From assembly GCA_035546535.1 (NCBI GenBank), contig DASZWQ010000185.1:1-64000 (forward strand): a DNA stretch of 64,000 nucleotides, written 5' to 3'. Below the pieces are notes generated by a model that worked only from the letters and a program-made list of their open reading frames with translations, had not been told where the DNA came from and ran no database searches. The DNA comes from Pirellulales bacterium (lineage in GTDB: Bacteria; Planctomycetota; Planctomycetia; Pirellulales; JACPPG01). A program made the position numbers and the translations under genes. Shown piece by piece: positions 1 to 64,000 of the stretch; positions within the stretch are counted from its first letter, which is position 1, and the number at the start of each line of letters is the position of its first letter.

Positions 1-2
1 TT

Positions 3-317
3 TCGATCATCATCGCGAACCTGGACGAAGTGCGACTCATCCAGGAGAAGAAGATCGAAGTGTCGGCCGCTGCTCCGGATTATCTGCTGTTCGACTGGCT
101 CGGCGAGCTTTTGTACCTCTTCGAGACCGAGCACCTGGTACTGGCCGATTTCGAAGTGAAAGTCACGAAGGAGGGGCTGTCGGCCGTCGCGCGCGGCGAA
201 TCGTTTGATCCCGCGCGCCACGTGCCGGCGCACGAGGTGAAGGCTATTACCTACCATGCGTTGAAGTGCGAGCCTATGGCCAACGGTTGGATGGCCGAAG
301 TGATTGTCGATATTTAG
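3..317 (+). CDS. Archease, C-terminal part (cut by window start)
   Basis: The reading frame is open from the first bases of the window and stops at 317, so the N-terminus lies outside. A GTG at 30 is only an internal codon in my view. About 104 residues are visible. The C-terminal run with VKAITYH followed by WMAEVIVDI is the archease signature, and a central WLGELLYLFETE segment fits the same family. Archease activates RtcB by promoting its guanylylation and turnover. The next gene is rtcB, 48 bases downstream on the same strand, which supports the call and suggests one transcript. Archeases are usually about 140 residues, so roughly a quarter is missing. Confidence 0.85.
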   Translation, partial: SIIIANLDEVRLIQEKKIEVSAAAPDYLLFDWLGELLYLFETEHLVLADFEVKVTKEGLSAVARGESFDPARHVPAHEVKAITYHALKCEPMANGWMAEVIVDI

Positions 318-365
318 CGATTGGATTTAGCGCCCGGAACCCGGCGCTTCAAGAGGTTACCGATT

Positions 366-1826
366 ATGGCAGACGCCTATCGCGGACCGCTCGAGCGCGT
401 CAACGATCATTGCTGGCGCATTCCGAAAAGCTATAAGCCGGGCATGCGCGTCGATGGGCTGATCTACGCCGATGACGCCATGATCGAGCTGATTCGCGGG
501 GACTCTGCGCCCGAACAGGTGGCGAACGTCGCCTTTTTGCCCGGCATTCAGCTCGCCAGCCTGGCCATGCCCGACATTCACTGGGGTTATGGTTTTTGCA
601 TCGGCGGTGTGTGCGCGACGGATCCCGAGGAGGGGGGCGTGATTTCGCCGGGCGGGGTCGGTTACGACATCAATTGCGGCGTGCGGTTGATGCGCACCAG
701 TCTCAGCTTCGCCGATGTGCAGCCCCGGTTGCAGCCGCTGGTCGAAGAGCTGTTCCGGCAGATTCCGGCCGGCGTCGGCGGTGAGGGGCGCTATCGTTAC
801 AGCCCACAGGAATTGCGGCAGTTGATGGCGGAAGGTCCGCGCTGGCTCATTCCGCGCGGCCTGGCGACCGAAAGCGATATCGACCATACCGAGGCGCATG
901 GTTGCCTGGAGGGCGCTCGCTCCGACCTGGTCAGCGCCCGGGCGATCGAGCGCGGCCGTTCGCAGTGCGGAACGTTGGGCGCGGGAAATCACTTTCTGGA
1001 AGTGCAGGTCGTCGACGAAGTGTTCGACGAGCAAGCCGCCGAGACGATGGGACTCGCCCAAGACCAGGTGTGCGTGATGATTCACTCGGGGTCACGCGGC
1101 TTGGGCTACCAGGTGTGCGACGATGCGCTGCGCGACTTGCGCGGCGCGCCTGAAAAGTACGGTATCGCGCTACCGGACCGGCAGCTTGTGTGCGCCCCGA
1201 TCGACAGTCCCGAGGGAGAACATTACCTGGGCGCGATGCGCGCCGCGGCCAATTACGCCTGGTGCAATCGGCAATTGCTCATGCAGCAGGCCCGCGAGGT
1301 CTTTCAAACCGTCTTCGGGCGTTCGTGGGAATCGCTGCGCATGAGCCTGGTCTATGACGTGGCGCACAACATCGCGAAATTCGAGCAGCATCACGTCGGC
1401 GGCAAGACCAAGCGCGTGTGGGTCCATCGCAAGGGAGCAACCCGGGCGTTTCCACCGGGCCATGCCGAAGTGCCGGACATGTACCGCGCCATCGGCCAGC
1501 CGGTGATCATTCCCGGCGACATGGGGCGGGCCAGTTGGGTGCTGGCGGGGCAGGATGGTAGTATGCAGCAGACGTTCGGTTCGGCCTGCCACGGCGCCGG
1601 CCGGATGCTGAGCCGCACGGCCGCGGCGAAGCTGGCACAAGGCCGCCGCATCGACGCCGAACTGGCCGAGCGCGGCGTCATCGCCCGGGCACGCAGTTGG
1701 AAAGGACTGGCCGAGGAACAGCCCGCGGCCTACAAGGACGTGAACCACGTCGTCGACGTCGTACACCGTGCGCAGCTGGCGAAGAAGGTCGCCCGCATGC
1801 GGCCGATCGGCGTGATCAAAGGCTGA
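366..1826 (+). CDS. rtcB: RtcB-type tRNA/RNA-splicing ligase
   Basis: RtcB joins RNA 2',3'-cyclic phosphate or 3'-phosphate ends to 5'-OH ends using GTP and Mn2+, with a guanylylated histidine. The 486-residue protein shows GGVGYDINCGVRL near residue 97 (metal ligands Asp101 and Cys104), GTLGAGNHFLEVQ, HSGSRGLGYQ, HNIAKFEQH, the VHRKGATRAFPPG segment, GDMGRASWVL and SACHGAGR, whose His409 is the expected guanylylation site. All the metal and nucleotide residues I can place are present. I chose the ATG at 366, preceded by an AAGAGG-like ribosome site; an in-frame TTG at 321 would add an unlikely tail. It follows archease, its known activator, so the pair looks like an RNA repair or tRNA maturation operon. 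Confidence 0.96.
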   Translation: MADAYRGPLERVNDHCWRIPKSYKPGMRVDGLIYADDAMIELIRGDSAPEQVANVAFLPGIQLASLAMPDIHWGYGFCIGGVCATDPEEGGVISPGGVGYDINCGVRLMRTSLSFADVQPRLQPLVEELFRQIPAGVGGEGRYRYSPQELRQLMAEGPRWLIPRGLATESDIDHTEAHGCLEGARSDLVSARAIERGRSQCGTLGAGNHFLEVQVVDEVFDEQAAETMGLAQDQVCVMIHSGSRGLGYQVCDDALRDLRGAPEKYGIALPDRQLVCAPIDSPEGEHYLGAMRAAANYAWCNRQLLMQQAREVFQTVFGRSWESLRMSLVYDVAHNIAKFEQHHVGGKTKRVWVHRKGATRAFPPGHAEVPDMYRAIGQPVIIPGDMGRASWVLAGQDGSMQQTFGSACHGAGRMLSRTAAAKLAQGRRIDAELAERGVIARARSWKGLAEEQPAAYKDVNHVVDVVHRAQLAKKVARMRPIGVIKG

Positions 1827-1835
1827 GCGCGAAGC

Positions 1836-1947
1836 GATGAGTGATGAGTGCGGAGTGATGAGTGATGAGTGCGGAGTGATGAGTGATGAGTGATGAGTGA
1901 TGAGTGATGAGTGAGGAGTGATGAGTGATGAGTGATGAGTGATGAGC
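1836..1947 (+). repeat. 16-copy 7-bp tandem repeat (GATGAGT)
   Basis: Sixteen head-to-tail heptamers of GATGAGT fill the space between rtcB and the next gene. Three units are variants (GCGGAGT twice, GAGGAGT once) and the last is GATGAGC. Every unit contains overlapping ATG and TGA, so no long plus-strand frame survives. The minus strand reads as an artificial Ser/Leu/His/Thr-rich run. A short degenerate relative lies near 3810-3840. Copy number is likely to vary by slippage. Confidence 0.95.
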
Positions 1948-2000
1948 GGAACGAACGGCGCGACGACGTTGCGCTGCAATTAGGAGGGGCGAGGGCCACC

Positions 2001-2573
2001 ATGCGATCCTTGCGTTGCGTCTTGGTGCTTAGTGGCGTTGTATTGGTGTTTGGCGGTCGCGTGCGCGCGGAAGAAGCGGACGCTGCTCTTCAGCAGGAGG
2101 CCAAAGTGGAAGCCGCACTGCGGACGTTCTATAGCGGGATCGCAAACCGTGATGCGGATGCGGTGCGGTCGGTGATCGATCCGTCGAACATCATGATCGA
2201 CCATCTCGTCGAGGGGGGTGCGCCGTCGGTTAGGCTGGAAAAGATTGACATTGCTGATCCCAAGTCTTTATTGCCCCCAGAGGGCAATCACGACTGGGAA
2301 AACGTGCAAATCAAGGATGTCAAAGTCGCTATCGCCAGGCCCATGGGGGCTGTCGCGCATGCGAGTTTGATCCTGTTCACCCCCGTGGACGACGAGCAGA
2401 TTGCGACGTGGAAATCGATACTGGATCGCGAGGGCAAGGAGATGCGTCCCACGGATCGAGAGGAACTGAACTGGTTTATCACCGAGCGCGCCATAAGCTT
2501 CGAAATCTTTGCCACGCTTGTCAAAAAGGGGGACGGCAAGTGGCGGATCATCTGTCTTTCGTTTCCGAGATAG
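2001..2573 (+). CDS. Secreted NTF2/SnoaL-like protein
   Basis: A 190-residue protein with a clear signal peptide (MRSLRCVLVLSGVVLVFGG, cleavage expected near the RVRAEE segment). The mature part has the pattern of the NTF2/SnoaL fold: an initial helix with ALRTFYSGIANRDADAVRSV, then beta-rich sequence ending in GDGKWRIICLSF. I chose the ATG at 2001 because a strong TAGGAGGGG ribosome site sits 11 bases upstream; the longer frame from 1932 would translate part of the heptamer array. Proteins of this fold include enzymes and ligand binders, and no catalytic residues can be assigned here, so the substrate is unknown. It is probably periplasmic or secreted. Confidence 0.7.
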   Translation: MRSLRCVLVLSGVVLVFGGRVRAEEADAALQQEAKVEAALRTFYSGIANRDADAVRSVIDPSNIMIDHLVEGGAPSVRLEKIDIADPKSLLPPEGNHDWENVQIKDVKVAIARPMGAVAHASLILFTPVDDEQIATWKSILDREGKEMRPTDREELNWFITERAISFEIFATLVKKGDGKWRIICLSFPR

Positions 2574-2596
2574 CATCATTCTGTTAGGGCAAAGAT

Positions 2597-3724
2597 TTGG
2601 CACGTGTCGTTTTAGCAATGTCGGGCGGGGTCGATTCCAGTGTGGCTGCGCACTTGCTGCGCGCGGCCGGGCACGAGGTGATCGGCGTCTTCATGCGGCA
2701 TGGCGAAACCGCCGAAGCGTCGTGCGCGACTGATGCGGTCAGCGCGGGCGCTCAAACCGGCGGGCAGTTGCCGATTCTCTCCACACGCCTTGGCCACAAG
2801 CAGGGGTGCTGCACAGCGAGCGACGCTGCCGACGCGCGCCGCGTGGCCGATCGGCTGGACATTCCCTTCTATGCGCTCGACTTTCGCGACGACTTCGGCC
2901 GGATCATGGACTATTTCGTCGACGAGTACACCGCCGGCCGCACGCCCAACCCGTGCGTGATGTGCAACAACTGGCTGAAGTTCGGCACGCTGGCCGATTA
3001 CGCCGATAGTGTCAGCGCCGATTTCATCGCCACCGGGCATTACGCGCGGCTGATTCGCACCGATGAGGACGCCCTGCCGGCGCTCGTGCGCGCGGTCGAC
3101 CCGAGCAAGGATCAGTCGTACGTGCTGTTCGGCATCAATCGCGAGATTCTCCGCCGCGTGCTCTTGCCGGTCGGCGATTTTCCCAAGAGCGAGATTCGCG
3201 CCCGGGCGCGTGAGCTGGGCCTGCGCGTGGCCGACAAACAAGACAGCCAGGAAATCTGCTTCGTCACCGACGACTATGCCGACTTCGTCCGCCGCCGGCG
3301 CGGCGACGTCGATCTGTCGGGCGAAATCGTTACGACCGACGGCCAGGTCGTCGGCCGGCACGAGGGGATCGAAAACTTCACGATCGGGCAGCGCAAGGGG
3401 TTGGGCATCGCGTTTGGCACGCCGCGGTACGTCGTGCGGCTGGAACGAGACTCGCGCCGCGTCGTGATCGGGACGCACGAAGAATTGGCCTGCCGAAGCC
3501 TGGCGGCGCGTGACGTGAACTGGCTTATCGAGGCGCCGCGCGCGCCCTTCCGCTGCCACGTGAAGATTCGCTATCTCAGCCAGCCGGTGGCCGCCACGGT
3601 CGAACCATGCGGCGACGATCGCTTCACCGCGCTACTTGATGAGCCGAAGCATGGCGTCGCCCCGGGACAGGCGGCCGTTTGCTACGACGGCGACCGCGTG
3701 CTCGGTGGCGGCTGGATCGAATAG
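2597..3724 (+). CDS. mnmA: tRNA-specific 2-thiouridylase MnmA
   Basis: MnmA adds sulfur to C2 of uridine 34 in tRNA-Lys, -Glu and -Gln, taking sulfur from a persulfide relay. The 375-residue protein starts at a TTG (MARVVLAMSGGVDSSVAAHL). It shows the PP-loop SGGVDSS, the nucleophile region TPNPCVMCN (Cys123 aligns with E. coli Cys102), FIATGHYAR, the second catalytic cysteine in QEICFV (Cys221), and GQRKGLGI. Compared with E. coli the segment between residues 35 and 75 is about 25 residues longer and contains a Cys-Cys pair (GCCTASDAADA). The TTG start is the first usable start that keeps the beta strand before the PP-loop. It stands 23 bases after the NTF2-like gene, so they may be co-transcribed. 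Confidence 0.96.
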   Translation: MARVVLAMSGGVDSSVAAHLLRAAGHEVIGVFMRHGETAEASCATDAVSAGAQTGGQLPILSTRLGHKQGCCTASDAADARRVADRLDIPFYALDFRDDFGRIMDYFVDEYTAGRTPNPCVMCNNWLKFGTLADYADSVSADFIATGHYARLIRTDEDALPALVRAVDPSKDQSYVLFGINREILRRVLLPVGDFPKSEIRARARELGLRVADKQDSQEICFVTDDYADFVRRRRGDVDLSGEIVTTDGQVVGRHEGIENFTIGQRKGLGIAFGTPRYVVRLERDSRRVVIGTHEELACRSLAARDVNWLIEAPRAPFRCHVKIRYLSQPVAATVEPCGDDRFTALLDEPKHGVAPGQAAVCYDGDRVLGGGWIE

Positions 3725-3754
3725 CTGCTGATTTGCAGCCGATGAAAAGACAAT

Positions 3755-3956
3755 GCCACAGAGGTCTCCGAGGGCACCAAGAGAAGATGGCAGAGTTTCA
3801 GCTTGAAAGTGATGAACGATGAGTGCTAAGTCATGAGCGAAAGACATTCGTCTGGTCGCCCAAGCCGTCGGCATTCGGAGCTTTTCCGAGTCCAACATTC
3901 ACCATTCATTTTTGCATTCATCATTTCTTCTCGGTGATCTCTGTGCCCTCGGTGGC
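3755..3956. repeat. Facing copies of a CACAGAG...GAGGGCAC intergenic repeat
   Basis: The gap between mnmA and the exporter has two diverged copies of one short element in inverted orientation. The left copy (3755-3786) starts GCCACAGAGG and runs through GAGGGCACCAAGAGAAG. The right copy (3925-3956) is its reverse-complement counterpart, CTTCTCGGTGATC through GTGCCCTCGGTGGC. Between them is a degenerate stretch of the GATGAGT heptamer. I recall similar sequences scattered in planctomycete intergenic regions, but this was not searched. Confidence 0.6.
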
Positions 3957-3964
3957 AAATCTTC

Positions 3965-6385
3965 TCAGCTATCCACGGCGGCCAGCGACTTCTCTTCGGC
4001 CGGCACTTGCTCCGGCTGCCGGCGGATGCCGTGCGTGAAGAAGCGCCCCAATGGCCCCGCCAGGATCGCGGGCATCAGCACCAGGTCCGCGAATAGACCC
4101 CACGAGAGCAAAAGCAGCATCAAGAGGCCGAACATACGTGTCGGCACGAACGAGCTCAGCCCGAAGACCGATAGCCCGAGGCCGACGATGATGGAACTTT
4201 GCGCCATAGCCACAGCGGCGTTGCGGTAGGCGTAAATCGCGGCGGTGCGGCGGTCGTATCCTTTGGCGATGCCGAAGCGAAACCACGTGATGTAATGCGC
4301 GGCATCATCGACCGAGACGCCCATCGCGACGCTGGCCGTCATCATGGTGCCGATGTCGACCACCACGCCGCCGTATCCCAAGATTCCGAATACCAGCGCC
4401 ATCGGCCAGACGTTGGGAAACATCACGAGCAAGCCGGCGGGCAGGCTGCGATAGACGACCGCCATCACGGCCGCCATGATCACGAAGGCCATGAAGAAGC
4501 TTTCGACCAGCCCTTCCAGCAGCGACCGCTCGGCCTTGTAGACGACGGGCGTTACGCCGGTGACCACGGCCGAGATGCCGTCGACCTTGGCTTCTTTCTC
4601 TGCATCGAGGTAGGGCTGCACCTCGCGATCGATGACGTGGACGAACTGGCCGTAATCGATATCCTCGCTGCCCACCAGGCGCAGGCTGATGCGCCACAGA
4701 TCTTCATCCAAGCCGTCGGCTTTTTCATGGCTCAGATAATCGCCTAACTCGTACTCGCGGCGATGCTCGGCGAGCTGCTTGTTGAAGACGTCGCGGCGGA
4801 CGTACTCGGGATTGCGCATCAGCAGTCGGCCGAAGGCCCCCCCCGTGGTGCGGCGCGACGTCTGCGCGGCCGACTCGTTCTCGGGCAGTGGAGGCGTAAA
4901 CGTGGCCGCCGACATGGTGCTCGACACCTCGGGCAGCGATTGCAGATGTTGCTGGATGCGATCGACCAGTTCCAGCCGCTCGAGAAAGCTGAGCTTGTTG
5001 GTGTGGTTGTCGAATACCAGCACCACCTCGGTCGGTACCAGCCCGCCCAAATGCTGCTCGAGCCAATCGTAGTGCTTGACCACTTCGGCATCGGGCGAGA
5101 ACAGATTGGCAATGCTCACCGAGGTGCGGATCCACCAGGCGCCGATGCCAAAGCCGACCAGCGTCACGGCAAACGCTACGCAGACCCAACCGTTGTGCCG
5201 GACGATACCCCAGGCCATCCGCAGGCCGACGCGATTTAAAAACTTCGGGTGTCGCGACATTTCCAACGGATCCGCCGGCGGAGGGGGCGCGAGCCTTGGG
5301 GGCCACAGCTGCAACGCGGACGGTACGCACGAGAACAACAACGTCAGCGTGGCCATCACGCCGATCGAGGCGTAAAAGCCGAACGACCGAATCGGCACGA
5401 GCTCGCTGGTGCACAGCGAAGCCAGGCCGATGGCCGTCGTGCCGGCCGACAGGGTGCAAGGAACCCAGGCACGCTTGACGGCGCGTTCGGCGGCGCCGGC
5501 CAGCCCACCGTCGTGCACCGCGTTGCGGTAGTAATTGATGATGTGGATCGCGCCCGAGAGCGACGCCGTATAAACCACCGGCGGCATCGTGTACAGGATC
5601 GCGTCCATCGAGCTGCCGGTGAAGTACACCAGCGACAGCGAAATCACGGCGCTGTACACGGCGCAGGCGATAATCAGCACCGTCAGATACATTTGCCGCA
5701 TGCACCAGTACGAAAGTCCCAGGCCGACCAGCGCCGAGAACAGCGCGAGTTGTCGCAGAGTCTTCTGTCCTTCCAGGTCGATGGCCACGTTATCGACCGG
5801 CGGTCCGCCCATGTAGATTTCGCTGCGTGGCAGGCCCGTAGCCAACTCGGCGGCGCGATAGAGCTCGTCGAGCGTGTAGTGCAGCTTGTCCTGGGCGTGT
5901 TGCGTGAGCGATACGACGGCACTGGTCTGTTTTCCATCCTTACCGACCAGCAAACCTGACAGACGCTTGATGGCTTCGGAACGCGGCAGATTAGTGGGGG
6001 GATCGGTCAACCGCCGCACCAGTTCGGGCCCGGTGAGAACGCTGGAAAAGAGCGAAGTGTCGATCGGCGTCTGGTCCTGCTCGGACCGCGGCGCGACGAG
6101 CCGGGCGAATTTTTCGACGCGCGGATCGTCGAGCGTTGCGCCCTGCCAACTGACGAGGACCTGCGTCTCGTTTTCGAAATGCGCTTGGAACCAGCGATAA
6201 TCCTTGGTTTCGGAGAACGTGGCGGGCAGCCAATCCTTGACGTCGTTGCGATTGGTCTGCGCAGCCCGATTGGCCCCAAAAATGAGCACCGGGAAGACGA
6301 CCAGGACCGTGGCGAGAATCGCCCGGCTATAGCGCTGATAAAAGGTAGGTTTCGCGGCGGATGCAAGCTGTTGCGGCCGATTCAT
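3965..6385 (-). CDS. MMPL/RND-superfamily transporter
   Basis: An 806-residue membrane protein with the duplicated layout of RND/MMPL exporters. A first transmembrane helix (near residue 25) is followed by a periplasmic domain of about 200 residues, five or six helices, a cytoplasmic linker rich in proline, a second periplasmic domain with helices on each side, and a final helix bundle. The second half has ASVAMGVSVDDAAHYITWF, the typical helix-4 motif with acidic residues thought to relay protons. Family members export lipids, hopanoids or hydrophobic compounds; the substrate cannot be read here. I prefer the ATG at 6385 (MNRPQQLAS); an in-frame start at 6466 would add 27 unlikely residues. 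No periplasmic adaptor gene is adjacent, which is normal for MMPL types. Confidence 0.88.
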   Translation of the reverse strand: MNRPQQLASAAKPTFYQRYSRAILATVLVVFPVLIFGANRAAQTNRNDVKDWLPATFSETKDYRWFQAHFENETQVLVSWQGATLDDPRVEKFARLVAPRSEQDQTPIDTSLFSSVLTGPELVRRLTDPPTNLPRSEAIKRLSGLLVGKDGKQTSAVVSLTQHAQDKLHYTLDELYRAAELATGLPRSEIYMGGPPVDNVAIDLEGQKTLRQLALFSALVGLGLSYWCMRQMYLTVLIIACAVYSAVISLSLVYFTGSSMDAILYTMPPVVYTASLSGAIHIINYYRNAVHDGGLAGAAERAVKRAWVPCTLSAGTTAIGLASLCTSELVPIRSFGFYASIGVMATLTLLFSCVPSALQLWPPRLAPPPPADPLEMSRHPKFLNRVGLRMAWGIVRHNGWVCVAFAVTLVGFGIGAWWIRTSVSIANLFSPDAEVVKHYDWLEQHLGGLVPTEVVLVFDNHTNKLSFLERLELVDRIQQHLQSLPEVSSTMSAATFTPPLPENESAAQTSRRTTGGAFGRLLMRNPEYVRRDVFNKQLAEHRREYELGDYLSHEKADGLDEDLWRISLRLVGSEDIDYGQFVHVIDREVQPYLDAEKEAKVDGISAVVTGVTPVVYKAERSLLEGLVESFFMAFVIMAAVMAVVYRSLPAGLLVMFPNVWPMALVFGILGYGGVVVDIGTMMTASVAMGVSVDDAAHYITWFRFGIAKGYDRRTAAIYAYRNAAVAMAQSSIIVGLGLSVFGLSSFVPTRMFGLLMLLLLSWGLFADLVLMPAILAGPLGRFFTHGIRRQPEQVPAEEKSLAAVDS

Positions 6386-6535
6386 GCGCGCACTTTTGGC
6401 CAAGCGTGAAAGAAAACGAGCCCGGGCGTCAATGTTCCCGCTGCAATCGTCGCGCCAGGCAGCCACGAATTTCGACGGTCAGCTTAGCAAATCCGGCCTG
6501 CGGCGAATAACCCAAGTCCGCTGTGCCCCGACGAT

Positions 6536-7981
6536 TCACTCGCCGAGAGTGCTTTTGCGCCGCAGAATGTGATGATAATGCTGGGCGAAGCGGTGCGCCT
6601 CGTCGCGCACGTATTGCAGAAGGCGCAGCGCGTAAGAATGGCGGCTTAGCCGTAGCGGATCAGGGGCGTCACCCAGGTAGATTTCTTCCTCGCGCTTGGC
6701 CAGCGAGATGACTACCGGCGGTTCGATCGACAGCTCGCGAAACGCGGCCAGGGCCGCGTTGAGCTGGCCGCGGCCGCCATCGACCAGGAGCAGATCGGGA
6801 AATACTTCGCCCTCGTCTTCCAAGCGCTTAAAGCGGCGCGCGACCACCTCGTGAATGCTGGCAAAGTCGTCGATGCCCCCCACGCCGCGGATCTTGTAGC
6901 GCTTGTAGCCCGGCTTGAACGGCAGGCCATCGATGAATTGCACGAGGCTGGCCACGGTCTCGCCGCCGCCGAGGTGCGCGATGTCCACGCCTTCGATCGT
7001 GCGCAGCGTCTCGTCCAGCTTCAGTACTTTCTTCAGGCCCGCCAACCCCTTCTTCGGGTCGATGTAAAAGACCTCGGGCTGCACGTGCGTATCGAGCTCG
7101 CCGCGGCGGTCGAGCGTTTCCAGCGCAAAGATCTCGTCGCGCAGGCGAGCCGCCTTCTCGAATTTCAATTCCGTGGCGGCGGCCGCCATCTCGGCCCGCA
7201 TCTCTTTCAAGAGCGATGCCTTTTTCCCTTCCAGGAACATCCGCAGCCGGGCGATGTCGCGACGATATTCTTCCTTCGAGATGCGCAGGTTGCACGGTGC
7301 CGTACATTGTTGAATGCTGTGCAACAGGCAGGGCCGGAACCAGCGCCATTTGTCGTCGCCGTCTTCGATGTCCAGGCTGCAAGTGCGGAACTTGAAAATC
7401 TTCTGCAATACCTGGATCGCGCCGCGCAGGCTGCCGGCGCTGGCGAACGGGCCGTACAGCTTGGTGCCCCGGTCCTGCGGCTCGCGCGTGAATTCGACGC
7501 GTGGGAAATCCTCGCGAATGAAGATTTCCAGATAGGGAAAGCTTTTGTCATCCTTCAGGTCGCGGTTGTATTTCGGCTGCACGTCCTTGATCAGCCGCGA
7601 TTCGATCAACAGCGCGTCGACCTCGCTGTCGGCCTCGAGGAAATCGATATCCGCGATCTCGCGCACGAGATCCGCCGTGCGCTGGTCCTCGGCGGCCGCC
7701 TTCAGAAAGTAACTGCTGGCGCGCGAGCGCAAATTGACCGCTTTGCCGACGTAGATCACGACGCCGGCCGCATCCTTCATCAGGTAGACGCCAGGCGTTT
7801 GCGGGAACTCGCGCACCTTGCCGGCGGCATAGGCGAAACCAAGCGGCTCACTCGGCGCGGCCGCTTCCTGCTCAGGCTCATTGCCGGCCGAAGGCGCGTT
7901 CTCCCGGCGCTCGACGGGCTCGGGAGTGCCGTCGGCGGGTACGTCGTCAAGCGGCGGTGTATTTCCCCCGGGCCTGGCCAT
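6536..7981 (-). CDS. uvrC: UvrC-like excinuclease subunit, short form without HhH domain
   Basis: UvrC makes both incisions in UvrABC nucleotide excision repair. The 481-residue protein has a low-complexity acidic and proline-rich N-terminus (to about residue 50), a GIY-YIG nuclease domain (GVYLMKDAAGVVIYVGKA), the cysteine cluster around CLLHSIQQCTAPC, a UVR helix pair (LKFEKAARLRDEI) and an RNase H-like C-terminal nuclease with GVDIAHLGGG, LLLVDGGRGQLNAA and RDEAHRFAQHYH. It stops at RRKSTLGE, exactly where other UvrCs enter the tandem helix-hairpin-helix domain. The usual family length is about 600 residues. The stop looks genuine, so the protein is either a planctomycete-type short UvrC or a C-terminal truncation. 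Confidence 0.92.
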   Translation of the reverse strand: MARPGGNTPPLDDVPADGTPEPVERRENAPSAGNEPEQEAAAPSEPLGFAYAAGKVREFPQTPGVYLMKDAAGVVIYVGKAVNLRSRASSYFLKAAAEDQRTADLVREIADIDFLEADSEVDALLIESRLIKDVQPKYNRDLKDDKSFPYLEIFIREDFPRVEFTREPQDRGTKLYGPFASAGSLRGAIQVLQKIFKFRTCSLDIEDGDDKWRWFRPCLLHSIQQCTAPCNLRISKEEYRRDIARLRMFLEGKKASLLKEMRAEMAAAATELKFEKAARLRDEIFALETLDRRGELDTHVQPEVFYIDPKKGLAGLKKVLKLDETLRTIEGVDIAHLGGGETVASLVQFIDGLPFKPGYKRYKIRGVGGIDDFASIHEVVARRFKRLEDEGEVFPDLLLVDGGRGQLNAALAAFRELSIEPPVVISLAKREEEIYLGDAPDPLRLSRHSYALRLLQYVRDEAHRFAQHYHHILRRKSTLGE

Positions 7982-8142
7982 GCCTGATGTTTCAACTCCG
8001 GTCGTCGAACGGTGCAGAAGGGAATCCTATGCGGCGCATCCATTATATCCGGTCAGCGAATTGTCGCATTTCCGATCGATCTGGGGAGGCATGCTTGATG
8101 GATTGCTCGCGCCGGCTTCGAGCGTGCTTTTGCGCACGCCGT

Positions 8143-8173
8143 TTGCAGTGACGTCGGAAAAATCCGTTATACT
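8143..8173 (+). promoter_or_regulatory. Candidate sigma-70 promoter before the hemerythrin-like gene
   Basis: TTGCAG at 8143-8148 and TATACT at 8168-8173 are separated by 19 bases, slightly longer than the ideal 17. Transcription would start near 8180, leaving a leader of about 120 bases before the chosen ATG at 8302. This is a weak call from hexamer matches only. Confidence 0.35.
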
Positions 8174-8301
8174 TGAGGTATCGAAGTATGTTCTCAAATA
8201 GCTATCGCGATAGTGCGTCGGGGCGATCAAGCGGGCATTCGGTCGAAGACCAGCGCGGTGGTCAGCCATCCACCAGCGCCGTACTGGAAGAAGGTGCACC
8301 G

Positions 8302-8757
8302 ATGAATCAACGCGACATCGCTCAACAGACCCTGCTCGAACAGAATCTTTTGACCAACATCACCCAGGCCATTCGCACGACGATCGCTTGGGAGCCGCGC
8401 GGTACCGACCTGGGCGGCAAGCTGCGCAGCTTGCGGTTCATCACGGCCTCGCTGGAAAGACATCTCGACCACCTGATGGACCTGGAAGAGTACGACGGCT
8501 ACATGTCGGCGGCGCAAGAGTCGAGCCCGAACCTGGCCGAGAAGATCACCGCGCTGCGTGATGAGCACGAGCACTTCCGTGACGGCGTACACCGCCTGGT
8601 CGCCAAGCTGGACCGCATCGACAACGACGATCGGACCGGCCTGGAAAAAGTGTGTGTCGAGGTGGGCGATCTGCTCAGCCGCATCGACGAGCACACCCGT
8701 CGCGAGGCCGACCTCTTGCAGGAGGCCTTCCTGCGCGACGAGGGGGGCGAGGGCTAA
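8302..8757 (+). CDS. Hemerythrin-like (HHE) protein
   Basis: A 151-residue, mostly helical, soluble protein. Metal-ligand spacing of the HHE hemerythrin fold is visible: a histidine pair in LERHLDHLMDLEEYDGY, a DEHEHFRDGVHRLV helix, and DEHTRREADLLQEAF at the C-terminus. Such domains bind a di-iron centre and serve in oxygen, NO or iron sensing and storage. I chose the ATG at 8302, with AAGAAGGT upstream; an earlier in-frame ATG at 8188 would add a Ser/Gly-rich leader without structure. No partner gene is adjacent, since the next gene is almost 300 bases away. Binding of iron rather than another metal is inferred from the family. Confidence 0.75.
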   Translation: MNQRDIAQQTLLEQNLLTNITQAIRTTIAWEPRGTDLGGKLRSLRFITASLERHLDHLMDLEEYDGYMSAAQESSPNLAEKITALRDEHEHFRDGVHRLVAKLDRIDNDDRTGLEKVCVEVGDLLSRIDEHTRREADLLQEAFLRDEGGEG

Positions 8758-9045
8758 CCGCCGCCGCTCCTGCGAACCGGACAATTTGGCAGGCACAGCC
8801 TAGCTCGGGCATGTTCCCCTCCAGGAGAGGTCGGACGCCGGCCGATGAACCGGTTAGCCAGACGCTAGCCGGGCCGGAGCGCAAACCGCTCGTTTTTCGC
8901 TGCGCGCCACGTAGACTCGGCCGACACGCTTTGGCTACAATTCGTCCTAGCGGGGGTTATCGTTTCCCACCAGGGTGCCTGCCTCCCTCGAAAGCCCCAC
9001 CGCTCGCTGGCGCAACCATCCACCGGCACGATCAGGAGCGTTACG

Positions 9046-10398
9046 ATGCTCACCCTCTTTGGCCGCGCGTCACGATACTGCGATGGGGTCGACCGCCGCA
9101 GCTTCTTGCGCGCGGGAGCCTTGGCAATCGGTGGTCTGTCATTAGCTGACCTATTGCGATTGCAGGCCACGGCAGAAACCAATCGTAGCCTGGCGACCGA
9201 TCCGCATGAAAAATCCCAAGCGCGATCCGGCAAGGCGGTGATCTTCGTCGAACTCGGTGGCGGCCCGTCGCACTTCGAAACCTATGACCCGAAGCCGAAT
9301 GCTCCGGTCGAATTCCGCGGTCCGCTCGACGCCGTCGGAACCAACGTGCCCGGCGTTTTCCTCAGCCAGTACATGAGCGAACAAGCGAAGCTGCTCGACA
9401 AGCTGGCCATCGTCCGCTCGGTGCGGCATACGTCCAACGCCCACGATCCGTCGAGCCACCTGACGCAGACCGGCTATCTGAAGCGCGGGCAAAAAGCCGG
9501 CTTGAACGAGATGCCGTGCTTCGGTTCGGTCGCCGCGCGCGTCGTTGGAGCGAACGCCCCCGGTCTGCCCGCTTATGTCGCCCTGCCACGTCTGATGCGA
9601 AATGGCGGCGCGGCCTACCTGGGCACGGCTTACAACCCGTTCGAGACCATTACCGACCCGGGCAAGAAGAATTTTTCGGTCCGCAACCTGGCCCTATCGA
9701 CTGGCCTGAGCGTTGACCGGCTGGAAGATCGCCGCACGCTGCTGACGGCGCTCGATTCGCAGCGCCAGCTGATGGATCTGGAACGGTCGAGCGAAGCGAT
9801 CGACGATTTCACGCGTCAGGCACTGGAAATGGTCACCGGCCCACGAGCCCAGGCTGCCTTCGACATTAAGCGCGAGAAGGACAGCGTCCGCGAGAAATAT
9901 GGTCTGACCGAGATCGGACAGTCGCTGCTTCTGGCGCGACGCCTGGTCGAGGCCGGCGTTACTTGCGTCACCGTACGATTCCCCGGCTGGGACAACCACC
10001 AGCGGATCGCCAAGGCGATTTCAGACCGCGGACCCATGTACGACGCCGCGATGGCGGCCCTGATCCGCGATCTCTTTAAGCGCGGGCTTGACCGGGACGT
10101 GCTGCTCGTGGCGATGGGAGAATTCGGCCGCACGCCGCGCGTAAATCGCAACGCCGGCCGCGACCACTGGGGATCGGCCATGAGTGTTCTCTTGGCCGGC
10201 GGCGGATTGAAGACGGGTATCGTCGGCGCCACCAACAGCAAGGGCGAGCTGCCCGTCGAGGCGCCGTACGGTCCGGAAAACATCCTGGCCACGATCTACC
10301 GGCATCTGGGGATCGATGCCTCGCAGACGTTCGTCGATCTCTCCGGCCGCCCACGCTACGTGCTGGAAGAGCGGCGCCCGATCGAAGAGCTGATCTAG
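9046..10398 (+). CDS. DUF1501 family exported protein (alkaline-phosphatase/sulfatase-like fold)
   Basis: A 450-residue DUF1501 protein. The N-terminus has a twin-arginine type signal (DRRSFLRAGALAIGGLSLADLL), so it is probably exported folded. Family hallmarks include VIFVELGGGPSHFETYDPKP, VRSVRHTSNAHDPSSHLTQTGY, WDNHQRIAK, VAMGEFGRTPRVNRNAGRDHWG and the C-terminal LGIDASQTFVDLSGRPRYVL. DUF1501 proteins belong to the alkaline-phosphatase/sulfatase fold and are greatly expanded in planctomycetes; the reaction is not established. The ATG at 9046 has CAGGAG just upstream. Usually these genes sit beside a DUF1549/DUF1553 gene, but this copy stands alone, followed by a small secreted CBM6-like gene. 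Confidence 0.9.
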   Translation: MLTLFGRASRYCDGVDRRSFLRAGALAIGGLSLADLLRLQATAETNRSLATDPHEKSQARSGKAVIFVELGGGPSHFETYDPKPNAPVEFRGPLDAVGTNVPGVFLSQYMSEQAKLLDKLAIVRSVRHTSNAHDPSSHLTQTGYLKRGQKAGLNEMPCFGSVAARVVGANAPGLPAYVALPRLMRNGGAAYLGTAYNPFETITDPGKKNFSVRNLALSTGLSVDRLEDRRTLLTALDSQRQLMDLERSSEAIDDFTRQALEMVTGPRAQAAFDIKREKDSVREKYGLTEIGQSLLLARRLVEAGVTCVTVRFPGWDNHQRIAKAISDRGPMYDAAMAALIRDLFKRGLDRDVLLVAMGEFGRTPRVNRNAGRDHWGSAMSVLLAGGGLKTGIVGATNSKGELPVEAPYGPENILATIYRHLGIDASQTFVDLSGRPRYVLEERRPIEELI

Positions 10399-10527
10399 CA
10401 CGCGGCAGCTTGCGTTAGATTGGTGCCATGGTTTTTCGGCGCAGCCGAATAAGCATGGCCGTTTCGGTAAGCATGTCGTTCGACTGTGGGCCCGGCTTAT
10501 TGCACCTTGACGAACAGGTTCATCGCT

Positions 10528-11034
10528 ATGGGCACGGCTTCCCATGTTTTACTAGCTTTGCTTTGCACTATCGTAGTCTCTTCTGCCGAGGAGCCCAAAA
10601 AGTTCGACGGCAGCAAGCCTGAAGTGGTTACGCCGGCGGCTGACCGGTCGCTGACCCTGCCGGCCAGCAAGTGCGAAGTGTACGGCAAGACGCTCCAGTA
10701 CATGCCCGAGGATCGAGCGCTGGGCTGGTGGAACAGCCCGAACGATCATGCCGTGTGGAAACTCGCGGGCCTGACCTCCGGCAAATACGAGGTGTGGTTC
10801 GAGTGGTCGTGCGCCGACAAATCGGCCGACAACACGTTCGTCGTCGCGGTCGGAAAGCACGAACTGAAAGGCAAGATTCCCTCAACCGGCTCTTGGCAGA
10901 CGCACAAGAAAGCCAAATTCGGCACGATCGAGCTACCCGAGGGGGGAGCCAATCTCGAACTTCGCTCCGAGGGGAAGATCAAGGAGGCGCTAGGTGATTT
11001 TCGGGAGGTACGCCTGGTGCCGGTGCGACGGTAG
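10528..11034 (+). CDS. Small secreted CBM6/CBM35-like beta-sandwich protein
   Basis: A 168-residue protein with a signal peptide (MGTASHVLLALLCTIVVSSA). The mature domain has the pattern of carbohydrate-binding-module-like beta sandwiches: LGWWNSPNDHAVWKLAGLTSG, then GKYEVWFEWSC, FVVAVGKHELKGKIPSTGSW and a C-terminal GANLELRSEGKI, ending in a strand FREVRLVPV. In planctomycetes this module is often fused to larger exported enzymes; here it is free. I chose the ATG at 10528 because the signal peptide starts there; an in-frame earlier start at 10486 would precede it with a non-hydrophobic tail. Ligand unknown. It is 130 bases after the DUF1501 gene on the same strand. Confidence 0.65.
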   Translation: MGTASHVLLALLCTIVVSSAEEPKKFDGSKPEVVTPAADRSLTLPASKCEVYGKTLQYMPEDRALGWWNSPNDHAVWKLAGLTSGKYEVWFEWSCADKSADNTFVVAVGKHELKGKIPSTGSWQTHKKAKFGTIELPEGGANLELRSEGKIKEALGDFREVRLVPVRR

Positions 11035-11075
11035 CCGAACGAGCGCGCTTGTTTGCGGACGGCGCGCTGCAGGAA

Positions 11076-11196
11076 CCCTCTCCCTTCCAGGGAGAGGGCA
11101 GGGTGAGGGTGAAGACCCCAATTCCCAATGCCGTGGCGAACGTCAATGTCGCTGAAGAACACCACCCTCCCTTAATCCCTCCCTAAAAGGGAGGGA
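11076..11196. repeat. Two small perfect hairpins in the gap between convergent genes
   Basis: CCCTCTCCC (11076-11084) pairs with GGGAGAGGG (11090-11098) around a 5-base loop, and TCCCTCCCT (11176-11184) pairs with AGGGAGGGA (11188-11196) around AAA. They lie between the CBM6-like gene and the oppositely oriented argS. Neither is followed by a T-run on the plus strand, so they look more like dispersed repeat hairpins than intrinsic terminators, although a bidirectional stop function is possible. Confidence 0.6.
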
Positions 11197-11306
11197 GATT
11201 CGAGCAGGTGCATCGGCACCTTCCTGCATCGATCGTTGATTCTACTTCAGTGTCTGCTGTGGCAGATTGTGCCGGCAGCGAAATAGCGGCCGGCATCCTG
11301 CCGCGT

Positions 11307-13301
11307 TTACATCTGTTCGACCACGTCGATCCCCAAGAGCGCCAGTCCCTGCTTGAGCGTGCGCGCGGTCAAATCGCAAAGCAGCAACCGGCTCGTGCGC
11401 AGCTCGGGCGTTTCGGCCTTGAGAACCGGGCATTGATCGAAGAAGGTCGAATATCGGTTGGCGAGCGCGAACAGGTAGGCTGTTAGTTGATTCGGTCGGT
11501 AATCGACCAGCACCGCATCGAGCGCTTCGGCGAAGCGCAGGATTTCCAATCCCAGCGACCGTTCGGCCGGGGTAGATAGGAGAATCGGCGCCTGCTCGCG
11601 TCGCAGCTTTTCGATGTCGATGTTGCCGCGCCGGAAAATGCTTCGCACCCGGGCGTAGGCGTACTGCATGTACGTGGCCGTGTTGCCGTTCATGGCCAGC
11701 ATCTTGTCGTAGCTAAAGACGTAATCGCTGGTGCGATTCTGCGACAAATCGGCATATTTCAAGGCGGCGATGCCCACCGTTTCGGCGATCGCTTGTCGCT
11801 GCTCGTCCGCAAGTTCGCGACCGTCCGGCTTGGCATCGTCGTTCTCGGCCACGATCTTATACGCCCGCTCGACCGCTTCGTTGAGCAGCCCCTCGAGGCC
11901 CACGGTATCGCCCGAGCGCGTTTTGAACGGGCGGCCGTCATCCCCCAGCACCGTGCCGAAGCTGACGTGGGCGAACTCGACGTTTTCGTAGCCCCACCGC
12001 CGCGCGGTGGCGAACAGTTGTTCGAAGTGCAGACTTTGCCGATGATCGACCACGTACAGAAGCGCGTCGGGATTCCACTTCTCACGGCGATAAGCGATCG
12101 TGGCCAGGTCGGTGGTGGCGTACAGAAAGGCGCCGTCCTTTTTGCGCACGATCATCGGCGCCGGCTGCCCTTCCAGAAACACGCAGGTGGCTCCGTCGCT
12201 CTCGCGGGCGATCTGTTTGGCGAGCAAGTCGTCGACGACCGGCTGCAATCGGTCGTGATAGAAGCTTTCGCCCAGCGTTTCGTCGAACGACACGCCCAGC
12301 CGGTCGTAAATATGTTGAATGGCTGCCATGCAGGCGGGCATGAACTCGCGCCATAGAGCCAGATTCTCGGCATCGCCCGCGTGGAGCTTGGCCGTTTCGG
12401 CCAGTACGGCAGCGCCGATTTCGGGATGTTCTTTGGCCAGCGGGCCCAGCTTGGGATCGGCTTCGAGCGCCGCCAGCTTGCGCTCGAGATCCGCGAGCGC
12501 CGCTTTCGTCTCGCCGACGTCGGCTTCCGCTTTGCGAACGGCCTGGGCCTGCTTCTTGTCGGCCTTGGCATCGCCGCTGGCGGGTACCGCCTTCGCCACG
12601 GCCAGGCGTTCTTCGGCGGCATGAATCTTCTTTTCCAGCTCCGCCAGTTGCGGCCGGCTATCGTGATAATCGACCAACTGGTTGACCATTCGATAGAGCC
12701 GCGCCAGCTCGTCGACGCGCGAGCGCTCGTAGGCCGCCGCGTCGCGGAAATGCTTGTACCCGTAAATGATCATCCCGAACTGCGTGCCCCAATCGCCGAT
12801 GTGGTTATCGCCGATCGCGCGATGGCCCAGGAATTTGAGCGTGCGATAGATACTGTCGCCGATCACGGTCGAGCGGATGTGGCCGACGTGCATCGGTTTG
12901 GCCACGTTCGGCGCCGAATAATCGACGATCACGGTACGCGGACGCGCGACCGGCGGAATGCCAAGGCGCGGATCCTCCACCGCTTCGCGCAATCGCGCGG
13001 CCAGCCAATCATCGCGCAGCGCGAGATTGATAAAGCCTGGTCCGGCGATTTCGGGCGACTGGCACAAATCAGCGACGTCGAGCCGCGCCTGGATCGCCGC
13101 CGCCACGTCGCGCGGCGGCTGGCTTAGCTGCTTGCCCATCGGCATCGCCATGTTGGCCTGATAGTCGCCGAACTTGGCGTCCTGGCTTTGCCGCACCATG
13201 TCGACCAGCTCGGTCGTGGCGAGGTTTGCCAGGCTCTGTTCGGCCGCCAGTTTCGCAAGCGCCGTGGCAAAGCGATCTCGCAATTCGCGTAGGATGTTCA
13301 T
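11307..13301 (-). CDS. argS: Arginyl-tRNA synthetase
   Basis: ArgS charges tRNA-Arg in the cytoplasm. The 664-residue class I synthetase has the N-terminal Add1 domain (DAKFGDYQANMAMPMGKQL), ATP-binding VIVDYSAPNVAKPMHVGHIRS with the HVGH signature, GDNHIGDWGTQFG, the YVVDHRQSLHFEQLF segment, a KMSKS-equivalent region GRPFKTRSGDTVGL, and the C-terminal DALR anticodon domain ending in LLGIDVVEQM. Compared with E. coli (577 residues) there is an extra alanine/lysine/glutamate-rich coiled-coil segment at about residues 215-300. I chose the ATG at 13301 (MNILRELRDRF); an in-frame upstream start at 13355 has no family counterpart. The gene is convergent with the CBM6-like gene. Confidence 0.96.
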   Translation of the reverse strand: MNILRELRDRFATALAKLAAEQSLANLATTELVDMVRQSQDAKFGDYQANMAMPMGKQLSQPPRDVAAAIQARLDVADLCQSPEIAGPGFINLALRDDWLAARLREAVEDPRLGIPPVARPRTVIVDYSAPNVAKPMHVGHIRSTVIGDSIYRTLKFLGHRAIGDNHIGDWGTQFGMIIYGYKHFRDAAAYERSRVDELARLYRMVNQLVDYHDSRPQLAELEKKIHAAEERLAVAKAVPASGDAKADKKQAQAVRKAEADVGETKAALADLERKLAALEADPKLGPLAKEHPEIGAAVLAETAKLHAGDAENLALWREFMPACMAAIQHIYDRLGVSFDETLGESFYHDRLQPVVDDLLAKQIARESDGATCVFLEGQPAPMIVRKKDGAFLYATTDLATIAYRREKWNPDALLYVVDHRQSLHFEQLFATARRWGYENVEFAHVSFGTVLGDDGRPFKTRSGDTVGLEGLLNEAVERAYKIVAENDDAKPDGRELADEQRQAIAETVGIAALKYADLSQNRTSDYVFSYDKMLAMNGNTATYMQYAYARVRSIFRRGNIDIEKLRREQAPILLSTPAERSLGLEILRFAEALDAVLVDYRPNQLTAYLFALANRYSTFFDQCPVLKAETPELRTSRLLLCDLTARTLKQGLALLGIDVVEQM

Positions 13302-13407
13302 CAAACAAATCGATGGGCCAAGGAACCGAAGAGCATTCCGCGGAGCCGCGGTCATTTCGGCGGCTCAGGCGCTTGCGAGATAGTGTAGCGGGCCGGTGGG
13401 AAAGCCT

Positions 13408-13494
13408 GTAGGGTGCCCTGTGGGCACCATAACCCGAACAATTCGTTCGTGGTGCGCAAAGCGCACCCTACAACCCCGGGCTCATAGAGCCCGG
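13408..13494. repeat. Three perfect palindromes with 3-base loops
   Basis: Upstream of argS are GGTGCCC-TGT-GGGCACC (13412-13428), GGTGCGC-AAA-GCGCACC (13451-13467) and CCGGGCTC-ATA-GAGCCCGG (13476-13494). The first is preceded by GTAG and the second is followed by CTAC, so those two form a facing pair. The third carries CTACAG on its outer side, as its relative at 47071 does in reverse. Other members are at 15612 and 47071-47156. The arms differ between copies in a compensated way, which argues for a conserved hairpin. Confidence 0.8.
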
Positions 13495-13521
13495 CTACAG
13501 AAAACGGGAGCGTCGAAGCAA

Positions 13522-13986
13522 TTACTTGCTCAAGCGCAGCGAGCTGCGTCGGCCATCCTCACCGTCGTCGCTTTTCCCCTTGTCGGGCTGCGACAGCTCG
13601 GTCGGCACGCGCTTGGCCGTACACCACAGCTTTTCCAGCGAGTAGTAATCGCGAGCTTCGTCATCGAACAGATGGATCACGATGTTGCCGTAATCGAGGA
13701 GGATCCACCGGCTCTCGACGTAACCTTCGACCCCCAGGCGATGCTCACCCATCTCGTCTTCAAGGCGATGGTCGATCTCCTCGCTCATGGCGTGGAGCTG
13801 ACGCCGGCTGGTGCCGGTGGCGACGACGAAGTAGTCGAATTCCGGAGTCACTTCCCGCATGTCGAGGACCAGGATGTCACGTCCTCGATTGTCAGCCGCG
13901 GTTTGGGCTGCTGCCAGAGCAAGCTGCAAAGCCCGATTGGAGTCACGAGATGTTTCCACGTACCGGCTGACGCTGGATGTCGCCAC
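13522..13986 (-). CDS. rsfS: Ribosome silencing factor RsfS (Iojap family)
   Basis: RsfS binds ribosomal protein uL14 on the large subunit and blocks subunit joining when nutrients are scarce. The 154-residue protein begins at a GTG with GGAG about 10 bases upstream. Family motifs: ILVLDMREVTPEFDYFVVATGTSRRQLHAM, then GYVESRWILLDYGNIVIHLFDDEARDYYSLEKLW. These cover the complete Iojap domain (residues about 20-130). A charged tail after residue 130 is specific to this protein. It is transcribed towards argS with about 220 bases between, so an operon is possible but not shown. Confidence 0.95.
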   Translation of the reverse strand: MATSSVSRYVETSRDSNRALQLALAAAQTAADNRGRDILVLDMREVTPEFDYFVVATGTSRRQLHAMSEEIDHRLEDEMGEHRLGVEGYVESRWILLDYGNIVIHLFDDEARDYYSLEKLWCTAKRVPTELSQPDKGKSDDGEDGRRSSLRLSK

Positions 13987-14149
13987 GTGTGTGCTTCTCC
14001 GGATGAGTGAACCGTCCGACGCGCCTTTATTCTACACCCGAACAGACGCCGGAGCCAACGGCAGGGTTCGGCCGACGGTCCGAATTTCGGCCAGCGGGGG
14101 CCCTCATATCGAATGTTTGCATTCGAAGGTCGAAAGAAGCCCGAACCGG

Positions 14150-15598
14150 CTAGCCCAAGAGCGGCCGGATCAACTGACCGCCGACGTCGGTCAGGCGGAA
14201 GTCCCGGCCCTGGAACCGGTAGGTCAGCCTTAGGTGGTCAAGCCCCAACAGGTGCAGAATCGTGGCCTGCAGATCGTGGACGTGGATTTGCTCGTGCGGC
14301 TCGGCAGCGCCAAAGCCGAGTTCATCGGTCGTGCCGATCGTTTGCCCGGCGCGGATACCACCGCCCGCCAGCCACATGGTATAGGCTTCGATGTGATGAT
14401 CCCGGCCCAGCGAGCCGCGGTCTTCGCCCATCGGCGTGCGGCCGAATTCTCCGCCCCACACGACCAACGTATCGTCGAGCATGCCGCGCCGCTTGAGGTC
14501 AGACACCAGGGCCGCCGTGGGTCGATCGGTCTCCTGGCAGATATTTTCCAGCGACTCTTCCAGGTTTTCGGTGCCGCCGTGATGGTCCCACTCCGTGTGA
14601 AAAAGCGTCACGAAGCGGACGCCCCGCTCAACCAGCCGCCGCGCCAGCAGGCAGTTGTTGGCGAACGAGGCCTTGCCAGGCTCAGCGCCGTACAGGGCCA
14701 GCGTCTCGGCCGACTCGCCGGCCAGATCGACCAGCTCCGGCGCGCTTCCCTGCATCCGCTCGGCCATTTCGTACGAAGCGATGCGGGTCGCGATCTCGTC
14801 ATCGCCGGTCGCGGCCAGCCGCTCGCGATTCAACCGGCCGATGGCCTCGATCGTGCGTCGCTGCTGGGCACTGGTCACGCCTGGGGGCGTTGTCAGGTTG
14901 AGTATCGGGTCACCGGAATTTCGTAGCGGCACGCCCTGGTAAACGCTCGACAAGAAAGCGTTCCCCCATAGCGCCGCACCGGAGCGCGGCCCGCGCGGCC
15001 CGGATTTCAACACCACGAAGCCCGGCAGGTCGTGCGACTCGTTCCCCAGGGCGTACAGTACCCAGGAGCCCATGCTCGGCCGGCCGAACTGCGGCGTACC
15101 GGTGGCCAGCATCATCTTGGCCGGACCGTGATTGAAAACGTCGGTCTTCATCGTCCGCAGGATGGCCAGGTCGTCAGCCAATGCGGCGGTGTGCGGCAAT
15201 AGCTCCGAGATCTCGTTGCCTGACTGGCCGTGCCGCGTGAACTTCCGCCGGCAGCCGAGCAATTTGGCGTCGGGCTTGATGAAGGCGAACCGCTTGCCGT
15301 CGGTGTACGACGGCGGGATCGACTGGCCGTTCAGCTCATTGAGTTTTGGTTTATTGTCGAACAATTCCAACTGACTAGGCCCGCCGGCCATGAAGAGTTG
15401 AATGACCGCCTTGGCCCGCGGCGCGAAGTGCGGCGGCCGGACGGCCAGCGGATCGGTACGCGGCGGCTGTGGCGCGGCGGCGCGACCCTGGTTCTCCATG
15501 AGCGCGGCCAAGGCAATGCCCCCCAGGCTCAACCCGCAATCGCTAAAGAACTGCCGGCGGCTGGCCAGGTTGCTCTGACTGTTGCGTGGCTGCGTCAT
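14150..15598 (-). CDS. DUF1501 family exported protein
   Basis: A 482-residue second DUF1501 protein, from a different subgroup than the one at 9046. It starts at ATG 15598 and has a twin-arginine style signal (SRRQFFSDCGLSLGGIALAAL). Motifs: VIQLFMAGGPSQLELFDNKPKL, ILRTMKTDVFNHGPAKMMLATG, LPGFVVLKSG, VRFVTLFHTEWDHHGG, VVWGGEFGRTPMGEDRGSLG, GRDHHIEAYTMWLAGGG and LGLDHLRLTYRFQGRDFRLT near the end. It lies 119 bases downstream of a DUF1549/DUF1553 cytochrome gene on the same strand, the classic planctomycete pair, so the two are probably co-expressed and act together at the cell envelope. The biochemical role is unknown. Confidence 0.93.
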   Translation of the reverse strand: MTQPRNSQSNLASRRQFFSDCGLSLGGIALAALMENQGRAAAPQPPRTDPLAVRPPHFAPRAKAVIQLFMAGGPSQLELFDNKPKLNELNGQSIPPSYTDGKRFAFIKPDAKLLGCRRKFTRHGQSGNEISELLPHTAALADDLAILRTMKTDVFNHGPAKMMLATGTPQFGRPSMGSWVLYALGNESHDLPGFVVLKSGPRGPRSGAALWGNAFLSSVYQGVPLRNSGDPILNLTTPPGVTSAQQRRTIEAIGRLNRERLAATGDDEIATRIASYEMAERMQGSAPELVDLAGESAETLALYGAEPGKASFANNCLLARRLVERGVRFVTLFHTEWDHHGGTENLEESLENICQETDRPTAALVSDLKRRGMLDDTLVVWGGEFGRTPMGEDRGSLGRDHHIEAYTMWLAGGGIRAGQTIGTTDELGFGAAEPHEQIHVHDLQATILHLLGLDHLRLTYRFQGRDFRLTDVGGQLIRPLLG

Positions 15599-15611
15599 GT
15601 GATTTTTGCAG

Positions 15612-15628
15612 GGTGCCCTGTGGGCACC
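15612..15628. repeat. GGTGCCC-TGT-GGGCACC palindrome
   Basis: A perfect 7-bp stem with a 3-base loop between two co-directional genes, identical in its arms and loop to the element at 13412-13428 and also preceded by a GG-rich base run. It could affect expression of the downstream DUF1501 gene by forming in the transcript, but no T-run follows on the minus strand. Confidence 0.7.
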
Positions 15629-15717
15629 TGGGAAGTTTTACAGCGGCCAATCTGCGGATATTTTTGCTCGGGCGCCGCTGGTGTCCCTGGTGGCTTGTCC
15701 CCCAGTGCAGCGATGCG

Positions 15718-18700
15718 TCACTCGCGGGTCATAAACTCGTCAAGGTTCAATAGCGCGCGGGAAACCGTGGTCCAGGCCGCGAGCAAGCGCGGATTGCGAA
15801 AGGCCGGCACCGGTTGGCCGGTCGATTCTGCGTCAGCCGGCGCCGCATCACTGGCCAACTCGTCGGCCAATAGCTCCGCGAGGCACGCACGCTCTTCACC
15901 GTCCGGCTCGCGCGCTAGCGCCAGGCGAAACGCATAGCGGATACGCTCGGCGGTCGGCTGGTCCTTGCACACCGCCAGCACGCGCGTCGCCATCGCCTGG
16001 GCCGCTTCGTAGCAGGTGTCGTCGTTCAATAGCGTCAGCGCCTGCAGCGGCGTATTGGCGCGCTCGCGCCGCGTGCAACTGGTGATGCCGTCCGGCGCGT
16101 CGAGCACCTTGAGGAACGGATTGGGCGTCGAACGCCAATAGTACGTGTACATGCCGCGGCGATAGGCATCCTCGCCGGGGCTGACGTTCCAGGGGCGCGG
16201 GCTGCGCGTCAGCGCCATCACGCCGTCGGGCTGGCGCGGAAAAACGCTCGGCCCGCCAACCTTGTACGACAGCAATCCGCTCGAAGCCAGCATGCAGTCG
16301 CGCACGATCTCGGCCTCGACCCTCAAGCGCGACTGCCGGGCGAGCAACCGGTTATCCGGATCGATCACGCCCAGTTCCGGCCGCGTGTGCGACGACTGCC
16401 GGTACGTGCCCGAGGTGACGATCAGCCGGTGCATCGCCTTCAGGCTCCAGCCGCGAGCCATGAATTCGGCCGCCAGCCAATCGAGCAGTTCGGGATGTGT
16501 CGGCGCCGCGCCTTGCACGCCGAAATCGTTCGACGTTTCAACGATTCCCCGCCCGAAGAACTGTTGCCACATGCGATTCACGGTCACCCGCGCCGTCAGC
16601 GGATTGGCCGGGTCGACCAACCAGCGGGCGAGGTCGACGCGCGAAGGATTCTTCACCTCGGCGGGCAGCGGCGGCAGCACGCTCGGCACGTCGGGCGACA
16701 CGACGGGGCCGTTGCGCAAATACTCGCCGCGCACCAGGATGTGCGTCTCGCGCGGCTGCGAGCGTTCGTGCATGACAAGCGTCGTGGGAACCGTGGTCGA
16801 GAACTTATCGAGCCGGGCCCGGCTTTGCGCCAGCTTTTTCGTCAGTGCTTGCCGCGCTGGATCGGTTTTTTCGTATTCGGCCAGCAGCGTTTCTTGCTGA
16901 GCAGGAGTCCGCTTGTCGGCCGGCACGGCCAGCGCGGCGCGAACCGGCTCGGGCAAAGCCAGCACGTCGCGCGCCGCCTCGGTCACCGCCAGGCGGAAAC
17001 GCCCCAGCAGCATGTGCGGCTTCGCGTGTTGCTGGGCCAGCGAAACCACCATCTTCCGGCCGGCTACCTGGCAATCGTCGCGCGCCACGAGCACGGCCGT
17101 GCGATTCAAGTGCGGCGAAGTATCGACCACGAAGATCGACCAGCCGGTCTTGTCATTGCCGTCGATCAAGTGCGAGGCGGGAAACTTCTCTTGCGCGTAA
17201 TCAGCCGTCGCCAGTTGCCACGCCACGCGCTCGAACGTCGCGTCGCCACCACCGACGGGTTGCGCGGCCAGATCGAGCGTTATCTCGCTCAACACGAAAT
17301 TGCCGTTGTCGGCACGCCCTGGCCCACGCCGCGGCAGGCTGTCGTCGACCAGGGCTTCGAGGCGCAATCCGCGAACCGTCTCGACCGGCGCCGCCGCGGT
17401 CACCGTATACGTGTCGGTCGCGGCCCGTCCGCCGCCGGGCAAAACCGACTGATCTTCGAGCCGCGTAAACGTCGTCCCGGTGGCCGAGGCCACTTCGGTA
17501 GGTTCGACGACATGCCACCTGATGTCCAGCCGCCCAGCGTACTGCTTTTCCCACGCCGCACGCTTGTCGGCGCTCGCTACGTCGTATGCCGCCAGCTCAT
17601 CTTTGGCCGCGGTTATCTGCGCGTTCAACCTGGCCAGTTCGACAGCCTGGGCTTCGTCCGGCACCGGTAAAATCGGCTCGTCGGCGCCATTGAGCAGCGC
17701 GAAGAACTGGTAGAAATCGCGTTGCGATACGGGATCGTACTTATGGTCGTGGCAACGGGCACAGCCGAGCGACAGCCCGAGGAACACCGTGCCGGTCGTG
17801 GCCACGCGATCGACCACCGATTCGATGCGGAACTCCTCGGGGTCGGTGCCCCCTTCTTCATTCTGCAGCGTGTTGCGGTGAAAGCCGGTGGCGATCTGCT
17901 GGTCGATCGTGGCGTCGGGAAGCATATCGCCGGCGAACTGCTCGATCGTGAACCGATCGAACGGCATGTCGGCGTTCAAGGCGTTGATCACCCAATCGCG
18001 ATACTTCCAGATCGTGCGCGGGTTGTCGTTCGTGTAGCCGTTGCTGTCGGCGTAACGAGCCAGGTCAAGCCAGTGACGCGCCTGCCGCTCGCCATAATGC
18101 GGCGAAGCGAGCATCCGGTCGACCAAGCGCTCGTAAGCCCCTTCGCTCTGGTCGGCTAGAAATGCGTCGATGTCGTCGACCTTGGGCGGGATGCCCAGGA
18201 GGTCCAAGCTCAGGCGGCGGATTAACGTCACGCGGTCGGCTTCGGGCGAGGGATGAATGCCATCCCGCGCGAGCCGGCCAAGAATGAACGCGTCGATCGG
18301 GTTTCTGACGAATGTGGCGTCCGCCGCGTCGGCCACCGGCGGCTCGGGATGCGCGACCGGCTGAAACGACCAGTGATCGCTTTTGCGCCGACCCGATGAG
18401 GGAAGCGGCTGATCGTCGGCCGGCGCGGGGGCGCCTGCGTCGATCCAGCGGCGGATCGTGGCGATTTGCTCGGCCGATAGCCGCGGCCCCGCGTCGTCGG
18501 GGGGCATGGACGAGACGTCGTCGGCGCCCGTGATCGCTTTGACGAGCGCGCTCTCGGCGCTTTTGCCCCGCACGATCGCAGCGCCGCTATTTCCCCCTTC
18601 GACGGCCAGCGACACCGCATCGAGCCGCAGTCCCGACTTTTGTTCGTCCGGACCATGACATTTGAAGCAGTGGGCCGCCAGGATCGGCCGCACGTCGCGC

Positions 18701-18804
18701 GTGTAATCGACCGCATCGTCAGCCCTACCATTGCGCGCGGCGCCAGCCACGAGCAGGCCCAGGGCCAGCCACCAGGGTCGAACGGCGAGGGAGAACCGCG
18801 TCAT
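15718..18804 (-). CDS. Planctomycete cytochrome domain (PSD1) + DUF1549 + DUF1553 exported protein
   Basis: A 1028-residue protein. A signal peptide ([20 protein letters not shown]) is followed by a cytochrome-like domain with one CXXCH heme motif (CFKCH, Cys46-His50) and [21 protein letters not shown], then [11 protein letters not shown]. DUF1549 (about residues 165-375) has [35 protein letters not shown] and [18 protein letters not shown], which contains a second CXXCH. A variable middle section of beta-rich sequence precedes DUF1553 (about residues 720-985) with [21 protein letters not shown] and the late [17 protein letters not shown]. It forms a pair with the DUF1501 gene downstream. The family is thought to act in envelope redox or polymer handling, but no reaction is proven. 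Confidence 0.94.
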   Translation of the reverse strand: [1028 protein letters not shown]

Positions 18805-19109
18805 AGTTTCGCGCTACTCGGTCGTGCGGGCTTTGCGAGCGGAGGAGCCAGGCAGGATGGATCCGCGCCGCCTCCGAGGCTTCCTTCCGGGGCCGGCTTT
18901 GCGAACCAAACGTCGATCTTAGGCCTGCCGCCCCCGGGCTGCAAGAAAATCGCCAAACCGGTCAATTTGACGCCAGGAGACGGCGCGGGCAGGGCGCATT
19001 TTTGCCGTTCCTTATGGCGATCGCCTGGGTGGCCATGCCGCACGGACAAGCGGGTTGAGCCTGTCCGGGAATTCCATCGCTCTGCTGACGCGTCAAACGA
19101 TGCGAGCGC
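18805..19109. other. Gene-free stretch upstream of the PSD1 gene
   Basis: About 305 bases between the start of the PSD1 gene and the stop of the STAS gene, both on the minus strand. It should hold the minus-strand promoter of the PSD1 gene. I see only a weak hairpin (CGGACA near 19040 with TGTCCG 13 bases later) that might end STAS transcription. There are no convincing coding frames or repeats. Confidence 0.4.
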
Positions 19110-19460
19110 TTAGCCGGTGCGCAAGCCCTGCACGGCGTCATCGACGTTGGCGAAGCTCTGCACCATCGAATCCAACCGGGTCGTGTGCAGCACTTCCTTG
19201 CACAACGGCTGCACGCCGCAAAGCACCAGTTTCCCGTCACGGTCGGCGACGCGTTTCCAGGCCCGGAACATGACTTCGATGAAGGCCGAGCCCATATACG
19301 CGGTCTGGGAAAGATCGAGCACCACGAGCGGCGGCTCGGCGGTTTGGGCGTGGCCCAGCAGTAGTTGCTGCGCCGCTTCGAACTTGGCCTGATCGAGGGC
19401 CTCGTACGCCGCGTCCAGGTGAATGACGGTTACATCGTCGCAGCGCTCGACCTGGGCCAT
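19110..19460 (-). CDS. STAS-domain protein (anti-sigma factor antagonist-like)
   Basis: A 116-residue single-domain STAS protein. The core reads PPLVVLDLSQTAYMGSAFIEVMF, followed by KLVLCGVQPLCKEVLHTTRLD, matching the strand-helix order of SpoIIAA-type regulators. In SpoIIAA the phosphorylated serine lies in an MDSSGLG motif; here the equivalent is YMGSAFIE, so the aspartate is replaced by glycine while one serine remains. I chose the ATG at 19460 because a longer version from a GTG at 19499 has no family counterpart. No anti-sigma kinase gene is adjacent. It may work in a partner-switching pathway or as a scaffold. A second STAS protein is encoded at 40715-41092. Confidence 0.85.
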   Translation of the reverse strand: MAQVERCDDVTVIHLDAAYEALDQAKFEAAQQLLLGHAQTAEPPLVVLDLSQTAYMGSAFIEVMFRAWKRVADRDGKLVLCGVQPLCKEVLHTTRLDSMVQSFANVDDAVQGLRTG

Positions 19461-19629
19461 GCAAGGATCTCGAAAAAAGCTGAGTTTTTGCCTGCCCACC
19501 GCAGGCGACAGGCCGGAGCGAATCGAGTTTTGAGTCTAAGCCGCGCCGGTGACCGCGACAAGCCAAGGGGGCAACGGGACTCGCCAAGTGAATGCCACCC
19601 CGTCGAGCACAAAAACGGAAGAAGCAATT

Positions 19630-19740
19630 CATCCACAGATCACGCAGATGAACGCAGATTTTAAGAATCCCTGGCGAGGGAACCTGGTAGCTGTCGCGTT
19701 TGTCTCATCAATCGGTGAAATTTGCGAAATTTGTGGATGG
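19630..19740. repeat. Inverted pair of ATCCACAGAT-type elements
   Basis: The left copy (about 19630-19660) reads ATCCACAGATCACGCAGATG followed by AACGCAGATT. The right copy (about 19711-19740) is the reverse complement of ATCCACAAATTTCGCAAATT with further similarity beyond. The remaining gap to the LOG gene (19741-19907) has only a TATAAT hexamer at 19809-19814 without a matching -35. Elements of this type recur in planctomycete intergenic DNA to my recollection, but I could not search. Confidence 0.6.
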
Positions 19741-19907
19741 ATTCGCCGATGGACGGATCGATGCGAACGCCCGAGCATGCCCCATACGTGCTTTGGCCCT
19801 GCGGAGTGTATAATCGAAGCTCAGGCAGGCGGACCTCGGCCGTGCTTCGCTTGAAGTAAGCCGTCAATCACCTGCACGGATTTCGCACGTTCTCCATAGG
19901 CATTGCC

Positions 19908-20957
19908 TTGAGCGATACGGCCCCGCATCGCGAACCACCTGCACTCGATACCGTCGCAGGCATTACCGATACTTGGAACGCCGACCGGGTCAGCGACTTG
20001 ATCGCCATGATCAAGGAGTCGGCCGATAAGCTGGCCGCCGATCGCACCAGCCGCGGCGACCTGAAGATTCTCAGCCGGGCGCTGCGCGAACTGCGCTGGG
20101 CCTTCAAGGTTTTCTCGCCTTACCGATCGCGGCGCAAAGTCACGGTGTTCGGGTCGGCACGGACCCGCCCTCACGAAGCCACGTTCCAGCAGGCCGTCGA
20201 GTTCGGCCGCGAGATGGCAGCCCGCAGTTGGCTGGTCGTCACCGGGGCCGCCAGCGGCATCATGGAAGCCGGCCACCTGGGCGCGGGCCGCGAGAACTCG
20301 ATGGGCCTGAACATCATGCTTCCCTTCGAGCAGGATGCGAATCCCGTGATCGCGGGCGATCCGAAGCTCGTCTACATGAAGTACTTTTTCACGCGCAAGC
20401 TGATGTTCGTGAAGGAGTGCGACGCGGTGTGCCTGCTGCCCGGTGGATTTGGCACGCTCGACGAAGGATTCGAAGTTCTCACCCTGCTGCAAACCGGCAA
20501 GCGTGACATCGTACCTGTCGTCTTTCTCGACGAACCCGGCGGCAGCTTCTGGAAGGATTTCGAACACTACATCAACCACCGATTGCTCGGGCATGGCATG
20601 ATCTCGCCCGAGGATCTGTCGCTGTACACCATGACCGACGACGTGAACGCCGCGGTCCGCGAGATCGACCAGTTCTACCGCATCTATCACAGCATGCGGT
20701 ACGTGAAGAACAAGTTGGTCGTACGTCTGAGCGAGGCGCCCAGCCCCGATTTCCTGGCCGCGATCAACGAGAACTTCAGCGACATCCTGACCGAGGGGAA
20801 ATTCACGGTCGAAAGCGCGCTGGCGGACGAAAAAGACGAGCCGCAGCTAGCGCCGCTCCCCCGCCTGGTCTTTCGCTTCAACCGTCGCAGCCTCGGGCGC
20901 CTCCGGCAGCTTCTCGACGCGCTGAACCGGGGCAGCATCGATTCGCCCAAGGCCTGA
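19908..20957 (+). CDS. LOG-family (TIGR00730-like) Rossmann-fold protein
   Basis: A 349-residue protein of the LOG/PpnN group, often misannotated as lysine decarboxylase. Members cleave nucleoside 5'-monophosphates to base and ribose 5-phosphate. The core Rossmann domain starts near residue 80 ([12 protein letters not shown]), has [18 protein letters not shown] and the diagnostic [20 protein letters not shown] motif, then [12 protein letters not shown]. An additional N-terminal helical segment (about 80 residues) and a C-terminal extension (about residues 250-349) make it longer than plant-type LOG proteins of about 200. The TTG start at 19908 is the start I can best support; the ribosome site is weak. 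It is a single gene with no obvious operon partner. Confidence 0.85.
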
Positions 20958-21190
20958 GCCCGATTCGTCCCCCGATTGACGGGGAGAATTGGCGTGCGTT
21001 TCCGACGAAGTGTGCTTTTTCCGCAGCCACGGAAGCCCACGATTGCTCGATTCGGGCAGGCGATATCTTGCATCAACGCATAAAGGCGCGTTGAAAAATC
21101 ATTGCAATGCCCTTCCGGGAATGCGATAATCCGGACACCTGCTACCTACCCGCCTTCGTCCCGCCCCAAACTGCTCACGGAAGGAGCCTT

Positions 21191-23746
21191 ATGACTCCCG
21201 CGACCGTGTTTTCTCACGCTGTGTTTTCTCACGCTGCGTTCTCCCGCGTGGTGATTTCCCGCTTGGCATTGGTTGCCGTAATGGTTGGGCTCTGGTCGCC
21301 CGTTGGCCGTGGTGAAGAGGTCGCCACCGCCGCCTCGGCAAAGCCCTCGGTGCCCGCGGCCTCGGCAGCCGGCCTGGGCCCCGCCACGGAACTGACCTTC
21401 AGCACCGGCAACAACCTGTTGCTGCGCGGGCGCGATGCGCAGCGGCAACTGGCGCTCACGGCCAAATACGCCGGCGGCCAATCTCGGGATGTGAGTCGGC
21501 AGGTGACTTACACGACTGTCCCGGCCGGCATCGTCCAGGTTGATAGCACGGGCCTGGCCACACCGCTGGCCGACGGCCAGGCGAAGATCATCGCCCAGGC
21601 CGGCGGCGTACAGGCCACGGCCGATGTGACCGTTGACCATTTCGTCGACGATCCGCAAATCAACTTCCCCAACCAGATCGTGCCGATCTTCACCAAGCTC
21701 GGCTGCAATAGCGGCGGCTGCCACGGCAAGGCCAGCGGTCAGAACGGCTTCAAGCTGTCGTTGCTCGGTTTCGAGCCGGGCGAGGATTACGAACACCTGG
21801 TGATGGAGGCCCGCGGCCGGCGGCTATTCCCGGCGGCGCCCGATCGCAGCCTGCTGTTGACCAAGCCGATCAACGCCATCCCGCACGGCGGCGGCCAGCG
21901 GCTCGATCATGATTCACTCGAGTACCGGCTGCTGAAGCGGTGGATTTCGCAAGGCATGCCGTATGGCAAGGACACCGATCCCAAGGTGGCCAGCATCGAG
22001 GTGCTGCCGGCTCACGCCGTGATGACGCGCAGTGGCGAGCAGCAGATCGCCGTGCTGGCGCACTACACCGACGGGACGATCGAGGACGTGACCCGCCTGG
22101 CGCAGTTCGACCCGAATGACGGCGAAATGGCCGAGGTTTCGGCCCAAGGCCTGGTCAAAACGCTCGACCTGACGGGCGACGTCGCGATCATGGCCCGCTA
22201 TCAAGGGCACGTGGGCGTGTTCCGCGCCAATATTCCGCTGGGGGCGAGCGTCGATGGATTGCCGCCGGCGAAGAACCTTGTCGACGATGCCGTCTTCGCC
22301 AAGCTGAAGACGTTGGGTGTGCCTCCATCGCCGGTCTGCGACGATGCCACGTTCTTGCGCCGCGTCTCGGTCGATATCGCGGGCCGATTGCCGACCTTGG
22401 ACGAAGCCCGGGCCTTCCTCGCCGATCCGGATCCGGCCAAGCGCGACCGGGCAATCGATCGGCTGCTGGATAGCGCCGAATACGCCGACTACTTCGCCAA
22501 CAAATGGACGGCCGTGCTGCGGAATCGCCGCCAGAACCCCAACTACATGCGGGGCACCTACGCCTTCCACGATTGGATTCGCGAAAGCTTGTACACGAAC
22601 AAACCCTACGACCAGTTCGTGCGCGACATCCTGACCGCCTCGGGCGACGTGGGCGAGAACCCGCCCGTGGCCTGGTATCGCGAGGTGAAGGACACCAACC
22701 AGCAGGTCGAAGACGCCGCGCAGTTGTTCCTGGGCCTGCGCATTCAATGTGCCCGTTGCCACCACCATCCGTTCGAGGCTTGGAGCCAGCGCGATTATTA
22801 CGGCTTCTCCGCGTTCTTCGCACAGGTGGCGCGCAAGCCGGGTGATGCGCCCGACGAGTTCCGCATTTACAGCAAGCGGGGGCTGGCACGGGCCACGAAC
22901 CCGAAGACGAACGAAAGCCTGGCGCCGACCGGTCTGGGTGCGAAGCCGAGCGAGGTCTCGGCCGAGCGCGATCCGCGCGAGGCACTCGTGGATTGGATGG
23001 CCGATCCGCAAAATCCGTTCTTCGCCCGTTCACTCGTGAACCGCTATTGGAAGCACTTCTTCAGCCGCGGCATCGTCGATCCCGAGGACGATATGCGCGT
23101 GACGAACCCTGCTTCGAACCCGGCGCTCTTGGATGCGCTGGCGAGCCATTTCGTCAGTTCCCGTTTCGACCTGAAGGAACTGGTGCGCACGATCTGCCGC
23201 TCGAATGTTTATCAATTGAGTGCGCTGCCGAACGACTACAACCTGAACGACAAGCAGAACTTTTCACGCTACTATCCCAAGCGGCTCACGGCCGAGGTTT
23301 TGCTCGATGCCCTGGATGGCGTGACCGCGGCCCCCAGCAGCTTTGCCGGGCTGCCAGCGGGCACGAAGGCGGTGCAGATCCCGGACACGGGCGTGAACTC
23401 GTACTTCCTCACCGTGTTCGGCAAGCCCGAGGCCGCCAGCGCCTGCGAATGCGAGCGGTCGCAAGAGGCCAACCTGGCGCAGAGCCTGCACCTGCTCAAC
23501 TCGAGCGAGGTGCAAGGCAAACTGGCCAGCGGCACGGGCCGGGCCGCGCGGCTGGCCGCCGACACCTCGCGCGGCGACGAGGACAAGGTGCGCGAGCTGT
23601 ACCTGTGCGTCTACGCCCGCGAGCCGGCTTCCGACGAGTTGGCGATCGCCACGGGCCACATCGCCAAGAACGAGAACAAGCAGCAAGCCTACGAAGACAT
23701 CCTCTGGGCCCTCGTGAATACGAAGGAGTTCCTGTTCAACCACTAG
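21191..23746 (+). CDS. DUF1549/DUF1553 exported protein with Big-like domain and CX4CH motif
   Basis: An 851-residue exported protein. A strong GGAAGGAG ribosome site precedes the ATG at 21191. A 15-base direct repeat at the start encodes a repeated VFSHA segment before the signal peptide. Next is a bacterial-Ig-like domain (about residues 70-155), then a cytochrome-like segment with LGCNSGGCHGKASGQNG near residue 171, where the heme-type motif is CX4CH rather than CXXCH. DUF1549 follows (about residues 365-560, with CARCHHHPFEAWSQRDYY) and DUF1553 (about 595-840, with VNRYWKHFFSRGIVDPEDDMR). It is first in a same-strand set with the PPC and WD40 proteins, but no DUF1501 partner is adjacent. 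Confidence 0.93.
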   Translation: MTPATVFSHAVFSHAAFSRVVISRLALVAVMVGLWSPVGRGEEVATAASAKPSVPAASAAGLGPATELTFSTGNNLLLRGRDAQRQLALTAKYAGGQSRDVSRQVTYTTVPAGIVQVDSTGLATPLADGQAKIIAQAGGVQATADVTVDHFVDDPQINFPNQIVPIFTKLGCNSGGCHGKASGQNGFKLSLLGFEPGEDYEHLVMEARGRRLFPAAPDRSLLLTKPINAIPHGGGQRLDHDSLEYRLLKRWISQGMPYGKDTDPKVASIEVLPAHAVMTRSGEQQIAVLAHYTDGTIEDVTRLAQFDPNDGEMAEVSAQGLVKTLDLTGDVAIMARYQGHVGVFRANIPLGASVDGLPPAKNLVDDAVFAKLKTLGVPPSPVCDDATFLRRVSVDIAGRLPTLDEARAFLADPDPAKRDRAIDRLLDSAEYADYFANKWTAVLRNRRQNPNYMRGTYAFHDWIRESLYTNKPYDQFVRDILTASGDVGENPPVAWYREVKDTNQQVEDAAQLFLGLRIQCARCHHHPFEAWSQRDYYGFSAFFAQVARKPGDAPDEFRIYSKRGLARATNPKTNESLAPTGLGAKPSEVSAERDPREALVDWMADPQNPFFARSLVNRYWKHFFSRGIVDPEDDMRVTNPASNPALLDALASHFVSSRFDLKELVRTICRSNVYQLSALPNDYNLNDKQNFSRYYPKRLTAEVLLDALDGVTAAPSSFAGLPAGTKAVQIPDTGVNSYFLTVFGKPEAASACECERSQEANLAQSLHLLNSSEVQGKLASGTGRAARLAADTSRGDEDKVRELYLCVYAREPASDELAIATGHIAKNENKQQAYEDILWALVNTKEFLFNH

Positions 23747-23785
23747 CAAGCCCGTGATGCCTGACTCTGGGTACGGCGATTCCAG

Positions 23786-23864
23786 CACTAGCCCGAAGCG
23801 CCAGCGAGGGGACTTTGAATTATTCCGAATTCAACCCGTCCCTCGCTGGCGCTTCGGGCTAGTG
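23786..23864. repeat. REP-like element: 25-bp perfect inverted repeat
   Basis: CACTAGCCCGAAGCGCCAGC with five more bases (23786-23810) is matched perfectly by its reverse complement at 23840-23864, with a 29-base spacer. Diverged copies are at 38573-38637 and 39186-39255. The rest of the gap up to the next gene (23865-24173) shows no convincing gene, terminator or promoter. The hairpin could attenuate or stabilise the transcript between the first and second genes of the exported set. Confidence 0.85.
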
Positions 23865-24173
23865 TCGACGGTTGCAGAGTTGTTCGGCAGAATAGTGGAT
23901 TTGCGCGGGTTCTTGAATCAGACTGAAACCATCGCGGGCACCCACCCCTGGCCCGCGATCGAAGTGCTCGTTTCCCCGATCGAGCACGGCTTGGCAATGG
24001 CGAAGCCCGGCACGCCTTGTGTCGGGGTGCTGACTGATGCGGTCGAACGAAGGGACGCCATGGCGGCTTGAAGAGCCGGTGGCGACATCTTTCGATTTCG
24101 GCGAGATGACCTCCCTGCAATTTACCTGCCCCAAAGCGACCTGCCCGATGGGCGGGTCTCGTGCGAGGACTCC

Positions 24174-27100
24174 ATGCCGGAGAATGTTCGAACGTCGTTA
24201 TTCATGATGCGCATGCGGCGCAAGGCTCGCTTGCTCGCGGGCCTGTTCCTTGTGGTCACCTTGGCCGGCTCGTTCGCGCCAACCACCCATGCCCAGTTGC
24301 CGGCCGCGCAATTGCACGCACTGTTTCCCAGCGGCGGCCGACAAGGCACGATCGTCGATGTGAAGCTCGCCGCGGGCGCCGATACCGAGGGGGCCGATCG
24401 CCTGGTCTTTTCGCATCCGCATATCACGGCGGTGCAGAAGACGCGACCGGCCACGCCCTTCGAGCAGGGGCCGCAGCCGGTACCGAACGAATTCACCGTC
24501 GCCATCCACCCCGACGTGCCGCCGGGCATTTACGAAGCGCGGTACGCCGGCCGCTTCGGCGTTTCGAACCCGCGGGCGTTCGTCGTCGGCACCCTGCCCG
24601 AACGCAACGAGCCGGCCGACAATCACGCGCCGGACAAGGCCGCCACGATCCCGACGAACACGATCATCAACGGCACGGCCGACGCCACGAGCAACGATTA
24701 TTTCAAAATCGCCTTGAAAAAAGACGAGCAAATCGTCATCGACGTGTGGGCCGAGCGCCTTGATTCGCGCATGGATGCCACGCTCGCCATTTACGATGCT
24801 ACGGGCCGGGAACTGGCCAACGATCGCGACACGAACCGCCGCGATCCGCTGTTGGCGTTCACGGCACCCGCCGACGGCGAATACACGATCCGCCTGTTCG
24901 ATTTCTTGTACCGCGGCGGCGCCGACTACTTTTACCGACTGGTTGCCTCGACCGAGCCCTATATCGATTTCGTTCTGCCGCCGGTCGCCGTGCCTGGCAC
25001 CAAAAGTTCGTTCACGCTGTACGGGAGCCATTTGCCGGGCGGGACCAAGGTCGAAGGGCTCTCGTCACGCGGCCGCCCGCTGGAGAAGGTCACGGTCGAG
25101 ATCGAGGTGCCCGCCGGCCGCGCCGTGGAAGAATTAACGATCAGTAACTTGTCGCGCGCACAGGACGCCAACTTCGATGGTTTCGAATACCGGCTCGTGA
25201 CGCCTTCGGGCAGCTCGAACCCGTGCCTGATCGGTTTCACTTCGGCGCCGGTCGTCATGGAACAGGAGCCGAATAACGATCCCAACCAACCGCAGCAGAT
25301 CAGCGTGCCCGCGACGTACATCGGCCAGTTTGCGCCGCGCGGCGATTACGATTGGGTATCGTTCGACGCCAAAAAAGGGGACGCGTACTGGATCGAAACC
25401 GTTTCGCAGCGGTTGGGTCTGCCGACCGACCCGTATCTGCTCATTCAGCGAGTCAGCCGTAACGACAAGGGCGAGGTGCAAGTCACCGACGTCCAGGAGT
25501 TGGACGACTCGGCAAAGGGCGCCGGCATCACGACGTTCAAGCCGGACAGCGACGATCCGATTTATCGATTCGCCGCGCCCGAAGATGGCACGTATCGAAT
25601 TCTGATTCGCGATTTGTACGCCGGCTCGCGCGGCGATCCGCGCCTGGCTTATGCACTTGCGATTCGCACGGCGGCGCCCGATTTCCGCCTGGTCGCTGTG
25701 CCGGCCCATCACGCCAATTTGACGGCGCCGGCCGATTCGCAGCCGGTGAACCCGCTCTTGCGGCGCGGCGGCACGGAAATGATCAACATCGTGGCCCTGC
25801 GGCGCGATAGCTTCGACGGCGAGATTTCGCTTTCGGTCGAAGGACTGCCGCCGGGCGTGATTGCCAGCCAAACCATTATTCCCGCGGGTCAGAATTCCAC
25901 GACCTTGGTACTACGCGCCGGCGACGAGCAGCCCGCCTGGCTGGGCCCGATTCGCATCGTGGGAAAGGCCGCGATCGATGGCAAGGAAGTCGCGCGGACG
26001 GCGCGCGGGGCCTCGACGCAATGGCCCACGGCCGTGAACACGTCGCCCGACTCGCGCCTGAGCCGGGACCTGTGGCTTTCGGTGATCGATCGCGACGTCT
26101 CTCCGGTGTTGGTGGAGCTTGGTGAAAGCAAAACGTGGGAGATGTCGCGGGCCGGCAAGCTCGAAATCCCCATCAAGGTCACCCGTCGCGGCGACATGAA
26201 GCAGCCCGTCACGCTCACCGCGATCGGCCTGCCGGGCAACGTCAAGGCGGCGCCGGTCACGGTTGCGCCCGAGGCGAACGAAGGCAAGCTGGTGCTCGAG
26301 ATCGCCGAGAAGGCGGCTCCGGTCTTGCAGAACTTGCGATTGCAGGTGCAGGCCAGCGTTTCGTATCGCCGCAATCCGGAAGCGGCCGATGCGGCGGCCG
26401 CGGCGCAAAAGGAAATCGATCGGCTGGCCGGCGAACTGACCGCCGTGTCGCAAGCGGCCGAGCAGGCGCGGCAGGCGGCCGAAAAAACGGCCGCTGATTC
26501 CGCCGCCGCCGCGAAGCAGGCGACCGAACTCGCCATGGCCGAAGGGCAAAAGCTCAACGCTGCCACCGAAGCGGCCAAGGCCGCGGTGACGAAGGCCGCG
26601 GCAGCCGGCGAGGCCGTCAACAAAGATTCGACGAATCAGGACCTTGTGCAGGCCAAAGAGGCGGCAGACAAGGCTGCTGCTGACGCCAACGCGCAGTTGC
26701 AAGCTGCCACCGCGGCCAATGAATCGGCGCAGAAAGCCGCCGCCGCGGCCAACGCCAGGTCCCAGGCCGCCGCGGCCGACAAAGCAGCGCGCGATAAGCT
26801 GGCCGCCGACGCCGCGGCGAAAGCCAAGGCCGCCGCCGACGCCAAGGCGGCCGCCGACAAACGAGCCGCCGACCTGGCCAAGGCCGCCGAGGCCAAGAAT
26901 GTGAACATCTTCGAGACCTCGACGTCCACGCTCATTCGCATCACGAATGCTCCGCTGACACTGGCCGTGACGCCCCCCGCTGCGCCTATTAAGCCTGGTG
27001 CAACTGTCGAGATACCTGTCACGGCGGGGCGTTTGTATGGCTTCGCCGAAGCGCTCGAAGTCGAATTGATCGTCCCGGAAGCGGCCAAGGGACTGTCAGC

Positions 27101-27272
27101 GGCGAAAGTCGCGATCCCCGGCGACAAGGCCGAGGGCAAGTTCTCGCTCGTCGCGGCGGCCGATGCCGCGCCCGGCAAGCACGCACTCGTCGCGCGCACG
27201 AAATTCAAATTCGGCGGCGCGGATTTCCAAATCGACGCGCCGGTCGCGGTGGAAGTCGAAGCCGCGAAATGA
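24174..27272 (+). CDS. Exported PPC-domain protein with long alanine-rich coiled coil
   Basis: A 1032-residue protein. After a signal peptide (about residues 15-42, ARLLAGLFLVVTLAGSFAP), two pre-peptidase C-terminal (PPC) beta domains are visible: one at about residues 148-265 (DYFKIALKKDEQIVIDVWAE, DGEYTIRLFDF) and one at about 362-500 (EQEPNNDPNQPQQI, GDYDWVSFDAKKGDAYWIET). Further beta domains lead to an alanine/lysine coiled coil at about residues 737-908, then a final beta domain (LAVTPPAAPIKPGATVEIPV). PPC domains usually sit in secreted enzymes, but no catalytic domain is visible here. Its stop overlaps the next start by ATGA, so translation is probably coupled to the WD40 gene. Confidence 0.88.
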   Translation: MPENVRTSLFMMRMRRKARLLAGLFLVVTLAGSFAPTTHAQLPAAQLHALFPSGGRQGTIVDVKLAAGADTEGADRLVFSHPHITAVQKTRPATPFEQGPQPVPNEFTVAIHPDVPPGIYEARYAGRFGVSNPRAFVVGTLPERNEPADNHAPDKAATIPTNTIINGTADATSNDYFKIALKKDEQIVIDVWAERLDSRMDATLAIYDATGRELANDRDTNRRDPLLAFTAPADGEYTIRLFDFLYRGGADYFYRLVASTEPYIDFVLPPVAVPGTKSSFTLYGSHLPGGTKVEGLSSRGRPLEKVTVEIEVPAGRAVEELTISNLSRAQDANFDGFEYRLVTPSGSSNPCLIGFTSAPVVMEQEPNNDPNQPQQISVPATYIGQFAPRGDYDWVSFDAKKGDAYWIETVSQRLGLPTDPYLLIQRVSRNDKGEVQVTDVQELDDSAKGAGITTFKPDSDDPIYRFAAPEDGTYRILIRDLYAGSRGDPRLAYALAIRTAAPDFRLVAVPAHHANLTAPADSQPVNPLLRRGGTEMINIVALRRDSFDGEISLSVEGLPPGVIASQTIIPAGQNSTTLVLRAGDEQPAWLGPIRIVGKAAIDGKEVARTARGASTQWPTAVNTSPDSRLSRDLWLSVIDRDVSPVLVELGESKTWEMSRAGKLEIPIKVTRRGDMKQPVTLTAIGLPGNVKAAPVTVAPEANEGKLVLEIAEKAAPVLQNLRLQVQASVSYRRNPEAADAAAAAQKEIDRLAGELTAVSQAAEQARQAAEKTAADSAAAAKQATELAMAEGQKLNAATEAAKAAVTKAAAAGEAVNKDSTNQDLVQAKEAADKAAADANAQLQAATAANESAQKAAAAANARSQAAAADKAARDKLAADAAAKAKAAADAKAAADKRAADLAKAAEAKNVNIFETSTSTLIRITNAPLTLAVTPPAAPIKPGATVEIPVTAGRLYGFAEALEVELIVPEAAKGLSAAKVAIPGDKAEGKFSLVAAADAAPGKHALVARTKFKFGGADFQIDAPVAVEVEAAK

Positions 27273-30200
27273 CACCGTCATCAACGATTTCAAGATATCA
27301 CTCGGTGAAGAGTATGAGTCTAAGCAGCCTGCGATTCGTGCTGGTCTTTGTAATCATCGCCGTCAGCGGCGCGGTGCGCGACGTTCGCGCCGACGACGCT
27401 CCGCAAACGATCGCCATCGCCGAGATCAAGCGCGACGCACCGGTCGATTTCGCCAAGGAAGTGCAGCCCCTGTTCAAGAAGCACTGCGTGGCGTGCCACA
27501 ATTCGACCACGCACGAAGGGGGCCTGAATCTCGAAAGCCCTCAGTCGATGCTCAAAGGAGGCGATAGCGGTCCGGCCCTCGTGGCGAGTAAAGCCGCGGA
27601 AAGCCTGCTGTTGGAGCGCGCCACAGGTAAAACCGAACCGCTGATGCCGCCGCCGGGCAACAAGGCCAATGCCCAGCCTTTCACAAGCGAAGAGTTGGGC
27701 CTCGTCAAGCTGTGGATCGATCAAGGCGCCACCGGCACGGCTTCGACGGCGGAAACGATCGAGTGGCAGCCGCTTCCCAGCGGCGTCAACCCGATCTATG
27801 CCGTGGCGATCACCCCCGATGGGCAGTACGCCGCCTGCGGTCGCGCGAACCAGATCTTCCTTTATCACGCACCGACCGGCCGCCTGGTGGGCCGGCTGAC
27901 CGATCCTGAATTGCTGAAGGCTGGCATTTATCAAAAGCCGGGCGTAGCCGATCTCGACATCGTGCAATCGCTTGCCGTCAGCCCCGACGGAAACACCCTG
28001 GCCTCGGGCGGCTATCGCACCATCAAGTTGTGGAGCCGGCCACGCAATGTCCGGCCCTTTACGCTGGAAGCCGTCGCGCCGGAATCGGTCAACGCTGTTG
28101 CCGTCAGCCCCGATGGCAAGCTGCTGGCCACCGGCGGCAATGACGGGCAAGTGAAATTGTGGGACGCTGCGGCCGGCGCACCGGCACGCGCGATCATGGC
28201 GCACACGGCGCCGGTAACGGGCCTGGTGTTCTCGCCGGACAACAGTCGGCTCTACACCAGTTCGCACGACAAGACGATTCGCGCCTGGCAAGTGGCCGAC
28301 GGCGCGGCGCTGGGCGGTATCAACACGCCTGCCGCGGTGAACGCGCTTGCGCTTGCGACCGAGGGAGCTCAATTGGCCGCCGGCGGTGCCGACCATTTGA
28401 TCCGCGTGTGGGATGTCGGCACGGCGACGGGCCAGCAGGTTGCCGAGGCCCCACCGATCGCGACGCTCGCCGGACACGAGCAACCGCTTACTTCGCTAGC
28501 CAGCGTGCCGGGCATGCCGGCGCGCATTCTTTCGGGAAGCGCCGACGGTTCGGCGCGATTGTGGAACCTGGCCGACGGCAAGGTGCTGCACAAGCTCGAT
28601 CATGGTAGCGCCGTGACGGCCGTGGCCGTGCGACCTGATGGGACCCGTTTCGCGACGGCTGGCGCTGGCGGCGTGGCCAAGCTGTGGAACGCCGCGGACG
28701 GAAAGATGCTTGCCGAGATGCGTGGCGACGTGGGCTCGCAATTGCAGGTGGCCGCTGTCGAGCGCGCGATCGCCGGCCGGCAGCGCGACGTCGCCTACCT
28801 GACGGCCGCGGTCGGTACGGCCGAAAAAGCCGCGACTTCGGAAGCCGAAGGCGTGAAGAAAAGCATGGAAGCCGTAACCGCGGCGGAAAAAGCGCTCGGC
28901 GAGAAGACCGAAGCCGCCAAGAAGGCTGAAGAAGAGAAGGTCGCCGCCGACAAAGCCTCGACCGAAGCCGTGGCGGCGGCAAAAGCCGCCGAAGAGGCCA
29001 AGGCCGGATCCGACAAAGTGATTGCCGACGCCGAAGCCGCGGCCAAATCGATCATGGAAATGGCCGTGCAGGCAAAAGCCGCCGCCGACGCGGCCCCGCA
29101 GAATAAATTCCTGGCCGACGCCAAGGCCGCCGGCGAAAAAGCAACCGCCGAAGCCACGGCGAAGATCGCCAGCGCCAAGGAAGCAAAAGTTGCGAACGAA
29201 AAGGCTGTCGCCGAATCGCCTGCCAAGGTAAAAGCCGCCGCGGACGCACTGGCCACCAAAGTGAAAGCCGCCACAGATGCCGAGGCCGCGCGGAAGCAGG
29301 CCGAAACGTCGAAGACGGCCGCCGAGCAGGCGGTTGTCGCCGCCAACGCCGCGGCCAAGCGCGCAGCCGACGCTGTCCCGCTCGCGAAGAACGCACAGGC
29401 GGCGGGCGAAGCGGCCCTCAAGCAGGCGCAGACCGAACTGGAAACCGCCAGGCAAGCGGCCACGGCCACCGAGCAGCCAATCCGCGCGATTGCCTTTGCA
29501 CCTGACAATCAGCAGCTGGCCACCGGCGGCGACGATCGCAAGGTTCACTTGTGGAGTGCCGAAACCGGCGTGCCCTTTGAAACCTATGCCGGTCATGCGG
29601 CGCCGATTCTCAGCGTGGCCTTTGTCGGCGACGGACGCCTGGTGTCAGGTGCCGCAGACAAAATGGCGGCCGCCTGGGAATTGCATCCGGCCTGGACCTG
29701 GCAGCGTACGATCGGCGGGCCAGACAGCCCGCTTCTGGCCGACCGGGTTACCGCGCTCGACTTCAGTCCCGACAGCAAGTTGCTAGCAAGCGGCAGCGGT
29801 GAACCGTCGCGCAGCGGCGAGTTGAAGATCTGGAACGTGGCCGACGGGACGCTGGCACGCGACATCCCCGAAGCCCACAGCGACTCGATCTTCGGCGTGG
29901 ATTTTGCGCCCGACGGTAAGTACCTGGCTTCCTGCGGGGCCGACAAGTTCGTCAAGGTCTTTGACCTGTCGACCGGCAAGCTGGCCAAGTCGTTCGAAGG
30001 GCATACCCATCACGTGCTGTCAGTCGCCTGGCAGGCCCAGGGGCGCACGTTGGCCAGCGGAGGCGCGGACAACGTGATCAAGGTCTGGAACTTCGAGACT
30101 GGCGAACAGCAACGGACGATCGCCGGCTTTGCCAAGGAGGTGACCGCGGTCGCCTTCATTGGTCCGGGCGACGAAGCCATCTCGTGCGCCGGCGACAAGC

Positions 30201-30391
30201 TGGTTCGCATGTACCAGGTCGACAACGGGAAGAAGGTCCGCGACTTCGGCGGCGGCTCAGACTATATGTATGCCGCCGCCATCACGCCCGACGGCAAGTT
30301 CCTCGTGGCCGGCGGTCAGGATAGCGTGCTGCGGGCCTGGAATGCGGCGGACGCCAAGAGCATCTACACGCTTGACGCGAAACAGCCGTAA
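27269..30391 (+). CDS. Exported cytochrome-domain protein with two WD40 propellers joined by a coiled coil
   Basis: A 1040-residue protein. The N-terminal signal segment is followed by a planctomycete cytochrome-like domain with CXXCH (KKHCVACHN, near residue 74) and LMPPPGNK. I count seven WD40-type repeats at about residues 165-485, then an alanine/lysine/glutamate coiled coil at about 487-733, then seven more repeats to the C-terminus. Each repeat shows the pattern of an SPDGK-LATGG turn and a closing KLWD or similar. This suggests two complete seven-bladed propellers. The first ATG (27269) overlaps the previous stop; the ATG at 27314, with GGTGAAGAG upstream, is an alternative that starts at a better signal peptide. 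Propellers usually bind partners, and heme suggests redox. Confidence 0.9.
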   Translation: MTPSSTISRYHSVKSMSLSSLRFVLVFVIIAVSGAVRDVRADDAPQTIAIAEIKRDAPVDFAKEVQPLFKKHCVACHNSTTHEGGLNLESPQSMLKGGDSGPALVASKAAESLLLERATGKTEPLMPPPGNKANAQPFTSEELGLVKLWIDQGATGTASTAETIEWQPLPSGVNPIYAVAITPDGQYAACGRANQIFLYHAPTGRLVGRLTDPELLKAGIYQKPGVADLDIVQSLAVSPDGNTLASGGYRTIKLWSRPRNVRPFTLEAVAPESVNAVAVSPDGKLLATGGNDGQVKLWDAAAGAPARAIMAHTAPVTGLVFSPDNSRLYTSSHDKTIRAWQVADGAALGGINTPAAVNALALATEGAQLAAGGADHLIRVWDVGTATGQQVAEAPPIATLAGHEQPLTSLASVPGMPARILSGSADGSARLWNLADGKVLHKLDHGSAVTAVAVRPDGTRFATAGAGGVAKLWNAADGKMLAEMRGDVGSQLQVAAVERAIAGRQRDVAYLTAAVGTAEKAATSEAEGVKKSMEAVTAAEKALGEKTEAAKKAEEEKVAADKASTEAVAAAKAAEEAKAGSDKVIADAEAAAKSIMEMAVQAKAAADAAPQNKFLADAKAAGEKATAEATAKIASAKEAKVANEKAVAESPAKVKAAADALATKVKAATDAEAARKQAETSKTAAEQAVVAANAAAKRAADAVPLAKNAQAAGEAALKQAQTELETARQAATATEQPIRAIAFAPDNQQLATGGDDRKVHLWSAETGVPFETYAGHAAPILSVAFVGDGRLVSGAADKMAAAWELHPAWTWQRTIGGPDSPLLADRVTALDFSPDSKLLASGSGEPSRSGELKIWNVADGTLARDIPEAHSDSIFGVDFAPDGKYLASCGADKFVKVFDLSTGKLAKSFEGHTHHVLSVAWQAQGRTLASGGADNVIKVWNFETGEQQRTIAGFAKEVTAVAFIGPGDEAISCAGDKLVRMYQVDNGKKVRDFGGGSDYMYAAAITPDGKFLVAGGQDSVLRAWNAADAKSIYTLDAKQP

Positions 30392-30576
30392 GCCTGGACG
30401 ACGAGCAAGGTGCCGTTTGGCCCGGGCGATCGCGGATTCCCGCGGCGATGTTGACGCGTGCGCCCCGCTAGCAAGTGTGGCGGCAAAATTCACGCATTTA
30501 CCGCAAACAGCCATCCCGCGGCCATCTAGCGGCGTCAATCTTTTCTCAGATTATCCATTCGACCAAGCCCCGCGCC

Positions 30577-30625
30577 GGAAGACTTTTTGGGATCGGAAAG
30601 GACAGCTTTTCCGTCAAAGTCTTCC
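30577..30625. terminator. Nested two-stem hairpin in the gap after the WD40 gene
   Basis: GGAAGACTTT (30577-30586) pairs perfectly with AAAGTCTTCC (30616-30625), and CGGAAA (30594-30599) pairs with TTTCCG (30608-30613) inside it. The outer stem is followed by TTTCTT. It could end the upstream three-gene transcript or act as structured leader of the porin gene that starts about 100 bases later. The rest of the 30392-30727 gap shows no gene. Confidence 0.5.
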
Positions 30626-30727
30626 TTTCTTACTCAACTGACGCGATAGGCACCGCCGATACTACCGGCACGAACGCCTACAGCGGAGTTCTCCGTTGTA
30701 CGAGTGCGCGGAACGGTCGTGGACCTT

Positions 30728-32209
30728 ATGTGGATTCCGACGATGTCGATCAGCCGCTTCAAAGCATCACTGCTAGCACTGGCCCTGCAGATGCTGTTGG
30801 TATCGTTGGCACTGGGCATCGAGCCCGGTGTCGACCCTTACCCCAACGTGCATCCGCCGGTGCCTCAACAGCCGAGTGGACCTCCGCAGCCGGCGCGTGA
30901 CCGGCCGGGACCTGGGCCGACGGTCGGGGATGAGCCGCCCAGCGGTATTGATGCTTCGGGGCCCGAGTTTGTCAACATCGCGGACATGGAGGTATTCGCG
31001 CCGGCCGACATCAGCACCTATGGAGCGGGAATTGCACCGAACACCGGGTGGTGGCTTTCGTGGGATTATCTGCGCTATACCGTGACCGCACCGCATCGCA
31101 CCTTGATTGGCAACCCGGATATTGCCACCGGCTACTCGACGGGGTCGTCGGTTTTCTACGGTGCCACGCCCGGCATCTCCTCCGACCGCACGACGGGAGG
31201 CAGCATTGCCGGACCGCAATTGGCCCCCATGGACACCGGCTGGATCGGCCAAGGCCCTTCGAACGGCTACCGTTGGGAGGGCGGCTGGATGGACCAGGAC
31301 CACGGCTTCCTGCTCAGCGCTTTCAAGTTGTACGATAACGACCAGAACGCCTTCGCGAACAATGTGGGTGTACCGTTTTACGCTCCTCCACAGGGCCCCT
31401 TGGGCATCTCGCTGTTGCAAGGCTTTGTGGATCCCAACGGCACCGGGCATGACGCGGACCTGAACGGCAACGGCATTTTCGGCCGCTATGGAGCGAACCC
31501 GGTGAGCGGTGCCGTACCGTCCAACGCCGGAGCCCCGGATTTCGGCGACTTGGCGACTTTGCCCGTCAACTTCACCTCGTTGATTGCTTACGACCATCGG
31601 GCCCTGTGGGGTGCAGAGGCCGACTACGTGTGGCGTCTGCGGCCGGCCTTTCACCCGGTGACCTGGGAAGTGTTGGCCGGTGCGCGCTACTTCCGCTTCG
31701 ACGAGAGCTTCGCAGTGATCGGCCAGGGCGGCGTGCTGGATTCGAGCTTCTGGAATACCCGTTCGATCAATAACATGGGTGGTGGCCAGATCGGCTTGCG
31801 ATTTGCCCACAAGCGCAACCGCCTGATGTTCACGAGCGAAGGTCGCTTTGCCGCTTTGGCGAACTGGCAAAACAACCTGCAGCAAGGCGAAATCGCCTCG
31901 AACACGGTGGCCGGCGGCGTGTCGACGGTGCAGGGCCGGTCGCTGAATCTGGTCCCCACCGGCTGGAACACGGCCGTGCAGAAGACCGAGTTCTCGCCCT
32001 TGGGTGAATTGCGGTTCAACCTGCAATACCAGGTCTTCAACAAGGCCTCGGTCAATGTCGGCTGGACCGGCATCATCGTGGGCAGCGTCGCCCGGCCGGC
32101 GGACATGATCAACTACCAGTTGCCGAACATGGGCATCCTGGTGCATGGGAACAACAAGCAGACCGTGTTCATGCAAGGCTTGACGCTGGGCTTCATCTTC
32201 AACCGGTAG
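30728..32209 (+). CDS. BBP7 family outer-membrane beta-barrel protein
   Basis: A 493-residue exported protein. A signal peptide (SRFKASLLALALQMLLVSLA) is followed by a proline-rich segment (about residues 40-85), then the barrel domain that starts with WWLSWDYLRYTV, a hallmark of the planctomycete BBP7 family. Repeated aromatic-ended strands follow, for example ALWGAEADYVWRLRP, WEVLAGARYFRFDESF and IGLRFAHKRNRLMFTSEGRFAAL, and the final strand ends in MQGLTLGFIFNR with the usual terminal aromatic residue. The protein likely forms an outer-membrane pore or adhesin barrel. The start at 30728 is preferred; ATG 30743 or GTG 30704 are possible. Its own promoter must lie in the 30392-30727 gap. Confidence 0.88.
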   Translation: MWIPTMSISRFKASLLALALQMLLVSLALGIEPGVDPYPNVHPPVPQQPSGPPQPARDRPGPGPTVGDEPPSGIDASGPEFVNIADMEVFAPADISTYGAGIAPNTGWWLSWDYLRYTVTAPHRTLIGNPDIATGYSTGSSVFYGATPGISSDRTTGGSIAGPQLAPMDTGWIGQGPSNGYRWEGGWMDQDHGFLLSAFKLYDNDQNAFANNVGVPFYAPPQGPLGISLLQGFVDPNGTGHDADLNGNGIFGRYGANPVSGAVPSNAGAPDFGDLATLPVNFTSLIAYDHRALWGAEADYVWRLRPAFHPVTWEVLAGARYFRFDESFAVIGQGGVLDSSFWNTRSINNMGGGQIGLRFAHKRNRLMFTSEGRFAALANWQNNLQQGEIASNTVAGGVSTVQGRSLNLVPTGWNTAVQKTEFSPLGELRFNLQYQVFNKASVNVGWTGIIVGSVARPADMINYQLPNMGILVHGNNKQTVFMQGLTLGFIFNR

Positions 32210-32231
32210 GCGTCGGCATCGGCCGCGCCGA

Positions 32232-32453
32232 TCAGACCTGTTTGCCGCTCGAACGATGAATGGTGTCGAGCAGCAACCGGATGGCCAGTTGGACAAAGCG
32301 AATCGCAGCGACGGCCAGGAAGACGATGGCCCAGGCGAACCAGAAGTGCCGCGCACGGTTGGCGATCGGCAGATGGTTCCAGGCAGCGAAGAACAGGGCC
32401 GCCAGCAGCACTGCCCGGAAAACCTCTCGAAGCCCGAATCGAAACGGTCTCAT
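32232..32453 (-). CDS. Small two-helix membrane protein
   Basis: A 73-residue protein starting MRPFRFGLREVFRAVLLAAL, with two hydrophobic stretches (about residues 12-25 and 35-58) and a basic tail. The beginning resembles the Arg-Phe-rich start of many planctomycete membrane-anchored orphans. GGGGTGGG lies just upstream of the ATG. A longer in-frame start at 32549 would overlap the preceding gene by 11 bases but adds a sequence without structure. Function unknown. It faces the BBP7 gene (convergent), 22 bases from its stop. Confidence 0.5.
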   Translation of the reverse strand: MRPFRFGLREVFRAVLLAALFFAAWNHLPIANRARHFWFAWAIVFLAVAAIRFVQLAIRLLLDTIHRSSGKQV

Positions 32454-32538
32454 CCCACCCCGATATCCGCTGTGGACGTGCGGCGGGTATGACGCCCTGC
32501 CAAAAAGCCTGGCCTGAATGTCAGAGCGTAACCGCTCT

Positions 32539-32730
32539 TCAGACGGCATCGGCGCTGCGGAGCTTGCGAAGCTCGTCCAACTCGGTCATCAGTCGATGAC
32601 GCAAGGGACTCTCGCCGCGCAACTCGTCAAGCAGAGCTTCAGCCCGGGCAAAGGCGGATTCGTCGTACTGGCCCTTGAACAGCTTCCGCCAACTGCGGAT
32701 TACTTCCTGCTCGGTTAGCACGCTGGGCAC
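32539..32730 (-). CDS. Small hypothetical protein
   Basis: A 63-residue, highly charged, helical protein (EQEVIRSWRKLFKGQYDE, then helices with LLDELRGESPLRHRLMTEL). It starts at a GTG, with AAAAGG immediately upstream as a poor ribosome site. I do not recognise a family. The amphipathic helices look more protein-like than a chance frame. It is followed closely by the small membrane protein on the same strand, so the two may be co-expressed. About 165 bases separate it from the large fused enzyme upstream. Confidence 0.45.
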   Translation of the reverse strand: MPSVLTEQEVIRSWRKLFKGQYDESAFARAEALLDELRGESPLRHRLMTELDELRKLRSADAV

Positions 32731-32897
32731 CTTTTTGGAAAAATGGTCGCTTACGGATGTTGTCCTCGTCGTTCTTGACCCATCCTACTACGGTACGATG
32801 GCTGTAACAAGCGCGCCGTATTCACTTGCAATTTGTCATTCACCGGTTGTCGGCACCCCCCGCGGAAAACACTCGTTGCGGATGGTCTGCGCTTGTG

Positions 32898-35800
32898 TCA
32901 CACGGCGAACGACGACGCGTTCTCGATGCGTTCTTCCCGCGGCGCGGTCGGCTGCTGACCGACGTATGCGGGATCGAGTTTCATCAATTCCTCGGCCAGC
33001 ACCTGCACGGTATAGCGAATCTGCTCCTCCGTATGGTTCGAGGTGATGAAGAACCGCAAGCGGGCTGCCTTTTCCTCGACCGCCGGATGAAGGATCGGCT
33101 GCACGTTGACGCCGCGCCGGGCCATCGCCTGGGAAGCCTCGAGGCAGTGCAGCGAGTTACCCAGGATCACCGGCACGACCGGTGAATCCTTGCTGTTGCC
33201 GGTATTCATCTTCCACGACTTGGCCAGGTTGAGGAACAACTGCGAGCGCTCGCGCAGACGGGCTACGCGTTCGGGCTCGTCTTCCAATAACTGAATGGCC
33301 GCGAGAGCCGCTGCCGCATTGCTGGGCGGAATGCCCACGCTGAAAACAAAACCGGGGGCCGTGTACTTCAAGTACTGGATCAGCGCCTGGCTGCCGGCGA
33401 TGTAACCACCACAACTGCCGAACGCTTTGCTGACCGTACCCATCCACAGGTCGACATCCGACGGATGGACGTCGAAATGCTCACCAATGCCGCGTCCGCG
33501 CCGTCCCAGCACGCCCACGGAGTGGGCTTCGTCGATCATGAGGAACGCCTTGTGCCGCTTCTTCACCTCGATCAAGCGCGGCAGGTCCGGGATGTCGCCG
33601 TCCATGCTGTACACGCCCTCGGTGGCGATCAGCACACGGCGGTAGTCGCCACGATGTTCTTCCAACAGCCGATCGACGGCGCGCCAGTCGTTGTGCGGGA
33701 ACGGCCTTCGGCGCGCTCCCGATAGGATCGATCCCTGGACGATGCTGTTGTGAGCCAACGCGTCGTGCAGGATCAAGTCACCGGGACCGAACAGGTGGCC
33801 AATGATCGTCTCATTGGTCCCATGACCGCTCACGAGCACGATGGCATCCTCGCTGCCGATCAGATCGGCGATGGCCAACTCGAGATCGCGATGGATCACT
33901 TTGTTGCCCGACACCAGTCGGCTGGCCGAGACCGACGTTCCGTAACGATCGATCGCGTCCTTGGCCGCCTTGGCGACCGTCGGATCGCCCGACATGCCAA
34001 TGTAATTGAAGCTCGAAAAATTGATCAGCTCGCGTCCGCCGATCACGGTCGTGTCGGTGGCGACTTGCTCGTGCAGGTGGAAGAACGGATTCGCCAGCCC
34101 GGACTCGTTCAACATGTCCAGGCTCTGCTTGAGCTGGGCGATTTCGGGGAACTTGTCGAAGTTGTAGTTCTCGGCAGGAATCTCGCTCGTCTCGAGATGC
34201 TGCGCCTTCTTCTGGCCGCTGCCCAGGTAGCTTTCGACCGCCTCGAGAACTTGCCGGCAGGTTTCCAGCTCGGGCATGACATCCTCGGGGAAGCGTCCGC
34301 CGAATCGCTCTTCGAGCGAGGCGAGGATTTCCATGCGTTCGAGCGAATCGAGTCCCATATCCGCGATGGTCGAATCGAGCGTCAGGTTCCCGGCGCGATC
34401 CTTGGCAATGCGGCGCACTTCGTCGAGAACGACACTCTCTTTTTCCGCTTTGGAGATCGCCGAAGAATGACCGTTGCCGGCCCCATTACCGTTTGTCCCG
34501 TTGCCGCCAGCGCCGTTTCCGCTTGTGCCGTTTCCGCTTGTGCCATTGCCACCTGTGGCACTTTGAGCCCCGCCACGCGCGGCGGGGCTGGCGGCCGATC
34601 GGGGCAACTCATTGCCCGCGCCGGCGCCTTGGCGATTGTCGTTGTCATGCGTGGTGGAGTGGCGGCGCTGCTTGAGCGTCGCCCGGCCGCTGTGCCGGCT
34701 CGTCAAAAGCAGATTCGGTTCCACGATCGTCTCGTCACGCGACTGCGAATCCCAGCGTGCCACGGCGTCGAGCTCGTCGGTCAAGAATGCCGCCCGGCAA
34801 GCATGACGCTGAATCTTGCCGCTCGAGGTCTTGGGAATCGCTCCCGACTTCAACAACACGATCGAATCGGCCATAAGCTCGTGCTCGCGCGAGATCTCGC
34901 GACGAATGGCCTCGATAATGGCGTCGGCCTGGGACCGCGCACTCCGCTCGACTTCGGCCACGATGATCAACCGCGTCACTTCGTCGTCGTCGGTCGTGAC
35001 CGCCGCCACGCAACTGGGGCGAACCGCGGCGTGTGCCTTTTCGACGGTCAGCTCGATATCGTGCGGATAGTGATTCAGCCCGCGAATGATGATCAGGTCT
35101 TTCAAACGGCCGGTGATGAACAATTCGCCGCGATCGAGAAAGCCGAGGTCACCGGTGCGCAGGAACGGTCCCTCGCCGGTGTCGGCGAGCTGGGCGCGGA
35201 AGACGTGCCCGGTCTCTTCGGGACGATTCCAATATCCTTGGGCGACGCTGCCCCCTTTCACCCATACCTCGCCGATCGTGCCGTCGGCACAGGTACGAAT
35301 CGTTTCAGGATCGACGATGGCGATTTGCTGGCCGATCGCGTTTTCGCCGGAGCCGACCAGGCGGCGACCTGCGCCACCGCCGGGCATGGCATGCCCTGTC
35401 TCGAGGTGATCGGGCAGATAATCGCGGACGACGGGCGCGGCATCTTTGTAGCCGCCCGTAACGATCAACGTGGCCTCGGCCAAACCGTAGCAAGGGTAGA
35501 AGGCCTCGCGCCGGAAACCGCACGGCTCGAACGCTTCACAAAAGCGATCGATCGTTTCGGCACGCACCGGCTCGGCGCCGTTAAACGCCAGCGTCCACTG
35601 GCTGAGGTCCAGTTCGGCGCGCTGTTCAGGCGTGGTTTTACGCACGCACAAATCGTAGGCGAAATTCGGTCCGCCGCTGATCGTGGCCCGATACTTCGAG
35701 ATCGCTTGCAGCCAGCGAATGGGCCGCTGCAAAAAGGCAACCGGCGACATCAATACGTTCGGCCGGGCGATGAACATGGGCTGCAAAATGCCGCCGATCA

Positions 35801-36476
35801 GCCCCATGTCGTGATAACTGGGCAACCAGAACACGCCACGGCCGGTGCGCTGGCTCTGCTCGAACAAATGCTTGATGACCCCCGAATTGTGGACCAGGTT
35901 GCCGTGCGTCAGCATGACGCCCTTGGGCCGGCCGGTCGAACCCGAGGTGTATTGCAGAAAGGCGAGCGTGCCGGTGCCGATGTCGGGGTATTCCCAATTC
36001 GCTTCGATGCCGGCGTGCGATTGATCGGTAGCGCGCCAGCGCACTCGCAACAAGTCGCGGCTCGCGCCCAGCAACGGTTGCACGCGCTCGAGCACGGCGC
36101 CTGTCGTCAATGCGACGCGGGCATCACAATCGGCCGCAATGGCCTGAATGCGCCCCAGCGAACGATTCATGCGGGGCGGGTACGCCGGCACGGCCACCAC
36201 GCCCGCGTACAGGCAGCCAAAAAAGGCCGCAATGAACTCCAATCCGGGCGGGTACAAGAGCAAGGCACGCTGACCCTGCAAGCCGTACGCTTGCAACCAG
36301 GCGGCGATTCCCCGTGCCTGCCGATCCAACTCGGCGTAAGTCATCGAGATTTCTTCGTTTTCGCCGTCCACCAGATAGGCAAATGCCTGCTCATCCCCTT
36401 TATGAGCGGCCAGGTGCCGGAGCAGATCCACGAGGTTCGGCGGCCCAAAGAACAATCCACGAGTTTGATCAGACAC
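32898..36476 (-). CDS. Fused fatty-acyl-AMP ligase / acyl carrier protein / alpha-oxoamine synthase
   Basis: One polypeptide of 1192 residues with three domains. Residues about 10-590 form a fatty-acyl-AMP ligase: YTSGSTGRPKGVMLTHGN (near 175), WLPSYHDMGLIGG, the FAAL-type FLQRPIRWLQAISKYRAT and PNFAYDLC, then LRTGDLGFLD and GLNHYPHDIE. A glycine/asparagine-rich linker (about 640-670) leads to an acyl carrier protein with MGLDSLERME (Ser near 708). The C-terminal PLP domain (about 800-1170) has HGTNETIIGH, LIATEGVYSMDGD, DEAHSVGVLG and the Schiff-base lysine in VSKAFGSCGG (near 1017), as in serine palmitoyltransferase, BioF and CqsA. The GTG at 36476 has GGGGAG 8 bases upstream; ATG at 36494 is an alternative. 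It should activate a fatty acid, load it on its carrier and condense it with an amino acid. Confidence 0.92.
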   Translation of the reverse strand: MSDQTRGLFFGPPNLVDLLRHLAAHKGDEQAFAYLVDGENEEISMTYAELDRQARGIAAWLQAYGLQGQRALLLYPPGLEFIAAFFGCLYAGVVAVPAYPPRMNRSLGRIQAIAADCDARVALTTGAVLERVQPLLGASRDLLRVRWRATDQSHAGIEANWEYPDIGTGTLAFLQYTSGSTGRPKGVMLTHGNLVHNSGVIKHLFEQSQRTGRGVFWLPSYHDMGLIGGILQPMFIARPNVLMSPVAFLQRPIRWLQAISKYRATISGGPNFAYDLCVRKTTPEQRAELDLSQWTLAFNGAEPVRAETIDRFCEAFEPCGFRREAFYPCYGLAEATLIVTGGYKDAAPVVRDYLPDHLETGHAMPGGGAGRRLVGSGENAIGQQIAIVDPETIRTCADGTIGEVWVKGGSVAQGYWNRPEETGHVFRAQLADTGEGPFLRTGDLGFLDRGELFITGRLKDLIIIRGLNHYPHDIELTVEKAHAAVRPSCVAAVTTDDDEVTRLIIVAEVERSARSQADAIIEAIRREISREHELMADSIVLLKSGAIPKTSSGKIQRHACRAAFLTDELDAVARWDSQSRDETIVEPNLLLTSRHSGRATLKQRRHSTTHDNDNRQGAGAGNELPRSAASPAARGGAQSATGGNGTSGNGTSGNGAGGNGTNGNGAGNGHSSAISKAEKESVVLDEVRRIAKDRAGNLTLDSTIADMGLDSLERMEILASLEERFGGRFPEDVMPELETCRQVLEAVESYLGSGQKKAQHLETSEIPAENYNFDKFPEIAQLKQSLDMLNESGLANPFFHLHEQVATDTTVIGGRELINFSSFNYIGMSGDPTVAKAAKDAIDRYGTSVSASRLVSGNKVIHRDLELAIADLIGSEDAIVLVSGHGTNETIIGHLFGPGDLILHDALAHNSIVQGSILSGARRRPFPHNDWRAVDRLLEEHRGDYRRVLIATEGVYSMDGDIPDLPRLIEVKKRHKAFLMIDEAHSVGVLGRRGRGIGEHFDVHPSDVDLWMGTVSKAFGSCGGYIAGSQALIQYLKYTAPGFVFSVGIPPSNAAAALAAIQLLEDEPERVARLRERSQLFLNLAKSWKMNTGNSKDSPVVPVILGNSLHCLEASQAMARRGVNVQPILHPAVEEKAARLRFFITSNHTEEQIRYTVQVLAEELMKLDPAYVGQQPTAPREERIENASSFAV

Positions 36477-37212
36477 TGATTGGACTCCCCGCATTACAAT
36501 AGGCAGATTGCGTCAACACGACGGCGGAAAACCCCGCGAGGGATTGGTAGCGCGCTCACTCGTCGCCCGCATCGGCCAGCGATCACGGCCAAAGCCGGCT
36601 GGCTCTACCACGATCGTTGGTCGGCCCGCGCAGACGGGCACGTACTCTCTATCCATGAAAGTGGGCGGATTATGGGTGAGGGGACGCCGTTCGGCAGCGA
36701 TGCAGGTAGGAATAACGCCAAGAAGTATCCGTTCTTAGCAATCGCTCCGAACCCTAGCTAGCGACCGCTTCGCGATTGCTCGACAGATCCCGCGATCCGC
36801 GAGCCCCATCGCAAAATTCAACTAGCTAACCGTCAGAAAAAGAGTACCACGTTGGGGATGGGTATTCAAACAACTTTCCCCCAGCAAGCACGCCTAAACC
36901 CAAGCGCTGCACGGCCAACTCGGAAAATGAAGACCTCACCGAATGGCGTGCAGACTCTTCGAGGCGATAATACTTCATCAGATCAGCTTATTTTACGTAT
37001 CTTGACAAAAGCCCGCGTGGGGGATCAGGCCACCAGAAAGCACCAATTCCGCCCCGCGCCGCACGGCCAATCCAAGGAGTCTGGCGAACGTATATCTTTC
37101 ACAGTTCGGGGGAACGGCATCGCGATCGAATCATTACAAGGGGCCCCGGAAGTTCGAAGTCTGGTTGCTCAAAGCCCACAGGCCGTTTCGTAACCATGAT
37201 CCAAGGAAACAA
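36477..37212. other. About 730 bases without a convincing gene
   Basis: This divergent gap should contain the minus-strand promoter of the fused enzyme and the plus-strand promoter of the PQQ-type gene. Base composition is lower in GC than the flanks. Two plus-strand frames (36480-36761 and 36852-37193) have no family-like sequence, poor starts and amino-acid use unlike neighbours, so I do not call them. A 9-bp inverted repeat (AGCAATCGC at 36737, GCGATTGCT at 36772) and a TTGACA at 37002 without a good -10 are the only signals noted. Confidence 0.5.
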
Positions 37213-38562
37213 ATGAATCCCAAGGCGACTTGGATTTCCGTCGTTGCCGTTCTGGTCGCGGTTAGCTCCGTGCGCGCCGCGGAGGATCACTGGCCACAGT
37301 TTCGCGGGCCAGCCGCGCTGGGCACGGCCGATAACGCCGATCTGCCCGATACCTGGAGCGCCACGGAGAACGTCGCGTGGAAACACGACATTCCAGGCCG
37401 CGGCTGGTCGTCGCCAATCGTGTGGGGAAACCGTGTCTTCGTGACGACGGTGACCAATGACGAAGATTTAAAGGACAAGGATCGGAAACGCGGACTCTAT
37501 CTCGGCGGCAATCGCAATGAACCACCTAAGAACGTTCATGAGTGGCGCGTGCAGTGCCTCGATCTCGACGACGGCAAACTCTTGTGGGAACAAGTCGCGC
37601 ATAAAGGCGTGCCGCCCGAGAGTTCGCATTTGAAAAACAGCTACGCCTCGGAAACCCCCGTCACCGATGGCGAGCGCGTGTACGTCTACTTCGGCAACCT
37701 GGGCGTCTTCTGCTACTCGCTGGACGGCAAACCGCTCTGGTCGCGCACGCTCGGCGCCTTCAGAACGGCCGCCGGCTGGGGCACCGGCGGGTCGCCGACG
37801 CTGCATCGCGATCGCTTATACGTTCTGAACGACAACGAAGATCAATCGTTCCTACTGGCGCTCGATACGAAAACCGGCGCCGACGTGTGGCGCACCGAAC
37901 GACCCGAAAAGAGCAGTTGGTCGACTCCTTACGTCTGGGAGAACGGCAAGCGAACGGAAATCGTCGTCTCCGGCTCGGGCGCCGTGCGCTCCTACGATCT
38001 CGACGGCAAACCGCTGTGGGAACTCGGCGACATGTCAGGCAACGCCATTCCCACGCCCATGGCAGGACCGAATCTGCTGTACGTCAGTTCGGGCTATTTC
38101 ATGGGCAATAAGAAACCGATCATGGCCGTGCGCCCGGGCGCCAGCGGCGACATCACGCTCGGCGCCAATGAGACGAGCAACGATTTCGTCGCCTGGTGCC
38201 AGCGCAAGGCCGCTCCGTACAACCCCTCGATCCTGCTCTACAAGGGATTGATTTATTCCGTGACCGACCTGGGGCTGACCTCGTGCTTCGACGCGCAGAG
38301 CGGCGCCACGATCTACGAGAAGAAGCGACTGCCGAACGCCAAAGCCGTGACGGCATCGCCCTGGGCGTACAACGGTCATGTTTTCTGCTTGAGCGAATAT
38401 GGCGAGACGTTCGTGATCAAGGCCGGACCCGATTTCGAAGTCGTTCGCACGAATTCTTTGGCGGACGACGACATGTGCCTGGCCACGCCGGCGATCGTTG
38501 GCGACAAGCTGCTCGTGCGCAGCGATCGGCGCCTGTACGCGATTCAGAATCTCAAGAAGTGA
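37213..38562 (+). CDS. Exported PQQ-type beta-propeller protein
   Basis: A 449-residue exported protein. The ATG at 37213 has AAGGAAAC upstream. A signal peptide (ATWISVVAVLVAVSSVRA) precedes WPQFRGPAALGTADNADLP, the usual opening of planctomycete PQQ-like repeat proteins. Propeller blades follow with motifs such as VRSYDLDGKPLWELGDMSG and LYVLNDNEDQSFLLALDTKTGADVWR, that is repeated D-x-x-T/S-G-x-x-x-W turns. The protein lacks catalytic residues expected of quinoprotein dehydrogenases, so it more likely binds a ligand or scaffold than oxidises alcohols. It stands alone; the two following orphan genes look like later arrivals. Confidence 0.88.
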   Translation: MNPKATWISVVAVLVAVSSVRAAEDHWPQFRGPAALGTADNADLPDTWSATENVAWKHDIPGRGWSSPIVWGNRVFVTTVTNDEDLKDKDRKRGLYLGGNRNEPPKNVHEWRVQCLDLDDGKLLWEQVAHKGVPPESSHLKNSYASETPVTDGERVYVYFGNLGVFCYSLDGKPLWSRTLGAFRTAAGWGTGGSPTLHRDRLYVLNDNEDQSFLLALDTKTGADVWRTERPEKSSWSTPYVWENGKRTEIVVSGSGAVRSYDLDGKPLWELGDMSGNAIPTPMAGPNLLYVSSGYFMGNKKPIMAVRPGASGDITLGANETSNDFVAWCQRKAAPYNPSILLYKGLIYSVTDLGLTSCFDAQSGATIYEKKRLPNAKAVTASPWAYNGHVFCLSEYGETFVIKAGPDFEVVRTNSLADDDMCLATPAIVGDKLLVRSDRRLYAIQNLKK

Positions 38563-38572
38563 GCCCGCACGT

Positions 38573-38637
38573 ACCAACCCGAGGCGCCAGCGAGGGTGGA
38601 TTGGCACTGAACTCCTCGTTCGCGCTTCGGGCTGGTG
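38573..38637. repeat. REP-like inverted repeat, copy 2
   Basis: Left arm ACCAACCCGAGGCGCCAGCG plus four bases (38573-38596) and right arm 38614-38637 form an imperfect inverted repeat of the same family as 23786-23864. The left arm differs by A-to-G in CCGAAGCG, and the right arm has CTCGTTCGCGCTT in place of CTCGCTGGCGCTT, so the stem is partly degraded. Confidence 0.8.
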
Positions 38638-38675
38638 TTCCACCCAACGTGCTCGATACGGACTGAGGATGGCGC

Positions 38676-39128
38676 ATGGATGAGTGGAGGGACGTTAGAA
38701 CTCAGGCGGACGCGAACGTCCTCTTAGAAGTATTTGGACGTTTTCACGACTCTTGCATTCGTGAAGCGCATCTTACAGCAGGGCACTGGGTTTCTTCGGA
38801 CCTCTGCATGTCGTGTCCGCCCTCCCTCGACAACAAAATTCAGTTTTTGGTTCAGCGACAATTCAAGAATCCCTCGGCCATAGAATTGCAATTTGACGAG
38901 GTCACCCGATTCAACTTCGTTCCAACGCCCGAAGGCTCGGACTCCATAATCTTGGAGGCGACGCTTCTGGTGCAGGATGCCAATATCTTTTGGTCGGTCC
39001 AAGGCGATTGGAACCCCGACCGTGCCAACAGAGATGAAGGTACGTGGGTATCCGCCAAGAAACTTCGTTGGCGCGCCGTTGATTGGCTTGGCGAGGAGCT
39101 TCGCTACGGACCGAAGCCATATGAGTGA
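38676..39128 (+). CDS. Orphan conserved-hypothetical protein (possible immunity-like)
   Basis: A 150-residue soluble protein with no signal peptide. Motifs I can see: VFGRFHDSCIREAHLTAGHW, VQRQFKNPSAIELQFDEV, and a C-terminal WVSAKKLRWRAVDWLGEEL. I recall a hypothetical family with FHDSC near the start and QRQFKNPSAIEL in the middle in unrelated bacteria, but cannot name it; some such small acidic proteins act as immunity proteins in toxin systems, which is only a guess. Base composition is lower in GC than the neighbours, as expected of acquired DNA. It lies between a REP-like element and a short duplicated junction (39135-39166), and no toxin gene is nearby. Confidence 0.65.
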   Translation: MDEWRDVRTQADANVLLEVFGRFHDSCIREAHLTAGHWVSSDLCMSCPPSLDNKIQFLVQRQFKNPSAIELQFDEVTRFNFVPTPEGSDSIILEATLLVQDANIFWSVQGDWNPDRANRDEGTWVSAKKLRWRAVDWLGEELRYGPKPYE

Positions 39129-39134
39129 CCGCTC

Positions 39135-39166
39135 AGAAAAAATCGCCGCGGATTCAGAATCTCAAG
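39135..39166 (+). repeat. Junction of two 16-bp flank duplications
   Basis: AGAAAAAATCGCCGCG at 39135-39150 is identical to the 3' end of the histidine phosphatase gene at 39953-39968. It is directly joined to GATTCAGAATCTCAAG at 39151-39166, identical to the 3' end of the PQQ gene at 38541-38556. Thus the outer ends of the PQQ-to-phosphatase interval are repeated back to back between the two orphan genes. Confidence 0.9.
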
Positions 39167-39185
39167 GGTAAGCGAGCTCGCCTAT

Positions 39186-39255
39186 ACTAGCCCGAAGCGC
39201 CAGCGAGGGTGATGTACCGTGACGCTTGAATCCCTCGCTGGCGCTTCGGGCTGGT
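39186..39255. repeat. REP-like inverted repeat, copy 3
   Basis: ACTAGCCCGAAGCGCCAGCG plus GAGGG-type bases (39186-39209) pairs with CCCTCGCTGGCGCTTCGGGC plus TGGT (39232-39255). One mismatch is near the outer end; the spacer is about 22 bases. Same family as 23786-23864, at the same relative place as copy 2 with respect to the orphan gene that follows. Confidence 0.85.
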
Positions 39256-39335
39256 ATTCCGCTTCATGTTTTTCGGCCGGGCGCTCCCACACGCTTGCGC
39301 AATTTTCCAACGGCTCTCATCCGGAGCGATCGCTT

Positions 39336-39938
39336 ATGCGAGGAATCGAAGTACCGCTCGGACAGGACGATGAAAAGGCACGGACACTCATGCTGTCAAG
39401 CTTGACGATTTGTGCCCACAACCACATCATTTCGCGAATGCTCTTGGAACGGTTTGCAGGTGCCAAGGGCCCGTACACAGCAATCGTTGGGGACTGGTAC
39501 AACCTCAGCGCAATGAGGCATTATGACTCGACCGTGCAACCAGCAGCTACCCCACTGCCCGCACATCGGACCCATCGAGTACTCGTGTACTTTGTTCGGC
39601 GCTACCTTGACGAAACAAAAGATGCGGTTGTGGTGTCCGAAAATTGGGCCGCAGAACGTGCGGATAATTGGTTGTGTCCACCGCCGCGGCTTGCATTTCT
39701 GGGAGACAACGAGGTCTACCATATTCTGACGCCGGAAGTTTCCGATCCAGAATTGATCGAGGACTCAATTACTAGCAGACATCATTGGCAAACCGGCGTG
39801 TGTTCGTCATCAACACGTGTGCCGACTGGTGACGACGTTACGATTGAATGGGTCGGGGAAATAGTCGCTAATGCGCGGCACATCTTTGTGCCGGCGTTTG
39901 ACGGAAGCGGATACTTGGTTTGGTCGCCAGAGGCTTGA
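39336..39938 (+). CDS. Orphan hypothetical protein
   Basis: A 200-residue protein starting MRGIEVPLGQDDEKARTLML, with GGAGCG 14 bases upstream. I do not recognise a domain. It has several cysteines (CAHNHII, LCPPPRL, GVCSSS) and histidines, is soluble by composition and ends in IFVPAFDGSGYLVWSPEA. A longer in-frame version from 39219 would translate through the REP-like element and is unlikely. GC content is lower than in the neighbours. It shows no similarity by eye to the orphan at 38676, although both occupy the same position relative to the same flanking repeats. It ends 12 bases before the stop of the convergent phosphatase gene. Confidence 0.6.
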   Translation: MRGIEVPLGQDDEKARTLMLSSLTICAHNHIISRMLLERFAGAKGPYTAIVGDWYNLSAMRHYDSTVQPAATPLPAHRTHRVLVYFVRRYLDETKDAVVVSENWAAERADNWLCPPPRLAFLGDNEVYHILTPEVSDPELIEDSITSRHHWQTGVCSSSTRVPTGDDVTIEWVGEIVANARHIFVPAFDGSGYLVWSPEA

Positions 39939-39950
39939 GCGAACGCTGGC

Positions 39951-40586
39951 CTAGAAAAAATCGCCGCGATTGGCGATCCATTCGATGCCCGCGGCGCGCA
40001 AGTGGTCCACTTCGTTGATCGTGAGCAGCTTCGGTTCGTGCTTCCATATCAGCCGACTGACTGAAGCGTTGTAGAGCGTGAACGGATTGCGCCCGGCGGG
40101 AACTTCCAGCAACGATTTGAACGCCGCCGCCAATAATCCGCCGTGCGACACGACGGCCACTTCCTCGTGTCCCGCGGCGCGAATCTCGTCGAACGCCGCG
40201 CGGGCGCGCACCATCAGATCGCGACGGCTTTCGCCACCCGGCAATCGATAATCGGGATCCGAAGCGCGCCACGCGGCGGTTACTTCCGGGTGCCGGTCGG
40301 CAATCTCGTGGTGCAACAGCTCTTGCAGGATGCCGACGTTGATTTCCATGAGGCGGGCATCGGGCGTCACAGCGATTCTCAGCTCGCGGCCCACTGCTTC
40401 GGCCGTTTGCAGGGCCCGCGGCAACGGGCTGGCGTAGATCGCCGTGATCGCATGCGCGTGCATCGCTTCGGCCAGCGCTTCGGCCTGACGCAATCCTAGG
40501 GGCGACAGTGGCGTGGCCGATTGCCCCTGCAATCGCCCTTCGGCGTTGTAGCAGCTTTCGCCGTGGCGAATGCAGTAGAAGATCAT
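39951..40586 (-). CDS. Histidine phosphatase (phosphoglycerate mutase-like)
   Basis: A 211-residue cytoplasmic enzyme of the histidine phosphatase superfamily. The catalytic RHG motif is in FYCIRHGESCYNAEGRLQGQ, a phosphate-contacting arginine in YASPLPRALQTAEAVG, a proton-donor glutamate in MEINVGILQELLHHE, and the second histidine in VAVVSHGGLLAAAF. Members are phosphatases or mutases on small phosphorylated compounds such as sugar phosphates and cobalamin precursors; this one cannot be assigned a substrate. ATG 40586 begins directly at the first strand. Its last 16 bases are duplicated upstream at 39135. Downstream on the other strand are the orphan genes. Confidence 0.9.
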   Translation of the reverse strand: MIFYCIRHGESCYNAEGRLQGQSATPLSPLGLRQAEALAEAMHAHAITAIYASPLPRALQTAEAVGRELRIAVTPDARLMEINVGILQELLHHEIADRHPEVTAAWRASDPDYRLPGGESRRDLMVRARAAFDEIRAAGHEEVAVVSHGGLLAAAFKSLLEVPAGRNPFTLYNASVSRLIWKHEPKLLTINEVDHLRAAGIEWIANRGDFF

Positions 40587-40714
40587 TGCTTGCGGGCTCG
40601 ATCAAGGTGCATGTGGCGCGCAGAGTTTCCCATCTTTAACGAGCGAAGAGCGCGCGAGCAAGCGGCGCGGGAACGGCGTCGTGACAACGGTCGATCGCTG
40701 CCACAGCGGATTGG

Positions 40715-41092
40715 CTAGCGCGGCTGCGTGGGGCGATGCGCCAACACGGCGTCTTCACGGCCGTCGTAGTGAGGTAGCACCTGGCTCATGCCGCAGTTTT
40801 CGATCGTGTCGACGCACGTTGGTGACAAGCCGCACAGTCGCATGACGCCACCATGAGCGTCGAGACGGTCACGCAATTCGCCAAGCTCGTCGACTTCGAC
40901 CTGCGTAAGGCGCTGTACGTCGTCGCATTCCAGCACGATGCGATAGACGAAATGCTGCTCGGCCAGATTCCAAATGCTGTCGGCCAGGGTGGGCGCGCCG
41001 CCCTTTGCTTTCGGCGCGGCGTTCAATCGAATGAAGAGCCAGCCCGGCCCGCGCTCGACACCGTGAATCCAACCGTTCGCCACGTCGATCAT
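40715..41092 (-). CDS. STAS-domain protein, apparently without phosphorylatable serine
   Basis: A 125-residue STAS protein. The start at ATG 41092 is supported by an AAGGAGT ribosome site 8 bases upstream; a longer frame reaches 41164. The order is a first strand WLFIRLN, then FVYRIVLECDDVQRLTQVEV, helix ELGELRDRL, strand GGVMRLCGLSPTC and a C-terminal helix. Where phosphorylated antagonists have Asp-Ser-Ser-Gly, this protein has RLTQVEVDEL, without a serine. It may bind a partner constitutively or be regulated otherwise. It is 128 bases upstream of the phosphatase gene on the same strand, so the two may be co-transcribed. Confidence 0.8.
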   Translation of the reverse strand: MIDVANGWIHGVERGPGWLFIRLNAAPKAKGGAPTLADSIWNLAEQHFVYRIVLECDDVQRLTQVEVDELGELRDRLDAHGGVMRLCGLSPTCVDTIENCGMSQVLPHYDGREDAVLAHRPTQPR

Positions 41093-41347
41093 GGCCGTGA
41101 CTCCTTTATACGACCGAGGACCGAAACCCCCACAAATTGTTGGTGCAACGACAATCATATCCATGCCGCAAAACGTGGCAACTAAGTTGCTATCGAGCGC
41201 GCAGCCAACGGGCGGCAGGCCCTTGTAGCCGCTAGCAAAAATACGATACTACGGTGGCTGATAACCAGCCCTGCTTGCTAGCGGGCACCACGCCGTCCCT
41301 GTTACCAACCTACGACCCACACAAGAAGCCCCTCGGAGGAATCTACG

Positions 41348-41869
41348 ATGTCGCGAACCGGAGCCGTAACGTTCAAAGGGAATCCGATGACGCTCGTCGG
41401 GAACGAGGTCAAGGTCGGTCAGGCTGCGCCCGAGTTCACGATGCATCGCTTCGCCGACGGTGCGTTGCAGAAGGTGACGCTAGCGGATTTGAAGGGCAAG
41501 CCGACGATCATCAGTGTCGTTCCCTCGCTCGACACGCCGGTATGCCAGAAGCAGACCAGGACGTTCAACCAGGATTTGGGCGCCCTCGGCGACAAGATCA
41601 ACGCGTTGACCGTGAGCCTGGACCTGCCGTTTGCGCAGAATCGCTTTTGCGGCGCCGAGGGAATCACGAACATCAAGAGCGTGAGCGACTATCAAGACCG
41701 CACTTTCGGCCGCAATTGGGGGATGCTCATCGACGAGCTGAAGATCCTCGCCCGCGGCACCTTCGTACTCGATAAGGACGGCAAGGTCGTGTATGCCGAG
41801 ACGGTCAAAGAAGTGGCTCAAGAGCCCAACTACGAGGCGGCGCTCAGCGCTCTGAAAGCGCAGCTGTAA
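41348..41869 (+). CDS. tpx: Thiol peroxidase (atypical 2-Cys peroxiredoxin)
   Basis: Tpx reduces hydrogen peroxide and alkyl hydroperoxides using thioredoxin. The 173-residue protein has family landmarks: VTFKGNPMTLVGNEVKVGQAAP, SVVPSLDTPVC with the peroxidatic Cys66, LDLPFAQNRFCGAEGI with the resolving Cys101, and YQDRTFGRNWGMLIDELKIL. The length matches the family. The ATG at 41348 has GGAGGA nearby. It is a single gene; a PerR/OxyR-type operator was not recognisable in the 255 bases upstream. It probably guards the cytoplasm against peroxide. Confidence 0.96.
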   Translation: MSRTGAVTFKGNPMTLVGNEVKVGQAAPEFTMHRFADGALQKVTLADLKGKPTIISVVPSLDTPVCQKQTRTFNQDLGALGDKINALTVSLDLPFAQNRFCGAEGITNIKSVSDYQDRTFGRNWGMLIDELKILARGTFVLDKDGKVVYAETVKEVAQEPNYEAALSALKAQL

Positions 41870-42383
41870 CGAGCGGCCGCCGGTACGGCGAAGCGTCGGG
41901 CGCAGGTCGCTGCCGCCTGACGAGCGGCGAACCTTGAAGGGAGCTGCGCGCCAGGGGCTAAGTGTCCAGCTCAGTCCCCATTGGTGGTATAAAGACCAGA
42001 GCGCTCACTTGCTGCGCTAGCTGGGGGGTGAACTGCCGCGCGGATGTTAATATGGGTAATTTGATTCGCGAATTGAGTGATCAGATTCCGTTCTCCGCGG
42101 CCTCAATCTCAACGCGAGCGTGATCTTTTTCCAAGCGCGCTCGCGATAGCAGGCTCGAAGCAAATTGGTGTTAGAATTTGGTGGCTTTTTCGGGTCTGGC
42201 TTGAGATAATTGTGCCGATCGAGGGTTCTGCCGCATCATAGACGTCGTAGCCTCAGCAGCCGGCGCGCGCTTTTAACTGCGCGTTCGCGACACGAACCAC
42301 CCCTAGGGTAACGGCCAGGCGCGGTCCTAAGCGCCCCGTCCTGAGCACCCACCACCCAGCCTCAGCTTGTAGGAGTTTTTGCA
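41870..42383. other. Long leader region before the sigma factor gene
   Basis: About 514 bases without a convincing gene between tpx and the sigma factor gene. Weak promoter-like hexamers occur (TATAAA near 41999, TAGAAT near 42174), none with a good partner at the right spacing. The strong AGGAG at 42371-42375 belongs to the sigma gene. No clear terminator follows tpx. The length suggests more than one promoter or a regulated leader, but I see no recognised riboswitch or repeated motif. Confidence 0.4.
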
Positions 42384-43946
<1,563 letters not shown>

Positions 43947-43992
43947 TTCTTTGAACGGCCGCACGGCCGAAACAGATGAAAAAATTCTTCGG

Positions 43993-44022
43993 GCCGGACA
44001 GTGCAAGCTGTCCGGCTCTTTT
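43993..44022 (+). terminator. Intrinsic terminator after the sigma factor gene
   Basis: GCCGGACAG (43993-44001) pairs perfectly with CTGTCCGGC (44008-44016) around the loop TGCAAG, followed by TCTTTT. It sits 47 bases after the stop codon. A classic Rho-independent arrangement. Confidence 0.9.
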
Positions 44023-44123
44023 CATTGCGCCGCAAGGAGCCAGGAGTTCGGTGCTGACCGAGGACGTGCCGACCGCCCTCACACGAGATTCTCACAATCT
44101 GCTGATCGTTTTCAAACAGGCAC

Positions 44124-44328
44124 CTACTATAGTCGCCGCACATCCTTGGCGATCGTCACCCTCGATTTTGCCATTGGATATGGTGGCCGGACGTCGAGCT
44201 TTGGCTTCCCGCCTGGCACCTTGTGCGATGCACCTCGCGGTGGGGAGCCGCACCAGGCTCGGCCCTCTTGCCCCATGTCCCTTCGCGCTGCCACCAGGCC
44301 AACTTGCGATTGGCCTGGTGGCTTTTTT
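44124..44328 (+). ncRNA. Candidate small RNA or leader ending in an intrinsic terminator
   Basis: A TACTAT hexamer (44124-44129) suggests a start near 44136, with a poor -35 region. About 150 bases of G/C-rich sequence follow, with small hairpins such as GTGC-GAT-GCAC near 44222 and GCGG/CCGC near 44236. They end in a near-textbook terminator at 44290-44328: GCCACCAGGCCA, 9-base loop, TGGCCTGGTGGC and TTTTTT. The stretch has no good coding frame and lies between an earlier terminator and a gene that starts at 44500. I do not recognise a known RNA family; 6S and SRP RNA signatures were looked for and not found. Confidence 0.4.
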
Positions 44329-44499
44329 GTTTGGTCGCCACCATTCTCGGCGATCCCAGACTTTCCGATTCTTGTCCTGGGGCTAGCATGGCGCCATCCA
44401 TCGGCACGCTTGACCCGGTCCGATAAATGCCCCATCGTGGTCGGCGGGGGATCGCGGGAAAGTCAGGGCACCGCACGATCAATCTAGGGGGAGGACGTC

Positions 44500-46146
44500 A
44501 TGCGCGTGAAACAACATTTCGGCGCCGCGCTTGTCATGGCGCTGGTCCCGGCCACGCTCGTCTCGGCACAGCACGCCGCGGAGGAAGAACGCGAAAAGTT
44601 CGTCATCATCGAGGGGCTTGGCGATCATCACCATCAGATCACGACCGCCGCGCCGCAGTCGCAACGATTTTTCGACCAAGGGCTGCGGCTGCTCTACGCC
44701 TTCAATCACAGCGAGGCGATCCGCGCCTTCCGCGCCGTCGAGGACGTCGATCCGCACTGCGCCATGGCCCAATGGGGTATCGCTTATGCGCTGGGGCCAA
44801 ACTACAACCTGCCGGCCGAACCCGAGCGCGATAAGGAGGCCTTCGCGGCTTTAGAAAAAGCGCAGCGCTACGCCCGGCACGCCACGCCGCCTGAACAGGA
44901 TTACATCGCCGCGCTCGCCAAACGTTACGCCCCCGATCCCGATACGGCCGATCGCGAGGCGCTCAATCAGGCCTATGCCGACGCCATGCGCGAGCTGACG
45001 AAAAAATACCCCGACGATATGGACGCACTCACGCTTTATGCCGAGGCGCTCATGGATCTGCGCCCCTGGGAACTGTGGGCGCGCGATGGCCGTCCGCAGC
45101 CGGGCACGGAAGAGATCGTCGCCACACTCGAAAAAGTCCTGGCGAAGGAGCCCAATCATCCTGGCGCCAATCATTTTTATATTCATGCCGTCGAAGCCTC
45201 GCCCTATCCCGAGCGCGGGCTGGCCAGCGCCGATCGGTTGCCAGGTATCATGCCCGGCGCGGGGCACATGGTCCACATGCCGGCGCACATCTATCTGCGC
45301 CTTGGCCGGTATGAAGCCGCCGCCGACAACAATCGCCGCGCCGTCACGGCCGATCGGGCCTATATCGCCAAGTGCAAGCCCGAGGGCATTTACCCCATGA
45401 TGTACTATCCGCACAACATCCATTTCCTGTGGTCGTCGTTGTGCGTACTCGGGCATCGTGCCGAATCGTTGGCCGCGGCCGACGAGATCGGGGCACTCAT
45501 GTCCGACGATCTCGTGCGACAGATGCCGATGATCGAAGGCTTCGTCCCTACTCGGCTGTTCACGCTCGTACAGTTCGGTATGTGGGATGAGGTCTTGAAC
45601 GCACCGGCGCCGTCCGCGGACTTTTTCTATGCGACGTCGATGCGTCACTACGGGCGCGGCCTGGCCTTCGTGCATCAAAAGAAGCTCGACAACGCCCAGC
45701 AAGAACTGAAGTCGCTGCGTGAAGTGCAGGCCACGATTCCCGAAGAGAGTGTGGCTGGCCGGCACCCGATGGTGAAGCTCGTGGCCATCGCTGGCGACAT
45801 CCTCGAAGGCAAACTGGCCGCCGCGCGAGGAAAAACGGCCGAGGCGGTCGCTAGCCTCGAGCGCGCCGTCGCCGCTCAAGATGAACTGCAATACGACGAG
45901 CCACCGCCGTGGTTCTATCCGATCCGGCAATCCTTGGGCGCGGTCCTCTTGGCCGCCGGTCGAGCGAAAGAGGCCGAGGCCGTCTATCGGGCCGACCTTA
46001 AAGAGCATCCTGAGAACGGCCGATCGCTGTTCGGCCTCGCGGCCAGCCTGAAAGCTCAGAACTCCCCGCAGGCGAAGGACGCGCAAGACCGCTTTGAAAA
46101 AGCATGGTCCTCGGCGGACGTGCGCTTGCAATCGTCGGAGTACTGA
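44500..46146 (+). CDS. Exported TPR-repeat protein
   Basis: A 548-residue protein with a strong GGGGGAGGA ribosome site and a signal peptide (HFGAALVMALVPATLVSA). After it comes a histidine-rich segment (EGLGDHHHQITT) and tetratricopeptide-type helical repeats, for example FFDQGLRLLYAFNHSEAIRA, PHCAMAQWGIAYALGPNYNL and later YLRLGRYEAAADNNRRAV. Conserved HFYIHAVEASPYPERGLASA and GHMVHMPAHIYLRLG patches are typical of a widespread bacterial family of exported TPR proteins of unknown function. The many conserved histidines suggest metal binding, which is inference. It probably acts in the periplasm as a binding or scaffold protein. Confidence 0.85.
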   Translation: MRVKQHFGAALVMALVPATLVSAQHAAEEEREKFVIIEGLGDHHHQITTAAPQSQRFFDQGLRLLYAFNHSEAIRAFRAVEDVDPHCAMAQWGIAYALGPNYNLPAEPERDKEAFAALEKAQRYARHATPPEQDYIAALAKRYAPDPDTADREALNQAYADAMRELTKKYPDDMDALTLYAEALMDLRPWELWARDGRPQPGTEEIVATLEKVLAKEPNHPGANHFYIHAVEASPYPERGLASADRLPGIMPGAGHMVHMPAHIYLRLGRYEAAADNNRRAVTADRAYIAKCKPEGIYPMMYYPHNIHFLWSSLCVLGHRAESLAAADEIGALMSDDLVRQMPMIEGFVPTRLFTLVQFGMWDEVLNAPAPSADFFYATSMRHYGRGLAFVHQKKLDNAQQELKSLREVQATIPEESVAGRHPMVKLVAIAGDILEGKLAAARGKTAEAVASLERAVAAQDELQYDEPPPWFYPIRQSLGAVLLAAGRAKEAEAVYRADLKEHPENGRSLFGLAASLKAQNSPQAKDAQDRFEKAWSSADVRLQSSEY

Positions 46147-46278
46147 CGAGCGCGGTGCTCTACGCGGGCGACAGGGCGGTCATTCGTGCGCGCGCCGTAT
46201 CCGCGGCGCAAAAATCGGCCCTTCGTCCGACCCCGAGTCGGGCAAAGGGCCTCGTCGCCGGCACACAGGTGGGACGCT

Positions 46279-46788
46279 TTAGCGCCGGTGGCTGAAGTTT
46301 GCCAATTTCATGTGGCGCGTCGCGCTATGGGAAGATCGGGCTACGTGTCGGTTTGATGTCGGCGTAGCCTTGTGCTTGCCAGTCGGGTGCTTGTGGTGGG
46401 CACCGCCAGCCTTTTTCGCGGCGGTGCCTGCGTTGGTTGTTGCCGCGGCTGTTCCCTTCGCCGGGGCATTGGTCACCGCCGCAGCCGTCCCGGCCGGCAT
46501 CTGTCCATTACCACTCCACGTACGATGGTTGCCGGTGTGCGTCCGCCCGTACCCGGCGCGATGGAATTGCCTGTTGCGCCAGGACGTGCCGCGCGTGGCC
46601 ATGGGGCGGTTGCCCATCAGGTATCGGCTCGTGATTTTTCGCATGTTGCGCTGGGGGGCCGTGGCTTTGGGCGTGGCCGTTGGCGTCTTCGTCGTCGGCG
46701 TCGTGGCGTCCTGAGCCATGGCCACCAGAGGCACAAGCGCCGACAGAATCAGTGCCGCGGCAAACCTCTTGGCAAACGAGTTTCTCAT
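46279..46788 (-). CDS. Small secreted basic, histidine/alanine/threonine-rich protein
   Basis: A 169-residue protein with a signal peptide (FAAALILSALVPLVAMAQ) and GGGAG upstream of the ATG at 46788. The mature part is low complexity: Thr/Pro/Ala-rich (DATTPTTKTPTATPKA), then strongly basic with many His and Arg residues (GYGRTHTGNHRTWSGNG, HHKHPTGKHKATPTSNRH). No domain is recognisable. Such proteins may bind metal, nucleic acid or acidic polysaccharide outside the cell; this is a guess from composition. The gene faces the TPR gene (convergent). A longer frame from 46905 lacks signal structure in front and is not preferred. Confidence 0.6.
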   Translation of the reverse strand: MRNSFAKRFAAALILSALVPLVAMAQDATTPTTKTPTATPKATAPQRNMRKITSRYLMGNRPMATRGTSWRNRQFHRAGYGRTHTGNHRTWSGNGQMPAGTAAAVTNAPAKGTAAATTNAGTAAKKAGGAHHKHPTGKHKATPTSNRHVARSSHSATRHMKLANFSHRR

Positions 46789-47309
46789 GACTTGCTCCCT
46801 CGCACTTGATTGGCCGTCGCGTGAGTTTTCCGTGGCGCTCGCTTGCGCCGCGACTGGACCCACCACCCTGTGTCGAAACAAGCGGCCGCGTGCTGCGACG
46901 GTCAATTGTGGATCGTGCCGTGCCGCTCTGTTACCTGGAAGTTCCTACGGATCGCGCGGCGATCAGGGTGTGGTTACATTTCCGTCACTGGCCCCGCCTT
47001 GCAGTTCCGTTAGCCGCGTGCCAGCACGGTTGGGGTTTTCAACCCATATCGAGAATGGCGCACTCTGTAGCCGGGGTCTGCGACCCCGGAAGCCGCGCCC
47101 GGAAATCCCGGCCTCACAGAGGCCGCCCACAGTTCGTAGGGTGCACTGTGTGCACCATGAAGCCTGGGCTTGCCGCCGACATTGCCACGGCCGGTACCCG
47201 GCCGCTTGAATTCCCTCGAAACTCGCGTAAGGTACGCTTGGCTAGTGGGCCCCGAGCCCTACGGGGGCCTCCATTACCAGGGCACATTCATCCCACAGCG
47301 ATATCCACC
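46789..47309. other. Divergent gap with three palindromes
   Basis: About 520 bases between the basic secreted gene (minus) and the metallopeptidase gene (plus), which must carry both promoters. It contains a palindrome cluster at 47071-47156, listed separately. A continuous plus-strand frame runs through it into the peptidase gene but shows no protein-like signal, so I leave it out. Confidence 0.45.
47071..47156. repeat. Palindrome cluster with 3-base loops
   Basis: CCGGGGTC-TGC-GACCCCGG (47071-47089), GGCCTC-ACA-GAGGCC (47110-47124) and GGTGCAC-TGT-GTGCACC (47140-47156). The first is preceded by TGTAG and the last by GTAG. They are members of the same families as the palindromes at 13408-13494 and 15612, with different but still fully paired arm bases. 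Confidence 0.8.
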
Positions 47310-49040
47310 ATGATGTTCGATCGATTCTGGCGACGACTTGTACTGGGCCCGACGTTCGTCTCCGTGTTCTTGGGGATCACGATGATCAACTCCGCTACGA
47401 AAACCGGCGCCGCGGAAGCCGCCGCTGCCACGGGCAACGAACTGGCCAAGAAGTTCATTACCTATCACGAGCGCGAGGTGCGGCCGCTCGACATTGCCGT
47501 CGGAAAGGCCTGGTGGACCGCCAACACCACGGGCCGCGACGAAGATTTCGCGGCCAAGGTCGAAGCGCAGAACAAGCTCGATCACGCCCTGGCCAGCGCC
47601 GATCGCTTCGCCGAGTTGAAAGCCGCCAAGGCGGCTCAGATCACTGATCCCCTGCTGCGGCGGCAGATCGACATCCTGTATCTCATCTATCTCGAGAAGC
47701 AGGTCGATCCGGGGCTCCTTCAGCGGATCACGGCCAAGTCGAACGACATCGAAAAAGCGTTCAACGTCTTTCGTGCCAAGGTCGGCGAGCGGCAACTCGT
47801 CGACAGCGAAGTCCGCAAGGTCCTCAAGGAATCAAAAGACTCCGCCGAGCGGCAGCGCGTGTGGGAAGCCAGCAAGCAGGTGGGCCGCGCCGTCGAGGCC
47901 GATCTGCGCCAGCTCGTGCTGTTGCGCAATGAAGCAGCGAAGAAGCTGGGCTTCAAGGACTATCACGCCATGCAATTGACCTTGAACGAGCAGAGCCAGG
48001 ACGAGGTGCTCAAGCTGTTCGACAAGCTCGACGACCTCACGCGCGGGCCCTTCGCCGCGGCCAAGCAAGAAATCGACGCGTCGCTGTCGTTGAACTACGG
48101 CATCGACGTCGATGAGCTGCGTCCCTGGCACTACCACGATCCGTTCTTCCAGGAAAGTCCGGCGATCTTTACCGTCAGCCTCGATTCGCCGTTCGCCAGC
48201 GCCGACATTTTGAAATTGTGCCGCACGTTCTACGCCGCCATCGGCCTTCCGATCGACGACGTGATCGAGCGCAGCGACCTGTACGAGAAGCCGGGCAAAA
48301 GCCCGCACGCCTTCTGCACCGACATCGATCGCGAGGGGGACGTCCGCGTGCTGGCCAACATCGTGCCCAACGAATACTGGATGGGCACGATGCTGCACGA
48401 ACTAGGCCATTCGGTCTACAGCAGCAAGAACATCCCCGAGAGCGTCCCTTACGTGCTGCGCACCGACGCCCACATCCTGTGTACCGAAGGCGTGGCGATG
48501 ATGTTCGAGCGGTTCTCGAAGAATGGCGACTGGCTTGTGAAGATGGGCGTCGGCATGCCCGACCCGGCCAAGTACACCGAGACGGGCATGAAGATGCGGC
48601 GCAATCAGCTCTTGATCTTCTCGCGTTGGTGCCAGGTGATGCTGCGTTTCGAAAAGAGCATGTACGCCGATCCGCAGCAGGACCTGAACAAGCTGTGGTG
48701 GGACCTGGTCGAGAAGTATCAATTGCTCAAGCGCCCGAGCGGCCGCAACGAGCCTGACTTCGCCAGCAAGATCCACGTCGTGTCGGCGCCGGCCTACTAC
48801 CACAACTACATGATGGGGCAGTTGTTCGCCTGCCAGGTACACAGCGCCATCTGTCGCGACGTGCTGAAGACCGACAACCCAGCCCGGGCCTTCTACACCG
48901 ACAACAAACAGGTGGGCGAGTTCATGCGCACCCGCGTCTTCGCCCCTGGCCGCAGCCTGCCTTGGAACGAGCTGACGAAACACGCCACCGGGGAAGAGCT
49001 GAACCCGAATGCGTTTGCGGCCGAGTTTGGAGGGAAGTAG
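47310..49040 (+). CDS. Exported zinc metallopeptidase (M2/M3-like)
   Basis: A 576-residue protein with an N-terminal hydrophobic signal segment (FWRRLVLGPTFVSVFLGITM). The catalytic HEXXH is in TMLHELGHSVYSSKNIPE (near residue 362), and a third zinc ligand is probably the glutamate in CTEGVAMMFERFSKN about 26 residues later. Mostly helical, with repeated charged helices, the protein resembles the peptidyl-dipeptidase families M2 and M3, in which two helical halves enclose a deep cleft that limits substrates to short peptides. Choice between M2 and M3 is uncertain. The ATG at 47310 begins an ATGATG pair; the ribosome site is weak. It is likely periplasmic and degrades oligopeptides. Confidence 0.8.
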   Translation: MMFDRFWRRLVLGPTFVSVFLGITMINSATKTGAAEAAAATGNELAKKFITYHEREVRPLDIAVGKAWWTANTTGRDEDFAAKVEAQNKLDHALASADRFAELKAAKAAQITDPLLRRQIDILYLIYLEKQVDPGLLQRITAKSNDIEKAFNVFRAKVGERQLVDSEVRKVLKESKDSAERQRVWEASKQVGRAVEADLRQLVLLRNEAAKKLGFKDYHAMQLTLNEQSQDEVLKLFDKLDDLTRGPFAAAKQEIDASLSLNYGIDVDELRPWHYHDPFFQESPAIFTVSLDSPFASADILKLCRTFYAAIGLPIDDVIERSDLYEKPGKSPHAFCTDIDREGDVRVLANIVPNEYWMGTMLHELGHSVYSSKNIPESVPYVLRTDAHILCTEGVAMMFERFSKNGDWLVKMGVGMPDPAKYTETGMKMRRNQLLIFSRWCQVMLRFEKSMYADPQQDLNKLWWDLVEKYQLLKRPSGRNEPDFASKIHVVSAPAYYHNYMMGQLFACQVHSAICRDVLKTDNPARAFYTDNKQVGEFMRTRVFAPGRSLPWNELTKHATGEELNPNAFAAEFGGK

Positions 49041-49082
49041 GGGCGCGACAAGCTGTCGAACGGGCGTCGTCTGTCGGAGGTT

Positions 49083-49439
49083 CTATTCAGCGTCCCATCC
49101 AGGCGGCCAAGGTGGCATCGAGCCACTACGAAAATTCGCAATCTCCGCCTCCGGAAAAAGCCCCACCAGTCTATCGAACTCTTCGTCCTTAAGATTGTGG
49201 CAGTGGATGCTCCCGACCCCGGGTTCCCCAAATATCCATAGGCCCGACGGAGCCTTACGTGCGTCCATAAATCCCGGGACGTCCATCGATCGGATTTCAT
49301 ATCGAGCAAACGCGTCACGACGCTGACGAATCCAGCTCAATTCGTAGGCTAGCCAACAACTCAAGACTGTGATGATGGCGAGCACTGTTCGAATCGAGAA
49401 CTGAAGCGAACGTCGGCGGGTGGTCGGCGTCTCGGACAT
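49083..49439 (-). CDS. Small membrane-anchored planctomycete protein
   Basis: A 118-residue protein with one N-terminal transmembrane helix (RSLQFSIRTVLAIITVLSCW), then a soluble region with LWIFGEPGVGSIHCHNLKDE and a helix FDRLVGLFPEAEIANF. The basic start TTRRRSLQFSIRTVLAI is typical of a large group of planctomycete membrane-anchored orphan proteins. Function unknown. It is convergent with the metallopeptidase gene, separated by 42 bases. Confidence 0.65.
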   Translation of the reverse strand: MSETPTTRRRSLQFSIRTVLAIITVLSCWLAYELSWIRQRRDAFARYEIRSMDVPGFMDARKAPSGLWIFGEPGVGSIHCHNLKDEEFDRLVGLFPEAEIANFRSGSMPPWPPGWDAE

Positions 49440-49585
49440 GACTTCATCTTACCGGCGGGGCCGCTCTTCCTCATCATTTCCTCACATTCGGCGGGTAGGC
49501 TGCGTGATTCGAGCCGGTGCCGCGGGGCCCTGGGCGAAGTTTTTCTGACGTGATTTATCGCGGGTAACCGCGGACACGACGCGCG

Positions 49586-50716
49586 ATGGCCGGAACGACT
49601 GCCATTCTACCGCCGCAAGGCGCTGGCAGGATTGATTTACCTGCTGCTGTCCGGCCTGCGCGCTCGGCGTGGATCGTGTCGTCAGCGTTCGACCTCTTAT
49701 TCTTCGCGAACGCCTGGTGGCTGGTGGCGCTACTGCCCGGCTTCTTGAGTGCCGAGCGGACGCCGCATCTCGAGTTCTGGCAGATTTATTTTTTGACCAC
49801 GCCGCACCGCTGGATCACGTTGTTCCTGGTCGCGGCCGATCCGGATCGCCGCGCCGGGCGGAACGGACTCTTTGCGTTGATCGCGATCGTTACGCTGGCC
49901 GTCGTCGTGGCGGTGCGATTCGGTACGGGCGGATTCTTGTGCCTGCTGCTCGTGGATTACGTGTGGAATTCGTGGCACTTCGCGGCGCAGCACGCCGGCA
50001 TCTTGCGGATGTACGCGCGCAAGACTCCGGATGCCTGGCCGCGGCTCGAAACGTGGGGGCTGCGCTCGATAGTGTTCTACACGAGCTTGCGCCTCGCCGG
50101 CTGGTCGACCGGCTGGACCGAGGATTGGCCGGCAGCACAGAGCATCCTCGCGGTGCTTGATGTCGCGATGACTTTGCCAGTGCTGACTTTGCTCGCCGTG
50201 GAACTTGCGAGCCGGCCCTGGGCGCGGCCAGGCAAGATCGCTTACCTGTCGAGCGTGGCCGCGCTATACCTCGCACTCTTGGCGTCCGTCGCGCTTGGCG
50301 AAACGACGCTCGTCTTGTCGCTGACCACGGCGGCGGCCGCGTTTCATGCCATCGAATACCTGGCCGTAGTGACCCACTACGCCCAGCGCCGCCGCACCCA
50401 AGGCTCGGCTGGCCTGATGCGCACGATGGCCGCGTCATGGGGTCTGATCCTCGCCGGCTACATCGTCGTCCTGGGACTGGTGGCGAACTTCGCCGACGCC
50501 TTCTGGCCGGAATTCTGGATCGGCATCAACCTGTGGGCCGCCGGACTGCACTACGCGTACGACGGATTGATCTGGAAACTGCGCACGCCACAAACCGCTG
50601 CGATCTTGAACGTCGAATTGCCGGGCAGCGCGCCCGTGTTGCAACCGCCCGGCTTGACGTCGCGCAAGGAGAGCCTTGCCCCGAGGCCCGAGCCCGTCGC
50701 GGTCGAGACTGTCTAA
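49586..50716 (+). CDS. Polytopic membrane protein with conserved-looking histidines
   Basis: A 376-residue protein with about nine predicted transmembrane helices. Histidines lie in or near helices: TTPHRWITLFL, NSWHFAAQHAGILRMY (an HX4H arrangement), AAFHAIEYLAVVTHYAQ and AAGLHYAYDGLIWK. This spacing suggests an intramembrane metal site as in membrane hydroxylases, desaturases or Brp/Blh-type carotenoid oxygenases, but no signature identifies any of them. The hydrophilic tail after residue 345 is proline-rich. It ends 4 bases before the next gene, a membrane TPR protein, so they form an operon. I do not recognise a named family. Confidence 0.7.
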   Translation: MAGTTAILPPQGAGRIDLPAAVRPARSAWIVSSAFDLLFFANAWWLVALLPGFLSAERTPHLEFWQIYFLTTPHRWITLFLVAADPDRRAGRNGLFALIAIVTLAVVVAVRFGTGGFLCLLLVDYVWNSWHFAAQHAGILRMYARKTPDAWPRLETWGLRSIVFYTSLRLAGWSTGWTEDWPAAQSILAVLDVAMTLPVLTLLAVELASRPWARPGKIAYLSSVAALYLALLASVALGETTLVLSLTTAAAAFHAIEYLAVVTHYAQRRRTQGSAGLMRTMAASWGLILAGYIVVLGLVANFADAFWPEFWIGINLWAAGLHYAYDGLIWKLRTPQTAAILNVELPGSAPVLQPPGLTSRKESLAPRPEPVAVETV

Positions 50717-50720
50717 ACCA

Positions 50721-51980
50721 ATGCAGACCATCAATCCAACAGCCCGAGGCGCGATTCCAGCCCAGATCGCCGGCTACGCGGCCGCGGCGGGCGTGTCGTG
50801 GCACGCGCTCGGCGGCGCGATCGCCGATTCGGCAGCAGCGCCTCTTTTCGGCTGGCAGCGGCTGATCGTCGTCCACGTCTTGCTGGCACTACCACTGGCC
50901 GTCTTCGTCGCGGTGATCGTACGAAATTGCGTCGCCACGGCGCGGCCGCTGACACTCGCCCTGGCCGCCGCCGCGATCGGTCTCGCCGCTACCTTCGTCA
51001 TGGCCCTGATCGTGCCGTTCATCGGTAACATCGTCGAAAGCGGCAGCCCGGGCGCGTGGATCCTGGCGCCCGTGCGCACGCTCCTCTGCCTGGCCGTCGA
51101 ATTGCCGTGGTGCGTCGCCATCGCGTGTTCCTTCAAGCGGCATCTCGAATTGCAGAACAGATCGGCCCCCGCAACCTCATTCCGCGAACTGGTTCTGTGG
51201 ACCAGTATCGCCGTGGGCGCCGCGATCGCGTTGCCGGCCGTTTTCATCAACGATTTGATCGGCAAGCAGACGGTCCTAGCGAGCGACTTGCTCGCGCGGC
51301 AACAGCTCGTGGCGGCCGATCGCGTGATCGCGCGGCTGTGCGCCGCCGGGAGCAACCGCCCGCTGCGCGGGGCGGAGCCAACGACGGTCCGCCGAAAGCT
51401 CGCGCGCACGATCAGGGCGCTCGAGCAGCGCGTCGACCGCGCCAACCCGGCGGCGTTCGATGCCCAGCAGACGATCGAGTTGGCCCGTACGCTGGCGATG
51501 CTCGACCGCGCGGCCGCCGCGCAAGAATTGCTCGAACCACTGGCCGGCGAGCGAGCCGACGCGGCGCTACTGCTGGCGGCAACGTTGCAGGAGCAGCAGA
51601 TATGGGAAGCAAGCCTCGCGCAGTTTGCTAGCGCGGCCCGCTTGCTACGCGACATGCCTGACTCGGCGCAACGAACGGCCGGCCTGGTGCAGGCGATCGA
51701 TGGAATCGCCTTTTGCGAGCGCGAGCTGGGGCGCTTTCGCCAGGCACAGCAAGCGTACGAAGCGGGCCTGCAGGAATTGCCCAACGCGGCGGCGCATTTT
51801 CATTTTCAGCTTGCGCGCCACCATCAGCTCGGTGGACGCCCGACAACGGCCATGGCGCATTTGCAACAGGCCGCGACGCTCGATCCGCAGGGATATGGTT
51901 CGCAGTCCGCAGCCCTGATCCGCCAATTGGCGGCTGGCTCGCCCGGCTGCTTGCTCGGGCCGTCGGCAGTCGGCAAATAG
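50721..51980 (+). CDS. Membrane protein with cytoplasmic or periplasmic TPR domain
   Basis: A 419-residue protein. The first half has about four transmembrane helices (LIVVHVLLALPLAVFVAVIV, LALAAAAIGLAATFVMALIV, LLCLAVELPWCVAIACS, LWTSIAVGAAIALPAVF). The second half is helical with tetratricopeptide-like pairs (ELARTLAMLDRAAAAQELLE, CERELGRFRQAQQAYEAGL, ARHHQLGGRPTTAMAHLQQA). The ATG at 50721 lies 4 bases after the previous stop; an earlier frame start at 50676 would overlap that gene. Co-transcription with the histidine-rich membrane protein suggests that the TPR part assembles or regulates that protein. Function unknown. Confidence 0.75.
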   Translation: MQTINPTARGAIPAQIAGYAAAAGVSWHALGGAIADSAAAPLFGWQRLIVVHVLLALPLAVFVAVIVRNCVATARPLTLALAAAAIGLAATFVMALIVPFIGNIVESGSPGAWILAPVRTLLCLAVELPWCVAIACSFKRHLELQNRSAPATSFRELVLWTSIAVGAAIALPAVFINDLIGKQTVLASDLLARQQLVAADRVIARLCAAGSNRPLRGAEPTTVRRKLARTIRALEQRVDRANPAAFDAQQTIELARTLAMLDRAAAAQELLEPLAGERADAALLLAATLQEQQIWEASLAQFASAARLLRDMPDSAQRTAGLVQAIDGIAFCERELGRFRQAQQAYEAGLQELPNAAAHFHFQLARHHQLGGRPTTAMAHLQQAATLDPQGYGSQSAALIRQLAAGSPGCLLGPSAVGK

Positions 51981-51985
51981 TATCG

Positions 51986-52004
51986 GCAAGTAGCAAATAC
52001 TTGC
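51986..52004. terminator. Hairpin between convergent genes
   Basis: GCAAGTA (51986-51992) pairs perfectly with TACTTGC (51998-52004) around GCAAA. It lies 6 bases after the TPR gene stop and about 60 bases before the stop of the DUF1559 gene. No T-run follows, so termination is uncertain. Confidence 0.4.
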
Positions 52005-52065
52005 GAGCGGCGGTCGGTATGTCCTATCGCACTGGTGCAGAGCGCGACCTTCGAACGCGCGCCCA

Positions 52066-53190
52066 TTACGGCGTGGCAGCAATATCGCCGTTGGCGCGCG
52101 TGGCCAGGGCGTGCCACACGCCCAGGTCGATCGAATTGTTGAAGAATCGCACCGAGCCGTCCCCCATCGAAGCATTTACACCGCTGGGGTGCATGCTGCG
52201 GGCCGAGGCCCACACATTGCCGTCCGTCTGATGATTGCTGCCGCAATACAGAGGATGACCTTTGGGAATCGTGGGCCCGCAGCCGGGGATCTGGTCGTTG
52301 GTCGTCGAGTTGGGGCCATAGAGGGCCGTGAACGTCGAACCTCCCATACCTCCCCAGGCCCAAACGCCGCGGCCATCGTCCGCATCGTCGTAGCCCACCA
52401 CTTCACTGATGAAGAGCGTGGTACTGGTGCCGTCTGTGATCTGGGCGATGCGGGTTCCCTGTCCCCAGCCGGCTTTCCAGGTCCCCTTAAGAAACGCCGC
52501 ATTCACGGTTTGCCTGTTGTAGTTCGGCGTGCCGGAAGGAATGATGACGCCAAAGGCCCCGGCCGTGGTGTAATCGATCTGTCCGGTCGTGGTGTACGCC
52601 GAATAGGTTCCTGCGCCGAAGTTGGCGGCGTAGTTTCCTTTATCCAGGTCCTCGAGATTCCAAACGTTGTCGATCTCTGTTTCGATGACGTCGGCGCTGG
52701 GGCAGAGCATGAAAGGAAAAATCAAATCGCCGAAATCGCGCCACAACCCGTCTCCCGTTTTGTTACGGTCGCAATCGTCGGGCGCGCTACACTCATTGGT
52801 CAGGCAGCCGATCAGTTTGTCGTTCATGGCCGCTTGTTCCATCTGCGGCATGATGTTTGACAGCCAATTGGGTCCTTGGCAATAGACGCCGGTCTGCGTC
52901 CCGCCGGTCATCCACAGACCCATCCAACCCTTGGAATTCCAGCCCGGGTTCGGCGAGCAGTGCGGCAGTCCTGGCGGAAACGACTGCATCGTATCGTGAT
53001 GATTCAACAGCGCGAGTGAAATCTGCTTGAGATTGTTCACGCATTGCGCGCGGCGGGCAGCCTCGCGCGCCATCTGCACGGCAGGCAGCACGAGCGCGAT
53101 CAGGATGCCGATGATCGCAATCACCACCAGCAGCTCGACAAGCGTGAAACCGCGGCCAGGCGATTGTCTTGCCGGAAATCTACCAGCCAT
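52066..53190 (-). CDS. DUF1559 protein with type IV pilin-like N-terminus
   Basis: A 374-residue protein. The N-terminus has a class III signal: [20 protein letters not shown], where a prepilin peptidase would cut after the glycine before FTLVE, followed by a helix with [20 protein letters not shown]. The large globular domain is typical of the planctomycete DUF1559 (H-X9-DG) family, with [20 protein letters not shown], and near the end [20 protein letters not shown], the H-X9-D-G signature. These proteins resemble pseudopilins and are hugely expanded in planctomycetes; their role may be in secretion or surface structures. ATG 53190 begins the signal; an earlier frame start at 53238 adds 16 residues. 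Confidence 0.92.
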
Positions 53191-53452
53191 GGCGATGCAT
53201 TTTCCTCTGACGCGTTGTCGTGTGCTGTGAACCATCATCCGCTTCCCGCCGAATTCTCTGCCGACAAGATCATGCGACGGCGACCGGTCTTACCACCACT
53301 TGCCGCGCTTGGCTTACAGTCCCCAGCACGAACCACCCCAGCAATCGCGACACGATACCGGACGATTGTGAGCGCATGATTAGCGCCACCCAGAGCGAGA
53401 AAATAAAAACTCGCTTGAACAATCGACGGCTATCGGCAAGCAGCGAAACGAG

Positions 53453-54757
53453 TTAGCTACCTAATCGTCGCCACAGCAATCCCACGACCATACCGATTGC
53501 GCAAAGCAGGTAGGAGGCCGGCTCAGGCACCGACGCGGCGTTGGCGGATGCCGGGGCAGGAGCTCCGCCGGTCTGCAGCCAATTGGACGAGATCGAAGCC
53601 AGGTCTTGGCTGTTGACGATGCCGTCGCCATTGATGTCGCCGCCCAAGAGACCGACACCGGTTTTCAACCAAGAGGACGACACCACGGCGAGGTCCTGGC
53701 TGTTGACGATTCCGTCCAGATTGGCGTCACCGACTTTAATGTTGTTGAACCAATCGCGCAGCGGGCTGAGGTCTTGCACTTCCGTTCCCGCACCGGTCCA
53801 TTGCGTCGGCCCGCCGTAGCTGCTGCTGGAACCATCGGCATAGTTGGCGATGTTCACGTTTTGATAATTCGACAGCGTGGCACCCGTGCCCGTCGCGAAT
53901 GCTTCGAGCTTAATGAGCTCTTGCGAGTTGACTCCGCCGGCAGCCCAGCCCGACACAGCCTCGCCCACCGGACCTTCAACGACATTGCCCTGCGCGTCCT
54001 TGATCGTGAACTGCCAGTTGTCGTTGTTGACGGTGAACAATCCGGCGGCGTCGGTGCCGATCGCGGAGGTGACGCCACCTGAAGTGACGCTGCCGCTGAA
54101 GCTGAAATACTGGAACTGGCCGCCGCTCTGTTGACCGGCCCAGACGTTGATATTCCAGTTCGGGCCGGGCTGCATGTTGCCGGTGGCCTGAGCGTAGGGG
54201 TTCCAGGCCGTGTTGGAGGAAAAATCAAGAAGCTTCTCCACGCTGGGATCCCCGGTATAGGGCGTGCCGTGCAGCACGCCGAGCCCGTCGATCTGGCCAT
54301 CTCGTTGCATGCCGCCCTGGCCTGGCAGGTCGCCATCAGGATTGCCGGTCGACGAATCGGGCGTGTTGATCAGGTACCAGGCTTGTTGCGATTCATTGAT
54401 CGTGATGGCCGTTCCCATCGGGACGCTTTGCCACACCGGGTCGTTGCTGAAGGTGATGACGCCGCTGCCGAAATCCTGAGCGTCCTTGTTGTACGACCAA
54501 TCAATCTGGTAGCCCTGCAGATTCAGCGTGTTCTTGCCGGGATCGGTCTTGGTAACCAGCAGCTGCATCCAATTCTGACCGTTACCTTCGACGCGGCCGA
54601 ACGAGTTGTCCGTCTTGCCGGCCGACAAATACTTGCTGCCACTTACGGCATTCGCCTGATTCAGGATCAGCGCATCGGTCGTGTCTGCCGCGGCATACGA
54701 GGCGATCGATGCGAACAGAGCCATGAACACGGTGAGTGCGACAACCTTCTTTTGCAT
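53453..54757 (-). CDS. Exported protein with dockerin-type repeats and PEP-CTERM anchor
   Basis: A 434-residue protein. AAAGG precedes the ATG at 54757. A signal peptide (LTVFMALFASIASYAAA) leads to a beta-rich domain (about residues 30-330). Two dockerin-type calcium motifs follow: GDANLDGIVNSQDLAVVSSS and GDINGDGIVNSQDLASISSN. The C-terminus is a PEP-CTERM sorting signal: VPEPASYLLCAIGMVVGLLW then a basic tail. In exosortase systems this tail is cut and the protein is sent to the surface or matrix. Dockerins normally bind cohesins, but no cohesin is visible in the window. Function of the main domain unknown. The gene is divergent from the next PEP-CTERM gene. Confidence 0.88.
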   Translation of the reverse strand: MQKKVVALTVFMALFASIASYAAADTTDALILNQANAVSGSKYLSAGKTDNSFGRVEGNGQNWMQLLVTKTDPGKNTLNLQGYQIDWSYNKDAQDFGSGVITFSNDPVWQSVPMGTAITINESQQAWYLINTPDSSTGNPDGDLPGQGGMQRDGQIDGLGVLHGTPYTGDPSVEKLLDFSSNTAWNPYAQATGNMQPGPNWNINVWAGQQSGGQFQYFSFSGSVTSGGVTSAIGTDAAGLFTVNNDNWQFTIKDAQGNVVEGPVGEAVSGWAAGGVNSQELIKLEAFATGTGATLSNYQNVNIANYADGSSSSYGGPTQWTGAGTEVQDLSPLRDWFNNIKVGDANLDGIVNSQDLAVVSSSWLKTGVGLLGGDINGDGIVNSQDLASISSNWLQTGGAPAPASANAASVPEPASYLLCAIGMVVGLLWRRLGS

Positions 54758-55376
54758 TTCCGACCTTTCTCAAGAATTCCGTCAATCTGATAGCCGGCGT
54801 CTAGCCGGGAACGTAGTGCGACGCGATTTGATCCGGCGAAAGGGCCTTTACGCCTAATGCTCGCCCCCACGGCGGTGGCCCAAGAAAAATGGCGGTCGCA
54901 CTCTACCGGCGCTGCGCTAGGATCGCGCTAGCAGATTGTTAGAAGAGCGTTAGTTTAAGGCGCGCCGCATTGAGCGAGAATGCAAACGAGGGGTGCGTCG
55001 ATCGGCAATGCAGATTTCATCTGTTTTTCATCCGACGCTCATCTGTCTCAAACATTGTCCCGCTATCTTCCCGCCACGTTGAGCGTGCTTGCAGCGGTGT
55101 CATGAAACCTCGCCGCTCGCGCAAGATCCGGCAGCAGTTGCCGCGAATCGCGCACGCTTGATCTTTTTGGGCCATGGTGACGCTAGCCAACGAATCTCCA
55201 ATTCGTCTGAGCCTTCTTTCGCGTCGCTAAGTTTGCGCACCCGGGCGTAATGCCCGGCCCTCGTTCGCGCCCTTCTTAGCCCCTTTTGTTGTTTTCGTCG
55301 CGAGACCCGACGCGTACGCGTCCATGGTCCGCACATTTGCCGCTTTTGAAATTTCTTACTTTGAGGAGTTGAGCCA
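54758..55376. promoter_or_regulatory. Divergent promoter region of two PEP-CTERM genes
   Basis: About 619 bases. It contains a perfect hairpin CCGGGC-GTAAT-GCCCGG at 55241-55257, just before pyrimidine-rich sequence, and GAGGAG (55363-55368) as ribosome site of the right-hand gene. I could not find a -35/-10 pair with good spacing; no gene is supported within. Since the genes read outward and carry the same surface-sorting signal, the region could co-regulate them. Confidence 0.45.
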
Positions 55377-56525
55377 ATGCGTGTTCGTATCTCGAAAATT
55401 GCAGGGATTGTAGCTCTCGGTCTTCTTCCTTCGGTTGCTCAAGCCGCTCCCTTCACGGCGGGCGACCTGGTCGTCGAGCAAATCGGCGACGGCACGACCA
55501 GCCTGACCAGCGCCGCGGCGCCGGTCTTTGTCAACGAATACACGCCGACGGGCACGCTCGTTCAGTCGATTCCCATGCCGACTGCCGTCAACGGCTCGAA
55601 TCTGCGCTTGACCGACAGCGGCAGCGCGACCTCGGACGGCTATTTGAATCTCTCGGCGGACGGAAAATATCTGACCCTGACCGGCTATAACGCCGCCGTC
55701 GGCACGGCCAGCGTCGCCAGCACCAGCACCACGGGCGGATCGGCCACGGTCCGCGTCGTCGGCGTCATCAACTCGAATGCAAACGTCGACACCACAACCT
55801 CGTTGACCTCCTACAGCGGCAACAACATCCGCAGCGCGGTCACGAGCAACGGCACGGATATCTGGACCTCGGGCGCTGGCACCCCCGGCGGCATCATCGC
55901 CACCACGCTCGGCGCGAGCGGCGCCGGCACGGCCTTGAGCACCACGGTCACCAACACGCGCGTCGTGGGGATCTTTGGCGGTCAACTGTATGCCACCAGT
56001 GGTTCGGGCTCCAACAAGGGCGTGAATACCGTCGGCACGGGGCTCCCCACCAGCAGTGGCACGCCCTTCGCGCTCGGTCCCGCGTCGGCTAGCCCCTACG
56101 GAATGTTCTTGACGCAGCTGAATCCCGCGAGCCCGGGTTTCGACACCGCTTACGTTGCTGACGATGGTGTGGGCATCGAGAAGTTCTCGCTCGTCTCCGG
56201 TAGCTGGGTTGCCAGTGGTGTCATCGGCACTGCGAGCGATGCCTACCGCGGTCTGACCGGCAGCGTCACCGCCAACGGCGTGCAACTCTACGCCACCCGC
56301 CAGGGCGGAAGCAGCCAAGGTGTCGTCAGCTTGCTCGACACCTCGGGTTACAACTCCACGATCACGGGTTCACCGAACTTGATCGTCGCCCTCAGCACCA
56401 ACGAGGCCTTCCGCGGCATTGCTTATGCCCCCACGCCCGAGCCGGGCACCTTCGTGCTCGGCGGCATGGGCCTGGGCCTGCTGCTCGTGGCTCGCCGCCT
56501 CCGCGGTAAGTTGGCCAGCCGCTAA
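55377..56525 (+). CDS. Exported PEP-CTERM surface protein
   Basis: A 382-residue protein with a signal peptide (ISKIAGIVALGLLPSVAQA). The mature part is Ser/Thr/Gly-rich and beta-rich: repeated blades such as GGQLYATSGSGSNKGVNTVG, VADDGVGIEKFSLVSGSW and VTANGVQLYATRQGGSSQG look like a beta-propeller or beta-helix. The C-terminus has a PEP-CTERM signal (PEPGTFVLGGMGLGLLLVAR followed by RLRGK). The ATG at 55377 has GAGGAG 9 bases upstream, and a strong terminator follows. It is probably a surface or matrix protein processed by an exosortase that is not in the window. The substrate or partner is unknown. Confidence 0.87.
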   Translation: MRVRISKIAGIVALGLLPSVAQAAPFTAGDLVVEQIGDGTTSLTSAAAPVFVNEYTPTGTLVQSIPMPTAVNGSNLRLTDSGSATSDGYLNLSADGKYLTLTGYNAAVGTASVASTSTTGGSATVRVVGVINSNANVDTTTSLTSYSGNNIRSAVTSNGTDIWTSGAGTPGGIIATTLGASGAGTALSTTVTNTRVVGIFGGQLYATSGSGSNKGVNTVGTGLPTSSGTPFALGPASASPYGMFLTQLNPASPGFDTAYVADDGVGIEKFSLVSGSWVASGVIGTASDAYRGLTGSVTANGVQLYATRQGGSSQGVVSLLDTSGYNSTITGSPNLIVALSTNEAFRGIAYAPTPEPGTFVLGGMGLGLLLVARRLRGKLASR

Positions 56526-56559
56526 GCGCGCGACGGCGAATCTTGATGAGCGTGCACTC

Positions 56560-56599
56560 GATCCCCCTGCAAGGAGCGCTTGCAGGGGGATCTTTTTTT
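56560..56599 (+). terminator. Strong intrinsic terminator after the PEP-CTERM gene
   Basis: GATCCCCCTGCAA (56560-56572) pairs perfectly with TTGCAGGGGGATC (56580-56592) around GGAGCGC, and TTTTTTT follows. This ends the PEP-CTERM transcript and isolates the phosphate regulon. Confidence 0.95.
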
Positions 56600-56732
56600 C
56601 GGCTAAATCGTCATGCTAGTGCGAATGTGCTCGCCGACAATTGAAGACCCACTAGGGCCTCGGGTAGAATGGCCCCCGGCCGAAGGAAATTCGGCGCACT
56701 CGCTGCTTGCATTGCGCGAAACGAACACGATC

Positions 56733-56752
56733 CTCACGGAATCCTAACAATC
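56733..56752 (+). promoter_or_regulatory. Candidate Pho box before the PhoB-like gene
   Basis: Two CTMAC half-sites 11 bases apart: CTCAC at 56733 and CTAAC at 56744, reading CTCACGGAATCCTAACAATC over 56733-56752. The 13-base core AATCCTAACAATC (56740-56752) is identical at 59309-59321, before pstS. The spacing fits PhoB-type operators, where 7-base units recur every 11 bases. The two shared sites are seen; the function is inferred. Confidence 0.6.
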
Positions 56753-56805
56753 CCATGCTACGCATGATGCCCGGGATCACCGGCCACCAACCGACGAGTG
56801 TCGCA

Positions 56806-57492
56806 ATGTCACGAGAGCGAGTCCTTGTTGTCGACGACGAGCAGGACCTTCTCGAATTGGTCAGCTACAACCTGAACAAGGAAGGCTATCGCGTCGTGGG
56901 CGTCGCGTCCGGCGAAGAAGCTTTGACTGCCGCGCGCCGCGACGTGCCCGACCTGATCTTGCTCGACCTGCTGCTACCGACGGTCGATGGCCTGGAAGTT
57001 TGCCGCCGCCTGAAGGCCGATCCGCGCACGCAGCACATCCCCGTGTTGATGCTCACCGCCAAAAGCGAAGAAGCAGACGTGGTGACCGGCCTGGAGCTGG
57101 GCGCCGAGGATTACGTCACCAAGCCCTTCAGTCCGCGGGTGCTCGTGGCGCGGGTGAAGGCTGTTCTGCGTCGCCGCTCCAAGGAATCGGCCGATGACGA
57201 GGGGGCGGTGACCGTGCACGACCTCGTAATTCATCCCGGCTGGCACGAAGTGCTGCTAGCTGGCAAACCGGTCGACCTGACCTTCACCGAGTTTCGGTTG
57301 CTGCACTTTCTGGCCCGCAAGCCCGGCTGGGCTTTCACCCGCGGGCAGATCGTCGATGCCGTCAAGGGCGAAGACTATCCGGTCACCGAGCGATCGGTCG
57401 ACGTGCAGGTCGCCGGCCTGCGAAAGAAATTGGGCGATCACGGCGACTACATCGAAACGGTCCGTGGCATCGGCTATCGCTTCAAGGGGTAG
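56806..57492 (+). CDS. phoB: PhoB/OmpR-type response regulator
   Basis: A 228-residue response regulator. The receiver domain (residues 4-120) has VLVVDDEQDLLELVSYNL, the phospho-acceptor Asp54 in LILLDLLLPTVDG, VLMLTAKSEE and the switch lysine in EDYVTKPFSPRVL. The C-terminal winged helix (about 130-225) has LTFTEFRLLHFLARKPGWAF, then RSVDVQVAGLRKKLGDHGDY and the terminal RGIGYRFKG. The best match is PhoB, supported by the kinase and Pst genes that follow. I chose ATG 56806 (MSRERVLVV); ATGs at 56755 and 56764 would add residues without domain. The stop is 3 bases before the kinase start. Confidence 0.92.
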   Translation: MSRERVLVVDDEQDLLELVSYNLNKEGYRVVGVASGEEALTAARRDVPDLILLDLLLPTVDGLEVCRRLKADPRTQHIPVLMLTAKSEEADVVTGLELGAEDYVTKPFSPRVLVARVKAVLRRRSKESADDEGAVTVHDLVIHPGWHEVLLAGKPVDLTFTEFRLLHFLARKPGWAFTRGQIVDAVKGEDYPVTERSVDVQVAGLRKKLGDHGDYIETVRGIGYRFKG

Positions 57493-57495
57493 TGG

Positions 57496-59241
57496 ATGGC
57501 CCGCAAGCGTTTGCTGTGGCAGCTCTATCCGTCCTACGTTCTGGTTGCCGGCATCTCGCTGGTTTGCGTTGGCTGGTATGCCGCGCACCTGTTGGAGCAG
57601 GAACACGTTGCCGGGCTGGAAAGAGAATTGCGTCTCGCCGCGCAAGTGCTTGACGAGCACGTCGGCCGGACACTCGCCCCAGAAGATACGGATCGGCTGC
57701 AAACGCTTGCAGACGGGATCACTGCGGGCACCGATATCAACCTCGTCGTGCAGGATGCCGGGGGCAAGGCCATCGTTCAATCGGGGCGGCATGCCACCGA
57801 TCTCCCTACCGGAACGCGCCGCGGAGAAAACGACGTCGTCTTGCGCGCAAAGATTCTTCGCGCTGAAGAAGAACTGGGGACGATGATCGGTTGGGTGCCC
57901 GCCGTGGCGGTTCAAACGGCCACCCGGCGCCTGCAATTCACGCTGCTTGGCGCGGGCATTGTTCTGGCTTCATTGGCGGCCTTGTTCTGCCTGTTGGTCG
58001 CCCGGCAAGTAAGCCGCCCGTTCGAGGAAATCCGGGACGTCGCCGCGCGATTCGCCCGTGGCGATCTGGCGTATAAGCTTTCCGCCAGTGGATCGGAAGA
58101 GATGACCGGGCTGGCCGGCGCCCTGAACCAGATGGCCTCGCAGTTGCAGGAACGATTGCAAACCATCGTTCGCCAGACCACCGAGCAGCAAGTCGTGCTC
58201 TCGAGCATGGTCGAAGGGGTGCTGGCCATCGATGCCGGGCAACGCGTGATCACGATCAACCAGGCCGCGGCCGAGCTGGTCGGCAATACGCTGACCCACC
58301 CGCTGGGTCGAAACCTGCACGAAGTGGTGCGCAATCCCGACCTGCGTCGTTTTGCCGACCGGGTGCTGGCCAGCAATCAGTCGATCGAGGACGACGTCGT
58401 GCTGCACGGCGATCCCGATCGCGTGCTCCAAATCCGCGGCACGGCATTGCGCGATCAACAGAATCGCGACGGTATCGGCGCCGTAATCGTCATGAGCGAC
58501 GTGACACACTTCCGCCGCCTGGAAACGATCCGCCGCGATTTCGTGGCCAATGTATCCCACGAATTGAAAACGCCCATCACTTCGATCAAGGGCTTTGTCG
58601 AGACGTTGCTCGACGGCGCTTTGGCAAACCCCGAAGACGCCGAGCGTTTTTTGCGCATCGTGGCGACGCAGGCCGATCGCTTGAACGCGATCATTGAAGA
58701 CCTGCTCGCGCTATCCAAGATCGAACAGAGCGAGCGCGCCGTGGACCTGGTCGTCGAAGAGGTCGCGATCCGCGACGTGCTCGAGGCCGTGCTCTACGAC
58801 TGCCAGACGAAGGCGGCCCAGCGCGAAATTCAAGTTCGCGTCGACTGCGAAGATTCGCTGATGGCACGCATCAATGCCCCGTTGTTGGAACAAGCCGTCA
58901 CCAACCTGCTGGACAATGCGCTCAAATACAGCGAGCCGGGCTCAGAGGTTCTGATCACCGCCGTTGAGAACGACAGCGAAGTCACGATCGCCGTCAGCGA
59001 CCACGGTTGTGGCATCGACGACGAGCATCTGCCCCGCCTGTTCGAACGCTTCTACCGCGTCGATAAAGCGCGCAGCCGCAAATTGGGGGGCACGGGGCTG
59101 GGGCTGGCCATCGTCAAACACATCGTGCAAGCCCACCAGGGACGCGTCACGGTCGACAGTACTCCGGGGGTGGGGAGTGTCTTCCGCATCCACTTGCCGC
59201 TCTCAGCGGCCCCCCGCGAAACAACGGGTGCCATCGCGTGA
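57496..59241 (+). CDS. phoR: PhoR-like sensor histidine kinase
   Basis: A 581-residue membrane kinase that probably senses phosphate through the Pst system. The order is a transmembrane helix (about residues 12-30), an external domain of about 110 residues, a second helix (LLGAGIVLASLAALFCLLVA), a HAMP segment (RQVSRPFEEIRDVAARFARG), a PAS-like domain (about 235-340), HisKA with phospho-acceptor His355 in FVANVSHELKTPITSIKGF, and HATPase with the N-box LLDNALKYSEPGS, G1 DHGCGIDDEHLPRLF and G2 GGTGLGLAIVKHIV. It is translated 3 bases after the regulator gene, an obvious two-component operon. Unlike E. coli PhoR it has a real external domain, so it may sense a signal directly too. Confidence 0.93.
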   Translation: MARKRLLWQLYPSYVLVAGISLVCVGWYAAHLLEQEHVAGLERELRLAAQVLDEHVGRTLAPEDTDRLQTLADGITAGTDINLVVQDAGGKAIVQSGRHATDLPTGTRRGENDVVLRAKILRAEEELGTMIGWVPAVAVQTATRRLQFTLLGAGIVLASLAALFCLLVARQVSRPFEEIRDVAARFARGDLAYKLSASGSEEMTGLAGALNQMASQLQERLQTIVRQTTEQQVVLSSMVEGVLAIDAGQRVITINQAAAELVGNTLTHPLGRNLHEVVRNPDLRRFADRVLASNQSIEDDVVLHGDPDRVLQIRGTALRDQQNRDGIGAVIVMSDVTHFRRLETIRRDFVANVSHELKTPITSIKGFVETLLDGALANPEDAERFLRIVATQADRLNAIIEDLLALSKIEQSERAVDLVVEEVAIRDVLEAVLYDCQTKAAQREIQVRVDCEDSLMARINAPLLEQAVTNLLDNALKYSEPGSEVLITAVENDSEVTIAVSDHGCGIDDEHLPRLFERFYRVDKARSRKLGGTGLGLAIVKHIVQAHQGRVTVDSTPGVGSVFRIHLPLSAAPRETTGAIA

Positions 59242-59301
59242 TGCGGCAGCCGCCGGGCCTTCGACGGATACCGCGAACTATGGGGTGATTTGCGTGATTC
59301 G

Positions 59302-59321
59302 CTAACCAAATCCTAACAATC
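59302..59321 (+). promoter_or_regulatory. Candidate Pho box before pstS
   Basis: CTAACCAAATCCTAACAATC at 59302-59321 has CTAAC at 59302 and again at 59313, 11 bases apart. The last 13 bases match the site upstream of phoB exactly. It lies about 75 bases before the pstS start. Confidence 0.65.
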
Positions 59322-59394
59322 GCCCCCTACAATGCGTCGCGCCCGCCCTGGAACCCTTCGCCGCGCCGGCCCCTTGCGGCCCGAGACCGTTTCT

Positions 59395-60483
59395 ATGTTG
59401 CCCAAGTGTCATTCCGCGCTCCTGCTATCGGCGCTAGCCTGCTGGGCTCCCGTCCTTGCGCTGGTCGTGGTCATTCGTCCCGCTGCGGTCCGCGCGGACG
59501 ACTCGTCCCCGCAGCGTAAGGCGGTGGACCAGGCCGCAACGAAAGCGCCGTCGGCCGCGGCCGAGCCCGCGCTTGCCGACTACAAAGTGACGTCAGGCGT
59601 TTCGGGATCGATCAAGAGCGTCGGCTCCGACACGATGAACAACCTCATGACGCTGTGGACCGAAGGGTTCAAGCGCCATTATCCCGACGTGCGGGCCGAG
59701 GTCGAAGGCAAAGGATCGTCGACCGCGCCCCCAGCACTGATCGCGGGTACGGCGACGTTCGGGCCCATGAGCCGTGACATGAAGGCCAGCGAGATTGACG
59801 CCTTCGACGCCAAGTACGGTTACAAACCGGTGCTGCTGCCGGCCGCCATCGACATGCTGGCCGTATATGTCCATCGTGACAACCCGATTCAGCAATTGTC
59901 GCTGGGCCAGCTTGATGCGATCTATTCGCAGCACCGCAAGAGCGGCTTTCGACGCAGCGTCCGCACCTGGGGCGATCTGGGCCTGACCGACGCATGGAAG
60001 AACCGCACGATCAGCGCCTACGGGCGGAATGCGGCATCGGGCACATACGCCTACTTCAAGGAAAATGCACTCTTCGGCGGCGACTATCGCGAATCGGTCA
60101 TCGAGCTGCCGGGCAGCTCCTCGGTCGTGCAGTCCGTTGCCGGCGACCTTTACGCGATCGGTTATAGCGGCATTGGCTTTGCAACCGCGGGCGTGCGAGC
60201 CGTTCCCTTGGCGATTGACACATCTTCCAAGGCTGTGCCGCCCGAGCCGCAGTTTGCGCTGACAGGCGATTATCCGCTGGCACGATTTCTGTGGATTGCC
60301 GTGAATTACAAGCCCGGCTCAACGCTGGATCCCTTGCGAGGAGAGTTCATCAAGTACGTATTCAGCGCCGCGGGGCAAAGCGACGTTGTCAGGGACGGCT
60401 ATTATCCGGTGAGCGCTTCGGTGGCCGCCAGGGCGCTTGCGAGCGTTGGGATTCGCATGCCCGACAGTGGCGCCGATCGGTGA
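59395..60483 (+). CDS. pstS: Phosphate-binding protein PstS-like
   Basis: A 362-residue exported substrate-binding protein. A signal peptide (SALLLSALACWAPVLALVVV) is followed by SVGSDTMNNLMTLWTEGFKR, the strand-helix that starts the PstS fold, GSSTAPPALIAGTATFGPMSRDM with phosphate-binding Ser/Thr/Arg residues, and then GRNAASGTYAYFKENALFGG and DLYAIGYSGIGFA. This is the usual pattern of PstS or SphX proteins. I chose ATG 59395 because the signal peptide follows; a longer frame from 59332 has no support. It starts a likely operon with the two permease genes and is preceded by a candidate Pho box. Confidence 0.92.
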   Translation: MLPKCHSALLLSALACWAPVLALVVVIRPAAVRADDSSPQRKAVDQAATKAPSAAAEPALADYKVTSGVSGSIKSVGSDTMNNLMTLWTEGFKRHYPDVRAEVEGKGSSTAPPALIAGTATFGPMSRDMKASEIDAFDAKYGYKPVLLPAAIDMLAVYVHRDNPIQQLSLGQLDAIYSQHRKSGFRRSVRTWGDLGLTDAWKNRTISAYGRNAASGTYAYFKENALFGGDYRESVIELPGSSSVVQSVAGDLYAIGYSGIGFATAGVRAVPLAIDTSSKAVPPEPQFALTGDYPLARFLWIAVNYKPGSTLDPLRGEFIKYVFSAAGQSDVVRDGYYPVSASVAARALASVGIRMPDSGADR

Positions 60484-60505
60484 CAACCGTCCATGTGGTA
60501 GCGCG

Positions 60506-63115
60506 ATGAGTCATGCCAAAACATTCACCGGTCGGCCGCGGCATCGGCAGACGCGACGTAGCGTGAGGATCGTCGATCGCGTCGCGCGCACGCTGATCGC
60601 GCTGGGCGGTATCGGCACGGTGATCGCAGTTTCCACGGTCTGTATCTTCCTGGTATGCGTCGCGGTGCCGCTGTTTCTGCCGGCCAGCTATTCGCCCGTC
60701 AAACGGGGGCCGCTGTCGCCTGCCATTGCCGATTGTCTGCATTTCGAAATTGACGAGTACCGGGTCCTCGGCTGGGCAATGTCAGCCGAGGCAACGCTGC
60801 GAGCGTTCCGGTTGGACACGGGGGACGTCATCCACGAGCAGGAGTTGTTCCCTGATCAAAAGCCCACCGCCTGGTCGTTCAGCGTCGGCGGTCGCGAGGC
60901 GTCGTGCGGCTTCGCGGACGGATCGGTGCGCACCATCCGATTGGGCTTTACCACCACATTTCCCGACGAGAATGAGATACCTGAAGACATCCGGAGCAAG
61001 CTCGCCGATGCTTCTTCGGCGGTCTACAAGGAGGGGCTACTCTCGCGCACCCGGCAAGGTGCGTTGCGATTACAAACGGTACGTGCCGTGCCGTCCGAAC
61101 CGATTGTGCCGGCCGGCTCGGCGGCGGTTGCTTGCGTCGATTCCTCCTCACGCCCCACCGGCCGCGTTTGCTGCGTGCTGGACGATAAGGGAAATCTGAT
61201 GTTGCACGCCGTGCGCCGGCGACCCGCACTGGCGCGCGAGGCGGTGGAATCTCATGCCGTCGACGTCGCCATGCCATACGCGCCATCGGCCGAACGCGGG
61301 CCGCCCCGGTGCTTGCTGGTTTCGGGTCAGGCTGACAACGCGTACTTGATCTGGAACGACGGTCATCTTTTGCGGTACGACATTCGCGATCTCGAGCAAC
61401 CGCGGCTCGCCGAGCAGGTGGATCTCGTGCCCGAATCGAACCAGTCGGTCACGGCGCTGACCTTTCTGCCCGGCAAGACGACGCTCGTCGCGGGTGATTC
61501 CCTGGGGCGCGTTCGCGCCTGGTTTCCTACGAAGCCCACCGAGGCACGCACCGCTGACGGGGCTGTTCTGGCGCTGGCACACGAGTTGTCAGGACCGCAA
61601 AGCGCCGTGTCGTCGCTGACCTCGTCGCTACGGGCACGGTTGGTCGCGGCGGCTTATGACGACGGCAGCATGCACGTATTTCAAGTGACCAGCGCTCGCG
61701 CGCTTGTCGATATTCCGGCAGCAGGCAATGCGGCCGGCGATGAGGCCGCGGCCCGGCTGGCGGCGTTCACGCCCAAGGGGGATGCCTTGGTCGCGATTGC
61801 TGGCAGCATGGCGCAGCAATGGACGCTCGCGACAGGCTATCCCGAAGTTTCGCCAGCGACCCTCTTTCGTGCCGTGTGGTACGAAGGTTACGAAGGCCCA
61901 CAACACGTCTGGCAATCTTCAGGCGGGGGCGACGATTTCGAACCGAAGCTGGGCATGATTCCGTTGGTGTTCGGCACGTTGAAAGCCACGATCTATTCGC
62001 TGTTGTTCGCCGTGCCTCTGGCCTTGCTTTCTGCGGTGTACAGCAGCGAGTTTCTGCAGCCGCGCATCAAGGCTCGCATCAAGCCGGCGATCGAAATGAT
62101 GGCCAGCCTGCCGAGCGTCGTGCTGGGATTCGTGGCGGCGCTGGTGGTCGCGCCGTACGTCGAAAAAATGATTCCCGCCGTGCTGGCCAGCGTGGCTGTC
62201 GTGCCGCTGACGTACCTGGTGGCCGCGTACTTGTGGCAGATGCTGCCGGCGCGCGCCGGTTTGTTGTTGGCTCGATGGCGTTTCGCCTTCATTTGCGCAA
62301 CTCTGCCGGTGGGGATACTCGCCTCGGCGCTCGTGGGGCCGCTTATCGAGCGCACCCTGTTTGCCGGTGACCTGCGCTCGTGGGTCGACGGCCAGATCGG
62401 CAGCGGGCTGGGGGGCTGGATCGTTTTGTTCCTGCCCTTGTCGGCACTCGCGACCGCCCTCTTCATCGGCCGCCAGGTGAATCCCTGGCTGCGCAGCACG
62501 CTCCGCGGAATGGGGCGCGAACGACGGGCCTGGCTCGAACTCGTCAAGTTTCTGATCGCGGTCGTGGTCACCGTGGCCGGCGCCGCGACCGTGGGGTTAC
62601 TGCTCGATTCACTGCATCTCGATCCGCGCGGATTAGTCCTCGACACGTACGTACAGCGCAACGCCCTGGTCGTCGGCTTCGTGATGGGCTTCGCCATCAT
62701 CCCGCTGATCTATACGATTGCCGACGACGCGTTGTCGACCGTGCCGGCCCATCTGCGATCGGCCTCGCTGGGCGCCGGCGCCACTCCCTGGCAAACCGCC
62801 ATTCGCGTCATTATTCCCACCGCCATGAGCGGACTGTTTTCCGCCGTCATGATCGGGCTGGGGCGCGCCGTCGGCGAAACGATGATCGTGCTCATGGCCG
62901 CCGGCAACACGCCGATCATGGACTGGAACATCTTCAACGGATTTCAAACCTTGTCGGCCAGCATCGCCACCGAGTTGCCCGAGGCCGTGCAGGGAAGCGC
63001 CCACTACCGCACGTTGTTCGTGGCGGCACTCGCGCTGTTCGTGATTACCTTCATCGTGAACACGCTGGCCGAAGCCGTGCGGCTCCGTTTCCGACGGAGG
63101 GCATATGAGCTCTAG
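60506..63115 (+). CDS. pstC: PstC-like phosphate permease with large N-terminal beta-propeller domain
   Basis: An 869-residue protein, about 2.5 times the usual PstC. A first helix (residues about 30-60, ALGGIGTVIAVSTVCIFLVC) is followed by a large soluble domain (about residues 75-480) with WD40-like repeats, for example SVTALTFLPGKTTLVAGDSL and LVAAAYDDGSMHVFQVTSA. The ABC permease domain starts near residue 480 (IPLVFGTLKATIYSLLFAVP), includes PSVVLGFVAALVVAPY, and has the EAA-type loop GLGRAVGETMIVLMAAGN. The soluble domain probably sits outside the membrane, where it could bind PstS or sense phosphate. The start is 22 bases after pstS. Long PstC proteins occur in some proteobacteria too, to my recollection. 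Confidence 0.9.
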   Translation: MSHAKTFTGRPRHRQTRRSVRIVDRVARTLIALGGIGTVIAVSTVCIFLVCVAVPLFLPASYSPVKRGPLSPAIADCLHFEIDEYRVLGWAMSAEATLRAFRLDTGDVIHEQELFPDQKPTAWSFSVGGREASCGFADGSVRTIRLGFTTTFPDENEIPEDIRSKLADASSAVYKEGLLSRTRQGALRLQTVRAVPSEPIVPAGSAAVACVDSSSRPTGRVCCVLDDKGNLMLHAVRRRPALAREAVESHAVDVAMPYAPSAERGPPRCLLVSGQADNAYLIWNDGHLLRYDIRDLEQPRLAEQVDLVPESNQSVTALTFLPGKTTLVAGDSLGRVRAWFPTKPTEARTADGAVLALAHELSGPQSAVSSLTSSLRARLVAAAYDDGSMHVFQVTSARALVDIPAAGNAAGDEAAARLAAFTPKGDALVAIAGSMAQQWTLATGYPEVSPATLFRAVWYEGYEGPQHVWQSSGGGDDFEPKLGMIPLVFGTLKATIYSLLFAVPLALLSAVYSSEFLQPRIKARIKPAIEMMASLPSVVLGFVAALVVAPYVEKMIPAVLASVAVVPLTYLVAAYLWQMLPARAGLLLARWRFAFICATLPVGILASALVGPLIERTLFAGDLRSWVDGQIGSGLGGWIVLFLPLSALATALFIGRQVNPWLRSTLRGMGRERRAWLELVKFLIAVVVTVAGAATVGLLLDSLHLDPRGLVLDTYVQRNALVVGFVMGFAIIPLIYTIADDALSTVPAHLRSASLGAGATPWQTAIRVIIPTAMSGLFSAVMIGLGRAVGETMIVLMAAGNTPIMDWNIFNGFQTLSASIATELPEAVQGSAHYRTLFVAALALFVITFIVNTLAEAVRLRFRRRAYEL

Positions 63116-64000
63116 CCTGGCCCCGCCGTCCCCCGCGCGCCCCGAGGCGCCGTTCACTTCGTCCGCGCGGCGCGGGCGATCGGGCAGCACCGTCCTTGCC
63201 AATGGCGAGCCGATGATCTGGCTCACCGGCGGCGCCCTGGCCGTGGCGCTGGCCATGATCGTCGGCCTGTTGGCACTGGTCCTGTGTCGCGGGTTGGCAA
63301 CCTTCTGGCCGCAGCCGCTCGTCGAGCTGCGCACTTTCGATGGCGAGACGATCCTGGGCGAACTTTCGCAGCGCGAAACGTATCGCCCCAGCGAACAGCG
63401 GCTCGCCGAACTGCCTGCCGAACACGCCACCAGGATCCGCGCCGCCTGTAGCGAGTCCGATGGCCTGGTATCGCGATCGCTCGTGCGCACCGGCAACTAT
63501 GACCTGACCGGCAAGCATTATCGCTGGATCGACGATCCGCTCGTTGCCGAAGAGACTTCGCCCGAATGGGCCGTCGTCCTGGAGCGGTTCGCCTGGGGCC
63601 GATTCTACGGCACGCCGCAAGCGCTACTGATCGATGGCAAGGAAATCGCGACGTCGCCGCAGGAGGTATGGGACCGGATGGCCGAGTTTCATCCGGCGGT
63701 GCGCGAGCGGCTGCATGCCCGAGCTCGGCTGGCCAAGCACGAACTGGGCGCGCTGAATCGCCGCAAGAACTCGGCGCGTCTCAAAGTTCTCGCCGCGAGC
63801 CTGACACACGGCAAGGATTCGCCCGAGTATCACGCCGCGCGGGAAGCGCAGTCCGAGCTGGCCGAGTGGGAAGCGGCCGAAAACGCGCGCCTCACGCAGG
63901 AAATCGCGGCGCTGGATGAGGAAAACGCCCGCTACGCAATGCGCCTCACGACGGCCAATGGCCAGGACAAAGTGGTGCCCCTGGATCAGATTGTGCGGGC
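63105..64000 (+). CDS. pstA: PstA-like phosphate permease, N-terminal part (cut by window end)
   Basis: The frame starts at ATG 63105, overlapping the end of pstC by 11 bases, with GGAGGG upstream, and stays open to the window end (298 codons). A Ser/Pro/Arg-rich N-terminus is followed by a helix (GGALAVALAMIVGLLALVLC), then RGLATFWPQPLVELRTFDG, which resembles the start of long PstA proteins. Next is a large hydrophilic domain with a charged coiled-coil (RARLAKHELGALNRRKNSAR through EAAENARLTQEIAALDEENA). The permease helices would follow outside the window. Overlap means coupled translation with pstC. The pstB and phoU genes are expected further downstream but cannot be seen. Confidence 0.85.
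   Translation, partial: MSSSLAPPSPARPEAPFTSSARRGRSGSTVLANGEPMIWLTGGALAVALAMIVGLLALVLCRGLATFWPQPLVELRTFDGETILGELSQRETYRPSEQRLAELPAEHATRIRAACSESDGLVSRSLVRTGNYDLTGKHYRWIDDPLVAEETSPEWAVVLERFAWGRFYGTPQALLIDGKEIATSPQEVWDRMAEFHPAVRERLHARARLAKHELGALNRRKNSARLKVLAASLTHGKDSPEYHAAREAQSELAEWEAAENARLTQEIAALDEENARYAMRLTTANGQDKVVPLDQIVR

Follow-up and report, generated by a model that had tools for sequence, protein, structure and literature searches.

A conserved three-gene set with export signals and heme motifs in Planctomycetota and Verrucomicrobiota, in which two of the proteins carry predicted helical hairpins of one kind

In a 64,000-nucleotide stretch of a Pirellulales genome (contig DASZWQ010000185.1, hereafter the window), two of three neighboring genes encode proteins with long coiled-coil segments, and the locus raises the question of whether these coils pair with each other into one rigid assembly, as an earlier note had proposed, or form separate structures. 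The three ORFs, A (21107-23746), B (24174-27272) and C (27269-30391), all lie on the plus strand, and the last two overlap by the ATGA at 27269-27272, so the description of a co-directional set is borne out. N-terminal export signals, judged by eye, are present in A, B, and C; this is in line with the claimed export of all three proteins and suggests a location in the cell envelope. The 879-residue product of ORF A is a putatively exported protein with a PSCyt2 (DUF1549) and then a PSD1 (DUF1553) domain, matched in Pfam with 171.9 and 148.1 bits, an Ig-like Big_2 region and heme-like motifs, among which CxxCH-x-HP occurs in 94/94 A orthologs. Position 21191, previously taken as its start, is an in-frame ATG at codon 29 of ORF A, just ahead of the signal peptide. 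Among solved structures, relatives of ORF A consist of Ig-like and teneurin-like matches to the Big region, with none to PSCyt2 or PSD1.

The contig scans of other genomes used the C profile, the first B profile being too variable. Of the five genomes in the window's genus, four carry a full-length C ortholog; C orthologs are also spread over many families of the order, elsewhere in the class and in assemblies labelled Verrucomicrobiota. Considering only loci with enough DNA upstream of C, ORF B adjoins ORF C in 82 of 104, and 67 of 88 show the complete A-B-C arrangement, which upholds the view of a conserved set. In three genomes (G017, G026, and G008) C lies apart from B, yet the coil is retained in both proteins. 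At locus L039, B and C are joined in a single open frame (4442-9382), a natural fusion whose B part has a 63-residue mini coil and whose C part has none; it suggests that B and C physically associate. Downstream of C in the window lies a gene for a putative beta-barrel porin, BBP7, at 30704-32209 on the plus strand, which is also found after C in the three other genomes of the same genus that have C but not outside it (3/77 other loci).

The 1040-residue product of ORF C is a putatively exported cytochrome of the c type that also bears 14 WD40 repeats and a helical hairpin, as indicated by Pfam and AlphaFold2. Its PSCyt1 domain (PF07635; 60.4 bits against a cut-off of 22, E 2.6e-16) spans residues 73-130 (27485-27658), with the heme motif CVACH and M126 as the distal residue. 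C73, C76, H77, and M126 are invariant, and CxxCH with a distal Met-Pro-Pro (MPP) 40-60 residues further on recurs in 135 of 136 C orthologs, which agrees with the assignment of a heme group to the WD40 protein. Pfam, AlphaFold2 and structure comparison place WD40 repeats 1-7 at residues 173-485 (27785-28723) and repeats 8-14 at residues 738-1036 (29480-30376). In the AlphaFold2 model, based on 35 aligned sequences, the intervening coil is predicted to form two antiparallel helices of 121 residues each, residues 488-608 (28730-29092) and 613-733 (29105-29467), connected by a four-residue turn (609-612, 29093-29104) that lies within APQNKFL and is also located by the turn profile described below.

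The coil had been thought to lie exactly between two sets of seven repeats. This is correct for the order in sequence, where the model has 28 propeller strands (seven repeats) on either side, but not for the predicted fold, in which the two propellers are likely nested and the hairpin emerges from inside one of them; the nesting, like the hairpins themselves, is read from one AlphaFold2 model per protein. A complete seven-bladed propeller aligns to residues 260-804 of this model over 282 residues, the hairpin being excluded, and the comparison with 7bie gives a Z of 44.0 and that with 5yzv a Z of 43.1 (rmsd 1.3-1.5 A over 282-283 residues). One propeller is thus likely made of residues from about 259 to 485 together with 738-806, the hairpin arising between its fifth and sixth blades, and the strand counts and best structure match indicate 173-258 plus 807-1036 as the likely composition of the other. 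Two seven-bladed WD40 propellers per chain are also seen in the twin-propeller proteins AIP1 (1nr0) and 2ymu; however, none of the 50 matches listed covers the whole C model (query-normalised TM at most 0.28). In six loci (L054, L056, L057, L065, L122, and L173) C orthologs reach 1330-1660 residues through extra WD40 repeats, and so the number of repeats varies while the hairpin stays.

ORF B encodes a protein of 1032 residues, putatively exported and composed of PPC and Ig-like domains (Pfam, AlphaFold2; PPC match PF04151 with 49.4 bits, cut-off 25.9). The model, made from 31 aligned sequences, again predicts a hairpin, here of two 83-residue antiparallel helices, residues 735-817 (26376-26624, pLDDT about 91) and 822-904 (26637-26885), with a four-residue turn (818-821, 26625-26636) inside KDSTNQDL, a turn motif common to B and C. 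The hairpin stands where an Ig-like domain would otherwise have a short loop, of about seven residues in hairpin-less orthologs. In Foldseek the matches of B are confined to Ig chains of the complement/A2M type and to collagenase PPC domains. The sizes given in the earlier note, some 170 residues for the coil of B and some 245 for that of C, come close to the modelled lengths, although each corresponds to two helices with a central turn and not to a single helix.

Are the two coils then of the same kind? A position profile of the turn was trained on C inserts only and scored by leave-one-out within C. In 56 of the 57 C inserts above threshold the highest score over the whole insert falls at the midpoint, while in B the same C-only profile falls on the exact midpoint in all 27 passing inserts, every one of them perfectly symmetric. 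Because motifs lying near the center served as seeds for the C profile, the symmetry in C is in part built in, which is true neither of the symmetry in B nor of the step size. That a profile from C alone finds the midpoints of B hairpins substantiates the notion of matched coils. The turn of the window's own ORF B scores under the threshold, yet sits at the midpoint (87/87). Arm lengths fall on a ladder: 55 of the 57 passing C inserts have an N-terminal arm of 82, 103, 124, 145, 166, or 187 residues, and 24 of the 27 passing B inserts have arms of 45, 66, 87, or 108, against 52 in the remaining three. Autocorrelation of residue identity at lag 21 gives z values of 18.3 and 17.3 for the arms of C and 9.0 and 24.4 for those of B. 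The spectral peak is at 3.50 residues in B and C alike, not at 3.6, which points to canonical heptad coiled coils and led us to reject single alpha helices. Two equal heptad helices with a short turn, the attributes of an antiparallel hairpin, are thus present both in the predicted structures and in the sequences. The same period, together with the recurrence of the coils at one insertion point in more than 80 adjacent B-C pairs, also argues that they are not a product of chance.

The rule has its bounds. No turn above threshold was found in 60 of 117 C inserts and 50 of 77 B inserts, many of them with lengths off the ladder (in C, e.g., 155, 169, 268, and 299), which limits the 21-residue rule to a large subset. 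Proline and glycine are enriched at the center of the motif-less inserts, which are therefore probably hairpins with other turns. A tree of C that excludes the coil implies 12 length changes; ten of these equal 21 residues per arm or an exact multiple of it, and two, of 4 and 44, depart from the rule. Were changes free to involve any whole number of heptads, the probability of all ten being three-heptad multiples would be about (1/3)^10. The rule holds less well for B, where only three of eight changes are multiples of 21. Even so, six of the eight are multiples of 7, and both proteins display paired whole-heptad length change of the type known from the chemoreceptor classes. Pairwise scoring of the site at which a 21-residue block enters the arms gave best gap positions that scatter. 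When the window's genome was searched with the C coil alone, the coil itself was the sole match, in what is a weak test given such a composition.

If the coils of B and C paired lengthwise, their lengths might be expected to change together, which the earlier note proposed to check. No such covariation is seen: in 48 adjacent pairs the two lengths are uncorrelated (Spearman -0.13), B arms of 87 residues are found alongside C arms from 103 to 166, and some B hairpins have shrunk to some 40 residues with the long hairpin of the C partner retained. As to the presence of coils, on the other hand, B and C agree in 113 of the 118 adjacent pairs, with 90 having both, 23 neither, three only that of C (L065, L066, and L253) and two only that of B, namely L228, with a long coil, and L258, a borderline case of 21 residues. 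The agreement is suggestive. The 23 coil-less pairs form one clade, in which C is often a single-propeller protein of about 475 residues; the concordance therefore reflects mainly one joint event and is not statistical proof. On the tree, the coil of B and that of C each change in presence only three times, too few for significance. In one clade (L224, L229-L239, L255, and L256) a hairpin-less B accompanies a short C of about 470-530 residues, with a cytochrome and a single propeller; in the related L225, L226, L240, and L242-L248 the hairpin-less C is longer, at 750-820 residues, and could represent intermediate stages in which C was being built up or reduced.

How probable, then, is a rigid assembly formed by lengthwise pairing of the two coils? 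Operon linkage, the shared hairpin type, the agreement in presence and the natural fusion speak for it. Nevertheless, each coil closes on itself in its AlphaFold2 model, the lengths vary independently, and the very case that the earlier note named as contradicting its proposal, one coil without the other, exists (C in L065, L066, and L253; B in L228). We hence regard such pairing as improbable, a judgment that does not extend to a variant in which two closed hairpins pack side by side over part of their length; contact between B and C elsewhere, through the tips or the beta domains, is plausible. A little less improbable, though still unlikely, is that the hairpins serve self-association, identical copies packing as four-helix rods that would yield separate homo-oligomers of B and of C. 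Their Ala-rich heptad surfaces could pack tightly and independent lengths fit independent self-assembly, but in the models the heptad core is already satisfied by the two arms of one chain.

In an alternative scenario the hairpin tips would dock on a partner in the outer or inner membrane, as the alpha-hairpins of periplasmic adaptors do. A conserved tip on arms of variable length is what this predicts, and in the window's genus the BBP7 gene following C would offer a candidate beta-barrel; a helix cap, however, could explain the tip motif, BBP7 is downstream in only 3/77 other loci, and no conserved membrane partner was found around the loci examined. Tip docking is accordingly doubtful. By far the poorest account takes the coils for single alpha helices, or for low-complexity spacers without structure, whose length drifts without function: their Ala/Lys/Glu-rich composition and varying length would suit it, and yet the period of 3.50, the midpoint turn with symmetric arms, the paired 21-residue steps in at least ten changes and the confident hairpins of both models leave it hardly any credence.

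We favor, with a degree of confidence somewhat better than even, an explanation in which the coils of B and C are self-contained antiparallel coiled-coil hairpins, not halves of one B:C coiled coil, and A-B-C is an exported heme module, probably of the envelope, with two subunits bearing the same kind of adjustable stalk. The hairpin of B would be a stiff rod of about 130 A projecting from an Ig-like domain, and that of C one of about 180 A rising from within one of the two nested WD40 propellers; with the same turn, heptad period and 21-residue repeat, they would be one kind of module, both arms of which would usually grow or shrink together in evolution, in steps of three heptads (21 residues, about 31 A). 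We infer from their shape, strict construction and conservation that the rods might act as stalks or docking arms that fix how far the cytochrome/propeller platform of C, like the beta chain of B, stands from a third surface; alternatively, they might join copies of the complex via hairpin tips or sides. Redox chemistry would be carried out by A and the cytochrome of C, as their heme motifs and PSCyt family membership suggest. More speculatively, and with little probability in our estimation, the hairpins could be two molecular rulers of the same design, positioning the cytochrome/propeller platform relative to a partner surface in steps of 31 A and meeting at their tips or side by side; if so, rod length would be a selected, species-specific distance setting.

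The families involved are known. PSCyt1/PSCyt2/PSD1 (DUF1549/DUF1553) modules have been described in freshwater Verrucomicrobia, in combination with Big_2 and WD40 domains and often near sulfatase genes; the PSCyt/PSD families, uncharacterised, occur in many copies per genome in Planctomycetota and Verrucomicrobiota (PMC5615132). A-B-C shares domain families with these modules, but consists of three separate ORFs in fixed order, and the available portion of that report describes neither a hairpin-bearing PPC partner nor a hairpin module (PMC5615132). Among the papers listed in searches of the open-access literature, none described the hairpin module or symmetric hairpin steps of three heptads (21 residues), which is weak evidence of novelty; both appear to be undescribed.

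Other long hairpins provide partial parallels. Those of the methyl-accepting chemotaxis proteins (MCPs) lie in the cytoplasm and change in length one heptad per arm at a time. The MCP signalling hairpin (24H/36H/40H classes; PMC4742279, PMC7534058) is antiparallel, with a conserved tip and discrete heptad lengths, as here. In contrast, the hairpins of B and C are putatively exported, Ala-rich and set in propeller or Ig folds, with mostly three-heptad steps per arm, and neither has a match in Pfam or NCBIfam at E up to 1, so they were not assigned to the MCP signalling domain. Periplasmic adaptor (membrane fusion) proteins likewise extend an alpha-hairpin from a beta domain and include hairpin-less variants such as BesA (PMC8277102), but the base domains differ, being WD40, PPC, and Ig-like and not lipoyl/beta-barrel, and no efflux or type 1 secretion genes were seen beside A-B-C; membership of that family was also rejected. 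The receptor-binding hairpin of colicins E2/E3, another long helical hairpin on a larger protein, gave weak profile matches (E 0.5-1.4), no better than those of tropomyosin-type long coils in the same search, and its function and context are different.

A device of such strict build in two of the three proteins of an operon offers an experimental handle, since the hairpins can be cut, swapped, or lengthened. The three-heptad rule also poses a general question on how long antiparallel coiled coils evolve, the puzzle being that both arms shift together by 21 residues although single heptads would also preserve the packing of the core.

Several further genes stand out elsewhere in the window and its genome. 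Upstream of ORF A, on the opposite strand and divergent from it, lies a pair encoding a DUF1501 protein (14150-15598, minus) and a PSCyt1-PSCyt2-PSD1 protein (15718-18804, minus). The minus strand at 32898-36494 encodes a 1198-residue fusion of an AMP-binding enzyme, an acyl-carrier (PP-binding) domain and a class I/II aminotransferase. Further clusters of DUF1501-like, PPC-type and DUF1549/DUF1553-type ORFs occur in the same genome (L219, L220, and L222), and their PPC proteins are distant relatives of B in which the hairpin insert is absent. At about 80.5-88.1 kb of the window's contig, a paralogous cluster (L046, 571-8209) comprises DUF1501, DUF1549/DUF1553 and a fusion protein of 1216 residues. 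In the latter, which has no hairpin, the C-type part (PSCyt1 and WD40 repeats) precedes the B-type part (PPC-like domains); similar fused proteins are present in L042, L043, and L044.

Follow-up and report, generated by a model that had tools for sequence, protein, structure and literature searches.

A planctomycete gene fusing a fatty-acyl-AMP ligase, an acyl carrier protein and an alpha-oxoamine synthase: a candidate one-chain counterpart of the bacterial serine palmitoyltransferase system

A single minus-strand open reading frame (ORF) of the window, the whole 64,000-nucleotide stretch of Pirellulales DNA that was analysed, combines a fatty-acyl-AMP ligase (FAAL), an acyl carrier protein (ACP) and an alpha-oxoamine synthase (AOS), as read from the ORF and its Pfam domains. 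This fusion unites in one gene activities that are carried by separate proteins in Caulobacter and Escherichia coli, and it is real and conserved. Judged from its sequence, it probably makes a sphingolipid backbone, the choice of L-serine being suggested by the clade of its AOS, and with a probability of roughly 0.7 it would act as a one-chain serine palmitoyltransferase (SPT) system, the counterpart of AasR-AcpR-Spt. Sphingolipids are membrane lipids more familiar from animals and plants, and the fusion provides a candidate gene for their synthesis across most sampled genomes of a planctomycete order. On the strength of Spt homology, a Black Sea survey predicted that the Planctomycetota include sphingolipid makers (138 MAGs; PMC11334938). 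No description of a FAAL-ACP-AOS fusion was found in the open-access literature searched.

In Caulobacter and E. coli BL21, the first steps of sphingolipid synthesis are taken by the AasR-AcpR-Spt trio (PMC9386255, PMC11324152). Experiments have shown AasR, AcpR and SPT to form a tripartite system whose product runs like 3-oxo-sphinganine, and CC_1154/yghO is given as the acyl-CoA N-acyltransferase gene that dihydroceramide requires (PMC9386255). The Caulobacter ligase is named AasR (PMC11324152), and not AcsR as the initial annotation had it. The three activities and their order in Caulobacter crescentus and E. coli BL21 match the fusion, and the window's genome encodes homologues of both partner enzymes, CerS (yghO/CC_1154) and CerR; however, the relay consists there of three separate proteins and here of one ORF, and our claim is that the fusion works like this system, not that it is this system. 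Domain identities to the BL21 proteins are 33% for the FAAL, 28% for the ACP and only 32% for the AOS, the latter compared with a proven Spt. If the proposed function is right, the AasR-AcpR-Spt relay has been condensed into one chain, and substrate channelling could therefore be tested with a single protein.

An uninterrupted frame of 1198 amino acids runs from ATG 36494 to a stop codon ending at 32898, and residues are numbered here from this ATG. The alternative GTG start, already chosen by the initial annotation, is preferred because a Shine-Dalgarno-like stretch lies 8 bases upstream of it and because the open frame of the orthologue in G004 starts only at the equivalent of residue 6. The earlier claim that the FAAL, carrier and AOS motifs are all intact on one chain was borne out by the Pfam and motif checks, with TSGSTGRPKG and Lys560 (SSGKIQR) in the FAAL, Ser717 (GLDSL) in the carrier, and His915, Asp988, Lys1023 and Arg1147 in the AOS. 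The roles that we assume for the AOS residues (PLP Lys1023, stacking His915, Asp988, carboxylate-binding Arg1147), and likewise those of the FAAL and carrier motifs, are taken from family knowledge. A full-length structure model was only moderate (mean pLDDT 73.9, pTM 0.50) and was set aside as a guide to the domain arrangement.

Table 1. Features of the fused gene in the window
Feature	Position	Strand	Basis or remark
Fused gene FAAL-carrier-AOS	32898..36476	-	GTG 36476, alternative ATG 36494
GGGGAG, Shine-Dalgarno-like stretch	36485..36490	-	read from sequence
FAAL large adenylating part, residues 28-422	35229..36413	-	Pfam PF00501 AMP-binding, E 6.6e-65
FAAL C-terminal part, residues 466-577, with Lys560	34764..35099	-	PF23024 DIP2-like AMP C-terminal, E 2.7e-16
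Gly/Asn/Ser-rich linker, residues 586-678	34461..34739	-	model pLDDT <50
Acyl carrier protein, residues 689-752, phosphopantetheine Ser717	34239..34430	-	PF00550 PP-binding, E 9.5e-9
AOS, serine-palmitoyltransferase-like, residues 822-1165, PLP Lys1023, Arg1147	33000..34031	-	PF00155 Aminotran_1_2, E 1e-48

An intact fused ORF was found in 34 of 40 genomes (that of the window and 39 of the same genus or order). Ser717, Lys1023, Lys560, His915 and Arg1147 are invariant in all 34 full-length fused orthologues, and Asp988 and Lys191 are each kept in 33 (Asn in G035 and in G030, respectively); with so many full-length orthologues retaining these residues, the fusion is no chance arrangement. Loss of the PLP lysine or the carrier serine in close relatives had been named beforehand as a sign against the proposed function. 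Such a loss was seen in one divergent copy, that of G288, a relative in the order which retains FAAL-ACP with an AOS lacking the PLP lysine, whereas all 34 full-length orthologues have both residues. The layout is also not confined to planctomycetes, a point that the initial annotation had left to be checked: among the matches listed by a pattern scan of genome contigs, it occurs as well in MAGs of Gammaproteobacteria, Gemmatimonadetes and Desulfobulbaceae and in Legionella wadsworthii (at least 118 stretches were reported and 80 loci taken, and counts are those of a sample).

The ligase qualifies as a FAAL by sequence, since its adenylation motifs are kept and it is nearer to FAALs than to CoA ligases. 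Its closest solved matches are FAALs, the best being the FAAL domain of Synechococcus olefin synthase (7r7f), and NCBIfam models of FAAL type fit it best, all below their own cut-offs. From family knowledge and these motifs, the FAAL domain would use ATP to convert a free long-chain fatty acid to acyl-AMP, and the acyl group would be passed to the phosphopantetheine on Ser717, so that the job of AasR and AcpR would be done in cis. As its clade suggests, the AOS would hold PLP on Lys1023, bind the carboxylate of the amino acid through Arg1147 and then condense the acyl group with L-serine to 3-ketosphinganine with loss of CO2.

A second AOS tree was built as an unrooted sample of 43 rows, leaving out G288 and E. 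coli BioF, which had formed long branches in the first tree. In it, 27 carrier-linked AOS rows, that of the window included, form a clade at 100/99. PfSgaB and BL21 Spt are absent from the tree, Sphingobacterium 8guh is the only solved, named SPT among its bacterial SPT rows, and the labels 'Spt' and 'CerR' of Roseomonas, Rubrobacter, Streptomyces and Bacteroides rows were assigned here from gene context and similarity. Within these rows, the window AOS falls outside the clade of the Sphingobacterium SPT and its relatives and groups with AOSs linked to polyketide synthases (PKS), beside eukaryotic LCB2. To this kind belongs the AOS PfSgaB, encoded in a PKS cluster of Pseudomonas and reported to act in vitro as an SPT that uses virtually no amino acid but serine (PMC12134224). 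That PfSgaA-PfSgaB of Pseudomonas fluorescens MYb115 shares the AOS clade of the fusion is judged via PKS-linked AOSs of Pseudomonas and Paraburkholderia; an AOS on a Pseudomonas plasmid, likewise in a PKS-then-AOS layout, shares 58% identity with that of the window. Like the fusion, PfSgaA-PfSgaB has an acyl supply made for its AOS (PMC12134224), but the chain is built by an iterative PKS there, whereas in the fusion a FAAL would activate a free fatty acid. FAAL-fed and PKS-fed routes are joined through one AOS clade.

The same chemistry with another amino acid (L-alanine, glycine or a larger one), yielding 1-deoxysphingoid bases or another aminoketone, appears unlikely. It draws on the fold: the AOS-only model (mean pLDDT 92) matches SPT 3a2b (Z 53.3) and KBL 1fc4 (Z 52.3) about equally, so that the fold does not decide specificity, and KBL, BioF, ALAS, a cysteate transferase and CqsA share this near-identical fold, all at Z >43. 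Against it speak the virtually exclusive use of serine by PfSgaB, which represents the PKS-linked kind found in this clade, and the motifs around the PLP site, which resemble those of the PKS-linked AOS from Pseudomonas. The pocket comparison proposed by the initial annotation was made on these aligned motifs. NCBIfam scores do not discriminate either: three SPT models lie far under their cut-offs (297.5/640, 261.8/500 and 218/670) and the top AOS score is that of bioF, also below its cut-off (359.5 of 426.45 bits), but this ranking was dropped as a specificity test because the Pseudomonas PKS-linked AOS ranks alike and misses the SPT cut-offs too. Since the ligase is nearest to FAALs, the AOS groups with PKS-linked AOSs of the PfSgaB kind and all 34 full-length orthologues retain the motifs, the initial proposal of a self-contained maker of long-chain alpha-aminoketones is supported and can be narrowed to, most likely, a sphingoid base.

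Partner genes point to a further fate of this product. Homologues of the GNAT YghO/CerS of E. coli BL21 are present on C48, C164, C167 and C180 of the window's genome (31-37% identical to YghO), and on C180 the GNAT (59552-60649) forms a divergent pair with a CerR-clade SDR (60844-61836). In L263, a gammaproteobacterial MAG, a CerR-clade SDR (5428-6417), the fusion (6476-9817) and a GNAT (9862-10992; 34% identical to YghO) follow each other on one strand with gaps below 60 bases; in Legionella wadsworthii the fusion, at 8676, immediately adjoins a GNAT (7528-8673), and AOS-GNAT-SDR tandems occur in Rubrobacter and Streptomyces. The initial remark that no ketoreductase or amide-forming gene is adjacent holds in the window but overlooks the pair on C180, and the view that the product cannot be guessed gives way, with CerR and CerS/YghO homologues paired in the genome and flanking the fusion in the gammaproteobacterial contig. 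As these conserved pairs suggest, the CerS-like and CerR-like enzymes from C180 may acylate and reduce the base to (dihydro)ceramide.

The GNAT was found in all 34 genomes with an intact fusion; the only three genomes lacking it, G006, G009 and G016, also yielded no fusion. Its link with the fusion is not exclusive, since the GNAT turned up as well in 69 genomes sampled from other classes and, next to a standalone AOS, in G005; among the order loci taken it lies beside the fusion only in G032. The CerR query matched 26 of the 40 genomes, or 22 after removal of four matching via an HpnA-like family alone, and a GNAT-SDR pair within 600 bases was present in 8 of 22 genomes counted, ten CerR-query places coinciding with HpnA-like places and three short GNAT fragments being left out. 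The SDR tree took in two of the 22 CerR-match genomes, and only part of the GNAT and SDR matches in this genome set was read as genes. The SDR adjoining the fusion in G017 and G033 was rejected as a CerR, being HpnA-like and in a clade separate from the CerRs, and FemAB_like PF04339 was dropped as a ceramide synthase (one match, of 57 bits, in the window's genome; homologues in only 5 of 40 genomes).

Use of the sphingoid product outside ceramide, as the lipid tail or anchor of an envelope part such as a surface polysaccharide, seems quite improbable. AOS relatives 51-58% identical to that of the window, which we take to be of the RkpG/WcbT type, are found near capsule-type genes in plasmid records of Shinella, Paraburkholderia, Caballeronia and Sinorhizobium. 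The rkp and wcb capsule clusters are described in PMC3908369. These capsule-side AOSs are PKS-linked, however; FAAL-fused forms have CerS homologues nearby in L263, L265 and L267 and CerR homologues in L263 and L265, and the pairing in the window's own genome likewise favours ceramide.

A secondary metabolite or signal of CqsA or PigH type from an accessory cluster is very improbable. The same order does have an AOS of the carrier-linked clade fused to a PKS, and the window's genome carries an NRPS-type locus with a separate FAAL on C74; yet the fusion, only 19% identical to CqsA in its AOS, occurs in most genomes sampled and has no shared biosynthetic cluster or dedicated operon around it among the order loci compared. 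Next to it in the window lie a gene for a BBP7 porin and a small unclassified ORF. A first neighbourhood clustering picked shadow ORFs in GC-rich DNA, the window included, and only Pfam-scanned genes were interpreted. Within the order, the fusion gives the impression of a core lipid gene and not of a part of an accessory cluster. A biotin-type 8-amino-7-oxononanoate synthase, raised earlier as a pimelate pocket and suggested by the top bioF score, can practically be dismissed, because the AOS lies outside the BioF rows in both trees, the ligase of the fusion is of the long-chain FAAL family and a separate BioF-like gene is present on C154 (tree placement 93/78).

Returning to the proposed SPT function, a split at 98/93 in the unrooted tree of 43 rows sets the carrier-linked clade and three eukaryotic LCB2/SPTLC2 rows apart from the rows of bacterial SPT, KBL and BioF. 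The eukaryotic protein is an acyl-CoA enzyme that forms a heterodimer with LCB1, without FAAL or carrier. It is conceivable, though on balance doubtful, that the carrier-linked AOS family is the closest bacterial kin of the eukaryotic SPT catalytic subunit, that eukaryotic sphingolipid synthesis arose from an enzyme originally fed by a fused or partner carrier, and that the loading module (FAAL-ACP or PKS-ACP) was repeatedly swapped before one conserved condensing domain. The motif GSCGGYIAG is common to the fusion and Arabidopsis LCB2a.

We found a ligase, a carrier and a PLP-dependent alpha-oxoamine synthase (AOS) joined on a single chain, as the initial annotation had read them (see table of features). 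Of the two candidate starts, GTG 36476 and ATG 36494, a GGGGAG stretch and the extent of the open frame in the related genome G004 speak for the former; residues are numbered here from the ATG. The closest solved relative of the fatty-acyl-AMP ligase (FAAL) domain is 7r7f, the FAAL domain of a Synechococcus olefin synthase (641.6 bits; 54% identity by Foldseek), and a linker rich in Gly, Asn and Ser leads from the ligase to the acyl carrier protein (ACP) domain, which has a GLDSL motif with Ser717. The AOS domain retains Lys1023, His915, Asp988 and Arg1147. A phosphopantetheinyl transferase homologue, as needed by the carrier, lies on contig C74 of the same genome. In 18 of the 35 loci compared by clustering (with imperfect ORF choice), the surroundings of the fusion include a gene of the BBP7 cluster, and Pfam confirms BBP7 in two.

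Features of the fused gene, its neighbour and related loci
Feature	Location	Orientation	Basis
FAAL-ACP-AOS gene	window 36476-32898	minus	single open frame, Pfam domains
BBP7 outer-membrane porin gene	window 30704-32209	convergent with fusion	Pfam
CerS-like GNAT	C180:59552-60649	divergent to SDR	matched by E. coli YghO
CerR-like SDR	C180:60844-61836	divergent to GNAT, 195 bases apart	Rubrobacter CerR query
Polyketide synthase (PKS) ending in AOS	L054:2962-10719		Pfam
Further FAAL-ACP-AOS protein (G019)	L053:7624-10959		

Going beyond the observed domain make-up, motif conservation, clade and gene pairs, we infer that the FAAL-activated acyl group would be transferred in cis to the built-in carrier, that serine would be the co-substrate of the AOS domain and 3-ketosphinganine its product, and that the pathway would end in ceramide. 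The fusion would condense into one chain the function of AasR, AcpR and Spt, which are separate proteins in Caulobacter and E. coli BL21, with an AOS that belongs to another clade. Planctomycetota were already predicted to have Spt-like proteins (138 MAGs; PMC11334938), and a full-text search of a limited set of open-access literature found no publication on the fusion itself.

In an unrooted AOS tree of 43 rows, the 27 carrier-linked AOSs (FAAL-fused, FAAL-split or PKS-linked) form one clade (support 100/99), and a further split sets them and three eukaryotic LCB2 sequences apart from the bacterial SPT, KBL and BioF rows (98/93; the corresponding split in an earlier tree with a single LCB2 had 100/92). 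PfSgaB, the AOS of a Pseudomonas fluorescens MYb115 PKS cluster, is reported to bind L-serine with virtually exclusive preference over alanine and glycine and to yield 3-ketodihydrosphinganines (PMC12134224); the AOS of its proxy here, a Pseudomonas plasmid PKS-AOS pair, is 58% identical to that of the window. In one family of the order, a PKS of 2.56-2.59 kaa (L054, L087-L090, L099-L101), read by Pfam in L054 as KS-AT-DH-ER-KR-ACP, ends in a second AOS. Two of these AOSs nest inside the FAAL-fused clade, within an order subclade of eleven rows (98/95), and therefore the loading module ahead of the AOS was probably swapped there. The 1112-aa FAAL-ACP-AOS protein of G019 carries an AOS of a different subfamily (33-38% identical), which suggests more than one origin of the layout.

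The absence of an adjacent reductase or amide-forming gene, pointed out in the initial annotation, holds for the window, and candidate partners occur elsewhere: a GNAT and an SDR, resembling the N-acyltransferase CerS and the ketoreductase CerR, are paired on contig C180 of the same genome, and in locus L263 a CerR-clade SDR, the fusion and a GNAT follow each other on one strand with gaps below 60 bases. A GNAT-like gene also adjoins the fusion in G032, and among its matches in plasmid records are E. coli yghO, a Roseomonas cluster whose gene order we read as sphingolipid-type, and AOS-GNAT-SDR tandems of Rubrobacter and Streptomyces. The gene yghO is listed with Caulobacter CC_1154 as an acyl-CoA N-acyltransferase gene required for dihydroceramide, and in E. 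coli BL21 lies beside aasR, epi (CerR), acpR and spt (PMC9386255); YghO is 31-37% identical to the four GNATs of the window's genome and 34% to that of L263. With Rubrobacter CerR as query, matches were obtained in 26 of the 40 order genomes, or 22 once an HpnA-like family was removed, and in 8 of these 22 a GNAT and a CerR-type SDR lie at most 600 bases apart. The C180 SDR, the single match in its genome, groups at 100/100 support with the SDRs of L263 and L265 as well as the CerRs of BL21, Roseomonas, Rubrobacter and Streptomyces, apart from the HpnA-like SDRs, which form another clade. It lies side by side with a ketosynthase, a fatty-acid desaturase and the GNAT (locus L134), a candidate sphingolipid cluster outside the window. 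In Caulobacter, CerR is periplasmic and Spt and CerS cytoplasmic, from which acylation before reduction was inferred by the authors (PMC11087976). HpnA-like extended SDRs, distinct from CerR, were seen within 2 kb of a CerS-like GNAT in six genomes (L125-L130); in G017 and G033 such an SDR adjoins the fusion.

The GNAT was found in 37 of the 40 order genomes (all but G006, G009 and G016), namely in 34/34 with an intact fusion and 3/6 of the others; the figure for this association (20/9880, about 0.002, by hand) ignores kinship, and both genes occur in sister genera of families f3 and f13. In an evenly drawn phylum sample of 294 genomes, the GNAT is carried by 84: 15 belong to the order (G016 lacks it), 69 to other classes and none to the rest of the same class. 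The GNAT therefore also accompanies other AOS types; in G003, G004, G005 and G033 one copy adjoins a standalone AOS with some 40% identity to that of the window. Comparison of loci L132 and L137 showed that, at the site where the sister genome G003 has GNAT and then this AOS, the window's genome keeps the flanking clusters and the GNAT, with no AOS found there.

Loss of the PLP lysine in close relatives, which had been named as evidence against the proposed enzyme, was seen in one divergent copy: L093 of G288 (same order), the sole match above cut-off in that genome, keeps the FAAL-ACP-AOS layout with an AOS, possibly decayed or repurposed, that lacks this lysine and the stacking His. A full-length fused ORF is present in 34 of the 40 genomes (the window's own and 39 others from its genus or order); it is in pieces across two contigs in G031 and was undetected in G002 (77% complete), G005, G006, G009 and G016. 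Searching the phylum sample at E 1e-80, we obtained matches with frames of at least 1122 aa in 15 of the 16 same-order genomes listed (G016 had none); among the other 278 genomes, seven match: a fused piece in G173, a separate AOS in G264 (55%) and five 37-41% relatives in frames of 385-435 aa. In L065, L066, L068 and L073, CDP-alcohol phosphatidyltransferase-type and rRNA adenine dimethylase genes occur a few kb away from the fusion (Pfam basis: L073 for the former, L065 for the latter).

The matches listed from a pattern scan for the AOS motif include fusion-bearing loci from Pirellula, Rhodopirellula, Blastopirellula and Rubripirellula. FAAL and AOS share one ORF in 17 of the 80 loci with the motif among the matches listed and in three more once extended (L158, L174, L220), hence at least 20, a lower bound as some loci end within the gene. 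A restriction of the fused layout to planctomycetes, raised initially, does not hold, since the layout also occurs in one MAG each of Gammaproteobacteria, Gemmatimonadetes and Desulfobulbaceae and in Legionella wadsworthii, where a split copy accompanies the fused one. An Acaryochloridaceae MAG has separate consecutive genes for a FAAL with a broken frame, a carrier, an AOS and an SDR of the classical type; in Planktothrix a FAAL, a 154-aa ORF and an AOS stand in a row. Outside Pirellulales, in L265, L266 and L270, the fusion is adjoined by ORFs that resemble, judged by reading, ABC transporter ATPases or permeases, a possible lipid exporter.
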